From Bacteroidales bacterium (GTDB taxonomy: Bacteria > Bacteroidota > Bacteroidia > Bacteroidales > F082): a DNA stretch of 64,000 nucleotides. The number at the start of each line of letters is the position of its first letter. Position 1 is the stretch's first letter. The stretch is from the NCBI GenBank assembly GCA_017427985.1, contig JAFRRS010000015.1, forward strand, positions 1 to 64,000, in the 5' to 3' direction. The translations under genes and the position numbers were made by a program. The notes under the pieces are model-generated. The model was not told where the DNA came from and ran no database searches. It worked only from the letters and a program-made list of their open reading frames with translations. This document shows positions 1 through 64,000 of this stretch, in pieces.

Positions 1-1
1 C

Positions 2-364
2 GACGTGACCGAGTTGGAGTTCATCCACGAGGATTGGGTCTTTGTCCGCGAAGTCGATGGGTTCATTCCCAGCACGTATCGCGTCCTCATCAAGACCGAA
101 GACGGCACCTACGAGATGGTGGCCAAGGCCGCCAACGTCTCGCCTTGGGGCGTGACTTTCAAGGTGCCGGACAACCCAGTGGCCACCATCACCTACAAAG
201 ATGTTGAGGGACGCTTCGTGGCCAACGACGGCAGTGTGCGCGAACTCACAGGAGGATGTGGCTGCATGAGCATCCGTCAGTGGCACCAGTACCCCAACAT
301 CCTGCCTCGCGAGCTCTACATCGACGAGCAGCAACAAGGCGGCATGAAGTTCGATACGCTGTAA
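2..364 (+). CDS. C-terminal part of an unidentified protein, cut by the window edge
   Basis: The frame is open from the first bases of the window to a TAA at 362-364, so this is the 3' end of a longer gene. The visible ~120 residues are rich in beta-strand-like alternation (RVLIKTEDGTYEMV, WGVTFKV) and have a conserved-looking GGCGCMSIRQW segment near the end. The pattern loosely resembles the C-terminal half of lipocalin-like (AttH / carotenoid hydratase type) proteins, but this is a weak impression and I do not assign a function. A strong hairpin terminator follows directly. Confidence 0.55.
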   Translation, partial: DVTELEFIHEDWVFVREVDGFIPSTYRVLIKTEDGTYEMVAKAANVSPWGVTFKVPDNPVATITYKDVEGRFVANDGSVRELTGGCGCMSIRQWHQYPNILPRELYIDEQQQGGMKFDTL

Positions 365-392
365 TCACTTAAATGTGACTAAGCAGAAACAG

Positions 393-431
393 AAAAACCG
401 CAACCCAAGTGCCACCTGGGTTGCGGTTTTT
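393..431. terminator. Bidirectional intrinsic terminator
   Basis: A perfect 15-bp stem (393-407 pairs with 417-431) with a 9-nt loop; the stem starts with five A and ends with five T, so it can stop transcription from both converging genes (the fragment at 2-364 and the reductase at 456-1115). Confidence 0.85.
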
Positions 432-455
432 GGTTATGTCATAGTTCAAGAAAGA

Positions 456-1115
456 TTAGTACGCGGCGGTGAAGCGCTCTTTGTGGTGGTTTTCCTGCTC
501 GAGCTCGTCGATCATCGCAACAGCGTAATCTTCGACGGAGATGAAACTCTCGCCCTTATCGTCGAAGAGCATGTCGTCTTTGCCCAAACGATATTTTCCT
601 GTGCGGACACCAGTTGTCATGTTGCCGAGGTTGCCTGCAGGTGAGAAGAAAATCCAGTCGATGTCGTTTTCTTTCATCAGAGTGTTAAGATAAAACTCTC
701 CAAGGCTCTTTACGCCCGGTAACCATGCCTCTGGCAGAGTGCCTGTATCAACCAAGCGAACACCAGGTTTCACGAACAAAGTGCCGGCACCACCTACAAT
801 CAAAAGACGGCGCACACCTGCCTGCTTTGTGCCTTCAACAATCTTAGGATAGTTTTCCAAAGTGTCCTCATACTGGCGAGGATTTGCCCATCCCGGATTG
901 TAAGCGCTGATGACAGCGTCCTTGCCTTTGGCAATCTGAGCCAACTCTGCCGGATTTGTAGCGTCAGCCACAACATATTCAATAAGAGGGTTCTTCACCT
1001 TGGCGCTTTCCAAATTGCGCACAATGGCTGTCACTTTGTGACCGCGCATCACCAACTCGTTCAAAAGGGCACTGCCCACGAAGCCTGTAGCTCCAATCAA
1101 TACAACGTTTTTCAT
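456..1115 (-). CDS. NmrA-type NAD(P)-binding reductase/epimerase (atypical SDR)
   Basis: 219 aa. The N-terminus carries the Rossmann dinucleotide motif GATGFVG (residues 8-14) after a hydrophobic beta strand, and the length and VVADATNPAEL and LIVGGAGTLF segments fit the compact NAD(P)H-binding (NmrA/YwnB-like) group of atypical short-chain dehydrogenases. The substrate cannot be read from the sequence. It is transcribed divergently from an HxlR regulator, and a candidate operator lies in its promoter at 1168-1184, so it is probably the target of that regulator, as is common for redox- or electrophile-responsive HxlR pairs. Confidence 0.85.
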   Translation of the reverse strand: MKNVVLIGATGFVGSALLNELVMRGHKVTAIVRNLESAKVKNPLIEYVVADATNPAELAQIAKGKDAVISAYNPGWANPRQYEDTLENYPKIVEGTKQAGVRRLLIVGGAGTLFVKPGVRLVDTGTLPEAWLPGVKSLGEFYLNTLMKENDIDWIFFSPAGNLGNMTTGVRTGKYRLGKDDMLFDDKGESFISVEDYAVAMIDELEQENHHKERFTAAY

Positions 1116-1159
1116 TTTTTTAATGTATTTTGTTTGACAATATTGTTATGTTTTCGACT

Positions 1160-1317
1160 GCAAAAGTAGTTACTTTCGGTAACTTACGCAAGAGGGCACG
1201 GAAAAGTGGGCTGGTTTCAAAAAAGTGTGTATTGCCTGTTTTTCTGACAATTGTCACTCAAAAAAATTTTATTTTTTTTAAATACTAAGTTTCTTTCGGG
1301 AATTTTTGTACTTTTGC
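1160..1317. promoter_or_regulatory. Divergent promoters with two copies of a candidate HxlR operator
   Basis: The minus-strand -7 box (TACTTTTGC read on the minus strand) is at 1160-1168 for the reductase; the plus-strand -7 box TACTTTTGC is at 1309-1317 for hxlR. An interrupted palindrome AGTTACtttcgGTAACT lies at 1168-1184. A second copy matching 14 of 17 positions (AGTTTCTTTCGGGAATT) is at 1288-1304, just upstream of the hxlR -7 box. One site per promoter suggests control of both genes by the regulator. Confidence 0.6.
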
Positions 1318-1336
1318 AGGTCATTTTTAAGTTAAT

Positions 1337-1687
1337 ATGAGAAAGATAAAAAAACCGGTTGACCCCAACTATCTGGAGTGCCCGATCCGCAACGTGATTG
1401 AGAAGTTTGGCGACAAATGGTCGCTTTTGGTGTTGTATCACCTTGATGTTCATGGCACTATGCGTTTCAACAGCATCCATCGCGACATGGCCGACTGCTC
1501 GCAAAAGATGCTGTCGCAGACGCTTAAACGGTTAGAGCAATTGTACCTAATCAGCCGCAGGCTCTATCCTGAGGTGCCGCCCCGCGTGGAGTATGGGCTC
1601 ACCGAGACGGGCAAAAGCTTGATGCCCCACATTAAATCCCTTATCGACTGGGCGAAGGCATATGCTGCCGAGATGACTTCCATCTGA
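1337..1687 (+). CDS. HxlR-family winged-helix transcriptional regulator
   Basis: 116 aa, typical HxlR length. The family signature is plain: a CPI motif near residue 15 whose cysteine is the usual redox or electrophile sensor, then KFGDKWSLLVLYHL, followed by a winged helix (FNSIHRDM, LSQTLKRLEQLYLI, VEYGLTETGKSL). The ATG at 1337 lies 20 nt after a good -7 box. The divergent neighbour is an NAD(P)-dependent reductase, the usual kind of target. An imperfect hairpin terminator follows. Confidence 0.93.
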   Translation: MRKIKKPVDPNYLECPIRNVIEKFGDKWSLLVLYHLDVHGTMRFNSIHRDMADCSQKMLSQTLKRLEQLYLISRRLYPEVPPRVEYGLTETGKSLMPHIKSLIDWAKAYAAEMTSI

Positions 1688-1712
1688 AATTCGATTCAAC
1701 AGCGTTAGACAG

Positions 1713-1757
1713 ACAATTCCGCAACTCGGGCGATGGCTTGGGTTGCGGATTGTTTTT
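1713..1757 (+). terminator. Intrinsic terminator after hxlR
   Basis: ACAATTCCGCAAC (1713-1725) pairs with GTTGCGGATTGT (1742-1753) with one bulged T, followed by a T run. The arm and loop sequence is nearly the same as in the terminator at 4650-4690, so the two are copies of one terminator cassette. Confidence 0.75.
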
Positions 1758-1766
1758 GCAAAATTA

Positions 1767-1808
1767 TTCGTAAAATTACGAACATATAAAAATAATGTGT
1801 ATTTTTGC
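1767..1808 (+). promoter_or_regulatory. arsR promoter with ArsR operator
   Basis: A palindrome TTCGTAA-AA-TTACGAA (1767-1782, 7-bp arms) sits just upstream of the -7 box TATTTTTGC (1800-1808). The half-site TTCGTA recurs at 2185-2202 in front of arsE, which argues that both are ArsR binding sites. Confidence 0.8.
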
Positions 1809-1834
1809 AGCCGAAATCAATTAAGAAACAAGTA

Positions 1835-2161
1835 ATGGAAAAGCAGGAATACACTGAAAAACAGGTTCGCCTGGCGCGTTATGCCAAGGCATTGGGCAAT
1901 CCAGCGCGTATGGCTATCATGGAGTTTTTGGCGAAGCAAGAGACCTGTTTCTTTGGTGAAATCCATGAGCAACTGCCAATTGCCAAGGCCACAGCCTCGC
2001 AGCACCTTTCGGAGTTGAAGGAAGCAGGGCTTATCCAAGGTGAAATCATCCCACCCAAGGTCAAGTATTGCATCAACGAGGAAAACTGGGAAGAGGCCAG
2101 GCTGCTCTTCGGCGAGTTCTTCGGGCAGTGCATCTGCAAGAAAAAAAGATGCTGTGGATAA
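1835..2161 (+). CDS. arsR: ArsR/SmtB-family metalloid-responsive repressor
   Basis: 108 aa from the ATG at 1835; the in-frame TTG at 1805 is rejected because it lies inside the -7 box. The winged helix is ArsR-type: ALGNPARMAIMEFLAKQETC, then KATASQHLSELKEAGLI as recognition helix and PKVKYCI as wing. Cysteines at the C-terminus (CICKKKRCC) and in the ETC segment could bind As(III) or aryl-As(III). It heads an arsEFG-arsP operon and has matching palindromes before itself and before arsE, indicating autoregulation plus control of the structural genes. Confidence 0.92.
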   Translation: MEKQEYTEKQVRLARYAKALGNPARMAIMEFLAKQETCFFGEIHEQLPIAKATASQHLSELKEAGLIQGEIIPPKVKYCINEENWEEARLLFGEFFGQCICKKKRCCG

Positions 2162-2184
2162 CAACGCTTTTTTTTGCCTTTTGT

Positions 2185-2202
2185 GTTCGTAGTTTTACGA
2201 AC
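2185..2202 (+). promoter_or_regulatory. Second ArsR operator, between arsR and arsE
   Basis: Palindrome GTTCGTA-gttt-TACGAAC with perfect 7-bp arms (2185-2191 and 2196-2202). It shares the TTCGTA/TACGAA half-sites with the operator at 1767-1782. Confidence 0.75.
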
Positions 2203-2245
2203 ATTAAACAGATAGTATATGTCAAACTTAAACACAAGAAAAAAA

Positions 2246-2482
2246 ATGAAAATCACAGTTCTGGGAACAGGATGTTCCAAATGCAAATCGCTGTACTCGA
2301 CGGTGCAGCAGGTTGTTGAAGAGATGGGTGTTGAGGCCGAAGTGGTCAAACAGGAGGACATGATGGAGATCATGAAGTACAATGTGATGACCCTTCCCGC
2401 TCTCGTCATCGACGAAAAGGTGGTGGCCAAAGGGTCCATGAACGCCAATCAAGTACGCGAAGCAATTCAAAAGGCGATGTAA
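2246..2482 (+). CDS. arsE: Small thioredoxin-fold redox protein, ArsE-like (TM0996 family)
   Basis: 78 aa from the ATG at 2246, which gives the family-typical N-terminus MKITVLGTGCSKC; an ATG at 2219 would add nine atypical residues. The redox pair is the CSKC motif (residues 10-13), and a cis-proline segment MTLPALVID follows, as in glutaredoxin/thioredoxin-like TM0996 proteins. In characterised arsEFG operons this protein works with ArsF in reduction of trivalent nitroaromatic arsenicals to aminoaromatic forms. The neighbours here are ArsF- and ArsG-like, supporting that role. Confidence 0.85.
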   Translation: MKITVLGTGCSKCKSLYSTVQQVVEEMGVEAEVVKQEDMMEIMKYNVMTLPALVIDEKVVAKGSMNANQVREAIQKAM

Positions 2483-2500
2483 CTCAAACACTTAAGCATC

Positions 2501-2941
2501 ATGAAGAAAGCATTATTGTTTTTGGCGGCTTTGGCCGTCATGGCGGTGGCTTTTGCCGCCTGTGGACCATCGACCAACAACAAGGCAAAGGTTGAAAAGT
2601 CCGAAGCGCAAGACGAAAAAGGCGTGGTGAAAGTGCTGTATTTTCACGGAGCGCAACGATGTGCCACTTGTGTCGCGATCGAGGAAAAGACCAAGGAATT
2701 GCTTCAGGAGGCCTACGTCCAGGCGCAACAGGATGGCAAGGTGAAGTTCTGCCCCATCGACTTCTCGGAATCCGAAGGCGAAGCCATCGCCGACAGTTAT
2801 GAGGTCGCGTTCTCTTCGCTGCTGCTCGACAAGGACGGCACCGTCGTGAACCTTACCGACATGGCTTTCCGCTATGCGCACTCGGAGCCTGAGACTTTCA
2901 AGGCGAACCTGAAGACTGAAATCGACAAATTGCTTGAGTAA
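2501..2941 (+). CDS. arsF: ArsF-like thioredoxin-fold lipoprotein
   Basis: 146 aa. The N-terminus is a lipoprotein signal peptide ending in a lipobox (AFAAC, Cys about residue 21), so the protein is anchored outside the inner membrane. The mature part has a RCATC redox motif (CxxC) after LYFHGAQ and a thioredoxin-like order of strands. The family is annotated as the nitroreductase subunit of the ArsEF pair acting on nitrophenyl arsenicals. Its TAA overlaps the arsG ATG by one base (TAATG), so the two are translationally coupled. Confidence 0.83.
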   Translation: MKKALLFLAALAVMAVAFAACGPSTNNKAKVEKSEAQDEKGVVKVLYFHGAQRCATCVAIEEKTKELLQEAYVQAQQDGKVKFCPIDFSESEGEAIADSYEVAFSSLLLDKDGTVVNLTDMAFRYAHSEPETFKANLKTEIDKLLE

Positions 2942-3648
2942 TGGAATTCCTGCAACAGCTTCTCGACAACAGCAGTCTGCCCATCGTCACTGCTTTCCTG
3001 CTCGGCTTGATTACCGCCATCAGTCCCTGCCCCTTGGCAACCAACATCGCCGCCATCGGCTATATCAGCAAAGACATTGAAAGCCGGAAACGCATTTTCG
3101 TGAAGGGCTTGCTTTACACCTTGGGACGTATTATTGCCTATACCGTACTGGGTATCATCCTACTTGCCATCCTCAAAGGTGGCAGTAGTTTGTTCGGCAT
3201 TCAGAAGTTCATCGGCAAATACGGCGAGATGCTCATTGGCCCCATCCTCTTGTTCTTTGGCCTTTATTTGCTGTTTGGCAACCGCCTCAACTTGCCTTCG
3301 TTTGGCTTCAAGGGCAACGGCGAGGGCTTGGCGAAGAAAGGCGGTTGGGGTGCCCTGCTGTTGGGACTGCTCTTCGCCATGGCGTTCTGCCCCTCCAGCG
3401 CCATCTTCTACTTCGGGATGCTCATCCCCTTGGCGGCATCGACTACCGCAGGATGGCTTCTCACTGTTGTCTTTGCCATTGCCACGGCCTTGCCCGTCAT
3501 CATCGTGGCTTGGATTCTGGCGTTCAGCACCAACAGCATCGGACGGTTCTACAACAAGATGAACACTATCCAAAAGTGGTTCAACTGGATTGTAGGCGGG
3601 CTGTTCGTGGCTATTGGTCTCTATTATTGCATCATCGTTTTCTTTTAA
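2941..3648 (+). CDS. arsG: ArsG-like aromatic arsenical efflux permease (CcdA/DsbD fold)
   Basis: 235 aa, about six membrane segments. Two half-repeats carry SPCPLATNIAAIGYIS (near residue 28) and AFCPSSAIFYFGMLIPL (near residue 149), the paired cysteine/proline motifs of the CcdA/DsbD superfamily. ArsG proteins of this group export trivalent aminoaromatic arsenicals made by ArsEF. The position directly after arsF and before an ArsP-type permease fits. The CcdA resemblance alone would also allow a disulfide-electron carrier; the operon decides in favour of ArsG. Confidence 0.83.
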   Translation: MEFLQQLLDNSSLPIVTAFLLGLITAISPCPLATNIAAIGYISKDIESRKRIFVKGLLYTLGRIIAYTVLGIILLAILKGGSSLFGIQKFIGKYGEMLIGPILLFFGLYLLFGNRLNLPSFGFKGNGEGLAKKGGWGALLLGLLFAMAFCPSSAIFYFGMLIPLAASTTAGWLLTVVFAIATALPVIIVAWILAFSTNSIGRFYNKMNTIQKWFNWIVGGLFVAIGLYYCIIVFF

Positions 3649-3666
3649 TCAAACACACAGGTCATT

Positions 3667-4635
3667 ATGATTCAACAATTTGCGGATTGGCTCATCTACA
3701 GCCTCATCGGGCTTGACAGTGCCTCGCGTTTGGGCAGCGCGCTCAATTTCTTCGTCTATGACAGCATCAAGATCCTGCTGTTGCTGTTTCTCATCAGTGC
3801 AGTCATGGGTGTCATCAACGCCTATCTGCCCATTGACAGGCTGCGGAACTATTTGCAGACGCACAAGATGTTCGGTTTGCAATACCTTCTGGCGGCTGTG
3901 TTCGGTGCCATTACGCCGTTTTGCTCGTGCAGCAGCATCCCGCTGTTTATCGGCTTCGTGAAGGGTGGCATTCCCTTGGGCGTGACCTTCTCGTTTCTCA
4001 TCACCTCGCCGTTGGTCAACGAGGTGGCGGTAGCGATGTTCCTTGGGACTTTCGGCTTGAAGGTGACGCTGATATATGTAGCTTCAGGCATCCTCCTGGG
4101 TGTCATTGGCGGTGTTGTTTTGAGCCGTTTCCGCTTGGAGCGTTGGCTCAGTCCGTGGGTGCTGGAACTTCAGAAGCAAAGCATGGCCGAGACGGAAAAA
4201 TGGGAGGCTGAAAAAGTCAGCTTTTGGAAAAGGTTGCCTGGTATCATCAAGGACTCTTGGGGCATCGTGAAAGGCGTGCTTATTTACGTCTTCATTGGCA
4301 TCGGAATAGGTGCCGCCATGCATGGTTATGTGCCGGAGGGCTTCTTCCAGGAGCATCTTTCGGGCGGTCACTGGTGGGAGGTGCCGTTGGCCGTTGTGTT
4401 GGCTGTACCGATGTACAGCAACGCCGCTGGCATCATCCCTGTCATCGAGGTGTTTGTGCAGAAAGGCGTGGCGTTAGGCACTTCTATAGCCTTTATGATG
4501 GCCGTAGTGGGCCTTTCAATACCCGAGGCCACCATGCTGAAAAAAGCGATGACGTGGAAGCTCATCGGCGTGTTTTTCGGCACGGTGACACTGTTCATCA
4601 TCCTCAGCGGTTGGCTGTTCAATTTGATTTTGTAA
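3667..4635 (+). CDS. ArsP-like / DUF318 permease
   Basis: 322 aa, eight or more hydrophobic segments. The family hallmark TPFCSCSSIPLFIGF (around residue 80) is followed by ITSPLVNEVAVAMF; a second family block is VPMYSNAAGIIPVIE. This group includes ArsP, an exporter of trivalent organoarsenicals, and related Cu/Zn or uncharacterised permeases. As the last gene of an arsR-arsEFG operon, organoarsenical export is the best guess. A terminator follows at 4650-4690. Confidence 0.85.
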   Translation: MIQQFADWLIYSLIGLDSASRLGSALNFFVYDSIKILLLLFLISAVMGVINAYLPIDRLRNYLQTHKMFGLQYLLAAVFGAITPFCSCSSIPLFIGFVKGGIPLGVTFSFLITSPLVNEVAVAMFLGTFGLKVTLIYVASGILLGVIGGVVLSRFRLERWLSPWVLELQKQSMAETEKWEAEKVSFWKRLPGIIKDSWGIVKGVLIYVFIGIGIGAAMHGYVPEGFFQEHLSGGHWWEVPLAVVLAVPMYSNAAGIIPVIEVFVQKGVALGTSIAFMMAVVGLSIPEATMLKKAMTWKLIGVFFGTVTLFIILSGWLFNLIL

Positions 4636-4649
4636 AATATGCAGATATG

Positions 4650-4702
4650 AAATTCCGCAACTCAGGCGAAGGCTTGGGTTGCGGAATTTTTTGTAGTTTT
4701 GC
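4650..4702 (+). terminator. Terminator of the ars operon, abutting the next promoter
   Basis: AAATTCCGCAAC pairs with GTTGCGGAATTT (4650-4661 and 4678-4689) with a run of T. The -7 box TAGTTTTGC of the following gene (4694-4702) starts four bases after the stem. Stem and loop are nearly the same as in the terminator at 1713-1757. Confidence 0.8.
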
Positions 4703-4723
4703 AGCCATCAAAAACGACTTCAA

Positions 4724-5182
4724 ATGATACAAAAAGCATGGGATTTTCTTCGAGAGCACAACGAGGGGGTGTTGGCAACGATTAGCGAGAGCAAGCCTTG
4801 CCTGCGGGCCTTCCAGATTATGAAGCAAGAAGGTGAAACGCTCTACTTCGCCACCGCACCGCAGAAAGAGGTGTTCCGACAACTGCAAGCCAACCCTAAC
4901 ATCGAGTTTATGGTGCTGCAAGGCAAGGTCAGCGTGCGTTGCTCGGGTACGGCTTTTTTCGATGTGGACGATGCTACTTGCCGTTGGATTTACGACAACA
5001 ACCCCGTGCTGCCGCGACTTTACACGTCCTACGACAAGTTGGTGTACTTCCGTATGCCTGTTGAGCATCTGGAATACTTCGACCTGCGTCCCACGCCGCC
5101 AGTGGTGCTTCATTATGACAGCAACGCCGATACCGTAGAAGGCGGTTTCGCTGGAGAACGGTATGGTATCTACAAAGCATAA
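4724..5182 (+). CDS. Pyridoxamine 5'-phosphate oxidase-family (PPOX split-barrel) flavoprotein
   Basis: 152 aa. The N-terminal pattern of helix then GVLATISESKPCLRAFQIM is characteristic of small FMN-binding split-barrel proteins, followed by LYFATAPQKEVFRQL and NPNIEFMVL. These bind FMN, F420 or heme and reduce or sequester small molecules; the exact substrate is not evident. Its own promoter lies at 4694-4702. The sirtuin gene follows 13 nt downstream and is probably co-transcribed. Confidence 0.85.
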   Translation: MIQKAWDFLREHNEGVLATISESKPCLRAFQIMKQEGETLYFATAPQKEVFRQLQANPNIEFMVLQGKVSVRCSGTAFFDVDDATCRWIYDNNPVLPRLYTSYDKLVYFRMPVEHLEYFDLRPTPPVVLHYDSNADTVEGGFAGERYGIYKA

Positions 5183-5195
5183 ACCACTCAAAGAC

Positions 5196-6029
5196 ATGGA
5201 AAACATAAAAAAACTATTTGATACCCTTCAATCTGCCGATGCCATCATAGTCGGGGCTGGAGCTGGACTCTCAACGGCGGCAGGATTCACCTATTCCGGC
5301 GAGCGGTTTGAGAAATATTTCGTAGATTTCATCGGGAAATATGGCTTCACTGACATGTACATGGCGGGCTTCCATCACTTCCCGACGGAGGAGGAACACT
5401 GGGCCTACTGGAGCCGACATATCTTTTATAATAGGTATGTTCCCGCACCGAAACCAGTGTATGACAATCTTCTTAAATTGGTGAAAGACAAAGATTATTT
5501 CGTGATAACCACCAACGTGGACCATCAGTTTCAGAAGGCTGGATTCGACAAAAAACGTCTGTTCTACACCCAAGGCGATTACGGTCTGTTCCAATGTGCG
5601 AAACCTTGTCACCAAAAGACCTACGACAACGAGGATGTGGTGATGAGGATGGTAGCCGAACAGGAGAATTTACGCATCCCATCGGAGCTGATTCCGAGAT
5701 GCCCCGTTTGCGGTGAAAAGATGAAGGTCAACCTGCGTTCCGATGACACCTTTGTAGAGGACGAAGGCTGGCACAAGGCTGCACAGCGTTACCTCGATTT
5801 CGTGAACGGCCACCAACACGGCAAAATCCTGTATTGGGACCTCGGAATAGGAAGCAACACCCCGACCATCATCAAACTGCCTTTTATGCAGATGACCTAC
5901 AAAAACCCAGAGGCGACCTACGCCACCATCAACCTTGGTGAGGCGTTCACTGTGGAACAAATCAAAAACAGGTCGATTGTGATTGACGGGGATATTGGAG
6001 AAGTATTAGAGGAATTGTTGAAGTGTTGA
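5196..6029 (+). CDS. Class M sirtuin (SirTM), protein ADP-ribosyltransferase type
   Basis: 277 aa from the ATG at 5196. The NAD-binding Rossmann start IIVGAGAGLSTAAGF (residues 17-31) and a four-Cys zinc site (C134, C138, C169, C172) mark a sirtuin. The usual catalytic ELHG histidine is replaced by glutamine in YTQGDYG (Q126), and TTNVDHQFQKAG replaces the canonical TQNID. This Gln substitution is the hallmark of class M sirtuins, which ADP-ribosylate proteins instead of deacetylating them. The zinc macrodomain gene 22 nt downstream is the standard partner. The GcvH-L and LplA2 partners found in longer operons are absent here. Confidence 0.9.
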   Translation: MENIKKLFDTLQSADAIIVGAGAGLSTAAGFTYSGERFEKYFVDFIGKYGFTDMYMAGFHHFPTEEEHWAYWSRHIFYNRYVPAPKPVYDNLLKLVKDKDYFVITTNVDHQFQKAGFDKKRLFYTQGDYGLFQCAKPCHQKTYDNEDVVMRMVAEQENLRIPSELIPRCPVCGEKMKVNLRSDDTFVEDEGWHKAAQRYLDFVNGHQHGKILYWDLGIGSNTPTIIKLPFMQMTYKNPEATYATINLGEAFTVEQIKNRSIVIDGDIGEVLEELLKC

Positions 6030-6051
6030 TTGTTTAATCGTTTAATTGTTG

Positions 6052-6867
6052 ATGATGAATCGTCTGGACTATTTGATTGACTACCTTCTAAAAGAAAATC
6101 CGCAATATTCCGAAATGGAGATTCCATCGGATTTTCAAGGCAAACGTGACCTGTTTCGTGCCTTGCGCAATGTGCGTTGGCCGAAACCTATCAGCGATGA
6201 GTTTCTGGATTTGCAGGATGAGGAATTGCAGATTCAATTGCAGGAAAAAGGCATTGTTGACCTAACTAAACTATCAACTATAAACTCTCCACTTTCAACT
6301 ACTCTAAACTCTAAACCCTCAACTCTAAACTATATCATTTGGCAAGGGGATATTACCCGATTAAAGGTTGACGCCATCGTCAACGCCGCCAACAGCCAGA
6401 TGTTAGGCTGTTTCCATCCTTTGCATAAGTGCATCGACAATGCCATCCATTCCGCAGCGGGTGTGCAATTGCGCGAGGAATGCCACCGACTGATGCTCCA
6501 ACAAGGTCACGAGGAGCCGACGGGCCAGGCTAAAATCACGAAGGCCTATAATCTGCCCTGCAAACACGTCATCCACACCGTCGGACCAATCATTCCTAAC
6601 GGCATCCCAACGGAGTTACAGAGTGAACAGTTGGCTTCGTGTTACCGAAACATCATGGCTTGCGCCGACGAAAACCATCTTGAAAGCGTTGCTTTCTGCT
6701 GCATCTCGACCGGCGAGTTCCATTTCCCGAACGGGTTGGCTGCGGAAATCGCGGTGCAAACTATTAAAGACTACTTGACTACACACTACGATAGCAGTAT
6801 TAAACAATTGGTTTTCAATGTGTTTAAAGATGTTGACAAAGAGATTTATCAACAGATTTTAGGATAG
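6052..6867 (+). CDS. Zinc-dependent macrodomain protein-ADP-ribose hydrolase
   Basis: 271 aa from the ATG at 6052 (ATG 6055 is equally possible). An N-terminal helical region is followed by a macrodomain: WQGDITRLKVDAIVNAANS, then the Zn-macro signature GCFHPLHKC (near residues 119-127), then AITKAYNLPCKHVIHTVGP and a CCISTGEFHFP loop. Zn-macro proteins remove ADP-ribose added by SirTM, so this gene and the sirtuin form a reversible modification pair. Odd feature: a seven-base tandem repeat (6271-6332) encodes a low-complexity Ser/Thr/Leu/Asn linker between the two regions. Confidence 0.92.
   Translation: MMNRLDYLIDYLLKENPQYSEMEIPSDFQGKRDLFRALRNVRWPKPISDEFLDLQDEELQIQLQEKGIVDLTKLSTINSPLSTTLNSKPSTLNYIIWQGDITRLKVDAIVNAANSQMLGCFHPLHKCIDNAIHSAAGVQLREECHRLMLQQGHEEPTGQAKITKAYNLPCKHVIHTVGPIIPNGIPTELQSEQLASCYRNIMACADENHLESVAFCCISTGEFHFPNGLAAEIAVQTIKDYLTTHYDSSIKQLVFNVFKDVDKEIYQQILG
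6271..6332 (+). repeat. Seven-base tandem repeat inside the macrodomain gene
   Basis: Degenerate tandem copies of a CTCAACT/CTAAACT heptamer, read as repeats of the LSTxNS kind in the protein. Three units are 21 bp, so the repeat can expand by seven codons without frameshift. A second tract of the same repeat is at 13049-13085. Confidence 0.8.
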
Positions 6868-6925
6868 AAATCCTCATCTCAGCCCAAAATTCGGATTTGG
6901 AGATTTTTTGTATACTTGAAAAAAC

Positions 6926-7004
6926 TGAGCCGGCAACGTTTTGGAGGATATTCTTTTTGACAACGCTGATTCTTTCTATCGTTGGATTAAAATATGTTGG
7001 ATAA
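6926..7004 (+). pseudogene. 3' remnant of an SMR efflux gene
   Basis: The bases encode the last ~26 residues and stop codon of the SMR transporter found intact at 19022-19345 (EPATFWRIFF, ILSIVGLKYVG, TAA at 7002-7004). The upstream part of the gene is missing. The copy is part of a 145-bp duplication with 19267-19411. Confidence 0.85.
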
Positions 7005-7005
7005 T

Positions 7006-7248
7006 ATGACAATCGACACCACCAATATGTGCTCCCATTTGCAGAAGAAGCTGTTTGACGAGGACGGCGTTTATCATCATCTTTGGGTAGCTATGCAAGA
7101 CGACCCGGAACTGACTGCTGTGGTTAGATCCCGACAGCTTCATATTTATCGGAATGGGAAGAAGGTGCTGGTTTTGGCAGGAAAATCAGCTCCAAAAGTC
7201 ATAAGAGAAGATAAGATTTGTGAGATGTTGGTAAATGAATTAATATAG
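7006..7248 (+). CDS. Small protein of unknown function
   Basis: 80 aa from the ATG at 7006, two bases after the SMR remnant stop. No family recognised. Visible features are a CSHLQKKLFDEDG start and a basic middle (RSRQLHIYRNGKKVLVLAGKSA). The first 21 codons are duplicated at 19347, where the rest of the gene has been lost by an internal deletion, so this is the longer of the two copies. In both places the gene follows an SMR 3' end, so the ancestral arrangement was SMR followed by this gene. Confidence 0.55.
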   Translation: MTIDTTNMCSHLQKKLFDEDGVYHHLWVAMQDDPELTAVVRSRQLHIYRNGKKVLVLAGKSAPKVIREDKICEMLVNELI

Positions 7249-7254
7249 GAAAAC

Positions 7255-7464
7255 CTAAACACTCATCTCGTTATAAAGCTCCACAGGACCGGCATGCCAA
7301 AGTTTATTTTCCTCGATTTCCAGACGGCGATATAGGTCGGAAGAATATATTTTGCGGATAGCATCGACAACGCTCAAGTTCCTGTCTTCCGACAACATCT
7401 CAGCGAGCCAACTGACTTTAGATGGCAACAGCAAATATAAATTATCTTGAGTTATCGGTGTCAT
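7255..7464 (-). CDS. Small partner protein of the DUF3990 operon
   Basis: 69 aa. Last gene of a three-gene minus-strand operon; its ATG overlaps the DUF3990 stop by four bases (ATGA). The protein has a YRRLEIEENKLWHAGPVELYNE segment (split: YRRLEIEENK, then LWHAGPVELYNE) resembling small proteins that I associate with DUF3791/DUF3990 loci. Function unknown; an antitoxin or accessory role is inferred from position. Confidence 0.65.
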   Translation of the reverse strand: MTPITQDNLYLLLPSKVSWLAEMLSEDRNLSVVDAIRKIYSSDLYRRLEIEENKLWHAGPVELYNEMSV

Positions 7465-7946
7465 AGTTTTATTTGTTTTGCGTCGTGAAACTTTATTGCT
7501 TGAAGCGATTTCGGCGTATGAAACAGGTATTGGTCAACCAATTTGTAAGTTTTCAACTCGGCAATCAAGTTCTGTTTTGTCATCAGTCCGCCTTCATATA
7601 GCGCGAAAGCGGCATATACACGGTCGTTTGCCACTGGCCCATAGACCACATCATAATTATGTGTAAAATGTCTGTCGGTGCGGTTGTTCATCACAAAATC
7701 AAGCCATTCTTCTGTAGGAGATGTAAAAATAAGACAATTCAGCGTTTTAAGGATTTTTTCATCTAAAACATACTCGTTTACGAAGCCTTCTTTGGCCTGT
7801 TTTTCTGTCATGCGACGGCGAACCCAATCGGTAGCCTGCGCTTCGGAAGTTGTGGCATAAAAACCACCGCCATAATCTAAATTGCGATTTGGCTCTCTTA
7901 TTTCGGGTTGTTTAATCTTTTCAAGACTTCCGTGGTAAACTATCAT
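7461..7946 (-). CDS. DUF3990 protein, probable ADP-ribosyltransferase-fold enzyme
   Basis: 161 aa, full length for DUF3990. Starts MIVYHGSLEKI, with the YHGS element typical of the first ADP-ribosyltransferase (ART) motif, then DYGGGFYATTSEAQATDWV, the GxGFYxT..A..W pattern of the second; a late YDVVYGPVANDRVY block follows. DUF3990 is, to my knowledge, grouped with the ART superfamily. It sits between two small genes with ATGA overlaps at both ends, a layout consistent with a toxin and its partner(s). Activity and target are inference. Confidence 0.78.
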   Translation of the reverse strand: MIVYHGSLEKIKQPEIREPNRNLDYGGGFYATTSEAQATDWVRRRMTEKQAKEGFVNEYVLDEKILKTLNCLIFTSPTEEWLDFVMNNRTDRHFTHNYDVVYGPVANDRVYAAFALYEGGLMTKQNLIAELKTYKLVDQYLFHTPKSLQAIKFHDAKQIKL

Positions 7947-8158
7947 GACTTTTGTCTTATTTTTATAAACTCTTCAATATCTTCCAAAATCCATTGATGA
8001 CCTTGTGTGTGCAGCGTTTCATAATTATCTGCCAAATAGTCGAGAACACCATAACTGTCGAGTTGCCGCATTGCTTCATCGCCGGTGAGATGTTTGCTAT
8101 TTTTGTATTGTTCAATACAAAATGACACGAAATACGATATGTCTTGCTGTTTGTTCAT
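7943..8158 (-). CDS. DUF3791 protein, likely antitoxin-like partner
   Basis: 71 aa from the ATG at 8158. The pattern ISYFVSFCIEQYKNSKHLTG, then VLDYLADNYETLHTQG and DIEEFIKIRQ matches the small DUF3791 family usually encoded next to DUF3990. It is the promoter-proximal gene (minus-strand -7 box at 8170-8178), as is usual for an antitoxin gene, and its stop overlaps the DUF3990 ATG. Confidence 0.8.
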   Translation of the reverse strand: MNKQQDISYFVSFCIEQYKNSKHLTGDEAMRQLDSYGVLDYLADNYETLHTQGHQWILEDIEEFIKIRQKS

Positions 8159-8169
8159 AATTATCAACT

Positions 8170-8231
8170 GCAAAGATACAAATCTTTTTAAACAAGAGAA
8201 ATAATTTTATCAACCTTTTTATTATCTTTGC
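8170..8231. promoter_or_regulatory. Divergent -7 boxes
   Basis: TATCTTTGC read on the minus strand at 8170-8178 serves the DUF3791 operon; TATCTTTGC on the plus strand at 8223-8231 serves the glutathione peroxidase gene. The plus box overlaps an in-frame TTG, which decides the gpx start at 8249. Confidence 0.75.
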
Positions 8232-8248
8232 AGAAAAATAAATCCACA

Positions 8249-8863
8249 ATGAAAAAACTATTCTTCTTCTCAGCCCTCGCGATGCTGATTTTTGCAGGCT
8301 GCAGCAAAAAACAAAGCATCTATGACTTCTCCGTGAAGGATATCGATGGGAAAGAAGTGTCAATGGCCAAATACAAAGGCAAAGTGCTGCTGATTGTCAA
8401 CGTGGCAAGCAAATGCGGTCTCACTCCGCAATACGAAGGTCTTGAAGCATTATATCAGAAATATAAAGACCAAGGATTGGAAATTCTGGCGTTCCCATGC
8501 AACCAGTTTTTGGGTCAGGAACCTGGCACCAACGACGAGATTCAGAGCTTCTGCTCGCTGACTTACAACGTGACCTTCCCTATTTTTGACAAAATCGACG
8601 TCAACGGTGAGAACGAAAGCCCACTCTACACTTACCTGAAGGCACAGGCTCCGTTTGTAGGCTATCCTGAAGGCACGGAGGAGTTCGGCGACATGCTCAC
8701 TCAGATTCACCAAAAGACCGGAACCGGATTCGACCAAGGCGACGCCATCAAATGGAATTTCGGAAAGTTCCTCGTGTCCAAAGACGGCAAAACCATCATC
8801 CGCTTCGAGCCGATGGTCTCACCTGACATGATGGAGGATGATATTGAAAAGATGTTGAAATAA
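8249..8863 (+). CDS. Glutathione peroxidase-family lipoprotein
   Basis: 204 aa from the ATG at 8249. Lipoprotein signal peptide with lipobox IFAGC. The peroxidase motifs are intact: NVASKCGLTPQY (peroxidatic Cys), AFPCNQFLGQEP (Gln) and IKWNFGKFLV (Trp, Asn). A cysteine enzyme, probably thioredoxin-dependent, reducing peroxides at the cell envelope. The ZIP transporter gene begins 13 nt downstream. Confidence 0.93.
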   Translation: MKKLFFFSALAMLIFAGCSKKQSIYDFSVKDIDGKEVSMAKYKGKVLLIVNVASKCGLTPQYEGLEALYQKYKDQGLEILAFPCNQFLGQEPGTNDEIQSFCSLTYNVTFPIFDKIDVNGENESPLYTYLKAQAPFVGYPEGTEEFGDMLTQIHQKTGTGFDQGDAIKWNFGKFLVSKDGKTIIRFEPMVSPDMMEDDIEKMLK

Positions 8864-8876
8864 ACATCATATAATT

Positions 8877-9653
8877 ATGGGCATCACAATAGGTCTTTTG
8901 ATTCCTCTTCTTGGCACCATGCTCGGTGCGGCGTTCGTGTTTTTCATGAAGAAAGACATGTCGCCAAGGCTGCAGAAGTCGTTGCTGGGCTTCGCTTCCG
9001 GCGTGATGGTTGCCGCCTCGGTGTGGTCGCTGCTGATTCCGTCAATTGAGATGGAAGCCGGACGAGGAGCGTGGTCGGTGTTTCCTGCGGCGATAGGATT
9101 CCTTGCAGGCGTAGGGTTTCTGCTGCTTTTGGATGAGCTCACGCCGCACTTGCATCTTGGAGCCAACACTCCCGAAGGACCGCGTTCGAAACTTTCTCGC
9201 ACAGCGATGTTGGCATTGGCTGTCACCATTCACAACCTGCCGGAAGGCATGGCTGTCGGCGTGGTGTTCGCTGCCGCCTCGCAGGGTGTCGGCGACGTCA
9301 CGGTAGCCAGCGCGATAGCCGTCTCGCTCGGTATCGCAATACAAAACATTCCCGAAGGAGCCATCATCTCCATGCCGATGTGCGCCGAAGGTAACAGCAA
9401 AACTCGTTCGTTCCTCATTGGCTCGTTGAGCGGCATTGTCGAGCCGCTTGGAGGTCTTGCCGTGGTACTTTTAGCTGCTTGGCTCACCCCTATCCTGCCC
9501 TACATGCTCTCATTCGCCGCTGGCGCAATGTGCTACGTGGTAGTCGAAGAGCTGATTCCAGAAGCCTCTTCCGGCGAGCATAGCAACCTCTCAACAATAG
9601 GCTTCGCTATAGGTTTTGTATTAATGATGATTTTAGATGTTGTAATGGGATGA
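8877..9653 (+). CDS. ZIP-family divalent metal transporter
   Basis: 258 aa, about eight membrane helices. The two metal-site helices carry TIHNLPEGMAVGV and IQNIPEGAIIS, with VVEELIPE in a later helix, the ZupT/GufA type signature. Likely imports Zn(II) or other divalent ions through the inner membrane. Immediately follows the peroxidase gene and probably shares its transcript. Confidence 0.93.
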   Translation: MGITIGLLIPLLGTMLGAAFVFFMKKDMSPRLQKSLLGFASGVMVAASVWSLLIPSIEMEAGRGAWSVFPAAIGFLAGVGFLLLLDELTPHLHLGANTPEGPRSKLSRTAMLALAVTIHNLPEGMAVGVVFAAASQGVGDVTVASAIAVSLGIAIQNIPEGAIISMPMCAEGNSKTRSFLIGSLSGIVEPLGGLAVVLLAAWLTPILPYMLSFAAGAMCYVVVEELIPEASSGEHSNLSTIGFAIGFVLMMILDVVMG

Positions 9654-9662
9654 TTTTTTTAT

Positions 9663-9671
9663 TATCTTTGC
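9663..9671 (+). promoter_or_regulatory. -7 box TATCTTTGC
   Basis: Starts ten bases after the ZIP stop codon and 18 nt before the ATG at 9689. Confidence 0.7.
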
Positions 9672-9688
9672 AGGAAAATAATCTAGGA

Positions 9689-10216
9689 ATGGCGATAACA
9701 AACGATAGACTGAGACAAACGTTCAGCGAAGGCGGCGCACAGGAGATTTACCATGAAATTAAATCTAGCGGCGATTTCCTTGGCTTTACGAAACAATATG
9801 CTTTCGATTCAGATTACCGTGTCGCTAGAAGTGCTTTGTGGGGATTGACCAAGGCTACCGATAAAGAACTGTCACAACTTCAGGTTTTGCTCGACGAACT
9901 CATAAATCAAGCCATGCACACCGAGAATTCATCTGTACGGCGGTTGACTTTGAGCATTATCGAGCGTTTGGAGTTGACTGAAGATAACCTGCGGACTGAT
10001 TTTCTCGACTTCTGCTTGGATCACATGGTAGCTGGAGATGAGTTACCAGGTATTCAAACTCTTAGCATGAAACTCGCTTACCGCATGTGCAACTTCTATC
10101 CCGAGCTGAAGGAAGAGTTTAAACGGATTATCGAAGCAATGGAAATCTCTTATTACAAACCAGCCGTGAAAGGATTAAGAGCAAAAATCCTCGGCGGAAA
10201 ATATCAATATAAATGA
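9689..10216 (+). CDS. HEAT-like helical repeat protein, copy 1
   Basis: 175 aa from the ATG at 9689. All-alpha appearance with repeated ~35-residue helix pairs (DSDYRVARSALWGLTKA, NSSVRRLTLSIIERLEL), resembling HEAT/armadillo repeat proteins. No catalytic motif visible. A ~96% identical second copy is on the other strand at 26657-27178. Its TGA overlaps the ATG of the cupin gene (ATGA). Confidence 0.75.
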   Translation: MAITNDRLRQTFSEGGAQEIYHEIKSSGDFLGFTKQYAFDSDYRVARSALWGLTKATDKELSQLQVLLDELINQAMHTENSSVRRLTLSIIERLELTEDNLRTDFLDFCLDHMVAGDELPGIQTLSMKLAYRMCNFYPELKEEFKRIIEAMEISYYKPAVKGLRAKILGGKYQYK

Positions 10217-10668
10217 CAATTAACAACTATATCGAAAAACTTGGGCTTCTTCCTCATCCCGAAGGTGGTTATTATCGTCAGCTTTACGGCAACGATGCAA
10301 CAGGGAAGAAGGACATTTCAACCATTTATTATATGCTTACCGCCAACGATATCTCAGCCTTTCACAGACTTCATGGCGTGGTTGAAATCTGGTATTATCA
10401 TGACGGCGAGCCACTTAATATTTATGTGATTGATGAAGATGGCAAACTCAGCATACATAAGCTTTCAACAGATCATGAAATGCAGGTTGTCATCATGCCG
10501 GAACAATGGTTTGCTGCTGACATCCCATCGAAAAAGGGATTTTGCCTTGTCGGTTGTGCTGTCGGTCCCGCTTTCAGCTTTGAAAACTTTGAATTGGCAA
10601 AGAAATCAAATCTCCTTCAGCTTTATCCGCAGCACAAAGAACTGATTGAGAGGTTAACAAAAGAATAA
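10213..10668 (+). CDS. DUF985 / cupin_5 family protein
   Basis: 151 aa, full family length. The N-terminus YIEKLGLLPHPEGGYYRQLY and the central FHRLHGVVEIWYYHDGEP block are the recognisable signatures of this small cupin family. Binds an unknown small ligand. Translationally coupled to the HEAT-like gene upstream. Confidence 0.9.
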   Translation: MTINNYIEKLGLLPHPEGGYYRQLYGNDATGKKDISTIYYMLTANDISAFHRLHGVVEIWYYHDGEPLNIYVIDEDGKLSIHKLSTDHEMQVVIMPEQWFAADIPSKKGFCLVGCAVGPAFSFENFELAKKSNLLQLYPQHKELIERLTKE

Positions 10669-10674
10669 TAAAAA

Positions 10675-11361
10675 ATGACACTCGAAGAAGCCATCATCGC
10701 TCGCCATAGTGTGAGACAATACATCGACAAACCCATTGAAGCAGAGAAGATCCAACAGCTTCAAGATCTAATCGACGAATGCAACCGTCAAGGAAATCTG
10801 CATATCCAACTCGTAACCAATGAGCCTAACGCCTTCGCTGGTGGACTCGCTAAATACGGCAAATTCTCAGGCATAAGCAACTATATCGCCATGATTTGCA
10901 AGAAAGGCGACGACGTGAATCTCGGATATTACGGCGAGAAGGTTGTGCTGCTTGCCCAAACTCTCGGACTGAACACTTGCTGGGTTGGCCTGACTTTCCG
11001 CAAGCAACCCGACAAATACGAAGTGCGGCCTGATGAAAAGCTGATTTGCGTCATTTCTATCGGTTACGGATCAAACCAAGGCGTTCAACATTCCCAGAAA
11101 AAGGGCTTTGAAGAATTTTGCAAAGACGGCAGAAGTTCCCAAGAGGCATTTCCTGATTGGTTTGTGAAAGGAATGAAGGCTGCTCTATTGGCACCAACAG
11201 CAATCAACCAGCAGAGATTCGAGTTCATCCTCCACGACGGCAACAAAGTCGAGGCAAAAACCCGATTCACAATGTTCAACAGCTACGCCCCAATAGACCT
11301 CGGCATCGCAAAGTGTCATTTCGAAATCGGCGCAGGCAAAGATAATTTCGAATGGATGTAG
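10675..11361 (+). CDS. Nitroreductase-family FMN protein (TM1586-like)
   Basis: 228 aa. IIARHSVRQYIDKPIE at the N-terminus is the nitroreductase FMN-binding start. NLGYYGEKVVLLAQTLGLNTCWVG and AALLAPTAINQQRFEF match the putative TM nitroreductase subgroup in which one chain contains two half-domains. Reduces nitro compounds, quinones or flavins with NAD(P)H. Confidence 0.88.
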   Translation: MTLEEAIIARHSVRQYIDKPIEAEKIQQLQDLIDECNRQGNLHIQLVTNEPNAFAGGLAKYGKFSGISNYIAMICKKGDDVNLGYYGEKVVLLAQTLGLNTCWVGLTFRKQPDKYEVRPDEKLICVISIGYGSNQGVQHSQKKGFEEFCKDGRSSQEAFPDWFVKGMKAALLAPTAINQQRFEFILHDGNKVEAKTRFTMFNSYAPIDLGIAKCHFEIGAGKDNFEWM

Positions 11362-11363
11362 AT

Positions 11364-11480
11364 ATGAACTGGACAATAATCATCATAGAAACAATAATTC
11401 TAACGGCAGCTTTCACGGCGATGATCCTGATTCCGCTGGTGAAGAATACTTCAAAACCCACGATTTCTGGTCGGCATTAG
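11364..11480 (+). pseudogene. Internally deleted remnant of the membrane protein at 26156-26653
   Basis: The first 28 codons (MNWTIIIIETIILTAAFTAM and onward to LVKN) match the intact gene. The sequence then jumps to the region encoding EYFKTHE and again to FWSAL, with breaks at short shared bases (AAGAAT, CCCACG). It ends in TAG at 11478-11480 and runs antisense into the 3' end of the TetR gene, whose last ~23 codons are therefore read from this remnant. Confidence 0.85.
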
Positions 11481-12405
11481 TGCTTTCGTCTATCTTACTC
11501 TTAAGTCGCTGACGGGCTTTGGTGACGGAGGCGGGTGATATGCCCAATAGTAGTGCCTGCTCGGCAACGGCGAAATGCAGATATGAAAGGATGAAGATGC
11601 GGATGTCGCCACGAGTAAGACGGGGATGTTTCTCCCGAAGAGATTCAGGGGTGAGCGAGCAACTATTTCGGAACACCCGTTCCAATTCAGCCCATTCGTC
11701 GTCCTGAATGTATCGAGGCTCGGCGTGAAGCTCTTGTAGCAGGTGGTTTTGGCTAGTCAGGGTGTGCATCAGAAGATAGGAATCAACGTCGCCTTCCGGT
11801 CCTGGGCCTTTTTGAGGTATGAAAGATTCACGCGCATCGACACCGGCGTGAATGACCATCAGGAAAGCACGCATATTTTTGCCAAAGATTTCGGAAGCCT
11901 GCGTTATGCTCAAGGGAACGCCACCTTCGACACAAATATGGGCTATTCCAAGCGCCACAATAACCATCTGATAGTAAAGCATTTCGGCATCCTCTGCTTG
12001 CAGACAGAAGGACTGCTCAATGGCTGCAACCGATTCCTCCTTGAAGCCAATATGCGTGTCAATGTAATCCTCAATAGACGCCATTGAAGCCTTTTCTTCC
12101 ATTACTATTCTATAAAGTTGAGGCTCGTCCATGGCGAACCACAGGAGTGCCAGACCGAAGCCCTTGAAAGGCGGATTCAGAGAAAACCCTTCGCTGATGC
12201 GTTCGCTGAACAATCTGCGGGCTTCGGCTCGAACTGCCTCTAAGATGCCCTCCATTGACCCGTAAGCCGAGAAAATGGCATTGGCACCGCAGCCCAACGC
12301 TGACGCGAGACTGCGGGCAGTGAGGCTGGAGGCTCCGTCTTTCCTCACCACATCAATGGCGGCGGTGAGGATTTTTTCTCTTGTTACGCTTATTGGTCGC
12401 GCCAT
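11413..12405 (-). CDS. TetR-family regulator with an extra C-terminal region
   Basis: 330 aa from the ATG at 12405. Residues 1-60 form a TetR DNA-binding domain (ITREKILTAAIDVVRKDGASSLTARSLA is the core, with a GCGANAIFSAYGSM recognition part). A ligand-binding-like helical region follows, and then a second block around residues 260-305 (LTRGDIRIFILSYLHF, EQALLLGISPASVTKARQRL) that looks like another HTH. The last ~23 residues are encoded by antisense DNA of a foreign remnant, so the natural C-terminus has been replaced. Divergent from the flavodoxin-fold oxidoreductase, its likely target. Confidence 0.85.
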   Translation of the reverse strand: MARPISVTREKILTAAIDVVRKDGASSLTARSLASALGCGANAIFSAYGSMEGILEAVRAEARRLFSERISEGFSLNPPFKGFGLALLWFAMDEPQLYRIVMEEKASMASIEDYIDTHIGFKEESVAAIEQSFCLQAEDAEMLYYQMVIVALGIAHICVEGGVPLSITQASEIFGKNMRAFLMVIHAGVDARESFIPQKGPGPEGDVDSYLLMHTLTSQNHLLQELHAEPRYIQDDEWAELERVFRNSCSLTPESLREKHPRLTRGDIRIFILSYLHFAVAEQALLLGISPASVTKARQRLKSKIDESTNADQKSWVLKYSSPAESGSSP

Positions 12406-12435
12406 AATCAAACGATTGTTCCGTTATTATTGACC

Positions 12436-12541
12436 GCAAAAATAGTTAAAAATCAAATGCGTTTGTGTTGGTTTTCCGCAATGTCCACATTTTTGTCCAT
12501 GTCCAATTTTCATTTCGGAACATATTTTACACTAATTTTGC
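12436..12541. promoter_or_regulatory. Divergent promoter region with TGTCCA repeats
   Basis: The minus-strand -7 box (read TATTTTTGC) at 12436-12444 serves tetR; the plus-strand TAATTTTGC at 12533-12541 serves the oxidoreductase. Between them are three TGTCCA copies, with the inverse TGGACA at 12555-12560. The block 12468-12559 is duplicated at 17320-17410 with these repeats conserved, so they are good candidates for the TetR operator. Confidence 0.6.
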
Positions 12542-12564
12542 AGCCAAATTAGAATGGACAAACA

Positions 12565-13746
12565 ATGAACTTAGTGTTGAATACAATAGGGGCAAGCGTC
12601 GATAACGATATGATTTGCTCCTTGATTCCAAATAAAAAAGAGGTGGAAATCATCAACACCTCCGACATGAAAATTGCCCATTGCATGGGTTGCAACCAGT
12701 GCTGGCTCAAAACGCCTGGCGTGTGCGCTATCAAGGATGATTACGAGAGCATCCTCAAAAAACTGGTGCAAGCCGACAACCTTTGGCTTGTTTCCGACAC
12801 ACATTTCGGTTTCCTCAATTATAAAGGCAAGCGCGTGATGGACCGCATCGTGCCCTTACTGAACATGACTGTCGGCTTCCGCGACGGCTGGATGCGTCAT
12901 GAGCTGCGTTATCATGCGTTGAATATCGGACTTCTGTACCAAGGCGATGCGGACCACGCGATGATGGAGGATTGGTGCAAGCGTACCGCCGCGAACATAG
13001 GTGGACAATCACTCGGAGCTATCGCTCTGCCAAGTACTTTTGATCAACCCTTCAACTCTAAACTCTCAACTCTCAACTCTAAACTTAAGCATCTAGTTAT
13101 CATCAACGGCAGCCCTCGAGTGGAAAAGTTCAGCAATACGGACAAAATCATCCGTTCGTTCGCCAAGGGTATGGAAGAGGCCGGCATCACTTGGGAGCTG
13201 CACAACCTCTCCAACCGTAACGAATGGGATGCCGCGCGCGAGGCCTTTCTTACCCACGAGCGCACACTTATCGCCTTCCCGCTCTATGTGGAGTGCATTC
13301 CAAGCCTGATGCTCGAGTTCCTGGAGACGCTACCCAAAGAGCGCCAACATCCTGGTGAGCTTTCTTTCCTCCTCCACGGAGGCATGGACGAAGGATTTGA
13401 GTTCCGCTTCTGCGAACGTGTTTTGCAAGGATTGCCCTCACAGTTCGGATGCAGCTACGGCGGCACGTTGATTCGAGGGGGCAGTTTCAGCATCCGCACC
13501 AGAGAACCTGCTATCAAAGCTAAGATTATCGCGCCATTCGAGAAGATGGGACATCTGTTTGCGCAAAACGGCAACTTCCTCAGCCCGGAGGTAAAGAAGT
13601 TCGCCGGTCCCAAGCAATATCCTTGGCTGGTGCGCAAAATGGTGAGCTTGTTGTTTTTGAAGAAAGTCAACGGAGAGTTTGAGCAGTTCGCCAAGGATTG
13701 GGGCTGCACGCGACCGCTGAATTACAAACCGTATAGTGATAAATGA
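12565..13746 (+). CDS. Two-domain flavodoxin-fold NAD(P)H oxidoreductase
   Basis: 393 aa made of two NADPH-dependent-FMN-reductase-like halves. Half 1 (1-155) contains AHCMGCNQCWLKTPGVC, the cysteine motif of iron-sulfur-flavoprotein-type reductases, and LVSDTHFGFLNYKGK. Half 2 (175-393) starts again with HLVIINGSPRVEKFSNT and has IAFPLYVECIPSLML. The link between halves (residues ~161-174) is coded by the seven-base repeat. Probably acts on quinones or other electrophiles under the divergent TetR. Its stop overlaps the next ATG by four bases. Confidence 0.85.
   Translation: MNLVLNTIGASVDNDMICSLIPNKKEVEIINTSDMKIAHCMGCNQCWLKTPGVCAIKDDYESILKKLVQADNLWLVSDTHFGFLNYKGKRVMDRIVPLLNMTVGFRDGWMRHELRYHALNIGLLYQGDADHAMMEDWCKRTAANIGGQSLGAIALPSTFDQPFNSKLSTLNSKLKHLVIINGSPRVEKFSNTDKIIRSFAKGMEEAGITWELHNLSNRNEWDAAREAFLTHERTLIAFPLYVECIPSLMLEFLETLPKERQHPGELSFLLHGGMDEGFEFRFCERVLQGLPSQFGCSYGGTLIRGGSFSIRTREPAIKAKIIAPFEKMGHLFAQNGNFLSPEVKKFAGPKQYPWLVRKMVSLLFLKKVNGEFEQFAKDWGCTRPLNYKPYSDK
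13049..13085 (+). repeat. Seven-base tandem repeat forming an interdomain linker
   Basis: About five units of TCAACTC/TAAACTC in tandem, read as FNSKLSTLNSKL. Same repeat family as 6271-6332. Confidence 0.8.
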
Positions 13747-14705
13747 TTAAAAATATGAAACACGAGATTATTGAATTGCACGATGTGCAAATTATTGGCA
13801 TGGCCAAGAAGATTGCCTTCAATGAGGCGAAAGAAGAATGTCCCAAGTTCTGGGGCGAGTATGTGGAAAAGATTATCAAGCCTGTAGTGTTTGAGAAACA
13901 AGCACCCAATACCTTCCAAAAGGCGGCATTCGACAATGGCGTTGGTGAGTTCGGGTTATGTACCTGCGATATTCCCAACCACAATTGTGCTACCTGTTGG
14001 GAAGCAAACTTAGGTGCTTGCAAAAATAACACTTTTACATACGTTATTGGCGGTATTTATAAAGGTGGCGATGTGCCGCAAGGGATGCAGCTCTTCCCCA
14101 TTCATAGCGGCAGATGGCTGAAGATGCATTTCGAGGGAGGTATGAAAGCCTTTCAAGAGCAATATATGAAGTTCCATAAGGAATGGGTGCCTGCACATCC
14201 AGAGTTTAAATGGGTACCGAATTCCTGTTGCATGGAGTGGTATCGGGGCACAGACATCGAGTCGCCAGACTACCAATGTGGTGTTATGATGCCGTTGGAG
14301 GCACAGCCGCGATTTAAGTTCAACACTGTTGGATTGTTTACTAACGACAATAAGGCTACTGTTGAGTTCTATACGAAGGCCTTTGGCTTTACCACATCAT
14401 GGGATGGCGTACAGCCAAACGTAGAAATGTTCCTCGACGGTAACAGAATCATACTCTTTCCTCGAGATGCCTTTGAGCAAATGGTCTCCAAGAAATTCCA
14501 GTATCCTGAAGGTTTTAACGGCACAATGGAGTTGAGCCTCGATGTACCGTCTTTTGCCGATGTTGATAAAGAGTATCAGAATGCTCTTCACTATGGTGCA
14601 AAATCCGTACTTCCTCCAACTACCGAACCTTGGGGACAGCGCACTTGCTACGTTGCCGACCCTGATGGGAACCTCATAGAAATAGGATCGTTTGTTGAAA
14701 AATAA
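13743..14705 (+). CDS. Fusion of a GyrI-like effector-binding domain and a VOC (glyoxalase-like) domain
   Basis: 320 aa. Residues ~1-185 resemble the AraC effector-binding / GyrI-like fold (IIELHDVQIIGMAKK, FGLCTCDIPNHNCATC, YVIGGIYKGGDVPQGMQLF). Residues ~195-318 are a VOC domain (KFNTVGLFTNDNKATVEFYT, then EMFLDGNRIILFPRDAF and CYVADPDGNLIEIGSF). Both kinds of domain bind small molecules, so a drug- or electrophile-sequestering role is plausible. Start ATG overlaps the upstream stop, so it is co-translated with the flavodoxin-fold gene. Confidence 0.85.
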   Translation: MIKNMKHEIIELHDVQIIGMAKKIAFNEAKEECPKFWGEYVEKIIKPVVFEKQAPNTFQKAAFDNGVGEFGLCTCDIPNHNCATCWEANLGACKNNTFTYVIGGIYKGGDVPQGMQLFPIHSGRWLKMHFEGGMKAFQEQYMKFHKEWVPAHPEFKWVPNSCCMEWYRGTDIESPDYQCGVMMPLEAQPRFKFNTVGLFTNDNKATVEFYTKAFGFTTSWDGVQPNVEMFLDGNRIILFPRDAFEQMVSKKFQYPEGFNGTMELSLDVPSFADVDKEYQNALHYGAKSVLPPTTEPWGQRTCYVADPDGNLIEIGSFVEK

Positions 14706-14712
14706 AATAAAT

Positions 14713-14910
14713 ATGGGTTATAAAGAAGAGGCCATAGAATGCGTTAAGGATCATGTCCTCCCGTTACATAAGCAAATCTATGCCAAGTATGATGGGGATT
14801 TTTTTATTTTGTCGCAACTTGAACCTGATAGCCAGTTCGATGTCCGGATTGAGAATACGATTCTCAGAGGAGGTGATCGTTGTACTTTCAGGATAACGAG
14901 AAAAGTATGA
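14713..14910 (+). CDS. Small protein, internally deleted copy A
   Basis: 65 aa. Same gene as 17495-17752, lacking about 20 residues after KYDGDF. Function unknown; the ending GGDRCTFRITR vaguely recalls the C-terminal part of ATC-hydrolase-like proteins, which I cannot confirm. Its TGA overlaps the ATG of the CAT-like gene (ATGA). Confidence 0.55.
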   Translation: MGYKEEAIECVKDHVLPLHKQIYAKYDGDFFILSQLEPDSQFDVRIENTILRGGDRCTFRITRKV

Positions 14911-15533
14911 AGAGAGAAATATCCCCCCAAGAAAGCAGCCGTACGGATGCATTCCGTCTGTGGATGTCGTCGCCTATGCCGATGGTTACGCTGGTGAAAA
15001 CACTGGATGTTAGTCGTTTAGTAAAAGCAAGCAAAAAGAGCGACATCAAGTTCACGACGCTGATGTGTTTGTGCATCGGCAAAGCTGCAAGTCAGATAGA
15101 GGAGTTTTATATACTGCCGGAAAACGGCAAACTGTTCAGATATGACAAACTTGCCGTCAATGTCATTGTGGAGAACTGCAAAGGCGGTATCAACTCTTGC
15201 GACATTCCTTTCACTGACGACTTGCAGCAGTTCAACCGTGACTATATGGAACTGACCACTACGGCGGCGAAAGAGTGTAAGAGCTCTTTTCTAGAAGACC
15301 ACATGGTCATTGGCACGTCCGCTATGATACAGACGGAACTCGACTGCATCGTTAACCAATACAACGACAAGTTCAGCAATCCGATGGTGATGTGGGGCAA
15401 GTATCGCAAAGGGCTACTAAAAACCACTCTTCCTGTTTCCTTCCAATTTCACCATGTCCAGATGGATGGTGGACACGCCGCCAGATTCCTTCAGTTATTG
15501 CAGAATGAGATAAAAAACACCAATTCAAAATGA
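14907..15533 (+). CDS. Chloramphenicol acetyltransferase-like CoA-dependent acyltransferase
   Basis: 208 aa from the ATG at 14907, the normal CAT length (an upstream in-frame TTG at 14880 is less likely). The C-terminal catalytic motif HHVQMDGGHAARFL (about residues 180-193) is the HHxxxDGxH signature with the general-base histidine. FTTLMCLCIGKAASQIEEF and NPMVMWGKYRKG match the CatA fold. Whether it acetylates chloramphenicol or another alcohol is not known. A copy with the middle deleted is at 17749-17970. Confidence 0.85.
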   Translation: MKREISPQESSRTDAFRLWMSSPMPMVTLVKTLDVSRLVKASKKSDIKFTTLMCLCIGKAASQIEEFYILPENGKLFRYDKLAVNVIVENCKGGINSCDIPFTDDLQQFNRDYMELTTTAAKECKSSFLEDHMVIGTSAMIQTELDCIVNQYNDKFSNPMVMWGKYRKGLLKTTLPVSFQFHHVQMDGGHAARFLQLLQNEIKNTNSK

Positions 15534-15997
15534 ACCCCGTCGCCATACGTCTTCTTAACCAACAGTTGGTTGCTCCTCAGTTCAGCGACCCTGCTAATGT
15601 GGTCGGCCATATGGGTGCGATGCAGGCGCAGGAGTACCGCATGATGCGGTGAGCGGTAGCGATGCGCACCAAGAAGCCGTCGACGAAGGCTTTCAAGGAG
15701 GCTTACGACAGCGGGCGCATCATCCGGCTACACCTGATGCGAGGCACCTGGCAACTGGTGACCGCTGAAGACTGCTACAAAAGTCGCGATCTTGTGTTGC
15801 CGCCTGAACACCGTCACCATGCCCACAACAACAGCGGCATCTTCCAGCCCATCATCACCCACGACGGCATCGTCTGCGGCAATTGGTCACCGTTCAAAGA
15901 AGATTGTCAAGTAGCGTTTTTCGAGGGCGATTATGGCGTTGAGGATGTTCGGGAAGCATGGCAAATGTATATGAGATTTAAACAGAAACAACTATGA
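15530..15997 (+). pseudogene. Winged-helix DNA-binding (HTH_42/YcaQ-like) gene, broken
   Basis: The frame opens at ATG 15530 (MNPVAIRLLNQQLVAPQF, VVGHMGAMQAQEYRMMR) and is interrupted by TGA at 15650-15652 where the family has Trp (MMRWA). It continues in the same frame through AVAMRTKKPS, IIRLHLMRGTWQLVTAEDC to 15997. A large middle section is also missing, because FQPIITHDGIVCGNW follows too early. One point mutation plus an internal deletion have inactivated it. Confidence 0.8.
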
Positions 15998-17286
15998 ACA
16001 AAAAACATTCCTTTCGCAAGATATTGCTTGCGTTGCTTGCAGTTGCCATAGTGGTCGGCTGCCTATTCTCTTACTTTGGAGGTTTTGGTACGGGTCAATG
16101 CGCCGACACAGCGGAATTTGCGAAATACGCCCGCGGCGTTTCGGAGATTTCCATTCCCGTACAAGCCCGTGTTGTCGCCTTGGGAGAGGCCACACACGGC
16201 AATGCCGAGTTCCAACAACTCAAGTTGGACGTTTTCAAGGTGATGGTTGAAAAGTATGGTGTGCGAGCCTTAGCCCTTGAAGGAGACTTTGGAGGCTGCG
16301 AGACGGTGGATCGTTACATTCATGGTGGCGATGGCACGGCACAAGAAGCAGTGGAAGCCATCGGCTTCGCCATCTACAGAACCGAGCAGATGGAGCAACT
16401 CGTCTCGTGGATGCGCGACTACAACGCAACGGCAAACGAGGAAGACCAGCTCAACTTCTATGGTTTCGACATGCAGAGCTATGAGCACAACTATAAGTAT
16501 CTGCTTGAAGCCGCTAAGGAATTTGGGGTGGATACGAAAGATTTGGAAAAAATCTGGGATGAAGAAAAAGACGACTTCTCGGATGCCTATCGAACTGACG
16601 AGAATGCGGAAATCTTTGAAACCGTGAAGCAGGAACTGATCCTGCTGAACGACTCACTTACTGCAAAATCAGTGCATCATGCGGATGTGCTGCTTCAAAA
16701 CATCTCTATTGGAAAAGTCATCAACGATGCAACTGCGGGGAACGTTCTGCGCGACAAGCTTATGGCCGACAATGTGTGCTGGATTATGGAACAAGAGCGG
16801 GCACGCGGCAATGAGCGAATTTTTGTTTCAGCCCACAACGGTCATATTCAGCGGCGCAACCATTATGGGACCACAGGAAAGGGGTTAGGCAATCTGCTCG
16901 CTGACGAGCTGGGCATGGGATATTTCGCCATCGGTACCGATTTCTACAAAGCACGTGTCAACTTGCCGAAAGGCAAAGACCGCAAACGTAGCATCCATAC
17001 TTTCTTTTCCCACGACCCTTTAGCGAAAGCCTCTAAGAAATGCGGCTACGAAACGAGTTGGTTCGATTTCTCCATCGTACCAGACGACTCCCCTCTCAAG
17101 CCATCGATTACAGGCTATACATGGATGGGGTCTATAGGCGAAATGTATTCCCCACTCATGGCTGTCCTGCCCATGGCCTACCGCGTTTGGGACTCGCCAA
17201 CGGAACTCTATGACGGTATGATTCTCGTATCAAACGCCCATCCGATAGAAATACGGAATTTCAGCTACGTCAGCCACACAAATTGA
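15994..17286 (+). CDS. Erythromycin esterase-family hydrolase
   Basis: 430 aa. A membrane anchor or signal segment (residues 9-30) precedes the Ere-type motifs: VVALGEATHGNAEFQQL, RALALEGDFGGCETV, and ISAHNGH-like VSAHNGHIQRRNHY, with YGFDMQSYEHN. These hold the catalytic His and Glu residues of EreA/EreB-type esterases. Many family members are not macrolide esterases, so resistance is only possible. Its ATG overlaps the end of the broken winged-helix gene. Confidence 0.88.
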   Translation: MNKKHSFRKILLALLAVAIVVGCLFSYFGGFGTGQCADTAEFAKYARGVSEISIPVQARVVALGEATHGNAEFQQLKLDVFKVMVEKYGVRALALEGDFGGCETVDRYIHGGDGTAQEAVEAIGFAIYRTEQMEQLVSWMRDYNATANEEDQLNFYGFDMQSYEHNYKYLLEAAKEFGVDTKDLEKIWDEEKDDFSDAYRTDENAEIFETVKQELILLNDSLTAKSVHHADVLLQNISIGKVINDATAGNVLRDKLMADNVCWIMEQERARGNERIFVSAHNGHIQRRNHYGTTGKGLGNLLADELGMGYFAIGTDFYKARVNLPKGKDRKRSIHTFFSHDPLAKASKKCGYETSWFDFSIVPDDSPLKPSITGYTWMGSIGEMYSPLMAVLPMAYRVWDSPTELYDGMILVSNAHPIEIRNFSYVSHTN

Positions 17287-17319
17287 GAGACTGACAACAT
17301 GAAATCCGCAACTTTCCAA

Positions 17320-17404
17320 TTGGTTTTCTCAATGTCCACATTTTTGTCCATGTCCAGTTTTTGTTTCGGAACGAACAATACACTAATTTTGCAACCGAAT
17401 TGAT
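17320..17404 (+). repeat. Duplicate of the oxidoreductase promoter
   Basis: Bases 17320-17410 repeat 12468-12559 with few changes, including the TGTCCA repeats and the -7 box TAATTTTGC (17384-17392). Confidence 0.85.
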
Positions 17405-17476
17405 ATGGACTTTCAAGTCTTTGCCAAGAGTTGGGGATGCACTCGCCAGCTGGATGACAAATCGTATAGTAAATAA
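17405..17476 (+). pseudogene. Collapsed copy of the flavodoxin-fold oxidoreductase
   Basis: After the duplicated promoter, a 23-codon frame MDFQVFAKSWGCTRQLDDKS plus YSK corresponds to the last ~20 codons of the gene at 12565-13746 (FEQFAKDWGCTRPLNYKPYS). About 370 codons are missing between the start region and the end. Confidence 0.85.
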
Positions 17477-17494
17477 TGAAAAGAGCGTTATTAT

Positions 17495-17752
17495 ATGGGT
17501 TACAGAGAAGAGGCTATAGCATGCGTTAAGAATCATGTCCTCCCGTTACATAAGCAAATCTATGCCAAGTATGATGGGGATTTCGACAGGATCTACTCGG
17601 AAGGGTACAACAGCAAGTCGTATCAGGGTCGGGTTATTTTATATATTTTGTCGCAACTTGAACCTGACAGCCAGTTCGATGTCCGGATTGAGAATACGAT
17701 TCTCAGAGGAGGTGATCGTTGTACTTTCAGGATAACGAGGCCGCCGGTATGA
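17495..17752 (+). CDS. Small protein, longer copy B
   Basis: 85 aa. Closely related to 14713-14910 but retaining the segment DRIYSEGYNSKSYQGRVILY. No family assigned. As in copy A its TGA overlaps the next ATG (ATGA), and a CAT-like gene follows, showing that the two-gene unit was duplicated. Confidence 0.6.
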   Translation: MGYREEAIACVKNHVLPLHKQIYAKYDGDFDRIYSEGYNSKSYQGRVILYILSQLEPDSQFDVRIENTILRGGDRCTFRITRPPV

Positions 17753-17970
17753 AGAGAGAAATATCCCCCCAAGAAAGCAGCCGTGCGGAGGCATTCCGTC
17801 TGTGGATGTCGTCGCCCATGGTGATGTGGGGTCGCTACCACAAAGGCTGGCTAAAAACGACCTTGCCTATCTCATTCCAGTTCCACCATATTCAGATGGA
17901 TGGCTGCCACGCGGCAAGGTTCCTTCAGCGATTGCAAGTTGAAATCAAAATTTTTCCAAAAAACACTTGA
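17749..17970 (+). pseudogene. CAT-like gene with internal in-frame deletion
   Basis: 73 aa. The first ~23 residues (MKREISPQESSRAEAFRLWM) are joined directly to the last ~50 (VMWGRYHKGWLKTT, HHIQMDGCHAARFL). Compared with 14907-15533, about 135 residues are missing. The break falls at a short sequence shared by both ends (CCnATGGT). It keeps the catalytic motif but not the fold. Confidence 0.85.
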
Positions 17971-18199
17971 CTCGTCCCTATTTTTGATGTAAAGCTAATG
18001 CAGGACAAAACCGAGTTCTCTTAGTGCTCAGATCTGCGAAATCCTGCGAGTGTCAACGAGCCTAAATCCCTTGTGGAAGAACTGTGGAAGTCAAAATCCG
18101 TGTAATCTGTGAAATCTGCGAGAAAAAAATGATTGTCATTCAAAAATTCAAAAAAAAGGTGAAAAATTTTAATACTGCTGTCGCTTCCCGATTTTTTCC
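17971..18199. other. Intergenic region without a gene
   Basis: No coding frame seen. It contains short degenerate repeats of the type ATCTGCGAAATCCTGCGAG and AATCTGTGAAATCTGCGAG, a style common between genes in Bacteroidales. Confidence 0.5.
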
Positions 18200-18208
18200 T
18201 ATCTTTGC
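18200..18208 (+). promoter_or_regulatory. -7 box TATCTTTGC
   Basis: 25 nt before the ATG of the ferredoxin-like gene at 18233. Confidence 0.7.
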
Positions 18209-18232
18209 ATAAATTATCAAATCGATTTTGTT

Positions 18233-18478
18233 ATGGTAACAAAAGAAGAAATCCTGAAAAAAGGTTACATCACCTACGAAAACGAAAACATCAAAGTGTT
18301 CTGGAATCCGAAAATATGCCAGCATGTCGGCAGATGTGTTCGTGGTAACAGCAAAGTGTTCGAAGTAGGACGTCGCCCTTGGATTGACCTCTCACAGGCT
18401 TCAGCAAAAGATATAGCAGCCATCATCGACCAATGCCCATCAAAAGCTCTGCAATATGAGTTAAAAAATTCCAAGTAA
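18233..18478 (+). CDS. YjdI-like (4Fe-4S) mono-cluster protein
   Basis: 81 aa. IKVFWNPKICQHVGRCVRGN and IDQCPSKALQYEL hold the divergent cluster cysteines of the Fer4_19 / YjdI family. Usually a small electron carrier or accessory of unknown role. Followed by a flavodoxin gene 23 nt downstream, a plausible redox partner. Confidence 0.88.
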   Translation: MVTKEEILKKGYITYENENIKVFWNPKICQHVGRCVRGNSKVFEVGRRPWIDLSQASAKDIAAIIDQCPSKALQYELKNSK

Positions 18479-18500
18479 AATGAACTGTACCTGAGCAACC

Positions 18501-19025
18501 ATGAAAACATTGATAATTTACGGCTCACAATACGGTTCAACTAAACGCTATGCCGAACGTTTGGCTGAGATGACCGGCATTGAAGCAGTCGATTACAAAG
18601 ATGCTAAAAACATCAACGACTACGGCAAAATCATCTATCTTGGAGCTCTCTACGCCGGTGGAGTTACTGGCTTAAAGAAAACTGTAGGCAGATTGTCTTC
18701 TAACCAAGAGCTGATTATTGTTACTGTTGGGCTCGCTGATCCAACCGATTCTGAAAATGCCATCAATATCAGGAATTCCATTAAAACTCAGATTCCTTCA
18801 GAGTATTACGATGAGAGCAAAATCTTTCATTTCCGCGGTGCCATAGACTACAGTCAGCTTGGTTTAAAACACAAGGTTATGATGTCGCTGCTCCATTCCA
18901 AAGTCTCAAAGATGCCGGAATCGGAACTCAATGCCGAAGCAAAAGCCATGCTTGAAACATACGGCCAGAAAGTTGATTTCGTCGATTTTACATCATTGGA
19001 AAAGATTGTTAATATACTGCTATGA
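18501..19025 (+). CDS. Flavodoxin-domain protein
   Basis: 174 aa. N-terminal phosphate-binding loop YGSQYGSTKRYAERLAE follows the first strand, as in flavodoxins and HemG-type proteins; IIYLGALYAGGVTGLKK is the second loop. Binds FMN and carries electrons. Its stop overlaps the SMR ATG. Confidence 0.88.
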   Translation: MKTLIIYGSQYGSTKRYAERLAEMTGIEAVDYKDAKNINDYGKIIYLGALYAGGVTGLKKTVGRLSSNQELIIVTVGLADPTDSENAINIRNSIKTQIPSEYYDESKIFHFRGAIDYSQLGLKHKVMMSLLHSKVSKMPESELNAEAKAMLETYGQKVDFVDFTSLEKIVNILL

Positions 19026-19345
19026 ACTGGCTCATCCTTATAATCGCCGGCCTCTGCGAAACTGCTTTTGCTTTCTGCCTCGGTAAAACTAAACTTGTTG
19101 ACGGAACTGAATTCTGGGCTTGGATAGTGGGCTTCGCATTCTTCTATGTTTTAAGTGCAGTGCTTTTGGCGAAAGCCACTCAAACCATCCCAATAGGTAT
19201 CGCTTACCCTGTTTGGACTGGCATCGGAGCCGTCGGGGCTGTCATTATCGGCATCTTTATTTTTCATGAGCCGGCAACGTTTTGGAGGATATTTTTCCTG
19301 ACAACGCTGATTCTTTCTATCGTTGGATTAAAATATGTTGGATAA
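19022..19345 (+). CDS. Small multidrug resistance (SMR) family transporter
   Basis: 107 aa with four membrane helices. Helix 1 holds the proton-coupling glutamate in IAGLCETAFAFCLG, and IPIGIAYPVWTGIGAVG is the conserved helix-3 motif. Exports guanidinium-like or quaternary cations. The last ~26 codons are duplicated at 6926-7004. Confidence 0.93.
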   Translation: MNWLILIIAGLCETAFAFCLGKTKLVDGTEFWAWIVGFAFFYVLSAVLLAKATQTIPIGIAYPVWTGIGAVGAVIIGIFIFHEPATFWRIFFLTTLILSIVGLKYVG

Positions 19346-19346
19346 T

Positions 19347-19427
19347 ATGACAATCGACACCACCAATATGTGCTCCCATTTGCAGAAGAAGCTGTTTGAC
19401 GAGGACGGCGTATATCAGAGAAGATAA
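19347..19427 (+). pseudogene. Internally deleted copy of the small gene at 7006
   Basis: 26 codons: the first 21 match 7006 (MTIDTTNMCSHLQKKLFDED), then the sequence jumps to a block matching the region near 7200 (AGAGAAGATAA) and stops at TAA 19425-19427. Confidence 0.8.
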
Positions 19428-19442
19428 TATTTGTGATTTATT

Positions 19443-20072
19443 ATGAATATAAGACTTGAACAACCCAATGATTGGCGAGAAGTAGAAAACCTCACTCGCG
19501 AGGCGTTCTGGAATGTATATCGTCCCGGATGCACTGAACATTACGTGCTTAACCAATATAGAAACAACCCCGATTTCATCCCTGAATTGGATTTGGTAAT
19601 GGAGGAAAATGATCAAATTATCGGCCATGTGATGTTCTCGAAAGCAGGAATCACACTTGACGACGGCACAACATTCCCATCATGGACATTCGGGCCAATA
19701 AGCATCCATCCCGACTACAAACGCAAAGGCTATGGTCTGAAGCTGCTAAAATATGCACTGGAAAAAGCAAAGAATATGGGCGTCGGACTGCTTTGTATGG
19801 AAGGTAACATCGACTTCTACCGTCATGCAGGATTCGACCTCGCCTGTAAACTCAAGATTCATTATCACGCCGAGCCACGCGATTCCGAAGTTCCATATTT
19901 CCTTGCCCAAGAGCTGATTCCTGGATATTGGGGCGATCGAGAAGGCACTTATTGCCCACCTAAAGGATATTTTGTGGCCGACGAGAACCCTGAAGCTTTC
20001 GAAGCCTATGAATCCACATTCCCGGCAAAAGAGAAATTACGTCTGCCAGGTCAATTGGGATACGAAGAATGA
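19443..20072 (+). CDS. GNAT-family N-acetyltransferase
   Basis: 209 aa. FGPISIHPDYKRKGYGLKLL contains the acetyl-CoA pyrophosphate-binding Q/RxxGxG/A motif (RKGYG). The N-terminus IRLEQPNDWREVENLTREAF and the ending with FYRHAGFDLACKL match the YhbS-like GNAT group. Substrate unknown. Confidence 0.9.
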   Translation: MNIRLEQPNDWREVENLTREAFWNVYRPGCTEHYVLNQYRNNPDFIPELDLVMEENDQIIGHVMFSKAGITLDDGTTFPSWTFGPISIHPDYKRKGYGLKLLKYALEKAKNMGVGLLCMEGNIDFYRHAGFDLACKLKIHYHAEPRDSEVPYFLAQELIPGYWGDREGTYCPPKGYFVADENPEAFEAYESTFPAKEKLRLPGQLGYEE

Positions 20073-20282
20073 AAACCCTCCAAAAAACATTAACCATCTT
20101 CATAGCTATCGGTGCTGTCGGCGGCGCTTTGATGATGTGGATTGATTAGCGGCATTATTCTCATGCTGTGGATAGTGCTGGAATGGTGAGTGTGGGGCTT
20201 TAACGCAATGAGCAATATCTTCTTCGTCCTCGGTCTGGTTGAAGTTGTCGCCGCCGTTGTAAGTATCCATAATATACGATCA
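20069..20282 (+). pseudogene. Degraded small membrane protein gene
   Basis: ATG at 20069 overlaps the GNAT stop; the frame MKTLQKTLTIFIAIGAVGGA stops after 26 codons at TAG (20147-20149). Further downstream a second piece (MSNIFFVLGLVEVVAAVV) looks like the end of the same hydrophobic protein. The parts are out of register. Confidence 0.55.
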
Positions 20283-20313
20283 TAAAAACTAAAGACCATA
20301 ATAAAAATTTTGT

Positions 20314-20322
20314 TATATTTGC
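20314..20322 (+). promoter_or_regulatory. -7 box TATATTTGC
   Basis: 19 nt before the ATG at 20341. Confidence 0.6.
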
Positions 20323-20340
20323 AAAATTAAATACAAAAGC

Positions 20341-20559
20341 ATGGAAAAACCTGATGATTTCAATTTATTAGATGACCTCAATAACAATCCAAATCAATTT
20401 ATCAATTTATATAAAATGGGTATTGATGGAATTGCGGCAAAACTTGAATTATCAACACCTGATGACAACAAGTTGATTGCCTTGGAAGATTATCATTATC
20501 GAGCAATCCATCATTGCGGAGACTTACAAATAAATCACAAATACTCAATATTGTATTGA
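20341..20559 (+). CDS. Short acidic protein, probably truncated
   Basis: 72 aa with a good promoter and an N-terminus MEKPDDFNLLDDLNNNPNQF. No family recognised. The 3' half overlaps the 3' end of the opposite-strand gene 20402-21001, which suggests that two genes were joined by a rearrangement near 20520-20560 and that both lost their natural ends. Confidence 0.4.
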   Translation: MEKPDDFNLLDDLNNNPNQFINLYKMGIDGIAAKLELSTPDDNKLIALEDYHYRAIHHCGDLQINHKYSILY

Positions 20560-21001
20560 ACTCCATCGGATGCGCATTACATGAGTTTAGCTTGTGTACA
20601 ATACCTTTGGACTCTTCTGAAAAATCGTCAATATACAGCACGTTTAAAGCTATCGCTTTTTGAAGCACACTTACCATTACAGAAGTACTCTTTCTCAATT
20701 TGATGTAAATATCATACCTCTGATTTGCCTCATCATGTTTTTTATTTTGTTCATCAAAATAAGCGCAAATTCTTTTAAACACCTTCTTGGTTGACATTAT
20801 CGTCATCATGTCAGAGTTTACAGATAGGCTATCTTCAACGCTCCAGTTCTCTATTTCCTTATCAAAGACTCCCAGAAACAGATTTAGGTCTTCTTTTATT
20901 GTTTTATACGTATTTTGTAAAACAGCCCATTTCTCTTCAAACGCCATATTATCGGCGACGACTTTACTCAAATCCTTAATAATGCTCTGAAGATTCATCA
21001 T
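20402..21001 (-). CDS. Helical protein of unknown function
   Basis: 199 aa from the ATG at 21001, downstream of a minus-strand -7-like box (TATCTTTGT, 21017-21025). Predicted mostly helical (LQSIIKDLSKVVADNMAFEE, FDEQNKKHDEANQRYDIYIK), without known motifs. The last ~50 residues are antisense to 20341-20559 and may not be original. It lies just outside the left repeat of the putative integrative element. Confidence 0.55.
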   Translation of the reverse strand: MMNLQSIIKDLSKVVADNMAFEEKWAVLQNTYKTIKEDLNLFLGVFDKEIENWSVEDSLSVNSDMMTIMSTKKVFKRICAYFDEQNKKHDEANQRYDIYIKLRKSTSVMVSVLQKAIALNVLYIDDFSEESKGIVHKLNSCNAHPMEFNTILSICDLFVSLRNDGLLDNDNLPRQSTCCHQVLIIQVLPQFHQYPFYIN

Positions 21002-21108
21002 GTCTAAAAAAAATTTACAAAGATAAAAATTTTTCATCTCGTAATGCTTCCATAATACCAATTACAGACGAAAAATCAATTTGCGGACACGGTTGCGGAC
21101 ATGGTTTA

Positions 21109-21172
21109 AAAATAAAAAATGCTAACCGATTGATTTTCTTTCGATTAGCATTTTGCTTCGTGGTACCAGCGG
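21109..21172. repeat. Left 64-bp attachment repeat (att) of the putative element
   Basis: Perfect direct copy of 27539-27602. Contains the tRNA-Phe 3'-terminal 12 bp (complement of TGGTACCAGCGG) and the hairpin AATGCTAA...TTAGCATT that follows the tRNA gene. No complete tRNA is present here. Confidence 0.88.
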
Positions 21173-21301
21173 TACTTAACGATTTGATTAACCTTGACAA
21201 CCGTTGACTAAGTTTGACCAAGTAAACCACTGAAAATCAGTACTTTTTGTATTTCTTGACTTTTTGCTACTTAGTCATCTTTAGTCAATATTACTCATTT
21301 T

Positions 21302-21331
21302 GGTAGACAAAAATGAAAATTTTTGTCTACC
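21302..21331. promoter_or_regulatory. 13-bp inverted repeat in front of the integrase promoter
   Basis: GGTAGACAAAAAT (21302-21314) and ATTTTTGTCTACC (21319-21331) with a 4-base spacer, ending 16 bases before the -7 box TATCTTTGC (21348-21356). Candidate operator for control of the recombinase. Confidence 0.65.
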
Positions 21332-21381
21332 GATTGCAAAAAATTAGTATCTTTGCATTGTATGAAAATGAGGGGATATTT

Positions 21382-22665
21382 ATGAAGACTATTTTTACTT
21401 TATCGTCAAAGATTGATAAGAAAACAGGTAGGAGCGAGATTTACGTTCGCTTTACTGGTGGACGTAATATGCAGTTAAGAGCAAAAACAGGAATTTATAT
21501 CAAAGTCAAACACTGGGATGATGTGTTTGGTAGAGTCAAATCAGTATCTCGTATGACCAACAAAGATGAACAGAAAGTCGTTACAAAAACAAACGAACTG
21601 GTCGAAGGTCTGCGATACAATATCAATACCAGATTTGAAGAAGACCAAAATAAAGTAACTATAGACAAAGAGTGGCTTGAAGCGGTAATCAAAGAGTACC
21701 TGGATCCTGATACACGAAAAACCGACATATCCGCCATGGGTTTCTATGATGCGTTTGATCAGTTCGTAAAAATGGAAGGTCAGCTTGCGCAAACACCGAC
21801 TAAGCATTGGGCATACAGCACAAATCAGAAATTTACCACTTTAAAAAATCACCTGGTAAACTTCGACAATAGCATTACATTTGAAGATATCACTGTAGAA
21901 AAACTTGCTGATTTTGTTACATTTGAGCAGAATACACTCGGGCTTATCGACAGCACAGTAAAGAAGCATATTGTGTATCTAAAATGGTTCTTGAGATGGG
22001 CGGTCAAAATGGATATCACTAAAAACAATGATTTTGAAAAGTTCTCCACCGGGATTCCGACTCAGGAAACGAAAGTTATTTTCTTGACTGCGGACGAACT
22101 TAAAAAGGTCAAGATTCATGATTTCTCTGACAATCCCAGAATGGACAGAATCAGAGACGTATATATTTTCTGCTGCTACACCGGATTAAGATATTCTGAC
22201 GTTGAGAATCTGAAAAAGGAAAACATATATGACGACAGGATTCATTTCACCACAATAAAAACCGACGACAAACTTACTATAGAACTAAATGATGTGGCGC
22301 GTGCAATTCTTGACAAATATAGTGGTTGCAAATTTAACAACAACAAAGCCCTCCCCGTCTTGCCAATTCAAAAAATGAACGAAGCTTTGAAAGAAATGGC
22401 CGAGGCTTGCGAAATCAACTCAAAGGTTGAGATTATTCATTTTAAGAAAGGCGAGCGTGTTTCTGAAATAATACCGAAATACAAGCTAATTACTACGCAC
22501 ACGGCTAGAAAAACCTTTGTCTGCACAGCAATACGTCTTGGCATCAATCCTGTCGTTATTATGAAAATAACTGGTCATAAGAGTTACAATACCATGAAAC
22601 CATACATCGATGCTGAAGACAGAGTTAGACGTGAAGCAATGGATAAGTTCAATACGCTTGAGTAA
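21382..22665 (+). CDS. Tyrosine recombinase / integrase
   Basis: 427 aa from the ATG at 21382; an upstream in-frame ATG at 21313 lies before the -7 box and is rejected. N-terminal arm-binding and SAM-like core-binding regions (residues 1-230) precede the catalytic domain with Arg in TGLRYSDVENL, HxxR in THTARKTFV, GHKS, and the nucleophile in MKPYID. Typical of Bacteroidota mobile elements. It lies ~210 bp inside the left att repeat and reads into the element. Confidence 0.95.
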   Translation: MKTIFTLSSKIDKKTGRSEIYVRFTGGRNMQLRAKTGIYIKVKHWDDVFGRVKSVSRMTNKDEQKVVTKTNELVEGLRYNINTRFEEDQNKVTIDKEWLEAVIKEYLDPDTRKTDISAMGFYDAFDQFVKMEGQLAQTPTKHWAYSTNQKFTTLKNHLVNFDNSITFEDITVEKLADFVTFEQNTLGLIDSTVKKHIVYLKWFLRWAVKMDITKNNDFEKFSTGIPTQETKVIFLTADELKKVKIHDFSDNPRMDRIRDVYIFCCYTGLRYSDVENLKKENIYDDRIHFTTIKTDDKLTIELNDVARAILDKYSGCKFNNNKALPVLPIQKMNEALKEMAEACEINSKVEIIHFKKGERVSEIIPKYKLITTHTARKTFVCTAIRLGINPVVIMKITGHKSYNTMKPYIDAEDRVRREAMDKFNTLE

Positions 22666-22676
22666 AAAAAACAACA

Positions 22677-22725
22677 GATATCGGTACTAAAACTAATTTT
22701 TATTTACACTTTTAGTACTACTATC
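22677..22725. repeat. 49-nt imperfect palindrome upstream of the ATPase gene
   Basis: Outer arms GATATCGGTACTAAAA (22677-22692) and TTTTAGTACTACTATC (22710-22725). The same 49-nt palindrome occurs after the gene at 24196-24244. Confidence 0.75.
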
Positions 22726-22759
22726 TCAATATTTTTATTATTTTTGCAAAAAATTAGTT

Positions 22760-24181
22760 ATGGCAGATCAGGTTTTAATTGGCAGAAAAGAAGAACAAGA
22801 GATACTTCAAAGATGTGTGGATTCTGAAAAAGCAGAGTTTGTGGCAGTGTTTGGCAGACGACGCATAGGGAAGACATATCTCGTCAAACGCTTCTTTAAA
22901 GATAATTTCGATTTCTACATAACTGGAATCTACGAATGCTCAAAAAAAGAGCAATTAAGTAATTTTCAAAGACAATTAAGGAATTATTCCGGGAAGAAAT
23001 TCAAAAAACCGACAGACTGGTTTGAAGCATTTGACCAGCTGCGACAATATCTTTCGAATCTAACAAAAGAACGAAAGATAGTATTTCTTGATGAATTGCC
23101 TTGGCTTGACACGCCAAAATCCAATTTTACGAGAGCTTTGGAGCTTTTCTGGAACGAATGGGCTTCTGACCAACCTGATTTGAAACTTATTGTTTGCGGT
23201 TCGGCCACCACATGGATGACAAACAAACTGCTTGGCGACAAAGGAGGCCTTCATAACAGGGTTACTCAAAGCATACATTTGGCTCCGTTCACACTCAAAG
23301 AGACAGAAGAATATCTTCTGAGTAAAGGAATAGTATGGAACAGATATCAGATAGTGGAGTGCTATATGATACTTGGAGGTACGCCATACTATCAAAGCAA
23401 ATTGCAGAAAGACTTGAGTCTTTCACAAAACATAGACAACATTTTCTTTAGCAAAAACGCAGAACTCAGAGAAGAATACAGTTTCTTGTTCAGGTCATTA
23501 TTCAAAAATTCCACCATCTACCAAAGAGTTGTAGAGCTTCTGTCCAAAGAGACCAGAGGGCTTACAAGAAAGGAAATTTGTGACAAATTGAAAATAGAAA
23601 TGAGCGGCAATATGACTGAATGCCTTGAAAATCTATGCAATTGCGATTTCTTAAGAAAATACAATTCTTTTGGCAACAGAAAACGAGATGTTACATATCA
23701 GTTAATTGACATGTACACCCTGTTTTATCTTCATCATATCAAACCCAACTCTTTACCTGACGAGCATTATTGGAGCAATACATTTTATACACCAGCACAC
23801 ACAGCTTGGAGTGGATTTGCCTACGAACTTGTTTGCATGAATCACATCCCTCAAATCAAAGATGCTTTGGGTATTAGAAGTGTACAGACCAATGTGTATT
23901 CATGGAGAAGTACAGATGAGAATGAAGGTGGCCAGATAGATTTGGTAATAGACAGAAAAGACCAAATTATCAATTTATGTGAAATCAAGTATTCAACATC
24001 TGAATATGAATTAACAAAAGACTATATGCAACGTATTCAGGAACGTCGTGAATCATTCAGAAAACAGACACGTACATCCAAAGCATTGCATCTCACTTTT
24101 ATTACTACTTATGGACTTAAAAAGAATGCTTTTTATGGCATGATTCAGAGTTCTATAGACATGGAAAGTTTGTTCGACTAA
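22760..24181 (+). CDS. AAA ATPase with C-terminal nuclease-like (DUF234/DUF4143-type) domain
   Basis: 473 aa. Walker A FGRRRIGKTYLVKRFF (near residue 30) and Walker B IVFLDELPWLD (near 105) belong to the ArchATPase/STAND-like group. The C-terminal third has a winged helix (LTRKEICDKLKIE) and a nuclease-like QIDLVIDRKDQIINLCEIKYS motif (D..E.K). These genes are common in mobile regions and often behave like orphan defence or toxin-related ATPases; the role is unknown. -7 box at 22739-22747. Bracketed by the 49-nt palindromes. Confidence 0.88.
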   Translation: MADQVLIGRKEEQEILQRCVDSEKAEFVAVFGRRRIGKTYLVKRFFKDNFDFYITGIYECSKKEQLSNFQRQLRNYSGKKFKKPTDWFEAFDQLRQYLSNLTKERKIVFLDELPWLDTPKSNFTRALELFWNEWASDQPDLKLIVCGSATTWMTNKLLGDKGGLHNRVTQSIHLAPFTLKETEEYLLSKGIVWNRYQIVECYMILGGTPYYQSKLQKDLSLSQNIDNIFFSKNAELREEYSFLFRSLFKNSTIYQRVVELLSKETRGLTRKEICDKLKIEMSGNMTECLENLCNCDFLRKYNSFGNRKRDVTYQLIDMYTLFYLHHIKPNSLPDEHYWSNTFYTPAHTAWSGFAYELVCMNHIPQIKDALGIRSVQTNVYSWRSTDENEGGQIDLVIDRKDQIINLCEIKYSTSEYELTKDYMQRIQERRESFRKQTRTSKALHLTFITTYGLKKNAFYGMIQSSIDMESLFD

Positions 24182-24195
24182 GCCAATAAATCATC

Positions 24196-24244
24196 GATAG
24201 TAGTACTAAAAATAACTTTTTTAAGAACTTTTAGTACTACTATC
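24196..24244. repeat. 49-nt palindrome downstream of the ATPase gene
   Basis: Perfect 16-bp arms: GATAGTAGTACTAAAA (24196-24211) and TTTTAGTACTACTATC (24229-24244). Nearly the same as 22677-22725. Confidence 0.8.
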
Positions 24245-24278
24245 ATATGGTTTTTATCAAATTATCTAAGAACTGCGT

Positions 24279-24857
24279 TTATCTCTTCCACGCTCCTATG
24301 ACTTCACCGATGTAAACAGTGTGAATACCTGCATCGAAATCAGCGTACCAGTCTTTAGGAGTGTTGTTGCGGAAGTCGTTTTCATTCTGATGCCAAGAGG
24401 TCATTATCTCACACTCAATCACCAACTTAGCCTCCTCGTAATAAGGTGTGCCGTCGGGAGTGTATGAGGTGTGAAGTCCTAGTGCAGCGGCCTTGTCACC
24501 ATCCCGGCCACTGTTACGTCCCATATATTTCCAAACCGCAGGATCTTCAAACTCCATAATTGTAAAACGGTTGTGACGCTCCATAAACTCCCATGTGTAT
24601 CGGGCTGGGGCAACATACACTGTTACGGCTGGACGATCATGGCCGAGATAGTTTCCGATTCCACCCCATCCGATTGTCATAGCGTTGTTTTCAGTTGTGT
24701 CGCCTGAGCAGAGAATGAGGTTTTTTGTGAAGAAAGTGAAGCCGTTATCAGCAAATTCCTTCTGTACGTTGAATGGTTTAAGCTCGTTATTCATAGTTTT
24801 CTCACTGCAGCCAGTTAATGCAGTGATTAACATGGCAATTAATAATAGTTTTTTCAT
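24279..24857 (-). CDS. Flavin reductase-like lipoprotein
   Basis: 192 aa. Signal peptide with lipobox ALTGC, then FFTKNLILCSGDTTENNAMT, IGWGGIGNYLGHDRP and VTVYVAPARYTWEF, the FMN-binding split-barrel pattern of the flavin reductase family. Last gene of a minus-strand operon; ATG overlaps the upstream gene stop by four bases. Confidence 0.8.
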   Translation of the reverse strand: MKKLLLIAMLITALTGCSEKTMNNELKPFNVQKEFADNGFTFFTKNLILCSGDTTENNAMTIGWGGIGNYLGHDRPAVTVYVAPARYTWEFMERHNRFTIMEFEDPAVWKYMGRNSGRDGDKAAALGLHTSYTPDGTPYYEEAKLVIECEIMTSWHQNENDFRNNTPKDWYADFDAGIHTVYIGEVIGAWKR

Positions 24858-25423
24858 AAATATCTTCTGACTTTCTTTTTATAATCGAGGTAATCTTGTC
24901 CAAAAGCGTTTTCCATAAATGCTTCCTCGCTCTTTATTTGCTTGTGGAAAAGGAATGTGGCGATGGCTACGACAGCTGCGTGCCATGCATTAGGATAAGC
25001 GATTAGAATGCCAAGATAAATCAGGTCAAAACCTAGGAATGCAGGGTTGCGGCTGATGCGATAAATGCCTTTGGTTACGAGAGTGGTTTCCTTTTGATCA
25101 GGGATACCGGCTCGCCAACTGTCACGCATCGTCATCATACCTGAAATGAAACATGTAACACCAATAGCGGCGACAACGATTCCTATCCATTTTACATATT
25201 GCGGCATCTTCATCAAATCCCAAACTATACTTGCAGCTTCAACAAATGGAATGATGAAAGTTGTTATCTTCAAAGACGTTTCAATACGGCGTTGTTCAGC
25301 TGGTTTGTTGCCTTTACCGAGAATCATGGTTTTGACACCTTGCCTGGATTGAAGTGCGGCCTTGGTGAAATAGGCAATGTAGAAAACCGCAATCACAAAA
25401 AATGAAGCGTACAGTTCAATCAT
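24854..25423 (-). CDS. Isoprenylcysteine methyltransferase-like (ICMT/PEMT) membrane protein
   Basis: 189 aa with about five membrane segments. TKGIYRISRNPAFLGFDLIY and the terminal EEAFMENAFGQDYLDYKKKV are the S-adenosylmethionine-binding signature of the bacterial ICMT-like family. Methyl acceptor unknown. Overlaps both neighbours by four bases. Confidence 0.88.
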   Translation of the reverse strand: MIELYASFFVIAVFYIAYFTKAALQSRQGVKTMILGKGNKPAEQRRIETSLKITTFIIPFVEAASIVWDLMKMPQYVKWIGIVVAAIGVTCFISGMMTMRDSWRAGIPDQKETTLVTKGIYRISRNPAFLGFDLIYLGILIAYPNAWHAAVVAIATFLFHKQIKSEEAFMENAFGQDYLDYKKKVRRYL

Positions 25424-25755
25424 GGTTGTTCAGGTACTATTGCAAAATATTCTAATGGTTCGGTTTTGCTGGCGTTTATCAAGCTATGCGAATGACCTTT
25501 GGGACAATAATGGCAATCTCCGACGACGAGTTTTTCTTCTCCATCATCGTAAAGGCAGCGTGCGACACCAGACAGGATATAGAAAACCTCGCTGTTGGTT
25601 TCGTGCTTGTGATATCCGATTGAGCAGCCCACGTCAAGATGGCCAAGCATTATTTTGTTGAGTCCGTCGAAATAGATTCTGGACTTTGTATCTCCATCAC
25701 CGCCTTTGAAATTAGGCATTACGGATTGTTCGATGTTTTTGAAGTCGATAATCAT
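25420..25755 (-). CDS. Single-domain cupin
   Basis: 111 aa. GYHKHETNSEVFYILSGVARC is cupin motif 1 (two His, Glu), and HYCPKGHSHSLINAS is motif 2. Probably binds a metal and a small ligand. Overlaps the methyltransferase start. Confidence 0.88.
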   Translation of the reverse strand: MIIDFKNIEQSVMPNFKGGDGDTKSRIYFDGLNKIMLGHLDVGCSIGYHKHETNSEVFYILSGVARCLYDDGEEKLVVGDCHYCPKGHSHSLINASKTEPLEYFAIVPEQP

Positions 25756-25769
25756 ATTATAGTTTTTAT

Positions 25770-26134
25770 TTATTTAGCGATTTGATATCCAGAAGCAACC
25801 AACAGAATTCCTAAGACAATGCTGCCTGCGACGTATAGTGAAAAATATAACCAGTTGCCAGATTGAATAAGTTGAAAGCTTTCTTTGGAAAACGTGGAGA
25901 AAGTCGTGAAGCCACCACAAAAACCGACACTAAGGAATAGGACAAGTTGCTGTGAAACATTGGTAAATCTGGTAAACAACCCCCAAAGCAAACCAATTAT
26001 CAAGCATCCGAGAAGATTGACGATAAAGTTGCCCAGGGAAATCCACCTGTATATTTAAGCAGCAGTGAAAAAACGTATCTCAATGCTCCTCCAATGAAAC
26101 TTCCAGCACCGACAATAAGAATGTTTCTCAACAT
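25770..26134 (-). pseudogene. crcB: crcB/fluC fluoride channel gene with a one-base frameshift
   Basis: From the ATG at 26134 the frame reads MLRNILIVGAGSFIGGALRY to GGFPW and then runs into a stop. Adding one G near 26032-26036 restores PWGNFIVNLLGCLIIGLLWG and the rest of CrcB, including GGFTTFSTFSKE. The single-base loss in CCCTGGG(G)CAAC therefore splits an otherwise complete fluoride exporter. A sequencing error is possible. Confidence 0.8.
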
Positions 26135-26155
26135 AAATCTTTTATTTATTTTTCA

Positions 26156-26653
26156 TCAACACATTAACCAAGCATAAATTCCTGCTCCGACAAGGCAAGG
26201 TATCAGTCCTATGAGCATACCCCAACAGGATTGAATGAAGTGGTATTTCTTTTGGTGATAGGCTTCGTCCATGTGCTCAGTGCCGGGAAGACGTACTTTT
26301 TTCATATTCGCAAACAACACCCAGTCCAAGAAAAAGCAGTCGTACCAGTCGATGAAGAGCCAAATACCATAGCCCACCCACAATGCCGACCAGAAATTGT
26401 AAGCACCAGCCAACTTAACCACCACGAGTAACAGAATGAGTGCGATAACCAAAGCCATTCCCTTCTTCAGCAAAACCGTCGGCGTGAAGAACTTTGATGG
26501 AATACGCTCGTGGGTTTTAAAATACTCTTCCTGAATGTCCTCCGGGTAGTCTGCAATCCACCACACAGGATTCTTTACCAGCGGAATCAGAATCATTGCT
26601 GTAAAAGCCGCCGTTAAGATTATTGTTTCGATGATTATTATTGTCCAGTTCAT
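26156..26653 (-). CDS. Membrane protein of unknown function
   Basis: 165 aa, about four hydrophobic segments (e.g. TIIIIETIILTAAFTAMILI, GMALVIALILLLVVV). No family assigned. An internally deleted copy is at 11364-11480. Begins four bases after the HEAT-like gene, in the same operon. Confidence 0.75.
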   Translation of the reverse strand: MNWTIIIIETIILTAAFTAMILIPLVKNPVWWIADYPEDIQEEYFKTHERIPSKFFTPTVLLKKGMALVIALILLLVVVKLAGAYNFWSALWVGYGIWLFIDWYDCFFLDWVLFANMKKVRLPGTEHMDEAYHQKKYHFIQSCWGMLIGLIPCLVGAGIYAWLMC

Positions 26654-26656
26654 TGT

Positions 26657-27178
26657 TTATTGATATTTCCCGCTGAGGATTTTTGTTCTTAATCCTTTCA
26701 CGGCTGGTTTGTAATATGAGATTTCCATTGCTTCGATAATCCTTTTGAACTCTTCCTTCAGCTCGGGATAGAAGTTACACATACTGTAAGCGAGTTTCAT
26801 GCTAAGTGTTTGAATGCCAGGCAATTCGTCACCGGCCACCATGTGATCCAAGCAGAAGTCGAGAAAGTCAGTCCGTAGGTTGTCTTCTGTCAACTCCAAA
26901 CGCTCGATAATGCTCAAAGTCAACCGCCGTACAGATGAATTCTCGGTGTGCATGGCTTGATTTATGAGTTCGTCGAGCAAAACCTGAAGTTGTGACAATT
27001 CTTTATCGGTAGCCTTGGTCAATCCCCACAAAGCACTTCTAGCGACACGGTAATCTGAATCGAAAGCATATTGTTTCGTAAAGCCAAGGAAATCGCCACT
27101 GGATTTAATCTCTTGGTAAATCTCCTGTGCGCCGCCTTCGCTGAACGTTTGTCTAAGTCTATCACTCGTTATCGCCAT
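26657..27178 (-). CDS. HEAT-like helical repeat protein, copy 2
   Basis: 173 aa, differing from copy 1 (9689-10216) at only a handful of positions. First gene of the minus-strand operon that runs to 24279; promoter box at 27196-27204. Copy 2 is inside the putative element, copy 1 outside. Confidence 0.78.
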   Translation of the reverse strand: MAITSDRLRQTFSEGGAQEIYQEIKSSGDFLGFTKQYAFDSDYRVARSALWGLTKATDKELSQLQVLLDELINQAMHTENSSVRRLTLSIIERLELTEDNLRTDFLDFCLDHMVAGDELPGIQTLSMKLAYSMCNFYPELKEEFKRIIEAMEISYYKPAVKGLRTKILSGKYQ

Positions 27179-27195
27179 TATCGGATTATTTCACT

Positions 27196-27234
27196 GCAAA
27201 GATAAAAAAGATTTGTGATTATTACTATCTTTGC
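27196..27234. promoter_or_regulatory. Divergent -7 boxes
   Basis: TATCTTTGC on the minus strand at 27196-27204 (HEAT operon) and on the plus strand at 27226-27234 (small membrane protein). Confidence 0.7.
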
Positions 27235-27249
27235 AAAAAATATCACATT

Positions 27250-27528
27250 ATGGGCATAACACTTTTGATTTTCGGATTACTGAGCGACACCTTTCTTGCT
27301 GCATTGGTTGGATTGGTTGGTGCAAGAAGGAGAATCGGATTTGGCTGGACGTTCTTTTTATCGATTCTATTTACGCCATTTATAGGTTTGATTATATGTT
27401 TACTGTCGGATAAGTTGCCTGATGGAGATAGAAACTGGGGCTGCCTGGGGAGTATATTGGCGATAATTACAATAGCTCTCCTTGTATTCTTGGCGATGAT
27501 GATATTTGGTAGTTTCTGTGTTTCGTAG
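27250..27528 (+). CDS. Small membrane protein
   Basis: 92 aa with three hydrophobic segments (LLIFGLLSDTFLAALVGLVG, WTFFLSILFTPFIGLIICLL, ILAIITIALLVFLAMMIFG). No family assigned. Last gene before the right att repeat. Confidence 0.65.
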   Translation: MGITLLIFGLLSDTFLAALVGLVGARRRIGFGWTFFLSILFTPFIGLIICLLSDKLPDGDRNWGCLGSILAIITIALLVFLAMMIFGSFCVS

Positions 27529-27538
27529 ACAAAAACAC

Positions 27539-27590
27539 AAAATAAAAAATGCTAACCGATTGATTTTCTTTCGATTAGCATTTTGCTTCG

Positions 27591-27602
<12 letters not shown>
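27539..27602. repeat. Right 64-bp attachment repeat, overlapping tRNA-Phe 3' end
   Basis: Identical to 21109-21172. Positions 27591-27602 are the last 12 bases of the tRNA gene. Confidence 0.88.
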
Positions 27603-27663
<61 letters not shown>

Positions 27664-27734
27664 CCTTTAGTTTCGCGGTGCAAAAATACAACTTTTTTTA
27701 ATACACACAACTTTTTTTGAAAAATTTTTTTAAG

Positions 27735-27807
27735 GTCTTTAATCATCAATTTTGAAGGCCTTCAGCTCTCGAAGAGAGGTGGCAGCCGAAAAATGATGAT
27801 TAAAGAC
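27735..27807. repeat. Long hairpin with 14-bp perfect stem
   Basis: GTCTTTAATCATCA (27735-27748) pairs with TGATGATTAAAGAC (27794-27807). The 45-nt interior has its own palindromes (GAAGGCCTTC, CTCTCGAAGAGAG). No coding frame. Nature unknown: structured RNA, mobile-element end or regulatory structure. Confidence 0.6.
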
Positions 27808-27901
27808 TTACGACAACAAGAGTCAATAGTCGTCAATTCATTAGCCTTTTATTTTTGAAAAAATAAGCAGCTAAAGAATGGCGACTACTGATGATTTTTT
27901 G

Positions 27902-27910
27902 TATTTTTGC
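27902..27910 (+). promoter_or_regulatory. -7 box TATTTTTGC of coaX
   Basis: 19 nt before the coaX ATG at 27929; rules out the upstream in-frame starts at 27878 and later. Confidence 0.75.
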
Positions 27911-27928
27911 ACCCTGAATTTCATCGTA

Positions 27929-28660
27929 ATGAACAACTTTCTTACCATCGATATCGGCAACACCAAGGCGAAATACGCCGTATTCCACGACAAAAATATC
28001 GTGGAAACCGACGTCTTCAACCCCGTTTCCAACGACCTCTGGCATCTTCTGAATCGCCATCCGTATATTAATAAAGGTATAATATCGTCAGTCGGAGGAT
28101 ACGTCAACGAATGCCTCGAACAGCTCGAAGACATCCCGACAATCGTCCTCTCTAACGAGACAAAACTGCCTTTCGCCCTGACGTACAAGGACAAATCGAA
28201 AATCGGAGCCGACCGCCTCGCCCTCGTGGCTGCCGCTTTCGACGAGAAGCCTCACCAAAACAGCCTCGTCATCGACATCGGGACATGCATCACCTACGAC
28301 ATCCTCACAAGCGACGACCGCCATCTTGGCGGACCCATCAGCCCCGGCATGAAACTGCGCTTCAAGGCGATGCACGAACATACTGCCCTCCTACCCCTCT
28401 GCGAGCCGTCACACGACGAGATGAACCTCATCTGCGACGACACCGAAGAATGCCTCAGAAGCGGCGTGCAACTCGGCGTGACATACGAAATAAAAGAATT
28501 TATCGAGCATTACTCTTTGATATTCAATAACTTAAACGTTTTTATCTCGGGAGGTGACAATATTTTTTTGGAAAATAAGTTAAAAAATTGCATCTTTGCA
28601 AATTCAAATTTCTTGTTCAATGGTTTAAGATTTATCATGGAATACAATGAAATTCAATAA
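27929..28660 (+). CDS. coaX: Type III pantothenate kinase
   Basis: 243 aa. NNFLTIDIGNTKAKYAVF is the phosphate-binding start, KIGADRLALVAAA the pantothenate-site motif, LVIDIGTCITYDIL the second ASKHA phosphate loop, and LGGPISPGMKLRFKAMHEHT a conserved CoaX block. Catalyses the first step of CoA synthesis, ATP plus pantothenate. First gene of a conserved envelope-linked run; its end overlaps the next ATG by 14 bases. Confidence 0.95.
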   Translation: MNNFLTIDIGNTKAKYAVFHDKNIVETDVFNPVSNDLWHLLNRHPYINKGIISSVGGYVNECLEQLEDIPTIVLSNETKLPFALTYKDKSKIGADRLALVAAAFDEKPHQNSLVIDIGTCITYDILTSDDRHLGGPISPGMKLRFKAMHEHTALLPLCEPSHDEMNLICDDTEECLRSGVQLGVTYEIKEFIEHYSLIFNNLNVFISGGDNIFLENKLKNCIFANSNFLFNGLRFIMEYNEIQ

Positions 28661-29933
28661 CTTACATAAAACAGCCTTTTTAACTGCCATCATTTTCGTG
28701 ATGGCAAGTGGCGTTTTTGCCCAATCTGACGTCTCTTCTCCATACTCGAGATTCGGCTTGGGAACTATGAGCCAGAACAAGACAAACACCATTCTTCAGG
28801 GCATGGGCGGTATCAACAACGCCGTCGACGGGATGTACCTGCTCAACAACTCCAACCCCGCCTCACTTGCGGAAATGGACACCCTCACATTCCTCTTCGA
28901 CGCCGGTTTCTATATGAAATACATCACATATAAAAACGCCTCGGCAACGGAAAAAGGCTCCAACGCATCATTCGACTACTTCGACATCGGATTCGGCATC
29001 ACAAAATGGTGGAAAATGGGCGCGGGCGTCACACCTTACAGCAACCGTGAATACTCATCGACCGCCGACTTCGACTTCCAATATCCGTATAGCATTGATT
29101 ATGAAGGCTCTGGAGGCTTGAACAAGATTTATTGGGCTAACGGATTCAAAGTATTCAAAGGGCTGTCACTCGGCGTGAAAATGAACTACGTCTTCGGCAA
29201 CGTCACTGATGAAACGACACTCTATTTCCCTGATTATGCCAATTTCCACAACGAAAGACGCACCATCAACCTGAGCATCAGCGATGTTTTGTTCGATTTC
29301 GGCTTGATTTACAAACAAAACTTCAATAAAGACTATCAGCTCGCCGTCGGTCTCACCTATTCGCTGCAATCTGATATGGGCGGACACCGTAACACATATA
29401 TACGCACCATGTTCAAGGGTTACGGCTCAAACACCGAGACGGCCCGCGACACCATTCTTTACAAAAGTGGCGAAAAGGTTGGCATCGTCTACCCGCAAGG
29501 CTTCGGAGGCGGCATCACCTTAAGAAAAGGCGAGAGATGGCTCATCGGCGTGGACTTCAACTGGGACAACTGGAAATCGTTTAAGATGAACGGCTCCAAC
29601 GACTCGCTGCAAAACGCCTGGAGCGTCGCCGTGGGCGGCTGCTACACCCCGCGATACACATCGGTGTCGAGCTACATGCGACGCGTGACATACCGCGCAG
29701 GTTTCCATTACGACCAGACATTCTTCAACATCTACGGCATCTCCATCAACAAATACGGAGTGTCGCTCGGTGTGGGCCTGCCTGTCCCTCGCGCCATGTC
29801 ATCACTGAACCTCGCATTCGAATTCGGAAAGATGGGAACAATCAAAAACGACCTGATTGAAGAGTCATATTTCAACATTTCCTTGGGAATATCCATACGC
29901 GACAGGTGGTTTGTGAAAAGAAGATACAAATAA
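28647..29933 (+). CDS. Outer-membrane beta-barrel protein (FadL/OmpP1-like)
   Basis: 428 aa. Signal peptide ending GVFAQ, then SSPYSRFGLGTMSQNKT and ILQGMGGINNAVDGMYLLNN, typical of a Bacteroidota family of outer-membrane channel-like proteins with an N-terminal plug-like segment. Many alternating aromatic strands and a C-terminal barrel-like end. Function not established; conserved between coaX and a TPR gene. Confidence 0.8.
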   Translation: MKFNNLHKTAFLTAIIFVMASGVFAQSDVSSPYSRFGLGTMSQNKTNTILQGMGGINNAVDGMYLLNNSNPASLAEMDTLTFLFDAGFYMKYITYKNASATEKGSNASFDYFDIGFGITKWWKMGAGVTPYSNREYSSTADFDFQYPYSIDYEGSGGLNKIYWANGFKVFKGLSLGVKMNYVFGNVTDETTLYFPDYANFHNERRTINLSISDVLFDFGLIYKQNFNKDYQLAVGLTYSLQSDMGGHRNTYIRTMFKGYGSNTETARDTILYKSGEKVGIVYPQGFGGGITLRKGERWLIGVDFNWDNWKSFKMNGSNDSLQNAWSVAVGGCYTPRYTSVSSYMRRVTYRAGFHYDQTFFNIYGISINKYGVSLGVGLPVPRAMSSLNLAFEFGKMGTIKNDLIEESYFNISLGISIRDRWFVKRRYK

Positions 29934-29950
29934 TTAAAAATACAACAACT

Positions 29951-31273
29951 ATGAAGTTAAGAAAGTTTTTATTCATCGGAGCAATTTTGTGCATGTCATC
30001 AATCTCATTTGCACAAGACGTGGATTGCGAAACAGAAATCTCTATCTATAGAGAGGCGTTTAAACAATGGGACGGAAAAGCTTCAACAGCCAATCCTATC
30101 ATGATTTCAAACTGGAGAAAAGTCTTCCTGAACTGCCCGAGCGCAAAGGAAAGAACTCTCACCGACGGTACCAAAATCGTCAACAACGCACTCATCAGAA
30201 GCACCAAGGACGCTGCGTTGAAAGAGAAATACATCGACACATTGGTGATGGTTTATGAAGCCCGTATCCAGTACTTCCCGAAGAGCGGCATCGGCAACAT
30301 CAAGGGACGTATGGGTCTCGACCTCATGGCATTCCCTTCACGTATGGAACAGGCATACAACGCCTTGAAAGAAGCCATCGAGATTGACGGAAACAACAGC
30401 AACTACGCCTTCATCGACGCATTGTTCTCATCGACAATCAACATGGTGAAAGCCGGCAAACTCGACGAGTCGGCAATCCTCGACGCATACAGCAGCCTCA
30501 TGGACATCGTTGAATTCAACATCAAGAGATACACCGAGGAAGGCAACGAGAAGCTTCTGAACAGCTACACAGCCACAAAGGGCAACCTCGAAGGCGGCGT
30601 GCAGCCATACGCCAACTGCGAAGACCTCGTCCGCATTTTCCAGAAGAAGTTTGACGCCGAACCTGACAACGTGGAGCTCCTCAACAAAATCGCAACAACC
30701 CTTGCAAATAGAAACTGCGACAAGACAGACCTCTATCTCGCTGTCGCCGTCAAGTTGCACAAACTCAACCCTTCACCGGAGTCGGCATACTTCATCGGCA
30801 AGAGATTCCTTGCTGACCAGGAATACAGCAAAGCCACAAGCTACCTCATTGAAGCAACGAAATCAAGCGACAACAAGTCGGCACAGCAGGCTTACAAATA
30901 CCTCGCCCAGATCATGCTCAAGGAAAGCAAATTCGAGCAGGGACGCACCTACGCGAAAAAAGCCATCGACCTCGACAAGACCGACGGCGAGCCTTACATG
31001 ATTATCGGCTACCTCTATGCTTCAAGCGGCAAGGAATGCAACAGCAACCCTCTCCACGCAAAAGCCGTTTACTGGGCTGCAGTCGACAAGTTCCAGAGAG
31101 CCAAGGAAGTTGACCCGTCATTGGCATCAAAAGCCAACGAGATGATCAGGGAATACTCCAAGCTCTTCCCTACCAGCGAAGACGCGTTCTTCTACAACGT
31201 TTTTGAAGGCGACACCTACCAGGTGGAATGCTGGATAAACGAGACCACAAAGGCAAGATTTTCAAATAATTGA
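29951..31273 (+). CDS. Periplasmic tetratricopeptide-repeat protein
   Basis: 440 aa from the ATG at 29951. Signal peptide ends ISFAQ. Helical repeats run through the protein, clearest near residues 275-380 (PESAYFIGKRFLADQEYSKA, SAQQAYKYLAQIMLKESKFE, GEPYMIIGYLYASSGKEC). Conserved with its neighbours; likely an envelope-assembly or scaffold protein. Confidence 0.82.
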   Translation: MKLRKFLFIGAILCMSSISFAQDVDCETEISIYREAFKQWDGKASTANPIMISNWRKVFLNCPSAKERTLTDGTKIVNNALIRSTKDAALKEKYIDTLVMVYEARIQYFPKSGIGNIKGRMGLDLMAFPSRMEQAYNALKEAIEIDGNNSNYAFIDALFSSTINMVKAGKLDESAILDAYSSLMDIVEFNIKRYTEEGNEKLLNSYTATKGNLEGGVQPYANCEDLVRIFQKKFDAEPDNVELLNKIATTLANRNCDKTDLYLAVAVKLHKLNPSPESAYFIGKRFLADQEYSKATSYLIEATKSSDNKSAQQAYKYLAQIMLKESKFEQGRTYAKKAIDLDKTDGEPYMIIGYLYASSGKECNSNPLHAKAVYWAAVDKFQRAKEVDPSLASKANEMIREYSKLFPTSEDAFFYNVFEGDTYQVECWINETTKARFSNN

Positions 31274-31839
31274 AAAGACTGATACATATAATATTGGGAA
31301 TCAACATCATAGCACATGTTGTTATGATGTTGTTTTCTTGTGAGAACTCGATGGAGAAAGTCAAGCAGTTCATCGACTGCGACACCATCACCGGACTGAT
31401 GGCCTACGACGTTGTAATCGAACGCAGTGACTCGGGCATGCTTGTCGCAAAACTCACCGCCCCCGTCATGCGCAGCGTCGACAACCAGGACAGCTCCGTC
31501 CTCGAATTCCCGAAAGGCTTCGTCGCCTTCATGTATGAAAACGGCGACACCGCCCCCACTTCGAAAATCAGCGGCGACTACGGCGTGAACTACGAGAGAA
31601 AAGAACTGGTGTTCGCAAAACACAACGTGGTGGTCGAAAACATCAAGACAAACGAGAAACTGGAGACAGAGACGCTGTACTGGAACCAACGGAAAAAGAA
31701 GATTTACACAAGGAATCTTGTCAAGATAACAAGTCCAGACAAGATTATTTTCGGCGACAGCCTGACAGCAAACGAGAGCTTCTCGCGAAGAGAGATTTTC
31801 GGCATCAGGGCAACAATGGAGATTGACGAAGATGAGTAA
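31270..31839 (+). CDS. lptC: LptC-like LPS export lipoprotein
   Basis: 189 aa using the TTG at 31270, which overlaps the TPR stop. This start gives a proper signal peptide KRLIHIILGINIIAH followed by lipobox MLFSC; the first ATG (31324-31329) would remove it. GVNYERKELVFAKHNVVVEN and ETLYWNQRKKKIYTR match LptC proteins, which pass LPS from LptB2FG to LptA. Overlaps the CNNM gene by eight bases. Confidence 0.82.
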   Translation: MKRLIHIILGINIIAHVVMMLFSCENSMEKVKQFIDCDTITGLMAYDVVIERSDSGMLVAKLTAPVMRSVDNQDSSVLEFPKGFVAFMYENGDTAPTSKISGDYGVNYERKELVFAKHNVVVENIKTNEKLETETLYWNQRKKKIYTRNLVKITSPDKIIFGDSLTANESFSRREIFGIRATMEIDEDE

Positions 31840-33097
31840 CTGGATGGTTGTCATAATATCATTGCTTACGTCAGCGTTTTTCTCTGGCGTTGAAATATCA
31901 TTCCTGAGTTCCAACAGGCTTAAACTTGAGCTCGACCTGAAGAAAAACAGCTTCTCCGCGAAACTGATAAACAATTTCGTAAAGCATCAGTCGCAGTTCA
32001 TGGGCTGTATACTGATTGGCAACAACATCGCCAATGTCATCTACGGAATCGCCATGGCGAGACTTCTGAAGCCAGTGATAATCAGCGTGTTGCCAGATGT
32101 GATAATCAACGAATTCACGATTTTGCTATGCCAGACAATCATCTCCACGATTCTGGTGCTCATCGTCGGGGAGTTCATCCCGAAAACGCTCTCCCGCATT
32201 AATCCAAACAGGCTGATGAACGTGACCGCACTCCCGATGATGATATTGTACATCATCCTTTACCCGTTGATTTTCATTTACATAGGAATATCGGAGCTTA
32301 TCATAAAGTATATTTTCAGAGTAGAAATCACGCCTGAAGACTATAAACTGAGCACCGTCGACCTCAACGACTATCTCAAAGAATACGCCGACCCCAACGA
32401 GGAAAACGAAGACATTCAGCAAGGCATCGAGCTTTTCCAAAACGCCATTGAGTTTCAGACAGTTAAGCTGCGCGAATGTATGCAGCCGCGAAATGAAATA
32501 CAGGCGGTGGAGATTAACGACTCAATCGAAGAGGTGAAACGCGTCTTTGAGGAGACCAAACACTCCAAACTCATTGTGTATGAAGACAATATCGACAACA
32601 TTGTCGGTTATATCCATATCAACGACCTTCTGCACAAGGTTGGCAGCATCAAGCAGAAAGTGCGTCAGATTGAGTTTTATCCCGAGACCTACGGCGCCCA
32701 GAATCTCCTGCAGAGACTGTCGAAAAAACGCCAGAGCATTGCGGTGGTCGTCGACGAGTTCGGTGGAACGGCGGGAATCATCACCACGGAAGACCTTGTG
32801 GAAGAGATTTTCGGAGAGATTGAAGACGAATACGACGTGGAAGACGACATCGAGAAGACAATTGACGAAAACGACAGAATCTTCTCGGCGAGATTAGAAA
32901 TTGACTACCTCAACAAGACGTACAAATACGATTTCCCTGAATCGGACGACTACGAGACACTGGCGGGATATATCATCCATTATCACGAGAGTATTCCGCA
33001 AACAGGAGAGGAAATCGTCATCGGGAATTATCTTTTTAAGATTATCAAAGCCTCCGAAACCAAACTCGAGGAAGTGGAAATCAAAAACAATCAATGA
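31832..33097 (+). CDS. CNNM/HlyC-CorC family membrane protein with CBS pair
   Basis: 421 aa from the ATG at 31832. N-terminal CNNM membrane domain (AFFSGVEISFLSSNRLKLEL, LIGNNIANVIYGIA, IVGEFIPKTLSRINP), CBS pair at about 205-325 (CMQPRNEIQAVEI, VVVDEFGGTAGIITTEDL), and a C-terminal CorC/HlyC domain. Family members are linked to Mg2+ efflux or resistance. Confidence 0.92.
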   Translation: MSNWMVVIISLLTSAFFSGVEISFLSSNRLKLELDLKKNSFSAKLINNFVKHQSQFMGCILIGNNIANVIYGIAMARLLKPVIISVLPDVIINEFTILLCQTIISTILVLIVGEFIPKTLSRINPNRLMNVTALPMMILYIILYPLIFIYIGISELIIKYIFRVEITPEDYKLSTVDLNDYLKEYADPNEENEDIQQGIELFQNAIEFQTVKLRECMQPRNEIQAVEINDSIEEVKRVFEETKHSKLIVYEDNIDNIVGYIHINDLLHKVGSIKQKVRQIEFYPETYGAQNLLQRLSKKRQSIAVVVDEFGGTAGIITTEDLVEEIFGEIEDEYDVEDDIEKTIDENDRIFSARLEIDYLNKTYKYDFPESDDYETLAGYIIHYHESIPQTGEEIVIGNYLFKIIKASETKLEEVEIKNNQ

Positions 33098-33142
33098 GTT
33101 AGCATTTTTTTATAAAAATGTTGGATATATTGACATTTTTTG

Positions 33143-33151
33143 TAAATTTGC
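33143..33151 (+). promoter_or_regulatory. -7 box TAAATTTGC
   Basis: 45 nt before the ppiD-like ATG; a TTGG lies about 20 bases upstream at the -33 position. Confidence 0.7.
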
Positions 33152-33195
33152 AGGCTTAAAATTAGTATAGAAAATAATAATTAGAAAATTGAATT

Positions 33196-35289
33196 ATGGC
33201 AGCAATTGGAAAAATCAGACAACACTATGGCATTTTAGTGGTTATCATCGGTCTGGCTCTATTAGCATTTGTTTTGGGTGACTTGTTAAAAAGCACAAAC
33301 ACAAGAAGACGGAACGACGTGGCGATAGTCAACGGCGAGAAAATCTCCTATCAGGACTACGCAAACAGAGCTGACCAAACTATTCAAGCTCAGAAAAGAA
33401 GCAGAGGTTCCATCACAAACGACGAGTCTTTCTCACTCCGTAGCCAAACTCTCGACCAGATGATCAGAGAAATCATCATGAATAAAGAGTTCAAGGCGCT
33501 CGGTCTCACAGTGACAGAGGAAGAGCTCAACGACCAGTTCTTCGGCGAGAACCCTAACAAATATGTTGTACAAAACTTCACCGGCCAGGACGGCAAATTC
33601 GACAGAGAGTTTTTGAACAACTACTACAGCAATTTCGACAACTTCACCCCAGAGGCCCAGAATGAATGGGTTAACTTCGAGGAGTTCATCAGAGAAGACA
33701 GACTGAACACCAAGTACGAGAGCCTTCTCAAACACGGTTTCTATCTTCCCAAGAAACTCGCCGACCGTTACAACGAGAACAAGAACCTTAAGAAATCAGC
33801 TGAGGTTTATGCTGTTCGTTACGTCTCTATCCCAGACTCAACAGTCGTTGTGACAGACCAGGACAACAAGAAATATTACGACACCTACAGAACAAAATAT
33901 CCTACCGACGCAACACGCGGCATCGACTATGTCGTTTTCGAAGTGAAACCGTCAGAAGCCGACAGAGAGTCAGCAAAGAACTTTGTCAACGACGTGAAAG
34001 AAGGTTTGAAGACCTCAACAAACGTCGCTAACTTCGTGGCTTACAACTCTGACATGCCTTACGACAGCACATGGAAGAAATCATCAGACCTTCCAGTGGA
34101 ACTCGAGAACGTTGTGGCTGAAAACAATGTAGGTTTCGTTTACGGACCTTACGAGAGCGACGGCGCATTCAACGTTGCAAGAATCATGGCAAAAGAAAGC
34201 CGTTCCGACTCATTGAAGGCAACGCACGTGCTCATCGCCTACAAAGGTGCTCTCCGCTCATCAGCCACACGCAGCAAGGAGCAGGCACAGAAACTCGCCG
34301 ACAGCCTTTACAACTCAGTGAAGAAGTCAGGCAAGATTGAGAGTGTTGTCAGCTTCTCAGACGACCCGAGCGCAAAGACAAACAACGGCGACCTCGGCTG
34401 GTTCAACGACGGCGCTATGGTTTACGCTTTCAATGAGTTCGTTCAGAAGAACAAAGTCGGAACAATGGGTGTTGTCGAGACTCCATTCGGATTCCACCTC
34501 ATCAAGGTCACCGACCGCAACAAGGTACAGCCTATGGCAAAAGTCGCTGTCATCTCACACGAAATCACAGCCAGCACCGCAACAGACCAGGCAGTGTTCG
34601 CCGAAGTCAACAAGTTCGTCACAGAGAACAAGACAGCGGAGCAGTTCAACAACGCCATTGAGGCACAGGGTTTGAACAAGCGCACATTCCAGACCATCAG
34701 ACAGAACACCAACCGCATCGCCGGCATCAACAACCCGCGTGAGATCGTGCGTTGGGCATTCAAGGATGACACCGAGATTGGCGACGTTTCAAACGTGTTC
34801 GAGCTTGAAAACATGTACGTTGTGGCAGTTCTCACCAAGATCGTTCCAGAGGGTTACATCCCTTACGACGACCTCATCACACGCAACGCCGTACAAATCA
34901 AGAAGGTGAAGAAGGGCGAGATGATTGCTGAGAAGGCAAAGAAATACGGCACAGACTACCAGAAGATGATTGACGAGTTGAAGGGCGAGAAGCTCACCGT
35001 TGACAACATCACATTTGAGGGTCGTGGTGTTGGCAGCCTCGGTGTTGAGGACAAGGTTGGCGGCACAGCACTCGGCATGAAGGAAGGCGTTTATTCAGCA
35101 CCTATCGAGGGCGGCAACGCATACGTGGTGTTGAAGGTCACAGGCACGACACCTGCAGGCAAGACAGACTTCGACGCCATCCGCAGAGAGTATGTCTCGA
35201 AGTTCAACAACTCCATCCTGAACGGCAATCCGTACTCGGCATTGCTCGACAACGCAAAGGTTGAGAACAACGGAGTGATGTTCTTCTAA
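33196..35289 (+). CDS. PpiD/SurA-like periplasmic peptidyl-prolyl isomerase
   Basis: 697 aa. One N-terminal membrane anchor (GILVVIIGLALLAFVLGDLL), a SurA-N-type chaperone region (VNGEKISYQDY, DQMIREIIMNKEFKALGLTV), and a parvulin/PPIC domain near residues 340-445 (ATHVLIAYKG, SDDPSAKTNNGDLGWF, ETPFGFHLIKVTDR). Assists folding of exported proteins at the inner membrane outer face. Followed by a terminator. Confidence 0.92.
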   Translation: MAAIGKIRQHYGILVVIIGLALLAFVLGDLLKSTNTRRRNDVAIVNGEKISYQDYANRADQTIQAQKRSRGSITNDESFSLRSQTLDQMIREIIMNKEFKALGLTVTEEELNDQFFGENPNKYVVQNFTGQDGKFDREFLNNYYSNFDNFTPEAQNEWVNFEEFIREDRLNTKYESLLKHGFYLPKKLADRYNENKNLKKSAEVYAVRYVSIPDSTVVVTDQDNKKYYDTYRTKYPTDATRGIDYVVFEVKPSEADRESAKNFVNDVKEGLKTSTNVANFVAYNSDMPYDSTWKKSSDLPVELENVVAENNVGFVYGPYESDGAFNVARIMAKESRSDSLKATHVLIAYKGALRSSATRSKEQAQKLADSLYNSVKKSGKIESVVSFSDDPSAKTNNGDLGWFNDGAMVYAFNEFVQKNKVGTMGVVETPFGFHLIKVTDRNKVQPMAKVAVISHEITASTATDQAVFAEVNKFVTENKTAEQFNNAIEAQGLNKRTFQTIRQNTNRIAGINNPREIVRWAFKDDTEIGDVSNVFELENMYVVAVLTKIVPEGYIPYDDLITRNAVQIKKVKKGEMIAEKAKKYGTDYQKMIDELKGEKLTVDNITFEGRGVGSLGVEDKVGGTALGMKEGVYSAPIEGGNAYVVLKVTGTTPAGKTDFDAIRREYVSKFNNSILNGNPYSALLDNAKVENNGVMFF

Positions 35290-35340
35290 GAGACAAGATC
35301 CGGCTGTTTTTCAGACAGGATTAACAAGATTAACAGGATT

Positions 35341-35377
35341 GTAGAGATGCCATAATATGGCGTCTCTACTTTTTTTA
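35341..35377 (+). terminator. Intrinsic terminator
   Basis: GTAGAGATGCC pairs with GGCGTCTCTAC (one mismatch) around ATAATAT, followed by seven T. Just upstream lies an AGGATTAACAAGATTAACAG repeat of the kind frequent in Bacteroidales spacers. Confidence 0.8.
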
Positions 35378-35398
35378 ACGTCATTGTTATTTTTTTTG

Positions 35399-35407
35399 TA
35401 TCTTTGC
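35399..35407 (+). promoter_or_regulatory. -7 box TATCTTTGC of the RNA gene
   Basis: Points to a transcript beginning near 35414 with no open frame after it. Confidence 0.7.
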
Positions 35408-35413
35408 AAAGTA

Positions 35414-35613
35414 TAATATAAAAGATTAAAGTTATAAAATAAAACAGAACTTAACGCTCTTGTTCTCCTATTGAGAAGTCTGGAAAACTAATTCGTGTGA
35501 GAATAAGGAGGCGAGGTTCACGTCGCATGGCGTGAACTGTTACGCACTTATTTACACGTAGGCTTTCCAGACGCCTTCAATAGGGATAAGCGACAAACAG
35601 GGAACGCCTTTTT
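35414..35613 (+). ncRNA. ssrS: 6S-like RNA (SsrS type)
   Basis: About 200 nt with own promoter and a T-rich end (CGCCTTTTTTG). CCTATTGA and GTCTGGAAA (35467-35486) pair with TTTCCAGAC and TCAATAGGG across a long hairpin. Inside, GTG...AATAAG pairs with CTTATT...CAC, and GTTCACG pairs with CGTGAAC. A long rod with a large internal bubble is the architecture of 6S RNA, which mimics an open promoter and binds RNA polymerase. Identification is by structure only. Confidence 0.62.
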
Positions 35614-35652
35614 TGTTGCTTGCAAGACAAGGGGTTCGGAAAGGCGGGCGAC

Positions 35653-35913
35653 ATGAAATGCAAAACCACACCAAACGACTTCCATATCGGCAGAATCATA
35701 AAACAGGTGCTTGCCAACCAAGGTCGCACAGCAGTCTGGCTTGCGAAGCAAGTGAACTGCACGCCAGAGAACCTTTACAAAGTCTTCAACCAGCAATGGA
35801 TTACGATGCCGTTGCTTTTTGAGATAAGCAAGGCTTTGGATTACGACTTTTTCAAGGAGTGCTCGGAGTGGTTTCAATCTCAGTCTTTCAGACAGCCGAC
35901 TGGAACCACATAA
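35653..35913 (+). CDS. Small HTH DNA-binding protein
   Basis: 86 aa from the ATG at 35653. IGRIIKQVLANQGRTAVWLAK, then QVNCTPENLYKVFNQ and LLFEISKALDYDFF read as an XRE-like helix-turn-helix. Starts about 40 nt after the RNA gene end; no clear own promoter. Confidence 0.65.
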   Translation: MKCKTTPNDFHIGRIIKQVLANQGRTAVWLAKQVNCTPENLYKVFNQQWITMPLLFEISKALDYDFFKECSEWFQSQSFRQPTGTT

Positions 35914-36170
35914 ACGCCATCCGATCTCATATATGCGTACCCTCCTACAGCAGTCAACACCATCAAGAAAGACGGATATTTCATTTTGGTAGTGTCTATT
36001 TTATCTGCAAGTTTCTTTAGTGTCACGGCTCCTTCATCAATAAGGGTTTCTCCGCCCAATTTTATTTCTATAAGACCATAGCTACCATTCCTTAAATGCA
36101 CTACAGCATCACATTCCAATCCATTTTTGTCACGATCTTGTCTGCAATTCTATTTTTATATGTAACGCCA
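35880..36170 (-). pseudogene. C-terminal fragment of a DUF4143-type ATPase
   Basis: The minus frame RDKNGLECDAVVHLRNGSYG, LIEIKLGGETLIDEG and VYVVPVGCLKD is the nuclease-like end (E-C-D...E-I-K) of AAA/DUF4143 ATPases. Nothing of the ATPase domain remains upstream. Confidence 0.75.
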
Positions 36171-36596
36171 ACATTCATAACAAACAAAATTTAGATGGAG
36201 TAAAAATAATACTTTTTAATTGATTTCCAAATATTTTTGTAATTTTTATTCCGTCAGTTGGCTGCTTTTCATTCCGCTGCAATTACATATAATAGCAACG
36301 CACAAAACCACGACAGCCAAAAGTATGTGTTTGATTTTTACAAATGTAATCCCAGAATAGAATCAACAATAACGGCTAATGACACAGTGAAGGCATTGGC
36401 GATGGCTCAGTGCGAAATCGACAACACATTGATGGTCAATGTATTGGCAGCGATATATCCCGAAATAATACAAGCATTTTCCGCTGCTATTGCCAGCAGC
36501 CTATTACCAAATGGTGCACATACATCAGTACGCACCCAAGAAGATGTGTGTGGCATCTCTATATTTTTAAAATATTTTAAAAAAATAAATTATTTT
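36171..36596. other. AT-rich spacer, no supported gene
   Basis: A 115-codon frame with a TTG start exists at 36258-36605 but has no ribosome site, promoter or recognisable family. I see no repeat or RNA here. It probably consists of degraded accessory DNA. Confidence 0.4.
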
Positions 36597-36641
36597 AAAG
36601 TATAGTTTGAAATATTTTAGTATTTTTGCAAAGTATACTTT
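36597..36641 (+). promoter_or_regulatory. Promoter with two palindromic operator-like sites
   Basis: AAAGTATAGTTT (36597-36608) and the perfect palindrome AAAGTATACTTT (36630-36641) are 33 bp apart and flank the -7 box TATTTTTGC (36621-36629). Confidence 0.6.
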
Positions 36642-36652
36642 AAGATAATTTT

Positions 36653-37933
36653 ATGGACAAGCAAGTTATCAAAACCATCATCGGTGAAAAACAACAGGAA
36701 ATCAAAGAAGTAAGGCTATTACAACGAGGCGAAATCTTTGACAGTAAATCACGATATGTCCTAACAGGAATTCGACGCGCTGGAAAGTCATACACACTAT
36801 ATCAGGATATGCTGAACAAGATGTCGTCAGGCATGGCTCAGGTTGAAGATTTTCTTTATATCCATTTTGAAGATGAGCGTATCGCATCAATAGAAGCGTC
36901 TGAATTGGGATTAATTTTGGACGCGTATTGGGAAATGTATGACCAAAAGCATCCATACATATATCTTGACGAGATTCAGAATATCACCGGATGGGAAAAA
37001 TTTGCCAGAAGATTAGCTGAATCGAAACACCATGTCATGATAACTGGCAGCAATGCCAAAATGTTAAGCAAGGAAATCACAACAACACTTGGCGGCAGTT
37101 ATATTCCTCGCGACATTTATCCTTTTTCATTTGAGGAATATCTGCAATACTATAATGTGAAACTTGACAAAAATTGGGAATATAACCCAGAACAACGTCT
37201 CTCCGTCATCCGTCATTTCAATGAATATTTTTATCATGGAGGTTTTGCTGAAAGTTTCGAACAGCAAAACAAACGCGAATGGCTGACATCATTATATCAG
37301 AAGATTTTGCTTGGCGACATTGTTGAGCGAAACAAAATCAGAAATCCGCGCGTCCTGAGATTATTAGCAAGGAAACTGGCAGAAAGCGTGATGCAACCTA
37401 CAACGCTGAAACGTTTGGAAAACATCATAAAATCAACTGGTGACAGCATCAGCCAAACTGTGTTGAAGGACTATTTAGGATATATGGAAGATGCCTATCT
37501 CATTTTTTCCATACCAAACCTCACATCGCCTCTAACCGAGCAGCAGACCATTATGAAGCGCTATTTTGCCGATAATGGTATTCTGAACAATTTCTTTATC
37601 AATGGTGAGACAAAGTTGCTTGAAAACATTGTGGCGATACAGCTTAACAAAATATACCACAATACAGAGGACGAAACCAGGCTGTTTTATTATAACAAAG
37701 GTGTTGAAGTCGATTTTTGCATTCCGGAAATAGAACTTGCCATACAAGTGTCATACAAAATAGATGACATTGATACCTACGACAGAGAGGTTGGCGGATT
37801 AATCAAGTTTCTCAAAGCCTTCAAGAACTATCATGGGATTATAATCACATGGGACACCGAGCGCCAAATTACAGAGGATGGCATTAGCATTGAGGTTGTG
37901 CCGGTATGGAAATGGCTGCTGAATACAAAATAG
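36653..37933 (+). CDS. AAA ATPase with DUF4143 domain
   Basis: 426 aa. Walker A LTGIRRAGKSYTLYQ (near residue 40), Walker B PYIYLDEIQNI (near 101), sensor MITGSNAKMLSKEI, then a C-terminal DUF4143 nuclease-like part (FYYNKGVEVDFCIPEIELAI). Typical of orphan ATPases scattered in Bacteroidota accessory DNA. Separated by ~245 bp, with a terminator, from the large operon that follows. Confidence 0.9.
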   Translation: MDKQVIKTIIGEKQQEIKEVRLLQRGEIFDSKSRYVLTGIRRAGKSYTLYQDMLNKMSSGMAQVEDFLYIHFEDERIASIEASELGLILDAYWEMYDQKHPYIYLDEIQNITGWEKFARRLAESKHHVMITGSNAKMLSKEITTTLGGSYIPRDIYPFSFEEYLQYYNVKLDKNWEYNPEQRLSVIRHFNEYFYHGGFAESFEQQNKREWLTSLYQKILLGDIVERNKIRNPRVLRLLARKLAESVMQPTTLKRLENIIKSTGDSISQTVLKDYLGYMEDAYLIFSIPNLTSPLTEQQTIMKRYFADNGILNNFFINGETKLLENIVAIQLNKIYHNTEDETRLFYYNKGVEVDFCIPEIELAIQVSYKIDDIDTYDREVGGLIKFLKAFKNYHGIIITWDTERQITEDGISIEVVPVWKWLLNTK

Positions 37934-37960
37934 ATTATATCAGTTTGAAAACATGTTTTA

Positions 37961-38000
37961 TTCAGCGGTGAACGACTTGTTTTGTGTGTTTGCCGCTGAA
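37961..38000 (+). terminator. Probable terminator
   Basis: TTCAGCGG (37961-37968) pairs with CCGCTGAA (37993-38000), followed by TAATTTTATT. Confidence 0.55.
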
Positions 38001-38120
38001 TAATTTTATTACCCACAAAAACCAAAACAAAATTAATTTGCTATTTTTCCTATAATTATTTTCATATTTTCCGATAATTTAAGTAGTAGCGTAAGGCTTT
38101 GATTTTTAATTATTATGGTC

Positions 38121-38129
38121 TAAATTTGC
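38121..38129 (+). promoter_or_regulatory. -7 box TAAATTTGC of the 12-gene operon
   Basis: 49 nt before the first ATG. No other strong -7 box with suitable spacing is seen until the AbiE unit at 52.6 kb. Confidence 0.7.
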
Positions 38130-38177
38130 AGTGTGCTAATGCAGCATATTATACTGATTAACTAATTATTTATAATT

Positions 38178-39473
38178 ATGATAAGAAAACCTTTACTTTT
38201 TTTGTGCATACTATGTATAATCTGTTGTACTGATAGAGGAAATGCCACCAGCAGACGTATTCGTTCCAATAGCGGAGAGCCAGAACAGGTCTTGAATGAT
38301 GACACTTTGTTAAAGAACAAAGAAAGAGTTAAACCTATTGTCAATGTTTACATAGAGAATTCAGCTAGCATGGATGGTTATGTCCAAGGTACTGCTGATT
38401 TCAAAACAACAGTTTATAGCTTCTTGCAGTATATTAAAATTCAGAACGTTTGCGACAGTTTGAATCTTTTCTATCTAAATAGCAGAATATTCCCTCAAGG
38501 AACAGTTACAGATGATAACTTGGAAGTACTTAAATATTTTGTTGAAAGATTAGATCCAAATTCGTTTAGACTTAAAGGAACTGTTCCGGGTGAGAACTCA
38601 AGAGGAACATCAGATATTGATGATTTGTTGAGATCGATAATCAGTACTACAGATGAGAATGTTATATCAATTTTAATTACTGATGGTATTTTTTCACCAG
38701 GAAAAGGAAGAGATGCTAATGAATATGTAGCAGCTCAAAAAATTGGTTTGATGGGAACATTCTCTACACTAATGAATAAAATAAAAAATGCTGCCGTTAT
38801 ATTGTATAAAATGGAATCTCAATTTGAAGGTATTTATTATGATAAAACTGACACAAAAATACCGTATAGAGGTTTGAGGCCTTATTATATTTGGGTCGTA
38901 GGAAGTACTGAGAATTTGACAGAATTATTGAATAAAGTACCTAAGAATAAGTTTAACACTGAGCCTGAAGAGATTTTTATGATTTCTGAAGTAACAAATC
39001 AAACAAGATATATTGTTGATGACAATTATGGAGTTCATAAAAAGAATAAAGGTAACAAGTATGTCGTCGAAGGACTTACAAAAGATAAATCAGGAAAAGT
39101 CAGATTTGCTGTAAAGGTTGATTTGTCAGGGGTTTTAGTTGACGATTCTTATTTGCTGAATCCCGATAATTATTTCTATAATTTGAATAATTATTCTCTT
39201 GAAATCCAAAAGCTAGATAATAATCCTAAATATACTCATAAACTAAAGTTTGCATCGAAAGATGGAAAACCTCATCCTGGAGTAATGTCTATAAAGCTAA
39301 AAATGGAAGAGCCAAAATGGGCTGAATCGTCTAATGATAATTATGGAGGAAGCCCTCTGGAGGGTAAGACATACGGATTAAAGTATCAAATAGATGGTTT
39401 ATATGAAGCTTTTACCAAAGACATGAAGGATGTACAGAAATATTATAATGAAATAATAATAAAAATTCAATAA
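38178..39473 (+). CDS. vWA-like lipoprotein (operon gene 1)
   Basis: 431 aa. Lipoprotein signal ending LCIICC (Cys 16/17). From residue 54 a von Willebrand A-like domain: VNVYIENSASMDGYVQG, a MIDAS-like ExSxS motif with Glu60 in place of the usual Asp, Ser62 and Ser64; RGTSDIDDLL supplies the Thr, and SILITDGIFSPG the Asp (169). The rest (~250-431) is beta-rich with no named domain. Likely faces the periplasm and could bind a partner through a metal ion. First gene of the operon with the tubulin-like and actin-like NTPases. Confidence 0.75.
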   Translation: MIRKPLLFLCILCIICCTDRGNATSRRIRSNSGEPEQVLNDDTLLKNKERVKPIVNVYIENSASMDGYVQGTADFKTTVYSFLQYIKIQNVCDSLNLFYLNSRIFPQGTVTDDNLEVLKYFVERLDPNSFRLKGTVPGENSRGTSDIDDLLRSIISTTDENVISILITDGIFSPGKGRDANEYVAAQKIGLMGTFSTLMNKIKNAAVILYKMESQFEGIYYDKTDTKIPYRGLRPYYIWVVGSTENLTELLNKVPKNKFNTEPEEIFMISEVTNQTRYIVDDNYGVHKKNKGNKYVVEGLTKDKSGKVRFAVKVDLSGVLVDDSYLLNPDNYFYNLNNYSLEIQKLDNNPKYTHKLKFASKDGKPHPGVMSIKLKMEEPKWAESSNDNYGGSPLEGKTYGLKYQIDGLYEAFTKDMKDVQKYYNEIIIKIQ

Positions 39474-39497
39474 ATTAATTACTAAATAACTATTACT

Positions 39498-39980
39498 ATG
39501 TTCAACACTATTTATGGATGGTTTTCTTCATTGTATGGAGTTGACCTTGATGATTATCTTATTGGATTTACTCGTATGGTAAATGCTGAGGGAGATCCGG
39601 TATGGGAAGCAAATCATTATGTTATGTTTGGCTTTATAGCCTTAGGTATTGCACTTTTTATTGCCGTAGTTTACTATTATATTATTAATAGTGCACATTT
39701 CAATAAGATCTGGTCTTGGCTCACTATGTTACTTATTACCGGGCTTGTTAATCTTTTTATTGGTGCTGGTGTCATAATATCAAGATTAAATTCAGGTGAA
39801 ATTGACAGATGTCTTGATGAGATTGCACAAGATGGCAATGAATTATATTTGAACAGTGTTAAAACTGCGGACTGTTGGATGTTCGGATTAGCTAATTTAT
39901 TTGTGTCTGTTGCGTTCTTTATTATTATCTCATTAATAATAAAATGGGGTAGTTCAAGCTGTAAACGCTCACCATTCTGA
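39498..39980 (+). CDS. Three-helix inner-membrane protein (operon gene 2)
   Basis: 160 aa. Membrane segments near 41-63 (YVMFGFIALGIALFIAVVYY), 70-95 (WSWLTMLLITGLVNLFIGAG) and 125-148 (CWMFGLANLFVSVAFFIIIS). No family assigned. Short gaps on both sides (24 and 27 bp) put it in the operon. Confidence 0.8.
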   Translation: MFNTIYGWFSSLYGVDLDDYLIGFTRMVNAEGDPVWEANHYVMFGFIALGIALFIAVVYYYIINSAHFNKIWSWLTMLLITGLVNLFIGAGVIISRLNSGEIDRCLDEIAQDGNELYLNSVKTADCWMFGLANLFVSVAFFIIISLIIKWGSSSCKRSPF

Positions 39981-40007
39981 TTTTAAACCAATGAAAATGT
40001 TTTAATT

Positions 40008-41468
40008 ATGGCTAAATTATATGTAATAGGAATCGGAGGAACCGGTTCGAGAGTGCTAAAATCACTCACAATGCTTATGGCAGCAGGAGTACGTGTTGAA
40101 GATGACAAGCAAAGATCATACGAAATTATCCCCGTCATTATCGACCCCGACCATGCAGCAGCTGACTTGACACGAACTGTCAAACTCATGAAAGATTACA
40201 GCAAGGTTTATAATACACTTGATCACAACAGCAGTAATCAAAACAAGTTCTTTGGAACCAAAATAAATATGGAGATTATTCCCGAAGTCAGACTTCCTTT
40301 GGAAAATACTCTTGACGTTGATTTCAAAGATTATATTGGCTTGCCTTACATGAGAGACATCGACAATTTACCAAACGCTAATTTTGCACTTGTATCAACA
40401 TTGTTCTCTCAGAAGAATTTGGATGCAAAAATGGAGGTCGGTTTCAAGGGTAACCCAAATATTGGAAGTGTTGTACTCAACCAATTCGCTCTAACAAAAC
40501 AATGGACAGATTTAGTAGCATCATTTGGACAAGACGATAGGATTTTCGTTATTTCTTCAATTTTCGGAGGAACCGGCGCAAGTGGATTTCCTCTTTTGTT
40601 AAAGAAAATCCGTTCTGTTGACGAAAAACTTCCCGGTTGCAAAAACATTAAGGATTCTATTATAGGTGCAATAACAGTACTACCTTATTTTGATGTAAAG
40701 CCTGCCGAAGATAGCGAAATTGATTCTTCAACGTTCATGTCAAAAACAAAAGCTGCGCTTAGTTATTATGACCGTAATATGACAGAAGCCAACATGATTT
40801 ATTACATTGGTGACAAACAAAAAAAGCAATATGAAAATTCGGAGGGAGGAGCAACCCAACAAAACAGGGCTCATTTCATCGAATTAGCATCAGCACTAGC
40901 CATTGTTGATTTTGCGCGTCAATCAGACCTTGAAACAACAGAAGGAAAGCCTTCAAAGGTGCAATATAAAGAATTTGGTATAAGAGATGAAGTGGACGAG
41001 ATTTTGTTTGGCAATTTGGATAATTATACAAATCTTAACATAAAGAAACCATTGGTAATGTTTACCATGTTCTGTAAATATATGAAAGAACAGTTGGCCG
41101 ATTCTGTAGGCAAACAACCTTGGTCAAAAGATTTGAAATTTGATACAAATTTTGTCAGAAGTCATTTTTATGGAGCTTTATTGAAAGACATTGAAACGGC
41201 ATATATCCAGTGGCTTGAAGAAATGGCAGATAACAGCAGGGCTTTTACTCCTTTTGATTTGCGCGAGAAGAAAAATGATGTTTTTGCATTAATTAAAGGT
41301 GTAGTACCAGCAAAAGTATTCAGCTTTAGTTCAAATTATGCGTTGTTTGACGATTACCTTAATAAAAAACAAGGCAAAATAAACCACGGTTCATCAAAAG
41401 AGAACATGTTCGTCGAACTGTTCTATACAGCAATAAATGATTTGGTAAAAGATAAATTTAGATTATAA
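40008..41468 (+). CDS. Tubulin-like GTPase (operon gene 3)
   Basis: 486 aa. The first strand and loop LYVIGIGGTGSRVLKSLTML (residues 4-23) form the tubulin/FtsZ-type N-terminal nucleotide loop, IIPVIIDPDHAAAD an acidic strand end, and SSIFGGTGASGFPLLLKKI (183-201) the glycine-rich tubulin signature in the form GGTGxSG. This matches the bacterial tubulin-like family (Tubulin_2 type), not FtsZ. Four bp before the actin/Hsp70-fold gene. Whether it forms filaments is unknown. Confidence 0.85.
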   Translation: MAKLYVIGIGGTGSRVLKSLTMLMAAGVRVEDDKQRSYEIIPVIIDPDHAAADLTRTVKLMKDYSKVYNTLDHNSSNQNKFFGTKINMEIIPEVRLPLENTLDVDFKDYIGLPYMRDIDNLPNANFALVSTLFSQKNLDAKMEVGFKGNPNIGSVVLNQFALTKQWTDLVASFGQDDRIFVISSIFGGTGASGFPLLLKKIRSVDEKLPGCKNIKDSIIGAITVLPYFDVKPAEDSEIDSSTFMSKTKAALSYYDRNMTEANMIYYIGDKQKKQYENSEGGATQQNRAHFIELASALAIVDFARQSDLETTEGKPSKVQYKEFGIRDEVDEILFGNLDNYTNLNIKKPLVMFTMFCKYMKEQLADSVGKQPWSKDLKFDTNFVRSHFYGALLKDIETAYIQWLEEMADNSRAFTPFDLREKKNDVFALIKGVVPAKVFSFSSNYALFDDYLNKKQGKINHGSSKENMFVELFYTAINDLVKDKFRL

Positions 41469-41472
41469 TATT

Positions 41473-44400
41473 ATGAGTTATATATTCAGATTACATGATG
41501 CTGGTCTCAACACAATAACAGATTGGGGCAGTTCTCAGAAATACGGATCGGCTGTTATAGAACAGATGAAAGATCCAAACGGTGAAACGGCAAGAAAGGA
41601 AATCACATCAATACCATCGCCTTTCGCAAGAATAGATTTGGTTAAAACAGCATTCAAAAAAGTGGCCGAGCAAAATGTCGAGGGCAAAACCATTAACCAT
41701 AAAATGGTATCTGATGCGCTTGATGTGGCTCAGATATTTTTTGAATATGAAAAATTCAAGGATAAAATCGAAATAATAGTTTGGGAGAAAAATAATTGTA
41801 TTAGCGAGTTGTTAAATTCACCATTTGATTCCCATAAACAATTAGGAGATGTCTTTGATACATATATCAAACAAGATGGTGCGGTATATAATTTTGACAA
41901 GGCTGATAGAATATATATCCTTAATTACAAAGAAGGTCCCGGCGAAATCAATATATTAGGCGCCACATCTCCAGCCACACTGTTCTTCACCCCTGCCAAT
42001 GATTTGACTTATTGCAAATTTGGCAGTGGCACAGATGTGTTTTTCGACGACGATTACAGGCCATTATACAGAAGAGACGAGGATTTCCAGTTATTCTTAT
42101 ATTCTTTAAGAAAATCAACAACAGGCTTCGCGACACTATTTCCAGAAGTGGAAAAATACATGGTTGAAAGCATGAAATTGATGAGCCCGAGCACAAAAAG
42201 CAAAATCAATGCCATGACAGCATCAGATTACGTTAACAACTATAACTCTATCGCTGTCAACAACAATGCCGGAAACGCCATTTTCATATTGAACGACATG
42301 GAATACAGGACAAGAAGACCAAACACCGCAAAAATTGGTGATGTCAGTGGATTTGTGATAATGTCAGACACTACAATAGATGGTAAAAAACCTTTGGTTC
42401 TTCCTGTTGACACATACACTTTAAACACTATTTATGCACAAGAAGGTTGTCCTTGGAATAGTAACACAAAAGTTCCTTATTATAATAGCACACCTGCTAA
42501 AGAACGTGTATTGCCGGACGATGGCACCAAATATCCGTATCTTACAATAAGCGACTTTTTGACTGACACTATAGTAAGAATGCCTTACGAAATTGACAAT
42601 GTCAATTATTATGACGGCAATATCGACAAACCTGAAGGTTATAGTTATCTTTTACCTTTAACAGACATATTTTTTAAGTTTTTCACTGTTGATGATTTGA
42701 AATCCAGAACGATGAGTGATGGCAAGAAAATGCTTGAATTGTTAAACAATGTCGCTGGTGTAACTGTTGTCCTTCGTATTCCTATTAGAAGAAACTATAT
42801 CGAGTATCGCAGAACATATTTCTTGAGAGGCGTTACTGTTGATGAAACCAAAACAACAAACAATGGTGTTATATCAGACAATAAAATTGGTCTTGGTATC
42901 ATTCCTTTTGTCAAATTCCCCGAGAATGTCGATAAGCATTATCGTGTAGCATTTTACGACAAGACTAAAGCCAACAATGTTAGACTTGTCTTCATGGACG
43001 ACGATATTGTTTCCTCAAAAGATGTTGTTAGTTGCAAAAAAGACACTGAATTGAATTTGTGCAGCCATGAAACCTATGTGGTTGAGGATAATTTCGATCG
43101 TATTAAAGTCGAAGTCAGTGATAGTGTCAAAGGCTATATAATTCCACGATTCAAACAGGCAGAGAGCAAACAGGGCGTGTACACGTTTGCTGTTGACTAC
43201 GGAACAACAAATACTCATATTGAGTATTGTACTGATGACAGCAAAACACCAAAGATGTTTGAAATCAAGGAAGATGAGGTTCAGTTGCGCAAATTGCATA
43301 AAAGATACACCGACCCTGATATCAACGCTGGATTCATTGAAGATTTTATTCCGGACAGCATCGGCAACAAAGATTTTTCATTCCCAATGCGAACAGTATT
43401 CGCTCCAAATGTGTCAATAAACCTTGACACTAATCCTGTTGCTTTGGCTGATGGACGTATTCCTTTCTTATATGAGAAGAGGTTTATTCCGAAATGGAAT
43501 AAAGTAAAAACCGAAATGAAATGGGGCGGTGTGCCAGATGGTTTGCTCAAGCTTCATATCGAAACGATTTTCATTTTGTTGAGGAATAAGGTCGTATTAA
43601 ACAACGGGAGCCTTCCTGACACAAAGATTGTTTGGTTCTATCCTGCCAGTATGACAGAAGATAAAGTCATAAAATTCAAAGGATTCTGGAATGAAGCATA
43701 TAATAAATATTTTGGACCAAACACAGCAAACGTCATCAGTATCTCTGAATCAGTTGCGCCTTATTGTCATTTCATCAAAACTGAAAATGCGAAGCAAGAG
43801 ACTGTTACTATAGATGTTGGTGGAGGTACGACAGACGTACTTGTAGTTCAGGATGCCGAGCCAAGGATGCTTATGTCATTCCGATATGCATCAAATGCGA
43901 TTTTTGGCGACAGTTATAACAGCAACCCAAGACAAAACGGATTCGTCAATACATATCTGAATTCATTTGAAAATATAATGAATACGAACAATCTGCTTGA
44001 ACTTACCCAGTCATTGAATCAAATCAAAGACTCAAACAAGTCATCAGATATCTTAACATTCCTCTTCTCATTACAAGGAGAAAAGGTAAAGAACAATGAC
44101 GAGCTTAATTTCTTGAAAAAATTACAAAAGGATGACAAAATGAGATATGTGTTCATCATATTCTATTCATCAATAATTTATTTCATTGCAAAGACGATGA
44201 AAGCTAAAGGTCTTAGGAAACCAATAACTGTAGCTTTCAGCGGTAATGGAGCTCGTACTTTAAGTATTCTTTCTATTGACACAACCATGATATCACGTTA
44301 CATAAAACTTATCTTTGATACAGTTTATGGAAACAATGACGGAACTATAGAAGTCAAGATGGAAAGCAATCCAAAGATAGCCACATGTAAAGGCGGCATA

Positions 44401-44844
44401 CAATGTGTTTATGGCAAGGATACCGAGAAATTGAAGACATATGATGATGTTGACGACATCAAAGAAATCGTTGTCGGTGACAATCTTGAGAACAACATTG
44501 ACCGTCAGTTAAGATATGGTGACATATCTGAAGAATTACGAAAGAATGTTGTTGACACCGTAGAAAACTTCTTTACGTTCCTTTTCAAAATGCATAGCGA
44601 CAACAAGGATTTCTTAACTGCCAAGCTCGGTGCCGACGGAGCCATTTACTCTAAAGTACAAGAATTCTGCCTTGGTTCTGAAGGCAAACAAATTCTTGAA
44701 GATTCAATGTCGAAAGGATTCAAGAAGAAACTTGAAGAGGTTAACAATGACAAGGGCAAGCAGTTGGAAGACACATTGTTCTTCTATCCTCTGGTAGGAT
44801 TGCTTCACGACCTTGCGTTAAAGATTAGTAACAAGATGCAATAG
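41473..44844 (+). CDS. Giant actin/Hsp70-fold ATPase (operon gene 4)
   Basis: 1123 aa. The ASKHA-fold nucleotide motifs are in the C-terminal half: phosphate 1 YTFAVDYGTTNTHIEYC (about 570-586), phosphate 2 TVTIDVGGGTTDVLVVQ (about 777-793), adenosine ITVAFSGNGARTLSIL (about 918-933). The N-terminal ~560 residues have no recognised domain (segment SPATLFFTPANDLTYCKFGS is notable). Size and layout recall the SrfB-type large ATPases, without clear identity. Probably cytoplasmic, paired with the tubulin-like protein. Confidence 0.82.
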   Translation: MSYIFRLHDAGLNTITDWGSSQKYGSAVIEQMKDPNGETARKEITSIPSPFARIDLVKTAFKKVAEQNVEGKTINHKMVSDALDVAQIFFEYEKFKDKIEIIVWEKNNCISELLNSPFDSHKQLGDVFDTYIKQDGAVYNFDKADRIYILNYKEGPGEINILGATSPATLFFTPANDLTYCKFGSGTDVFFDDDYRPLYRRDEDFQLFLYSLRKSTTGFATLFPEVEKYMVESMKLMSPSTKSKINAMTASDYVNNYNSIAVNNNAGNAIFILNDMEYRTRRPNTAKIGDVSGFVIMSDTTIDGKKPLVLPVDTYTLNTIYAQEGCPWNSNTKVPYYNSTPAKERVLPDDGTKYPYLTISDFLTDTIVRMPYEIDNVNYYDGNIDKPEGYSYLLPLTDIFFKFFTVDDLKSRTMSDGKKMLELLNNVAGVTVVLRIPIRRNYIEYRRTYFLRGVTVDETKTTNNGVISDNKIGLGIIPFVKFPENVDKHYRVAFYDKTKANNVRLVFMDDDIVSSKDVVSCKKDTELNLCSHETYVVEDNFDRIKVEVSDSVKGYIIPRFKQAESKQGVYTFAVDYGTTNTHIEYCTDDSKTPKMFEIKEDEVQLRKLHKRYTDPDINAGFIEDFIPDSIGNKDFSFPMRTVFAPNVSINLDTNPVALADGRIPFLYEKRFIPKWNKVKTEMKWGGVPDGLLKLHIETIFILLRNKVVLNNGSLPDTKIVWFYPASMTEDKVIKFKGFWNEAYNKYFGPNTANVISISESVAPYCHFIKTENAKQETVTIDVGGGTTDVLVVQDAEPRMLMSFRYASNAIFGDSYNSNPRQNGFVNTYLNSFENIMNTNNLLELTQSLNQIKDSNKSSDILTFLFSLQGEKVKNNDELNFLKKLQKDDKMRYVFIIFYSSIIYFIAKTMKAKGLRKPITVAFSGNGARTLSILSIDTTMISRYIKLIFDTVYGNNDGTIEVKMESNPKIATCKGGIQCVYGKDTEKLKTYDDVDDIKEIVVGDNLENNIDRQLRYGDISEELRKNVVDTVENFFTFLFKMHSDNKDFLTAKLGADGAIYSKVQEFCLGSEGKQILEDSMSKGFKKKLEEVNNDKGKQLEDTLFFYPLVGLLHDLALKISNKMQ

Positions 44845-44852
44845 TTATTTTT

Positions 44853-46475
44853 ATGAAAAGATTTTTTTTGATAATATCAACAATGATATTGGTTTTAGCT
44901 TCCGCTTTAACAGCGGAAGCTAAACTTGCATTGTCAGAAAAAGAAATTGTTTTCTGTGACAATACAACAGCTGATGATTCTGTTGTTAAAGCGATAGGAT
45001 TTACTTTAGAACCACTTTCAATTGACGAAATGAAAGCCGGCGATTCTAAAGAGATTTCTATTAAAGTCACACCAGAAAATGCTATAATGCCAGATATAAA
45101 TCCTCTTTATGATGATTCTAATACTCTAATTAAAGTTGAAAAGACTTCTACTGGATTCAAAATTACTGCTTTACAAGAGTCAAGTAATCGTCAAGTGCAA
45201 ATAACTTTTAAAGCGGAAGGATTAGAGGATCAGACTTTGACTATTAAAAAAATTGTACAACAGAATACTCCACCCGCCACAATACAAGAGAATAATTATG
45301 TCGTTTGGATTAATGAAGTTCCCAATAATAAAGATAAATGGAAACAATCTAAAGAAGCTAATAATACCATCAATAAGATGACAATTGGTGGTACGGGTGT
45401 AGATTTAAAGATTCTTAATAATGATACTCCAATAACAGCAGAAGTCGTTAGCGAACAACCCCAAAAAGTTAGTATTAAATCCAAAGAAGGAAATATATAT
45501 CATTTAAAAGCAGAACAGGCGGGGGGCAATATTAAAGTTACCATTAAAATTGATGAACAGACAAAATATACGATAACAATTAAACAAGTTGTAGAAACAA
45601 CAGAACAAACAGGCAAATCGCCAACTGCAAAGGAAACATCCAATCAACAAAGGCAATCTGATGATTCACAAAATAAGATAACCCAATTACATCAACGGAT
45701 TACATCATTAAAGTCTGATAGTACAATATGCCATAAAGCTTTGGCAGAATTACAATTGAAGTATGATGGTTTAGAAAAAACATATGAATATGAAATTGAG
45801 AACCTTAAAAAAAGAATAAAATACGCCATAATATTCAGTATTATCGGCACTCTAATAATCGCTTTTGTTGTATTGATCTTGTTGTACAAAAAACTTAATA
45901 AGACATTCTCTGATGATTTAAAAGATGCCGAAAAAGAAACCTATGGACTCAGAAGGCAATTGAATGACAAACATTCTGATAAGAGCATCAAAGAAAAACG
46001 TTTAAAGGAACTTGAAGGTGAGATAGACAAGTTCAAAAAAGAAAATGATTCTTTGAAGATGGAAATTATGCATCTTCAAAAAAACTCTTCCAAAGTACAA
46101 TCCACAACAAATCAGGAAATTGTTGAAAACCAACCTGTAATTGACAATAATCCTCCAACACCAGAACCACCACGAATTGTGAGTATGTATTCCGACTGTA
46201 TTATTGACGGATATTTCAACAGGGTTTCCGAGAGACCTGATGAAGATACTGTGTTTGAGCTGGTCTTGGATGATGAGAATATGAACATGGCTTCGGTTGA
46301 TGTTTATCAAGGGGCGCATCGCCGTATCATAGCCAATCCAGCTTTTATTGATGGCTGTGAGAAACAGATTGTCGGCAATTCAAATGTTCGTGTTGAAAGA
46401 AAAGGCATTGCTGAAAAAGATGCTGATAATGGGAAATGGAGATTGATAAAAGCTCCAATGATTGAGATTAGATAA
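44853..46475 (+). CDS. Single-pass coiled-coil protein with shared C-terminal domain, A (operon gene 5)
   Basis: 540 aa. Signal-like N-terminus (LALTAEA type cleavage near 23), a periplasmic region with two Ig-like-looking halves, a Gln/Ser/Thr-rich stretch and coiled coil (~270-325), a membrane helix near 326-348 (IIFSIIGTLIIAFVVLILLY), a second coiled coil (~355-415), then a domain at 445-540 (MYSDCIIDGYFNRVSERPDE, AHRRIIANPAFIDGCEKQI). The same final domain occurs in the next protein. It could connect periplasmic and cytoplasmic parts of the machine. Confidence 0.8.
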   Translation: MKRFFLIISTMILVLASALTAEAKLALSEKEIVFCDNTTADDSVVKAIGFTLEPLSIDEMKAGDSKEISIKVTPENAIMPDINPLYDDSNTLIKVEKTSTGFKITALQESSNRQVQITFKAEGLEDQTLTIKKIVQQNTPPATIQENNYVVWINEVPNNKDKWKQSKEANNTINKMTIGGTGVDLKILNNDTPITAEVVSEQPQKVSIKSKEGNIYHLKAEQAGGNIKVTIKIDEQTKYTITIKQVVETTEQTGKSPTAKETSNQQRQSDDSQNKITQLHQRITSLKSDSTICHKALAELQLKYDGLEKTYEYEIENLKKRIKYAIIFSIIGTLIIAFVVLILLYKKLNKTFSDDLKDAEKETYGLRRQLNDKHSDKSIKEKRLKELEGEIDKFKKENDSLKMEIMHLQKNSSKVQSTTNQEIVENQPVIDNNPPTPEPPRIVSMYSDCIIDGYFNRVSERPDEDTVFELVLDDENMNMASVDVYQGAHRRIIANPAFIDGCEKQIVGNSNVRVERKGIAEKDADNGKWRLIKAPMIEIR

Positions 46476-46478
46476 TCT

Positions 46479-47519
46479 ATGTTAAAAAGGATTTTGTTTA
46501 TTATCGTAATGAGCGTTCTGTTTGTTGCCTGTAAAGGCGACAAACAGAACGGCCTAAATACTATTGAAAAAATTAAAATTGAAACTTCACAAAACAAGTT
46601 CGATGTTAATGCAATTTATGAAATCAAATTGCGCGTATTAAAACCAAAGGGCGCTAAACTTGACGGGCAACAATTAAAATGGGAATGTTGCGACACAACA
46701 ACAAGTAAGATCATAGAATTATCCAATGATAGTAGCAACCATTGTTTCATAAAATTTCTAAAAAAAGGGAGAGTCAAAATAAAAGCCAAAGTTGGTAATG
46801 CGGAAGATACTATTACATTGAAAACCAGATTCAACAATATTGGTTGGTGGCTTGCTTTTGCTTTCATTGTTACATTTGGCAGTTATATCTTGGGATATTT
46901 TAAAATCATCAAATTACATATAAATGACAAATCCAAGAAACAGCCACAAAGCAATCCCGATAGTAAAGAGTTAAAAAAACTCACGATAAAATATAATCAA
47001 CTGCTTGAAGAAAAAGACAATTACAAAAACAAACACAAAAATCTTGTAAACAAATATAATCAATTAGCTAAAGATTATAATCAGCTTTGGGACAACTATA
47101 AGGAGTTGGTAAATAAATATAAAAGTCTTAAAAAACAGTCAACCACCAAAGCGACAGCCCCTAAAACTAGTGATATTAAAAAGGTTGAGATTAAAGTTGT
47201 TGATCAAGTAACTGAAAAACCGACTAATAATAATTCTGTTATGTATGCAGATTGTATTGTCGATAGTTTTTTCAACAATGTTACCGAAAAACCTGATGAA
47301 GACACCGTGTTTGAACTTCACACAAGTAGTAATACTGCAGATTTCATCATCTATTCTGGCGCAAAAAGAAGAATCATTGCAAATCCAGCATATCTTGATG
47401 GATGTGAAAAACAAATCATTGGCGACAGCGAGGTTATTGTTGAAGAAAAAGGCACAGCACAAATCCAAATGGATGGTAAATGGAAAATTATTAACAATTT
47501 AAAAGTGATTATTAAGTAG
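46479..47519 (+). CDS. Single-pass coiled-coil protein with shared C-terminal domain, B (operon gene 6)
   Basis: 346 aa, a shorter relative of gene 5. Signal peptide with a possible lipobox (LFVAC, Cys 18), one small Ig-like region, a membrane helix near 121-144 (WWLAFAFIVTFGSYILGYF), a Lys/Asn/Tyr-rich coiled coil (LVNKYNQLAKDYNQLWDNYK), then the shared domain at 255-346 (MYADCIVDSFFNNVTEKPDE, AKRRIIANPAYLDGCEKQI). Starts 3 bp after gene 5. Confidence 0.8.
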   Translation: MLKRILFIIVMSVLFVACKGDKQNGLNTIEKIKIETSQNKFDVNAIYEIKLRVLKPKGAKLDGQQLKWECCDTTTSKIIELSNDSSNHCFIKFLKKGRVKIKAKVGNAEDTITLKTRFNNIGWWLAFAFIVTFGSYILGYFKIIKLHINDKSKKQPQSNPDSKELKKLTIKYNQLLEEKDNYKNKHKNLVNKYNQLAKDYNQLWDNYKELVNKYKSLKKQSTTKATAPKTSDIKKVEIKVVDQVTEKPTNNNSVMYADCIVDSFFNNVTEKPDEDTVFELHTSSNTADFIIYSGAKRRIIANPAYLDGCEKQIIGDSEVIVEEKGTAQIQMDGKWKIINNLKVIIK

Positions 47520-47526
47520 CGTTATT

Positions 47527-49137
47527 ATGAGTACACACTTTTTCATTATTTTATTGATTATTGGAGTAATTGTAATTATACAATTAAAGGTTTTTTCGAG
47601 CACAATACGTAAAATCAATGATTATTATTCTATATTTCCTAGTAAACCTGTTTACACTCTGAAAAAAGAATCCTTGATTAAAGCTGTTAAAAAAGCTAAT
47701 GACGACGAATTGAAAAAAATGCTTGAATCAGGAGGATTTGATATATATAACTATTTGATTGTCAGGCTCAACAATCAAGGAGCGGAAGAGTTTGTGTTGA
47801 AAAGAGACATTGCAATTCGTGATTTGGTGCATAGCATATCAAAAAATGTTGAAGGTATTAATCCAAATCACAATAATCCAACATTCCAAAATATTATCAA
47901 TTCGATTAATACCTATATGGAGAACAACAAATCTGTCAACGATTATCATTTGATGAAAGATATTGTTGATAGAAATTGTGATTCAAAGGAAGATGAAATA
48001 AACACACAGACTCCAATTCCTTTATATCTCGGTCTTGTCGGCACAATGGCAGGAATCCTTGTCGGCATTCTTTTCTTATGGTTAAGCGGAGGATTAGCTG
48101 ATTTGCTTAATTCTGGCAATGGCTCCGGTAATGGAGCGAACGGTATTGAAGCTTTACTTGGAGGTGTGGCATTGGCTATGATTTCCAGCATTCTGGGAAT
48201 CGTTTTGACAACATTAGCTTCGAACAGCTTTAAATCAGCAAAAACAGCATTTGATCGGGATAAAAATCTTTTCTATAGTTGGATACAAGAAAACCTATTA
48301 CCAAAATTATCCGACAATGTCGTTGATTCCATTAGAGAAATGACTCATAATCTTTCAGAATTCAATGAAACGTTTGCTAATAATGTGAAAGGATTGGATT
48401 ATGCTCTGTCAAAAGTGAATGAGTCATACAAGCAACAAACTGAAATAATGACTGCGATACAAAAAATCGCCGACAAAGACTTGTCTGTCAAAAATTTACA
48501 GTTGTTTAACGCTCTCACAAACAGTGCTCAAGAGATTGAAAATTTAGGAGGGTATCTGAAGTACAGCAATGAATATCTTGCAAATGTAAAAGCTTTAAAC
48601 GAGAATCTAAGCCTTCAAGAAAAACGCACTCAAATAATGGAAGATGTAGGAGTGTTTTTCAAAACAGAGGCTGATCAAATAGAAGAACGACGCGGTTTGA
48701 TGAGTAGAGCCGTGGGCACAGTTGATGATTATCTTAAGCAAGCATTGGATAAATTGAAAGATAATATCGACAAAGAATTTGCGGAATTACAAAATACATC
48801 ATTAAAGAATCAGGATGTTATTAGGCAGAAAGCTGAAGAAATTGAGGTCATTGTTAGAGAACTTAATAATCTCGGTGATTTAAAAAAGAATTTCTCAGTG
48901 TTTTCTAATGAACTCCATGAACAAAACTCTAAAATAACACAGTTGTCAAATGCCATAAAAGACCTTGCTGAAGTGAAAAAACAGTTGGCTGACAAAGAAA
49001 AACAAACGGAAGAAGACAAACCAAAACATATTGGTAGAAAAATATTAATAGGTTGCATTTCTACTTTAATGGCAGCATTAATCGTAGCTAACTGGTCTGT
49101 TATTTATGATTTCATTACATATTGTTTTCGATTTTAA
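47527..49137 (+). CDS. MotA/TolQ/ExbB-type channel protein with long coiled coil (operon gene 7)
   Basis: 536 aa. N-terminal helix 4-22, a ~140-residue soluble insert, then the proton-channel core: PLYLGLVGTMAGILVGILFL (165-184) and GGVALAMISSILGIVLTTLA (212-231), the two signature helices of MotA/ExbB proteins. A long coiled coil (~255-505) follows, and a last membrane helix near 508-530. The long cytoplasmic tail recalls ZorA of the Zorya system; the extra C-terminal helix is unusual. Partner is the next gene. Confidence 0.85.
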   Translation: MSTHFFIILLIIGVIVIIQLKVFSSTIRKINDYYSIFPSKPVYTLKKESLIKAVKKANDDELKKMLESGGFDIYNYLIVRLNNQGAEEFVLKRDIAIRDLVHSISKNVEGINPNHNNPTFQNIINSINTYMENNKSVNDYHLMKDIVDRNCDSKEDEINTQTPIPLYLGLVGTMAGILVGILFLWLSGGLADLLNSGNGSGNGANGIEALLGGVALAMISSILGIVLTTLASNSFKSAKTAFDRDKNLFYSWIQENLLPKLSDNVVDSIREMTHNLSEFNETFANNVKGLDYALSKVNESYKQQTEIMTAIQKIADKDLSVKNLQLFNALTNSAQEIENLGGYLKYSNEYLANVKALNENLSLQEKRTQIMEDVGVFFKTEADQIEERRGLMSRAVGTVDDYLKQALDKLKDNIDKEFAELQNTSLKNQDVIRQKAEEIEVIVRELNNLGDLKKNFSVFSNELHEQNSKITQLSNAIKDLAEVKKQLADKEKQTEEDKPKHIGRKILIGCISTLMAALIVANWSVIYDFITYCFRF

Positions 49138-49150
49138 TTGATGAAACGGC

Positions 49151-49801
49151 ATGGGTAAAAACAAAAAAGAATCATTTTTCTGGACTAGTTATTCCGACTT
49201 AATGACATCTCTGTTTTTTGTCATGCTTGTTTTGTTCGTCATTGTTATAGTACTTCTGCATAACAAAATGATAGACATTGAAGGGGAACGCAGAGCAACG
49301 CAATCTCAACTTGATAAAATTACAGAGATTCAAAGTGCAACAGAAAACATTGATAATAACTATTTTCAATATGATAATGTTTTTAAAAGACATACCTTAA
49401 ATGATATCAATGTTTCTTTTCGAAATGGAAGTTCTGATATTTTAGATTTGTCCGACATTGATAGAGTAAAACTATTAAAGGCTGGTAGATCAATAGTCGC
49501 TTTTATGTCAAAAGCAGAAAAAGAACTTCCAGAAGCGAGATATATGCTTATATTAGAAGGGCAATCATCCAAAGATGATTATGTTTACAATTACGAATTA
49601 AGTTATCAGAGAGCTTTGTCTTTGTATAAATATTGGCTGTATCATACAATTCCCATTGACAAATTAAAAAACTGCGAAACTATTATATCAGGCAGTGGTC
49701 AATCTAGTAGATTTCGTGTTGAACCAGATGTTCCGGGAAACAATGCAAATCAAAGATTTGTAATACATATTATTCCTAAACCAGGAGTTATTGATAAATA
49801 G
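49151..49801 (+). CDS. MotB/ZorB-like protein with OmpA-type domain (operon gene 8)
   Basis: 216 aa. One membrane helix begins with WTSYSDLMTSLFFVMLVLF; Asp16 is at the position of the proton-binding aspartate of MotB/ZorB. The C-terminal part (~120-210) is OmpA-like (YMLILEGQSSKDD, LSYQRALSLYKYWL, ANQRFVIHIIP), which usually binds peptidoglycan. Together with gene 7 it should form an ion-driven stator or motor unit. Confidence 0.87.
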   Translation: MGKNKKESFFWTSYSDLMTSLFFVMLVLFVIVIVLLHNKMIDIEGERRATQSQLDKITEIQSATENIDNNYFQYDNVFKRHTLNDINVSFRNGSSDILDLSDIDRVKLLKAGRSIVAFMSKAEKELPEARYMLILEGQSSKDDYVYNYELSYQRALSLYKYWLYHTIPIDKLKNCETIISGSGQSSRFRVEPDVPGNNANQRFVIHIIPKPGVIDK

Positions 49802-49808
49802 TTTTGTT

Positions 49809-50768
49809 ATGAAAAAATTCATAGTTTTATTATTAATATCCGTATTGATGACTGGTTGTACGGGAAGGTCAAAATCATCTCAAAGAGCACGCTCTAGGAG
49901 AACTGCTACTGAAAAAACACATTCGAAAAAAAGAAATACAAATAATAAGCGGAGCCACAATCAGTCTAACAACAATAATACTGTCATTCCTAGAACACCG
50001 AAGCAAAAGATCCCAACACCACCACAAATCATACACGACACAATAATTATGGTTGTACCAATGCAGCCAAACAACAAATTAGTTAAGCACAATAATAGTG
50101 ATATAATTATCCCTTCAAGTAAAACTATGAAACCTGTTGTTCATAAAGATAATTTGCCATATCCTCCTAAAATAGAGTTTCAAAAGCCATCATATCTTTA
50201 CACAAGGGAACAATACATTGAAAACTTTAATTTGAATGAATCCATGAAAGATTTAATCTTTGCATGTGATTATGATAATCCAACCGTAAGGAATAATGCC
50301 GTAGCATTAGTTTCAATATCTCCTGGTCAATTTAATCTTGGGCAAATTTGCGATATTTTTGATTTCTGTTATCAGAATTGGAGTTATGTTAACGATCCTT
50401 TGTCATCTGAATATTTTGCCAAATCCTCTGAAACAATACTAAACGGATTAAATGGAGATTGCGATGATTTTGCAATATTAATGTGCTCCATGATTATATC
50501 AATAGGAGGAGAAGCAAGAATTAGTTTTGCATATAATGACAATACTGGTCATGCTTTTACAGAAGTTAATATTGGTACTACAGATCGCAAGGCTGTCGAA
50601 AACTATCTGAAAGCTCGTTATGGATACAATGAATTATGGCACAAAAACGATGGAGAAAACTGGTGGCTTAATCTTGATTGGCAAGGAGCATATCCTGGGG
50701 CAAAATATTGGGATTACAATAGAGGTATGTGCTTTAACATAATAAGAAATACATATAATACTTTTTAA
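49809..50768 (+). CDS. Lipoprotein with transglutaminase-like cysteine-protease domain (operon gene 9)
   Basis: 319 aa from the ATG at 49809. Lipobox LMTGC (Cys 17), a low-complexity Asn/Ser/Lys/Pro linker to ~residue 120, then a helical part and a transglutaminase-like core with an apparent catalytic triad: Cys218 in LNGDCDDFAILMCSM, His248 in TGHAFTEVN and Asp290 in WWLNLDW. Such enzymes cleave or crosslink peptides; the peptidoglycan peptide or an envelope protein is a plausible substrate. Confidence 0.82.
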   Translation: MKKFIVLLLISVLMTGCTGRSKSSQRARSRRTATEKTHSKKRNTNNKRSHNQSNNNNTVIPRTPKQKIPTPPQIIHDTIIMVVPMQPNNKLVKHNNSDIIIPSSKTMKPVVHKDNLPYPPKIEFQKPSYLYTREQYIENFNLNESMKDLIFACDYDNPTVRNNAVALVSISPGQFNLGQICDIFDFCYQNWSYVNDPLSSEYFAKSSETILNGLNGDCDDFAILMCSMIISIGGEARISFAYNDNTGHAFTEVNIGTTDRKAVENYLKARYGYNELWHKNDGENWWLNLDWQGAYPGAKYWDYNRGMCFNIIRNTYNTF

Positions 50769-50786
50769 ACTAAAATGCTTACTGTT

Positions 50787-51098
50787 ATGAAAAAACTATT
50801 GTTATCATCATTAATGTTTGTTTTGGTCGCGATTATGATAGGGTGCTCATCATCCATGGACAGGGATGCAACAAAAATGGCAAAACGTGTTATTGAACTA
50901 GAACAAGTACAAAAACGTATGGGAGACCGTTCCAACTTATATGGCAAACCAATGTCAAAAAAGGAGTATGAGCAGTATTCTCAAGAATACATTGAATACG
51001 CCAACAAAATGATAGAAAAGTACAGCGAAACAAGGGAACAAAGACAAGAGTTCTTCGAACTCGTTGACAAGAAGGTAAAAGAAATGAAAAACAAATAA
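50787..51098 (+). CDS. Small helical lipoprotein (operon gene 10)
   Basis: 103 aa. Lipobox IMIGC (Cys 20); the mature part is charged and helical (AKRVIELEQVQKRMGDRSNL, EYEQYSQEYIEYANKMIEKY). No family assigned. Confidence 0.8.
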   Translation: MKKLLLSSLMFVLVAIMIGCSSSMDRDATKMAKRVIELEQVQKRMGDRSNLYGKPMSKKEYEQYSQEYIEYANKMIEKYSETREQRQEFFELVDKKVKEMKNK

Positions 51099-51107
51099 AG
51101 TAACAAT

Positions 51108-51830
51108 ATGAAACAAACTATTATTATTTTATTCATTTTGACAATACTCTCATGTTCTAACAATAGTCACAGACATGATGGTAATAAATATGATAGAAAA
51201 CAGGATGTGACTTCCGACCAAATACATCAAACATCTGGTGATAATAATGCTAAGGGGAAAGACCCTCAAATTGGTTCGGGTATTATTCCAAATGAAACCA
51301 TCATCGCCAACGATTTAATAGGTCGTAAAATAACTGAATGTCGGGATAATGGCTACTTCGACAATGATTGGGTCTGGACAATTGAAAATGGTGAGATCTT
51401 AGATTTTAAAATATTAAACCAAGTAGTTGATACGGATTATTGCACATTCTATGTTGAAATGATTTTAAAAGCTGTTACACGACCCATAAAATACAAAGCG
51501 ACAGTACAAGTTGATTACACAAAGACTAACAATAGATGGGTGATAAGTATGGTCCAAAGTAAAGGTGTGGATGTTGTCAAAACAGGAAGATACGATAATT
51601 GCATAAGTACAAAAATAGGCGATGATGGTTGGGGCGGAGTCGATTGCCTAAAGATTAAAAACAATACTGATGTACCATTATTTGTAGGTGGTTTGTTCAG
51701 GACAAGTTACTCCGATGCATGGCGTAAATTTTCGGCTGTTGTTAATGGATTAGAAGTGATTGGAATTGGTGGAACATTCGGCGGAGGAAGCGTCGTTGAT
51801 TATGAAATTCATTGGGTTGAACAATATTGA
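51108..51830 (+). CDS. Lipoprotein of unknown function (operon gene 11)
   Basis: 240 aa. Lipobox TILSC (Cys 16), a His/Asp/Asn-rich linker, then a beta-rich region with LIGRKITECRDNGYFDNDWV and a glycine-rich end (VIGIGGTFGGGSVVDYEIHW). No family assigned. Confidence 0.78.
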   Translation: MKQTIIILFILTILSCSNNSHRHDGNKYDRKQDVTSDQIHQTSGDNNAKGKDPQIGSGIIPNETIIANDLIGRKITECRDNGYFDNDWVWTIENGEILDFKILNQVVDTDYCTFYVEMILKAVTRPIKYKATVQVDYTKTNNRWVISMVQSKGVDVVKTGRYDNCISTKIGDDGWGGVDCLKIKNNTDVPLFVGGLFRTSYSDAWRKFSAVVNGLEVIGIGGTFGGGSVVDYEIHWVEQY

Positions 51831-51844
51831 ATAAATTAAAGAAT

Positions 51845-52315
51845 ATGCCTAACACAAACCTTATCGTTGCTGGAATCATTTTCCTAACTCTGCTCGTTTT
51901 CTACATCATTGCCAAAGTGAAGTCAAACCGAGGCGATTTGGTCCTTACTGCCAACGGATGGGATATGGCTATGCTAATTGCCTGCCCTATAGCCATATTC
52001 ATTGCATGGTGCTGGGGCTTTGACCATCCGCTGAATAACGCTCAGATTGTGTGCGTAGTTATCGCAAGTCTTTGTTTCGTCGGAACATCAATCATGTCGA
52101 TAGTTCATAACGAAGGTGAATTTATGCATATTCTTATATCAGTTTTAGCAAAACTGTTTATCGTTTGGCTGACACTTATGATAATTTTGCTATTGATTGC
52201 AGTGTTTTTATTCTCTGTTATAATTTCATGTATTGGAGAACATAACGATGGCGATGAATATATTCTTTTGAAATATGACCGCGCGTTACATGCTTATGTA
52301 GGGTATCGGATTTAA
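51845..52315 (+). CDS. Four-helix membrane protein (operon gene 12)
   Basis: 156 aa from the ATG at 51845. Hydrophobic segments near 5-23, 39-58, 66-87 and 100-130. Its better codon use (more G/C) than genes 1-11 may mean that it is not part of the same acquisition; it ends the same-strand run. Confidence 0.65.
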   Translation: MPNTNLIVAGIIFLTLLVFYIIAKVKSNRGDLVLTANGWDMAMLIACPIAIFIAWCWGFDHPLNNAQIVCVVIASLCFVGTSIMSIVHNEGEFMHILISVLAKLFIVWLTLMIILLLIAVFLFSVIISCIGEHNDGDEYILLKYDRALHAYVGYRI

Positions 52316-52469
52316 TTATCAGCCATAACATACTCAAAACCCATAACCGACCAACTGTCTCTGAAACCGTTTGTCAAAGGCACAATTTGTGGCTTAAGCG
52401 TCGTGACAGCACTATCGCCTATTATCCTTATTGTGATTTTTATTATCGATTTATTCAGATAAAAACAAT
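52316..52469. other. Spacer without gene
   Basis: No open frame, repeat or clear terminator seen between the last operon gene and the first degT repeat. Confidence 0.4.
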
Positions 52470-52549
52470 TTAGCACATCTCCAGCACAGCGTCAGTCACA
52501 TATTTCAGCTGCTCGTCGGTGAATTCGGTGTGGATTGGGAGTGCCATCA
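52470..52549 (-). repeat. degT 3'-end copy 1
   Basis: Encodes on the minus strand the last ~26 codons of DegT, ending AVLEMC and TAA. Matches 55225-55304 with only a few changes. Confidence 0.9.
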
Positions 52550-52591
52550 TAATAATTTTCATTTATTTTTTATTCCAAATAAAAAATATTG

Positions 52592-52640
52592 TATTTTTGC
52601 AACTGATTAACGAAAATAATCAGAAAATGATTATTTTTGC
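52592..52640 (+). promoter_or_regulatory. abiE promoter with inverted repeat
   Basis: Two -7-like boxes TATTTTTGC (52592-52600 and 52632-52640) and an inverted repeat AAAATAATC (52613-52621) / GATTATTTT (52629-52637) between and over them. AbiEi antitoxins are known to repress their own promoters through inverted repeats. Confidence 0.65.
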
Positions 52641-52664
52641 TTTTCGAATGCAAAAACAACTACA

Positions 52665-53480
52665 ATGGCCGAAGTAAATAATTTGCAAGAATGGGTCGTC
52701 GGAGAAATGATAAGAGGGCGTTACATCTTTACAAAGGAAGATGTGAAGAGTCTTGGTTTGCCTATTTCGGATCAGGCGATATTGAATAGTTTGAACCGAT
52801 TGACAGAGAGAGGAATCATAATGTCGCCATGGCATAATTTTTATGTGACGATTCCAACCGAATATAAACTGAAGGGAATAGTTCCACCTTCATTTTATAT
52901 TGACAGACTTATGAAGTTCTTGGGGCGCGACTACTATGTTTCGCTGCTGACGGCAGCCGCATTAAATGGCGCGACACACCAAAAAGCGATGGTTTTCCAA
53001 GTGACCGTGAATGGTAATCCCATTCATTCAGGTATAAAGAACGGGACACAAATTGAGTTTACATTAAGACAGAATTTGCCATTGGACTTTACCAATAAAA
53101 TAAAGACCCAATCGGGATATATGACAGTGGCCGGACCTGAGCTGACAGCCCTTGACATTGTAGCCGAAGAAGACAAGATTGGAGGTTTAAGCAGAGCCGC
53201 GGAATTACTTGTTGAACTGTGCGAAACGAGTCAGTGGAATGAAAACAAACTGCCTTTGCTGAAGTATTTCTGCAGCAGCACAATTCAGAGATTAGGTTAT
53301 CTTTTGGAACAGATAGAAGCCAACAACCAATCCGACCAACTATATAATTTGCTGGAGAAGACTGGAAAAACGACACGCAAAATTCCGTTGAAGCAATCAG
53401 TTCCAGTAACTGACAATATGCTAATAAATAAGAGATGGAAGATTATTGAGAACTATAAAATTGAAATTGACGAGATATGA
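52665..53480 (+). CDS. abiEi: AbiEi-family antitoxin (type IV TA)
   Basis: 271 aa. N-terminal winged helix (YIFTKEDVKSLGLPISDQAI, LNRLTERGIIMSPWHNFYVT) followed by the AbiEi C-terminal domain (YYVSLLTAAALNGATHQKAM, VAGPELTALDIVAEEDKIGG). Represses the operon and counteracts AbiEii. Overlaps the toxin ATG by four bases. Confidence 0.92.
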   Translation: MAEVNNLQEWVVGEMIRGRYIFTKEDVKSLGLPISDQAILNSLNRLTERGIIMSPWHNFYVTIPTEYKLKGIVPPSFYIDRLMKFLGRDYYVSLLTAAALNGATHQKAMVFQVTVNGNPIHSGIKNGTQIEFTLRQNLPLDFTNKIKTQSGYMTVAGPELTALDIVAEEDKIGGLSRAAELLVELCETSQWNENKLPLLKYFCSSTIQRLGYLLEQIEANNQSDQLYNLLEKTGKTTRKIPLKQSVPVTDNMLINKRWKIIENYKIEIDEI

Positions 53481-54280
53481 TACCGCAGTTTTTTATTCAG
53501 GAATGGCATGAAAATGTGCCGTGGGATACAGATGCAATGGTTGAGCAGGATTTGATCATTTGCCGTGCATTGATAAGCATTTTCAGCGACGAGTTTTTAG
53601 CTTCACAGTTGGCTTTCCGTGGCGGAACTGCATTGCATAAGCTTTATTTGCAGCCTCAACCAAGATATAGTGAGGATATTGATTTGGTGCAGATTACGCC
53701 AGGACCAATAAAACCTATATTGTACAGATTAGGTGAAGTTTTGGATTGGTTGCCAAACAGAAGTACTGCACAGAAGAAACACAGCAACAAGATGTATTTT
53801 AAATTTGATTCGGAAATGCCTCCTGTGGAACATTTGCGTTTGAAAATTGAAATTAACTGCTTTGAGCATTTCAATGTGCTAGGATTGGTAAAGGTACCAT
53901 TTGTAATGAAAAACGGATGGTTTTCGGGAGAAGCAGAATTGACAACATATCACTTTGAAGAATTGATGGGAACTAAATTGCGTGCTTTATATCAACGCAA
54001 GAAAGGACGTGATTTGTTTGATATGCATAAAGGATTGACATCACGAGACTGTGATATTAAAAAGGTGTTGCAGTGCTACAAGAAATACATGGAGTTTGTA
54101 GTTGAGCGTGCTCCATCGTATAAGGAGTATGTACAGAATATGCAGGAAAAGATGGAAGACAGGGAGTTTTTGATAGATGTAAACAAGTTGCTGAAACCAG
54201 GAACTGTTTTCAATCCGCAAGAAGCTTATCAACTTGTTTATGAAAAGTTGATCGACAAGATGGAAGGAAAAAGAGATTAG
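53477..54280 (+). CDS. abiEii: AbiEii-family nucleotidyltransferase toxin
   Basis: 267 aa. The nucleotidyltransferase motif FRGGTALHKLYLQPQPRYSE plus DIDLVQI (GG/S...DxD) is intact, and ELMGTKLRALYQRKKGRDLF carries the conserved Lys and Asp block. Transfers nucleotides to RNA targets in relatives and causes abortive infection. Followed by a terminator. Confidence 0.93.
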   Translation: MIPQFFIQEWHENVPWDTDAMVEQDLIICRALISIFSDEFLASQLAFRGGTALHKLYLQPQPRYSEDIDLVQITPGPIKPILYRLGEVLDWLPNRSTAQKKHSNKMYFKFDSEMPPVEHLRLKIEINCFEHFNVLGLVKVPFVMKNGWFSGEAELTTYHFEELMGTKLRALYQRKKGRDLFDMHKGLTSRDCDIKKVLQCYKKYMEFVVERAPSYKEYVQNMQEKMEDREFLIDVNKLLKPGTVFNPQEAYQLVYEKLIDKMEGKRD

Positions 54281-54284
54281 TTAA

Positions 54285-54313
54285 AAAAGGATGACGTTTT
54301 TGTCATCCTTTTG
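54285..54313 (+). terminator. Terminator of abiE
   Basis: AAAAGGATGAC pairs with GTCATCCTTTT around a six-base loop. Confidence 0.85.
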
Positions 54314-54323
54314 TTCTTTACTA

Positions 54324-54397
54324 TTAGCACATCTCCAGCACCGCGTCAGTCACATATTTCAGCTGCTCGTCGGTGAACTCGGTGTGGATTGGCGATG
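54324..54397 (-). repeat. degT 3'-end copy 2
   Basis: Same stretch as copies 1 and 3, with TAA stop on the minus strand; similarity ends near 54397. Confidence 0.9.
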
Positions 54398-54403
54398 TTT
54401 TTA

Positions 54404-54453
54404 AAAAAAGTCAGCCCTTTTCAAAAAAAATTCTAAAAACGGCTGACTTTTTT
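54404..54453. terminator. Inverted repeat, terminator-like
   Basis: AAAAAAGTCAGCC (54404-54416) pairs with GGCTGACTTTTTT (54441-54453), A/T runs on both sides. Confidence 0.65.
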
Positions 54454-54475
54454 CTGCAATTTTGAAAATATTCCT

Positions 54476-55219
54476 TACTTTTTCAAAGACGATAAAATAA
54501 ATCAGGAGTTTAAAGATGTTTATACCGGCTTGTATTCCACATCTGAAAGATATGTCGATATAGTGAAAGCTCTTGGAACTCAGTTCTACGGCATGACACG
54601 CCGCGAACTGGCGAAGGCTGTGGGCATAGAACTTGGAGGCACATTCAGCAAGATAATGGACAATCTGCGTGAGTCAGGCATCACTCGTGAATATCCACGT
54701 TATGGCAAGGAGCGAGTTGAGACTGTTTACCAACTGAAGGATTTCTTCTCACTTTTCTATCTGCACTTTATCTATGGCAAGGGTACCAATGCTGGCAACT
54801 GGCGAACACTGCAGCGCACATCAACGTTCTACACCTGGGCTGGTAATACTTTCGAAATGTTGTGCATTGAGCATTTGGCACAGATAAAAGACGTTTTGCG
54901 CATTGCCACTATCAACAGAAATTATTGCTGGCGAGGCGTTGGACCAAATGGACATACATCGCAAATCGACCTTGTACTGGAATGGAAAGGCGAGCGAACC
55001 GACTATCTCTGTGAGATGAAATTTAGTGAGCACGAGTTTGTGATTGACAAAAAATATGAGGGCGAGTTAGCTGATAAAATTGACGCTTTCATTGCCAGCA
55101 AACAGCATACCAAGACACACTCTGTGCAACTCGTGATGGTTACAACCAATGGTTTGTCGAATGGCATTCATTCAAAAGATGTCAATCAACAATTAACACT
55201 TAACGATTTGTTCCGCTAA
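54476..55219 (+). pseudogene. C-terminal part of an AAA ATPase (DUF234/DUF4143 type)
   Basis: The frame is open from YFFKDDKINQEFKDVYTG at 54476 without a proper start. MTRRELAKAVGIELGGTFSK is the winged helix, and SQIDLVLEWKGERTDYLCEM plus KFS is the nuclease-like end. It aligns with the last ~235 residues of the ATPase at 22760-24181; the Walker domain is missing. It fills the space between degT copies 2 and 3. Confidence 0.8.
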
Positions 55220-55224
55220 TTCTT

Positions 55225-56349
55225 CTAACACATCTCCAGCACCGCGTCAGTCACATATTTCAGCTGCTCGTCGGTGAATTCGGTGTGGATTGGCAATGCC
55301 ATCACGTGGTCGCAGAGGTATTCGCAGACCGGGAAGTCGCCTTTCTTGTAGCGCGGGTCGGCGTAGGCTTTCTGCATGTGAAGAGCCACTGGATAGTAGA
55401 TGGCGCATGCGATGCCTTTCGACTGCAGATGCTCCATCACCTTGGCGCGGTCGAGGTCCTTCAACACCACCACATACTGATGATAGACATGGTCGGTGAA
55501 CGGAGCTGTCTTCGGTGTGATGATTTTATCCGTCTGAGAGAATGCCTTGTTGTAATATGCCGCCGCATACTGACGTGCCTTGATATATTCGTCGAGATGT
55601 TTCAGCTTTATGTCGAGCACTGCCGCCTGAATGGCGTCGAGACGTGAGTTAACTCCAATATAGTCGTGATAATAGCGCACTTTCATGCCGTGATTGACAA
55701 CCACGCGCATCATATCGGCGAGAGCGTCGTCGTTGGTGAAGATTGCGCCGCCGTCGCCATAGCATCCGAGGTTCTTTGAAGGGAAGAACGAGGTGCAGCC
55801 GATGTTGCCGATCGTTCCCGACTTCTTCACGGTGCCGTCTTTGAAGGTGTAATGCGCACCGATTGCCTGTGCGTTATCTTCAACCACATAAAGATTATGA
55901 CGTTTCGCGATGTCCATTATTGCGTCCATGTTGGCGCACTGACCGAACAGATGCACCGGCACTATCGCCTTTGTGCGAGGTGTGATGGCTTTTTCAACCG
56001 CTTCTGGGTCAATGCAATAGGTTTCCATATCGACATCAACGACAACCGGAGTGAGACGCAGCAAAGCGACCACTTCAGCTGTGGCGATGAAGGTGAACGA
56101 CGTGGTGATGACCTCATCGCCGGGCTTCAAGCCAAGTCCCATCATGGCAACCTGCAACGCGTCGGTGCCGTTGGCGCAAGGAATCACATGCTTCACATTG
56201 AGATATTCCTGTAAGTCTTCTTGAAATTTCTGTACGAAAGGACCGCCGATAAAACCGCCAGTCGAAAGGATCTGCTGGATGGAGGCATCCACCTCAACTT
56301 TGATTTTGTTGTATTGACCAACGAGGTCAACCATTGGAATCTTCATCAT
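55225..56349 (-). CDS. DegT/DnrJ/EryC1-family sugar aminotransferase (WbpE-like)
   Basis: 374 aa from the ATG at 56349. PLP-dependent fold: CANGTDALQVAMMGLGLKPG, EVITTSFTFIATAEVV, Asp158 in YVVEDNAQAIGAHY, and PLP lysine Lys192 in TSFFPSKNLGCYGDGGAIF. Transfers an amino group to a keto-sugar nucleotide for surface polysaccharide. Minus-strand -7 box at 56368-56376. The last ~75 bp (55225-55304) is copy 3 of the repeat found at 52470 and 54324. Confidence 0.94.
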   Translation of the reverse strand: MMKIPMVDLVGQYNKIKVEVDASIQQILSTGGFIGGPFVQKFQEDLQEYLNVKHVIPCANGTDALQVAMMGLGLKPGDEVITTSFTFIATAEVVALLRLTPVVVDVDMETYCIDPEAVEKAITPRTKAIVPVHLFGQCANMDAIMDIAKRHNLYVVEDNAQAIGAHYTFKDGTVKKSGTIGNIGCTSFFPSKNLGCYGDGGAIFTNDDALADMMRVVVNHGMKVRYYHDYIGVNSRLDAIQAAVLDIKLKHLDEYIKARQYAAAYYNKAFSQTDKIITPKTAPFTDHVYHQYVVVLKDLDRAKVMEHLQSKGIACAIYYPVALHMQKAYADPRYKKGDFPVCEYLCDHVMALPIHTEFTDEQLKYVTDAVLEMC

Positions 56350-56367
56350 AGTTTTAATTTTAAAGAT

Positions 56368-56447
56368 GCAAAAATAAAAAAAAGTTTTTTTCATTAAAAA
56401 ATTTTTTATAAAAATGTTGGGCGAGTAAAAAAAAGTAGTATTTTTGC
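56368..56447. promoter_or_regulatory. Divergent -7 boxes of degT and rpmB
   Basis: TATTTTTGC on the minus strand at 56368-56376 and on the plus strand at 56439-56447, with TTGG at 56417-56420 as a -33-like element for rpmB. Confidence 0.75.
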
Positions 56448-56492
56448 ACTCCGTTTCGTAAAAGAAAATAAGAACAATAAAATAATAGAAAA

Positions 56493-56735
56493 ATGTCAAG
56501 AATTTGTCAGATTACAGGTAAGAAGGTCATCAGTGGAAACAACGTTTCACACTCAAACAAAAAGACCAAGAGAACATTCCAACCTAACTTGAAAATCAAG
56601 AGATTCTATGTTCCAGAGTGGGATGAATGGGTGGTTTTGAAGGTTTCTGCAGCAGGTTTGCGCACCATCGACAAGAAGGGCGTTTATCAGGCAATGGTTG
56701 ACGCAGCGAAAGATGGTAATCTCAACCGCTGGTAA
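56493..56735 (+). CDS. rpmB: 50S ribosomal protein L28
   Basis: 80 aa. SRICQITGKKVISGNNVSHS and KKTKRTFQPNLKIKRFYVPE are the L28 signature; length is typical. Own promoter and terminator. Confidence 0.97.
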   Translation: MSRICQITGKKVISGNNVSHSNKKTKRTFQPNLKIKRFYVPEWDEWVVLKVSAAGLRTIDKKGVYQAMVDAAKDGNLNRW

Positions 56736-56755
56736 GATATGACTATAATAAAAAG

Positions 56756-56786
56756 AAGCCGTCTGCATCAAGGCGGCTTTTTTTTG
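56756..56786 (+). terminator. Terminator of rpmB
   Basis: AAGCCG and CGGCTT stem around a 12-base loop, followed by T run. Confidence 0.8.
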
Positions 56787-56819
56787 TAATAAAGCGTTCG
56801 AAATGACGTTATTGTAAGA

Positions 56820-59342
56820 ATGAAACGTTGGTTGTTTTTCATACTGATACTCCTCCCCTCTTTTGTCTTCGCGCAAAAGAACGAAGGTGTTTTGTATGGA
56901 AAAATCACCGACGAAAGCGGCAAAGCCATCGAATTCGTCAATGTGGCGGTTCAAAACACACCTTACGGCGTCGTCTCCGACTCGCGCGGCAGCTATAACC
57001 TCGCCCTGCCTTCCGACACCTTAATTAATATAGTGTACTCCTTCATCGGATATGAAGAAGTGAGGCTTGAAGTGAAGCTGAAAAACGGAGAGAAACGCAA
57101 ACATGACGTAGTGATGAACGTCAGTTCCACGATGCTGCCCGAGACCGTCGTTCATGACCAAGCCATAAAAACCTCGACGATATCGAGACTCGACGCGCGA
57201 GAGACGGTGCTGCTCCCCACAGCGGGCGCAGGCGGAGTGGAAGACATGGTGAAAACCCTCGCGGGAGTAAGCTCCACCAACGAACTCAGTTCACAATACA
57301 ACGTGCGCGGCGGCAACTTCGACGAAAACCTCATCTACGTCAACGGGATAGAGATTTACAAGCCGTTTCTGGTGGGCTCGGGACAACAGGAAGGTCTCAG
57401 CTTCATCAACTCGCGCCTCGTCTCCAACATCGACTTCTCGGCGGGCGGCTTCTCAACAGAATACGGCGACAAGCTCTCATCAGTGCTCGACATCACTTAC
57501 AAAAAGCCCACGATAACGGCTGGCTCATTGACACTCAGCCTGTTAGGTGCCGAGGCTCACGCCGAAGGACGCGCCGCAAAAGGCAGAATGAGCTATCTCA
57601 TCGGAGCACGTTACAAAAACACCCAGTATCTCCTTGGAAACATGGACACAAAAGGCGACTACAAACCTAACTTCACTGACGTTCAAGGACTTTTGACATA
57701 TAATGTGTCGGCGCGGCTCGAGATAACAGCCCTCGGATACTATTCAAGAAACAGCTATCTGATGGTCCCGACGACACGCGAGACCGACTTCGGAAACCTG
57801 CAGGCTTCATACCGCCTGAAAATCTATTTCGACGGGCAGGAACTGAGCAAATACACAACAGGCTTAGGCGCTATCTCATTGAATTTCAGCCCGAATGAAG
57901 ACTTGAACCTCAAACTCACAGGCTCGGCATATTCTGCCGTGGAATCGGAGACTTACGACATCCAGGGACAATATTGGATTGGACTTCTTGAAACGAACCC
58001 TGGAAGCGAAGAGCAGGGAGATGTCATTGCAAATCAAGGAGTTGGAACATATATCGAACATGCAAGAAACTCGTTTTACTCGCGCGTCTTCAACCTCGAC
58101 CACAAAGGTGCCTACACCTACAATGACAATACCTTGAAATGGGGTCTCCGTTACCAGCATCAGCTTTTCGACGACATCATCAACGAGTGGGACATGGTCG
58201 ACTCGGCTGGCTACACCCAGCCTCACACCGTCGACTCCATCCTGAATCCGAACAACCCGATGCAGACGCCGTTGGAGTTGAAAAACGTCGCAAAAGGGCA
58301 TAATGAATTGCTTGTCAACAATTTAGACGGATATTTGCAAAACTCATGGCAGTTTGAAAACGAGAAAGGCAACATCTGGGTCTTGACGGCGGGTTTAAGA
58401 GCGAATTATTGGGGTTACAACGGCTCCGTCAACATCAGTCCGCGTGTCGGAATAGCTTTCAAGCCCGAAAAACACCCGAACATGACATTCAGGCTGTCGG
58501 GCGGAGTGTATGTGCAGCCGCCATTTTACAGGGAATTGCGAATGTTTGACGGAAGTCTCGTCGACAAAGACAAGGCGGCGGTGCAGAAATCGTATCAGGT
58601 GGTTTTGGGTCACGAATACAACTTCATGGCGTGGGACCGCCCGTTTGTGCTGACAACGGAATTGTATTACAAATATCTCAAAGACATCATCCCTTACGAA
58701 GTCGACAACATCAGAATCAGGTATTACGCCGACCAGAAAGCGACAGGTTACGCCACTGGTCTTGACATGAAAATCAACGGAGAATTTGTGAAAGGCATCG
58801 AGAGCTGGGCTTCGATGTCAATCATGAAGACAGCCGAAAACATTCAGTATTTCATTGACGCTCAAGGCAATATCCTTTCGCAAACGGATGTCAACAACGG
58901 TGCTGACTATGTGCGCGACACCGTCATTTCAGGCATCCCCCGCCCTTCCGACCAGCGCATCAACTTCGCCATCTTCTTCCAGGATTACCTCCCGATGATT
59001 CCTTCGTTCAAGGTGAACCTGAAACTCATTTTCGGCACAGGACTGCCGTTCGGTCCTTCGGAAGGCCAGCGTTACCAACAGAAAAACAGGATGTCGCCGT
59101 ATCGTCGCGTCGATTTGGGATTCAGCAAACAGCTGATAGGCGACAAGACATCGTTCAGAAATCCAAGAAACCCGTTGAAACACATAAGAAACTGCTGGCT
59201 GAGCCTTGAGGTTTTCAATCTTTTAGGCGTGAATAATGTCAGTTCGTACATGTGGGTGACTGATGTCTACAACATTCAGTATGCAGTACCTAACTATTTG
59301 ACTAACAGGCAATTAAATCTAAAATTAATAGTAGAATTCTAA
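56820..59342 (+). CDS. TonB-dependent receptor with carboxypeptidase-like N-terminal domain
   Basis: 840 aa. Signal peptide ends FVFAQ; residues ~25-105 form a regulatory-like domain (LYGKITDESGKAIEFVNVAV, DSRGSYNLALPSDT), then a plug (VEDMVKTLAGVSSTNELSSQ, YNVRGGNFDENLIYVNGIEI) and a 22-strand barrel ending in FEVFNLLGVNN and LNLKLIVEF. Imports an unknown ligand across the outer membrane. No SusD gene is present. The 1006-aa secreted protein follows 13 nt downstream. Confidence 0.93.
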   Translation: MKRWLFFILILLPSFVFAQKNEGVLYGKITDESGKAIEFVNVAVQNTPYGVVSDSRGSYNLALPSDTLINIVYSFIGYEEVRLEVKLKNGEKRKHDVVMNVSSTMLPETVVHDQAIKTSTISRLDARETVLLPTAGAGGVEDMVKTLAGVSSTNELSSQYNVRGGNFDENLIYVNGIEIYKPFLVGSGQQEGLSFINSRLVSNIDFSAGGFSTEYGDKLSSVLDITYKKPTITAGSLTLSLLGAEAHAEGRAAKGRMSYLIGARYKNTQYLLGNMDTKGDYKPNFTDVQGLLTYNVSARLEITALGYYSRNSYLMVPTTRETDFGNLQASYRLKIYFDGQELSKYTTGLGAISLNFSPNEDLNLKLTGSAYSAVESETYDIQGQYWIGLLETNPGSEEQGDVIANQGVGTYIEHARNSFYSRVFNLDHKGAYTYNDNTLKWGLRYQHQLFDDIINEWDMVDSAGYTQPHTVDSILNPNNPMQTPLELKNVAKGHNELLVNNLDGYLQNSWQFENEKGNIWVLTAGLRANYWGYNGSVNISPRVGIAFKPEKHPNMTFRLSGGVYVQPPFYRELRMFDGSLVDKDKAAVQKSYQVVLGHEYNFMAWDRPFVLTTELYYKYLKDIIPYEVDNIRIRYYADQKATGYATGLDMKINGEFVKGIESWASMSIMKTAENIQYFIDAQGNILSQTDVNNGADYVRDTVISGIPRPSDQRINFAIFFQDYLPMIPSFKVNLKLIFGTGLPFGPSEGQRYQQKNRMSPYRRVDLGFSKQLIGDKTSFRNPRNPLKHIRNCWLSLEVFNLLGVNNVSSYMWVTDVYNIQYAVPNYLTNRQLNLKLIVEF

Positions 59343-59355
59343 AAAATAATACATT

Positions 59356-62300
59356 ATGAAAAAACAGATCATTACCTTAGCATTATGCCTTTTCGCGTTA
59401 AGCGACATCATGGCGCAAGCATTCCTAAACGACGTGATGGATGTGTCAGAACGCAGAAGATACAGTGCTTACACATCAAAAGACGATCCGGTAAGAGTCG
59501 CCAACTACTATTACAAATGTGGTTTCACCTTGGCAACTGGCGAACATGGTCTCATTGCTGAAGGCAACCCTGGTTACGCAGTTTTCGACCTCAACGGTGA
59601 ATATGAAAAGATGAATTTTGTCGTCGGCACGTCAAATCAGCAGGGCGGCATCGACGGCTCAGTCGTTTTGCTTGTCACCGGCGACGGCGAGACAATCTTG
59701 GACGAAGTCATTAAAAATCCCGACGCTCCGAGAGAGTTCACCCTTGATATAAAAGGTGTTAACAAATTGAAATTCAGCCTTTTACATGGAGACACAGACC
59801 TTGCATTCGGAAATGTGAGAGTTTATAAAGCGGGAGAAGAGCTTTTGCCGCCAGAAAATCAGTTTGCAAATGTTCCTGATGGGAAAATCAGACTGGTCGA
59901 GAACCTGGATTATTATTACAGAGGCTCTTATGCAGCGAGGATTGACAAAAACGCAGAACTCAAAGTCTACACAAACACTGTTCATTCAATCAGCATCACA
60001 AGAAAAGAATACGAATACGGCATTCAGTTTGACGAGATTCAGCAACTTATCGGAAACTCTGTCGGAAGGGTGTATTTCTGGCTCAACAAAAGATACGACA
60101 AGGTGTCGTTTATCGTCGGTCCGCGCGACAACCAGAGCTCGCTTTCCACGGCATGGCTCACCGTCAAGGCTGACGATAAAATCGTTTACGAGAAACTCAT
60201 CAGGCAGACCGACCTCAGCGAGCAGGTCGTCATCGATGTTAAAGGTGTGAACCAGCTTTCATTCCATGCCATCGACGAAGACCATGAGTTTGGCGGTCAG
60301 ATTGTTTACGGTGTCGTAGACATCTACGCCTATCCTGAAGGCGACACCACTGTGCCCAAAGCAGGTATCGCGAACCCGTCGAAAGAATGGATTTCAAAGC
60401 TTCCAGACGTATGCAAACTTGTTTCAAAGATACCGCCTTACAGCGTGAGAGGCGTGGCAAAACATCAAAACACATATTTCGACGGAGCCACAAAACACTA
60501 TCATTTCTCGATGGGAGGCGAGCAGTTCAGCGAAGGATTCATCCTCACGACCGGAACTACGTTTTTTGACGACAACGTCAACGCATTCGCATATTTCGAC
60601 ATAGCCGGCGAGTTCGACTGGGTAACTTTCACGGCGGGATGTCTCACCAAGCACCGCGTCCTCGACGACGACAGAATTCGCGTCTACGCCGACAAAAATT
60701 GCATCCTCGACACTGTCATCCACGCCACATGGCCGAATCAGCATTTCAAGCTTCCGCTTAACAAATGCAGGGTCTTGCGTTTCGAGAAACCCGGAACCGG
60801 ACAGTCGAAGCAGGTGTATTTCGGCATCGGCGACGTTGTTTTGTACAGAGGCGAAGTCGTGCCGAACAATCTTTTCGTGCATGAGAAGCCAGAATGCCCT
60901 GAGACTGTCGATTTGATTGACCTTTGCAAGAACCCGTATTTCCATTTCGTTGGACGTTATCTGAGCACGCTCACCAATTTCGACTTCAACGACTGCTTCA
61001 AAAACGGCGGCTCGCAAAAAGAGTATTTCCAGATGAAAGACGGCACGAGGATTTACAAAGGCATCATGCTTGAAACCAACGTGCCGACGGGCTTGGAAGA
61101 CATGACGTTTTCGAGGGCTTTGTGCCTGATGTTCACCCCGACATACGTGGCGGGAATGGACCTCGCCCTTTGCGATGACGACGGACACCAGTCGTCGTGC
61201 GCGGCGTTCAACCCGTACAAAGAATACGAGACCTGCACGTTTACGGTGGCAAACAAATCGGTTTACGTCGACCCCTTCGTTGAGATGTGGGGCGACAAGA
61301 AAGCCGACCCTGTGACTTTATACGTCATCGCCGACCAGCATCAGGTGGCCGACATCGAGTTGACCGACGACATGAAGCCGACGACGTTCACCGTGCCTAT
61401 CAACAAATGCGAGCAGCTGATGTTCTGGCTGAAATGCGGTGCCGTGCGCTCGGGACAATATGTCATCTACGACATCACCCTCGACAAAAAGCCTTTGAAA
61501 GACACCAAAATCGTGACAAACAAAACTGATGCGAAGCCAGAAGTTATTGAAAAAACAGTTGAGAAAGCTCCCGAAACCGTTGTCGAAGCTGTTGCCGAAA
61601 CAGTTGTTGCCGAAGCTGTCGAGACCACCGTTTCCGAAAATGTCGAGCCCGAAAAAGTGGAGACAATTATAATAATCGATGAAGAAGTTGAAGAACCGCA
61701 GCCGGAAGTGAAGCCTGAGGCAAAAGCAGAGCCGAAACCTGAGCCGAAAGTTGAAGTGATTATATCAGATTATCAGCATACAAAGATAAAAAACAACTTG
61801 TCTGCATGGGATGCCAACAAGAGAAGCGGAAACAAGCAAGTGGACAAATATCTCGAAGACATCACCGAGATGCGGGCAAAAACCAATGAGATGATTGCCC
61901 ATACGGATAAAAACCTCAAGATTTCTAAAGCGTATTTCAAAGGCAACGACGGCAAGGTTTACAAAGCCATTTCGATAATTGGCGCAGACGGCTCGAAAAA
62001 GAGTATTTCTGAACTTGTTGCCAGAAACAATGAGATTATCGAGATGAAAAAAGCCGTCAACTCGATTTACAATAGTGCGAACACTGATTTCACGGCGGCA
62101 TCGGGACAGATTTCAAAACTCGGCGACAAGAGCAATGAGTTCTACAACATTATTTTGCAAGGCGGAGAAGTCATGTCGCAATGCCAAAGCAAGGCGAACG
62201 ATGCGGCCGCCGCGACCGATAAGGACAACAAAAAGCTCCAAAAGATGAAAGACAGCGCATTAAGCGTCGACGGAATCAAGTCAACCGACAAGGTTCTGCT

Positions 62301-62376
62301 TATGCAGCTTTCAAGCGGCGAGACGTTGCCTGACGGTTATAATTTGGTGAATATCAAATATTTAAAGGTAGAATAA
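59356..62376 (+). CDS. Large exported protein with four NPCBM-like repeats
   Basis: 1006 aa. Signal peptide ends DIMAQA. Four similar beta-sandwich-like units are marked by NGEYEKMNFVVG (~83), NKRYDKVSFIVG (~243), AGEFDWVTFTAG (~417) and YKEYETCTFTVA (~621), each followed by a D-G/N-k-i...L-D-i-k-g pattern as in NPCBM/NEW2-type carbohydrate-binding modules. Residues ~724-805 are a Glu/Pro/Val/Lys-rich linker, and ~810-1006 a helical, coiled-coil-like end (EDITEMRAKTNEMIAHTDKN). No enzyme domain seen. Probably a cell-surface or periplasmic binding protein. Confidence 0.75.
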   Translation: MKKQIITLALCLFALSDIMAQAFLNDVMDVSERRRYSAYTSKDDPVRVANYYYKCGFTLATGEHGLIAEGNPGYAVFDLNGEYEKMNFVVGTSNQQGGIDGSVVLLVTGDGETILDEVIKNPDAPREFTLDIKGVNKLKFSLLHGDTDLAFGNVRVYKAGEELLPPENQFANVPDGKIRLVENLDYYYRGSYAARIDKNAELKVYTNTVHSISITRKEYEYGIQFDEIQQLIGNSVGRVYFWLNKRYDKVSFIVGPRDNQSSLSTAWLTVKADDKIVYEKLIRQTDLSEQVVIDVKGVNQLSFHAIDEDHEFGGQIVYGVVDIYAYPEGDTTVPKAGIANPSKEWISKLPDVCKLVSKIPPYSVRGVAKHQNTYFDGATKHYHFSMGGEQFSEGFILTTGTTFFDDNVNAFAYFDIAGEFDWVTFTAGCLTKHRVLDDDRIRVYADKNCILDTVIHATWPNQHFKLPLNKCRVLRFEKPGTGQSKQVYFGIGDVVLYRGEVVPNNLFVHEKPECPETVDLIDLCKNPYFHFVGRYLSTLTNFDFNDCFKNGGSQKEYFQMKDGTRIYKGIMLETNVPTGLEDMTFSRALCLMFTPTYVAGMDLALCDDDGHQSSCAAFNPYKEYETCTFTVANKSVYVDPFVEMWGDKKADPVTLYVIADQHQVADIELTDDMKPTTFTVPINKCEQLMFWLKCGAVRSGQYVIYDITLDKKPLKDTKIVTNKTDAKPEVIEKTVEKAPETVVEAVAETVVAEAVETTVSENVEPEKVETIIIIDEEVEEPQPEVKPEAKAEPKPEPKVEVIISDYQHTKIKNNLSAWDANKRSGNKQVDKYLEDITEMRAKTNEMIAHTDKNLKISKAYFKGNDGKVYKAISIIGADGSKKSISELVARNNEIIEMKKAVNSIYNSANTDFTAASGQISKLGDKSNEFYNIILQGGEVMSQCQSKANDAAAATDKDNKKLQKMKDSALSVDGIKSTDKVLLMQLSSGETLPDGYNLVNIKYLKVE

Positions 62377-62413
62377 GTATTTATTCAACGAAAACAATTT
62401 GAACAAATAAATA

Positions 62414-62812
62414 CTACAAAGTTATACCAAGCAATTCTTCGGCAAACCGATGTATACCTTCTCGGATGCGGTCGGTTTGTTTACGACGAGGTACAGCCCT
62501 GTGATTCAAATAGTTAGAGAGCTGTTTTTGGTTTATACCTGTCATTTTCTCCATACCGGCAAGTGACATATACTTAGAGTAATATTCCAAGAAACTCGGC
62601 ACGTCAATGCGCCATTCAATTTCAAAATCACCTTTGATTTGCTCAGGCCAACATTCTTCAGGAAGATCCTCTTTGATAAGACGAATAGCTTCAAAAGTAT
62701 CATCCTTCACTTCCTGAATACTATTACCCGCAGCATATATACCATCACAATTCTCTGAATATGCTCCGTACAGGTCTTTCGATTTCTCAATAATCATAAC
62801 GATTTTTTCCAT
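62414..62812 (-). CDS. hicB: HicB-family antitoxin with C-terminal HTH
   Basis: 132 aa from the ATG at 62812, which has a strong AGGAGG site seven bases upstream; the earlier in-frame ATG at 62839 is less likely. YGAYSENCDGIYAAGNSIQE is the partial RNase-H-like HicB fold, and ITGINQKQLSNYLNHRAVPR the DNA-binding part. Neutralises HicA. Confidence 0.88.
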   Translation of the reverse strand: MEKIVMIIEKSKDLYGAYSENCDGIYAAGNSIQEVKDDTFEAIRLIKEDLPEECWPEQIKGDFEIEWRIDVPSFLEYYSKYMSLAGMEKMTGINQKQLSNYLNHRAVPRRKQTDRIREGIHRFAEELLGITL

Positions 62813-62828
62813 TTTCAATCCTCCTTTT

Positions 62829-63008
62829 TCATATTCCATATTTCTTTATAATCTTATTTGCCAATCCTGTCGAAATTTCATGCGCTCCATGATATGGTAT
62901 CGGCTCCGACAAAACACCTCCTTTTTTATAAAAATAATGGCTCCCTTCAGCGTGATCATATTTCCATCCAGCTCTAATGAACCTTCTGTGCAACTCCCTA
63001 TATTTCAT
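62829..63008 (-). CDS. hicA: HicA-family mRNA interferase toxin
   Basis: 59 aa. Short dsRBD-like fold: FIRAGWKYDHAEGSHYFYKK, with the catalytic His in GSHY, then PIPYHGAHEISTGLANKIIK. Precedes hicB by 16 bp; -7 box at 63030-63038 (minus strand). Confidence 0.88.
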   Translation of the reverse strand: MKYRELHRRFIRAGWKYDHAEGSHYFYKKGGVLSEPIPYHGAHEISTGLANKIIKKYGI

Positions 63009-63029
63009 AAATTTTGTTGTTTTGATTTT

Positions 63030-63038
63030 GCAAAAATA
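63030..63038 (-). promoter_or_regulatory. -7 box of hicAB
   Basis: TATTTTTGC read on the minus strand, 21 nt before the hicA ATG. Confidence 0.7.
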
Positions 63039-63078
63039 GCAAAATTTCTATTATTTGAATATTTTTTCTAAAAATATT

Positions 63079-64000
63079 TTATTTCCCCCAATTATCCCTA
63101 TCCAAACTGCGATATTGTATCGCTTCTGCGAGATGTTCGGGCTTGATGTCCTCTGAACCCGCCAAATCTGCTATCGTTCTTGACACTTTCAAGATTCTGT
63201 CACGGGCACGCGCGGAGAGTCCCAGACGCTCCATGGCGTTTTTCAGCAACTGCCCGCAGTGGTCGTCCAAGTCACAATATTTCTGAATCATCTTCGCGGT
63301 CATCTGAGCATTACAATGAATGCCCGGAACATCGGCAAAACGCTGCACCTGAATCATCCTGGCTTTCACCACCCTTGCGCGCACCTCGGTGCTATTTTCG
63401 CCTGGTTTCTTCTGTGCCAGTTCCTCATACGACAACGGAAACGTCTCAATGTGAAGGTCTATTCTGTCGAGCAAAGGTCCTGAGATACGTGAAAGATACG
63501 TCTCCACCTGCCCAGGCTTGCACGTGCACTCCTTCGTCGGATGGTTGTAGTAGCCGCACGGGCAAGGGTTCATTGCCGCCACGAGCATGAAATTCGCTGG
63601 AAACTCAACCGTCTGCTTGGCGCGCGCAATGGTGACAAGACGGTCCTCCATCGGCTGGCGTAACACCTCAAGAACCTGTCGGCGAAACTCAGGGAGCTCA
63701 TCAAGAAAAAGCACCCCGTTGTGCGCCAGCGAGATCTCACCGGGCTGCGGATACGTGCCTCCGCCCACCAAGCCGACATACGACGTGGTGTGATGCGGAC
63801 TCCTGAACGGCCGCGTCCGCATCAGCGAGACATTATGCGCGAGCATCCCCACCACAGAATGAATCTTCGTCGTCTCCAACGCCTCCTTCAGCGTCATCGG
63901 GGGCAGAATCGTCGGTAAACGCTTGGCTAACATCGTCTTACCGCTACCAGGAGGTCCGATGAGAATCACGTTATGAGAGCCCGCAGCTGCCACCTCAAGA
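63079..64000 (-). CDS. comM: ComM/YifB-family Mg-chelatase-like AAA+ ATPase, C-terminal part
   Basis: At least 307 aa; the 5' part lies beyond the window. Walker [20 protein letters not shown], then [20 protein letters not shown], Walker [12 protein letters not shown], and [20 protein letters not shown], the zinc-like Cys cluster typical of ComM. The C-terminal domain ([20 protein letters not shown]) is complete. ComM is a helicase that aids branch migration during natural transformation. Confidence 0.95.

Follow-up and report, generated by a model that had tools for sequence, protein, structure and literature searches.

In 2010, Makarova and Koonin (PMC2875224) predicted an FtsZl1-vWA-OmpA system which, like the gene set described here, combines an FtsZ/tubulin-like protein and a vWA partner with OmpA-type and membrane proteins in operons, and which is patchily distributed and transferred. 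The vWA partner characteristic of the FtsZl1 type, its fold being assigned by prediction, is found in 68/68 loci of our survey. In contrast, the accessible text of that paper contains no occurrence of MotA, MotB, Hsp70 or transglutaminase, refers to actin in other contexts only, and holds no account of exchangeable hydrolases such as those found here. The published FtsZl1 type member comprises 1051 aa compared to 486 aa for our tubulin-like protein. A P-loop GTPase is described as a frequent, not universal partner of that system; no member of this family was detected by Pfam, at the E limits used, among the 12 proteins of the window, by which we mean the whole stretch of DNA analysed (64,000 nucleotides of contig JAFRRS010000015.1 from a Bacteroidales bacterium).

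Kaur et al. (2020; PMC7159879) described GTPase-centric GAP1-N2 conflict systems that contain tubulin and vWA or, alternatively, HSP70. Tubulin together with an extracellular vWA protein near the membrane, variable components and, in related neighbourhoods, HSP70 are features which these systems share with our locus. They are defined, however, by a DO-GTPase and GAP1, neither MotA nor Zorya occurs in the accessible text, and Pfam profiles, which are not GAP1 profiles, reveal no GTPase in the window. System 3 of the same study, also a predicted conflict system, consists of trypsin and NucA, sometimes accompanied by subtilisin (S8). Trypsin and NucA are paired in the cargo of six of our relatives, yet not in the window, and locus L104 has a subtilase; System 3, however, is mostly alphaproteobacterial, and motor, tubulin and actin are absent from the available description.

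Zorya I-III (PMC11890865) resemble our set in having a MotA/MotB-like motor, a peptidoglycan-binding domain, a long cytoplasmic tail and variable effectors. Unlike Zorya as presented there, the set described here includes tubulin, actin-fold and vWA proteins as well as effectors which are predicted to be exported. A partial parallel is provided by SNIPE (PMC13190303), a membrane-anchored nuclease hitting phage DNA at injection which, in contrast to our set, is described as one DUF4041/GIY-YIG protein with a cytoplasmic nuclease and without a motor; neither DUF4041 nor GIY-YIG gave a Pfam match in the 12 proteins of the window. In vWA force transducers with TolQ-like motors (PMC12204202) the vWA domain is, as may apply here, coupled to a 5:2-type motor. 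According to the accessible text a TM helix anchors it at or in the motor; in our loci, by contrast, it belongs to a lipoprotein of its own, and these loci mostly also possess a MotB-like gene. Among the matches listed in a search of largely non-subscription literature, none joins tubulin, MotA/MotB and vWA as one system, and no system described there or in the texts above combines tubulin, actin-fold, vWA and motor proteins. The original prediction of an undescribed system needs correcting in part: FtsZ-like tubulin with vWA and OmpA had been reported in 2010 (PMC2875224) and tubulin-vWA conflict systems in 2020 (PMC7159879).

Results

Gene set and insertion site

As had been predicted, 12 same-strand genes (38178..52315; Table 1) form a single tight operon inside an AT-rich island whose G+C content amounts to 34% compared to 45-48% in the surrounding DNA. 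The candidate promoter was called by means of a consensus which we take to be of Bacteroidota type, and six matches to this pattern are present within the window where 2.1 are expected. The island sits between ppiD and degT, two genes lying close together in relatives. This insertion site is variable, and its other inserts carry PDC-S01, kinase, AbiE-like and HipA-like genes, the AbiE-like and HipA-like calls having been made mainly by eye. Integration linked to a tRNA was rejected as the sole tRNA found in the window is located at 27590-27663.

The prediction that defence-type genes adjoin the set proved correct by PADLOC, which identifies AbiEi/AbiEii, a PDC-S27 remnant and, in the ATPase gene preceding the set, the candidate family PDC-S01 (E 1.1e-88). 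Inspection by eye shows a near-identical start of this ATPase gene in the other insert of genome G026 at the site.

Table 1. Positions of the operon genes, their candidate promoter and neighbouring genes in the window.
Feature	Position	Strand	Basis or remark
Neighbour: AAA_14/DUF4143 ATPase	36653..37933	+	Left part of AT-rich island; Pfam E 2.2e-31
Candidate promoter TTTG-N19-TAAATTTG	38098..38128	+	Pattern match, presumably Bacteroidota-type
Core 1: vWA lipoprotein, MIDAS-like E-x-S-x-S ... D	38178..39473	+	Alignment, predicted structure
Core 2: small membrane protein, ~3 hydrophobic segments	39498..39980	+	Hydropathy
Core 3: tubulin/FtsZ-like GTPase, Tubulin_2-like (predicted)	40008..41468	+	Sequence profiles
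Core 4: 1123-aa actin/Hsp70-fold ATPase (predicted)	41473..44844	+	ATPase domain ~567-991
Core 5: single-pass coiled-coil protein	44853..46475	+	N-terminal part exported (predicted)
Core 6: coiled-coil protein	46479..47519	+	Signal/lipobox-like start, one TM segment
Core 7: putative MotA/ZorA-like subunit	47527..49137	+	C-terminal coil region of ~230 residues
Core 8: MotB/ZorB-like subunit, TM helix and OmpA-like domain	49151..49801	+	PADLOC, PDB
Cargo: transglutaminase-fold lipoprotein, thiol-protease-like	49809..50768	+	PF01841 E 7.5e-8
Cargo: 107-aa lipoprotein	50775..51098	+	Lipobox; 3 loci including window
Cargo: 240-aa lipoprotein	51108..51830	+	Relative is part of subtilase-like 651-aa protein of L104
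Cargo: four-TM protein	51827..52315	+	Hydropathy; relative in L104
Neighbour: AbiEi antitoxin	52665..53480	+	Pfam E 3.2e-21; PADLOC E 2.4e-83
Neighbour: AbiEii toxin	53477..54280	+	Pfam E 4e-31; PADLOC E 2.9e-115
Neighbour: PDC-S27 candidate-defence remnant, C-terminal half	54530..55219	+	PADLOC E 8.1e-62, profile 246-473 of 474

Conservation of the core

Relatives were fetched by means of the tubulin gene, which yielded 284, nearly all Bacteroidota by title, and the best 80 of these, nearest to the window, were surveyed. Within these best 80, the actin-fold gene is present in 78/78 loci, the vWA-lipoprotein gene and the small membrane gene each in 68/68 testable loci, the MotA-like gene in 57/62 and the MotB-like gene in 51/62. 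The motor genes are no better conserved than those for the tubulin, actin-fold and vWA proteins. A coil-type gene is found in 60/62 loci, though its profile may also catch other coiled coils. The tubulin, actin-like, MotA and MotB genes do recur as a block, as anticipated: the whole core order is kept in 47 of the 58 full-length loci from the best 80, with median spacings of 3-12 bp. In the 11 loci deviating from this order MotB was detected in none and MotA remained undetected in five; some lineages may therefore do without the motor or use a replacement. A contig scan with a single-protein query retrieved no relative.

The counts of effectors and motifs leave out seven repeats or fragments (L019, L021, L022, L068, L069, L075, L117), as do the neighbourhood listings except in part for L117 and L022; L068, L069 and L075 were retained among the 80 loci of the core-conservation count. 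The tree, a quick one which gave long-branch warnings, omitted L030 and actin ORFs below 900 aa.

The set of 12 genes originally proposed holds for its first eight members only: genes 1-8 are a conserved machine, whereas genes 9-12 are exchangeable cargo. A fixed 12-gene system was rejected because genes 9-12 have relatives in just 2-4 loci each, the window included.

Proteins of the core

In a 47-member alignment of core protein 1, E60, S62, S64 and D169 are invariant and the lipobox Cys17 is present in at least 90%. Together with vWA matches of its AlphaFold model (pLDDT 88), this supports a predicted vWA fold with a MIDAS. Core protein 2 matched no named family. The FGGTGA loop of core protein 3 is invariant in 32 members, and 16 members, searched in a batch with 18 tubulin-type proteins, match the Tubulin_2/FtsZ-like domain at E ≤ 1e-3 (best 2.2e-10), while the window protein alone scores 23.2 bits, below the family cut-off of 27. 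Judged by these profiles the family has a predicted Tubulin_2/FtsZ-like GTPase domain, the tubulin fold resting on sequence since both structure predictions covered the actin-fold and vWA proteins. For core protein 4, the prediction supports an actin-type ATPase fold of the MreB/Hsp70 kind. The C-terminal domain of core protein 5, part of whose description was made by eye, is similar to that of core protein 6.

The assignment of core protein 7 as MotA/ZorA-like is the weakest family call of the core, the homology to MotA being weak. Out of 14 MotA-type members, MotA_ExbB was matched in three and ZorA in one (E 8.1e-8 in a batch with the 14 proteins), the window protein reaching ZorA3 at E 0.18. 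Searched against the PDB, an 8-member MotA profile reached ZorA (E 1.8e-4), the alignment lying over the coiled coil, whereas a 27-member profile at E ≤ 0.01 returned no ZorA, only coiled-coil proteins and unrelated transporters. An identity with the ordinary MotA/ExbB genes of the genome was rejected, its two PF01618 matches being on other contigs. Core protein 8 possesses a near-invariant Asp16 in its TM helix and matches PADLOC ZorB1 (E 6.1e-14), the MotB-related PDB entry 8vvn (E 1.5e-11) and chain 8qyd_F of a ZorAB entry (E 3.7e-6). ZorB models match ten members in a batch with 11 MotB-type proteins; the NCBIfam ZorB1 model, however, yields 31 bits compared to a cut-off of 400. In the suggested comparison with Zorya, PADLOC gave no match to ZorC, ZorD, ZorE, ZorF or ZorG at E ≤ 1 in the ten window proteins scanned (genes 1-9 and 11).

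The cargo slot

The slot 3' of motB carries swappable hydrolases whose export is predicted. Its occupants are proteases of the trypsin-like, retropepsin-like or transglutaminase-fold type, nucleases of the Endonuclease_NS or staphylococcal type, or a protease followed by a nuclease. Post-MotB chains, defined as genes spaced by ≤100 bp in the 59 loci with MotB, comprise 85 proteins, including Trypsin_2 (20), gag-asp_proteas (12), Endonuclease_NS (11), SNase (8) and Exo_endo_phos (1). Among the non-core genes of 77 loci, hydrolases make up 57/255 downstream compared to 2/441 upstream. Wherever both enzyme kinds are present the protease precedes the nuclease (14/14); many loci have a protease alone or a nuclease alone, and a Pfam scan of the 12 window proteins recognised no nuclease. 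A script seeking five hydrolase classes found none in 11/49 testable loci, among which L069 repeats L020, a locus with Endonuclease_NS, and L104 has its subtilase. The retropepsin DTGA motif is kept in 16/16, the trypsin Ser and His motifs in 21/22 and 19/22, the Endonuclease_NS motif in 15/17 and both SNase motifs in 8/10 cases, and the transglutaminase-fold motifs GDCDDFA, GHA and LNLDW in all three known members (window, L043, L079).

Sister loci differ in cargo: the transglutaminase of the window is opposed in L037 to trypsin plus an Endonuclease_NS truncated at the end of the stretch, and the retropepsin of L055 is opposed in L071 to trypsin plus an Endonuclease_NS truncated where the contig ends. 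L062, L063 and L057, a trio of sisters with different second hydrolases, were not taken as evidence of swapping, these being weak cases: in L063 the SNase is a fragment of 92 aa that lacks DGDT, and in L057 the retropepsin is embedded in a TPR protein without lipobox.

Lipoboxes or TM anchors are found on most effectors and are the sole basis on which a periplasmic location is predicted. An anchor motif, C-x(0-7)-[KRNSQH]SG[KRHNQPT], occurs in 26/65 effectors of three unrelated folds compared to 2/835 other non-core genes and 4/85 vWA genes, a contrast whose significance is indicative only because the motif was defined after viewing sequences of related loci. None of the 17 Endonuclease_NS effectors contains it.

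Distribution and mobility

The gene set is mobile: the actin-fold protein is present in 9/392 genomes of the phylum, its own included, the tubulin-like gene in 10/59 genomes of the same genus, and integrase genes lie immediately beside the block in six loci. Many host records are gut or symbiont Bacteroidota by title. The actin-fold protein has no match among 50,697 phage records, and a phage gene cluster was rejected, nine proteins scanned giving weak PHROGs matches only, of which the strongest, at E 1.2e-7, falls within a coiled coil. Likewise, a plasmid system was rejected: the single match of the actin-fold protein among 72,556 plasmid records is to a Prevotella sp. oral taxon 299 replicon of 1.77 Mb, and the tubulin-like protein has six matches. 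Upstream of other loci, 142 of 201 flanking proteins were scanned with PADLOC, and every PADLOC family is limited to at most 2/142 proteins at E ≤ 1e-10. General enrichment in defence islands is not supported, known defence genes being sparse in these flanks. Apart from core and hydrolases, no further gene cluster is shared by most loci.

Discussion

The mobile gene set is probably an uncharacterised antiviral defence. With slightly better than even confidence, we regard it as a horizontally moving, envelope-spanning, Zorya-like immune machine which licenses exported hydrolases against incoming phage. We infer its defence role, trigger and order of events as follows. By homology to ZorAB, the MotA-like and MotB-like proteins would form an ion-driven inner-membrane motor, the OmpA-like domain of MotB gripping peptidoglycan and the tail of MotA extending into the cytoplasm. 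On the cytoplasmic side, the tubulin-like GTPase and the giant actin/Hsp70-fold ATPase may constitute an NTP-dependent switch or scaffold, while the vWA lipoprotein and the single-pass coiled-coil proteins may bridge the envelope. The machine would detect when an incoming phage or other element breaches the cell wall, and detection would license the exported hydrolases (protease, nuclease or both) to act where entry occurs, on the injection apparatus and the DNA. Somewhat short of an even chance, and thus tentative, is the further-reaching proposal that an ion-driven rotary motor with tubulin-type and actin-type NTPases deploys plug-in periplasmic protease and nuclease lipoproteins, many sharing the anchor motif, and in this way destroys the injection machinery and DNA of phages outside the cytoplasm, which would represent a new class of bacterial immunity.

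The same machine might instead act by abortive infection, its licensed hydrolases killing or arresting the infected host rather than attacking the invader at entry. Zorya is reported, in the accessible part of the account, to damage host DNA and to act population-wide (PMC11890865), the adjoining AbiE genes are a toxin-antitoxin pair, and many loci have a protease alone. Yet the lipoboxes or TM anchors on most effectors would place nucleases on the side away from the host DNA, and, since no cluster beyond core and hydrolases recurs in most loci, no conserved immunity gene is seen; we consider this variant rather unlikely. Periplasmic quality control commonly involves HtrA-like proteases, which would suit a membrane-remodelling or vesicle machine, in which tubulin, actin-fold protein and motor shape the envelope and hydrolases clear periplasmic debris. 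Makarova and Koonin read the tubulin-like, vWA and OmpA combination of FtsZl1 in this manner in the accessible text (PMC2875224). Patchy distribution and a variable insertion site are, however, unlike housekeeping, integrases adjoin the block in six loci and unrelated proteases and nucleases are swapped; we consider remodelling distinctly improbable.

Export signals on the hydrolases and the many gut or symbiont hosts would also accord with competition between bacteria or with nutrient scavenging, in which the motor would power export or display of hydrolases against neighbours or environmental polymers. The signal for surface export of lipoproteins is acidic residues after the Cys, whereas the residues found there are basic, and no secretion component is present in the core or in Pfam-scanned cargo; we consider this explanation very unlikely. 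Least probable of all appears a Zorya type whose motor and accessory proteins work in the cytoplasm as ZorAB with ZorC/D or ZorE, the hydrolases being incidental. The ZorB matches of ten members, the long coil tail of MotA and the ZorA match of the 8-member profile over the coiled coil point to it; against it stand the unmatched ZorC-G in ten window proteins, the low NCBIfam ZorB1 score, the failure of the 27-member profile to find ZorA in the PDB at E ≤ 0.01, and the conservation of tubulin, actin-fold and vWA genes at least equal to that of the motor.

The modular cargo slot makes the proposed licensing of exported hydrolases against phage directly testable by cargo deletion. Should the set serve defence, it would show how immunity can draw on a membrane motor together with two NTPases of cytoskeletal type, Zorya-like action would be extended to the periplasm, and Tubulin_2-type proteins, reported in 2010, would gain a testable function.

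Organisation of the block in the window

As originally noted, the block comprises 12 closely spaced genes of the same strand, all 11 gaps being shorter than 30 bp. It is preceded by a single promoter-like box which fits the Bacteroidota promoter consensus. Its G+C content of 34.4%, compared to 45.2% in the left and 47.5% in the right flank, bears out the AT-rich base use noted initially. At the edges of the AT-rich island, next to which AbiE and ATPase remnants had been noted, PADLOC assigns PDC-S01, AbiEi, AbiEii and a PDC-S27 remnant; the PDC families are only candidates for defence, and the kinase models are unspecific among kinases. The genome harbouring the window, which is located on contig 12, amounts to 2.49 Mb and is 98.9% complete; judging by its best named matches it probably belongs to the Bacteroidota. 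The PpiD/SurA-like protein of the window retains a central segment of about 105 residues (343-447) which is absent from many same-genus relatives, these matching only residues 1-342 and 448-697.

Features of the window with their coordinates
Feature	Coordinates	Strand	Remark
PpiD/SurA-like protein	33196-35289		central segment retained
Promoter, Bacteroidota type	38098-38128		ahead of the 12-ORF run
Block of 12 ORFs	38178-52315	+

Recurrence and variants of the core

Within a set of 100 genomes, made up of that of the window plus 99 relatives, 15 encode the tubulin-like protein, the window's genome being one of them. By blastp, several of these 15 show the order vWA-membrane-tubulin-actin-coil-MotA-MotB, and a second subtype, tubulin-actin-MotA-MotB, is also present among them. 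A scan of one genome per species (84,980 species) with a tubulin alignment as query yielded 284 relatives, the best 80 of which were analysed with profiles grown from the window proteins. Among these 80, the vWA and the membrane protein gene are each present in 68/68 loci where upstream sequence is present, the actin-fold gene in 78/78, the coil protein in 60/62, MotA in 57/62 and MotB in 51/62. The complete core order is kept in 47 of the 58 full-length loci, and the genes recur together as a block. In all 11 loci departing from this order MotB is undetected, as is MotA in five of them; six of the 11 belong to genomes which, going by name, seem to be those of insect-gut symbionts, zinc-ribbon and other membrane proteins coming next. 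According to their record titles, the hosts of the 80 are Bacteroidota, two Leptospiraceae MAGs, one Sulfuricurvum MAG and a further two, possibly mis-binned, that carry the labels Acetatifactor and Oscillibacter.

Several variants were observed among the loci of relatives (L-numbers). L038, L039, L043, L044, L048, L051 and L061 carry the block without detected MotB, some also without MotA; zinc-ribbon proteins occupy its place, accompanied in four by a membrane family (cluster c12). The second subtype (L023-L028, L116, L117) consists of vWA, a distinct small membrane protein (c6), tubulin, actin-fold, MotA, MotB, a DUF4357-type protein (c7) and a TM-anchored Endonuclease_NS; L116 and L117 are viral-collection records whose visible genes look bacterial. 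A third arrangement, with no motor detected, is seen in L031, L032 and L033, where more distant tubulin genes are followed by a protein of about 1150-1280 residues which, judged by eye, is similar to the beginning of the actin-fold protein and is missed by the profile of the latter. The cyanobacterial plasmid operons L119 and L120 encode a small protein, a tubulin-like protein, a protein of about 1100 residues and further hypothetical proteins. DnaJ-like proteins, possibly co-chaperones of the Hsp70-fold protein, adjoin the block in L081, L089 and L100 (Pfam DnaJ in 2/85 downstream proteins). The split or truncated actin-fold genes of L083, L102 and L113 are decaying copies of the block or sequence errors.

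The variable slot downstream of MotB

The slot downstream of MotB varies between unrelated exported hydrolases. Among 85 proteins encoded in tight chains after MotB at 59 loci, Pfam (E<=1e-3) assigns Trypsin_2 to 20, gag-asp protease to 12, Endonuclease_NS to 11, SNase to 8, DUF4357 to 5, and Exo_endo_phos and Peptidase_S8 to one each. The four main hydrolase families are absent from the 25 commonest, out of 244, listed for 142 upstream proteins, a comparison in which single-match families are partly hidden. By clustering of non-core genes at 77 loci, hydrolases make up 57/255 downstream versus 2/441 upstream. Of 94 loci listed, some of which end at a contig or stretch boundary, 50 carry at least one hydrolase: a single trypsin (12), Endonuclease_NS (11), retropepsin (10) or SNase (2), or the pairs trypsin+Endonuclease_NS (6), retropepsin+SNase (5), trypsin+SNase (3) and trypsin+retropepsin (1). 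Wherever protease and nuclease occur together, the protease precedes (14/14), and the catalytic motifs are largely conserved. Where MotB is present and followed by at least 800 bp of sequence (49 loci), 38 loci carry one of five hydrolase classes, with a protease in 31, a nuclease in 21 and both kinds in 14. Among the 11 with none of the five, L069 duplicates L020, which possesses Endonuclease_NS, and a subtilase is encoded in L104.

A quickly built tree of the actin-fold proteins (80 sequences), for which long-branch warnings were issued, shows the protease class changing 7 times over 35 labelled loci, where shuffled labels give a mean of 12.0 and a minimum of 7. The nuclease class changes 4 times over 25 loci (shuffled mean 7.6, minimum 4) and the cargo combination 20 times over 48 (mean 30.9, minimum 24). 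Hence, the cargo is in part inherited and repeatedly replaced. L037, the window's nearest relative (64% identity), carries trypsin and Endonuclease_NS (clipped at the stretch end) and no transglutaminase; the sister loci L055 and L071 possess different proteases. A less convincing trio of sisters (L062, L063, L057) is left out of this evidence for exchange.

The trypsin-, retropepsin- and SNase-type lipoproteins have in common a short motif past the lipidated cysteine (e.g. CAHKSGHK, CSKSGQK, CNSKSGNRK). It is present in 26/65 effectors (trypsin 11/22, retropepsin 9/16, SNase 6/10) and in 0/17 of the Endonuclease_NS type. Elsewhere it is found in 2/835 other non-core genes, 4/85 vWA genes and 0/72 other lipobox-bearing genes; p-values are indicative only, as the definition of the motif followed a look at the sequences and the loci share ancestry. 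The window's own cargo bears a variant, CTGRSKSSQ, left out of this count. Its presence in three unrelated folds suggests a docking signal retained through enzyme swaps.

Mobility and genomic setting

The base use suggests transfer, the occurrence is patchy, the insertion site is variable and some loci have integrase-like neighbours. The actin-fold protein is present in at least 9/392 sampled genomes of the phylum and at least 7/179 genera (window's own counted), these figures being lower bounds because the first pass scored at most two candidates per genome; the tubulin occurs in 10/59 same-genus genomes, many of them incomplete. ppiD and the TonB receptor flanking the block lie on one contig within 25 kb in 16/60 genomes, own counted. 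Their distance is 1.9-3.6 kb in ten genomes, 4-6 kb in G046 and G032, 14-23 kb in G026, G005 and G041, and 21.5 kb in the window. The larger inserts of relatives carry other genes, namely FHA/WXG100-like/kinase/phosphatase, PDC-S01, AbiE-like and HipA-like, the last two identified mainly by eye. Tyrosine integrase-like genes, one member confirmed by Pfam, are located in the retrieved flanks of 9 loci and directly adjoin the vWA gene in 6.

At this insertion site G026 (L121, L122) harbours a different insert of about 20 kb adjoining a PDC-S01-type ATPase. It encodes, mostly as judged by eye, WXG100-like proteins, a 1078-aa FHA/FtsK-like protein, FHA proteins, Ser/Thr kinases and a PP2C-like phosphatase, and may represent another uncharacterised system.

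In the window, AbiEi/AbiEii and candidate PDC genes flank the block. Among 142 upstream proteins of other loci no PADLOC family occurs more than twice, which counts against a general defence-gene neighbourhood.

Relation to known systems and proposed function

Related assemblies have been described: FtsZl1, which together with vWA, GTPase and OmpA proteins was predicted to remodel membranes (Makarova and Koonin, PMC2875224); GTPase-centric conflict systems containing tubulin+vWA or HSP70 and, in a separate description, trypsin+NucA conflict operons (Kaur et al. 2020, PMC7159879); and vWA proteins paired with TolQ-like motors (2025, PMC12204202). In the parts consulted none of the FtsZl1-vWA-OmpA, Kaur et al. 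and vWA/TolQ-like systems contains the full gene set, and for this reason there is a substantial chance that the block merits a class of its own.

ZorAB is reported to be a 5:2 ion-driven motor that depends on binding to peptidoglycan, on its tail and on the flow of ions, and that recruits effectors (PMC11890865); phage DNA can reportedly be cut at injection by a membrane-bound nuclease (PMC13190303). The data show a core that is conserved, a slot of varying exported hydrolases, the common anchor and the transfer of the block. The best reading is an envelope-spanning motor and NTPase machine that would license exported proteases and nucleases at the site of phage entry. In such a machine the hydrolases would sit in the periplasm, the tubulin and actin-fold NTPases would play a part in its operation, and trigger as well as target would be tied to phage entry.
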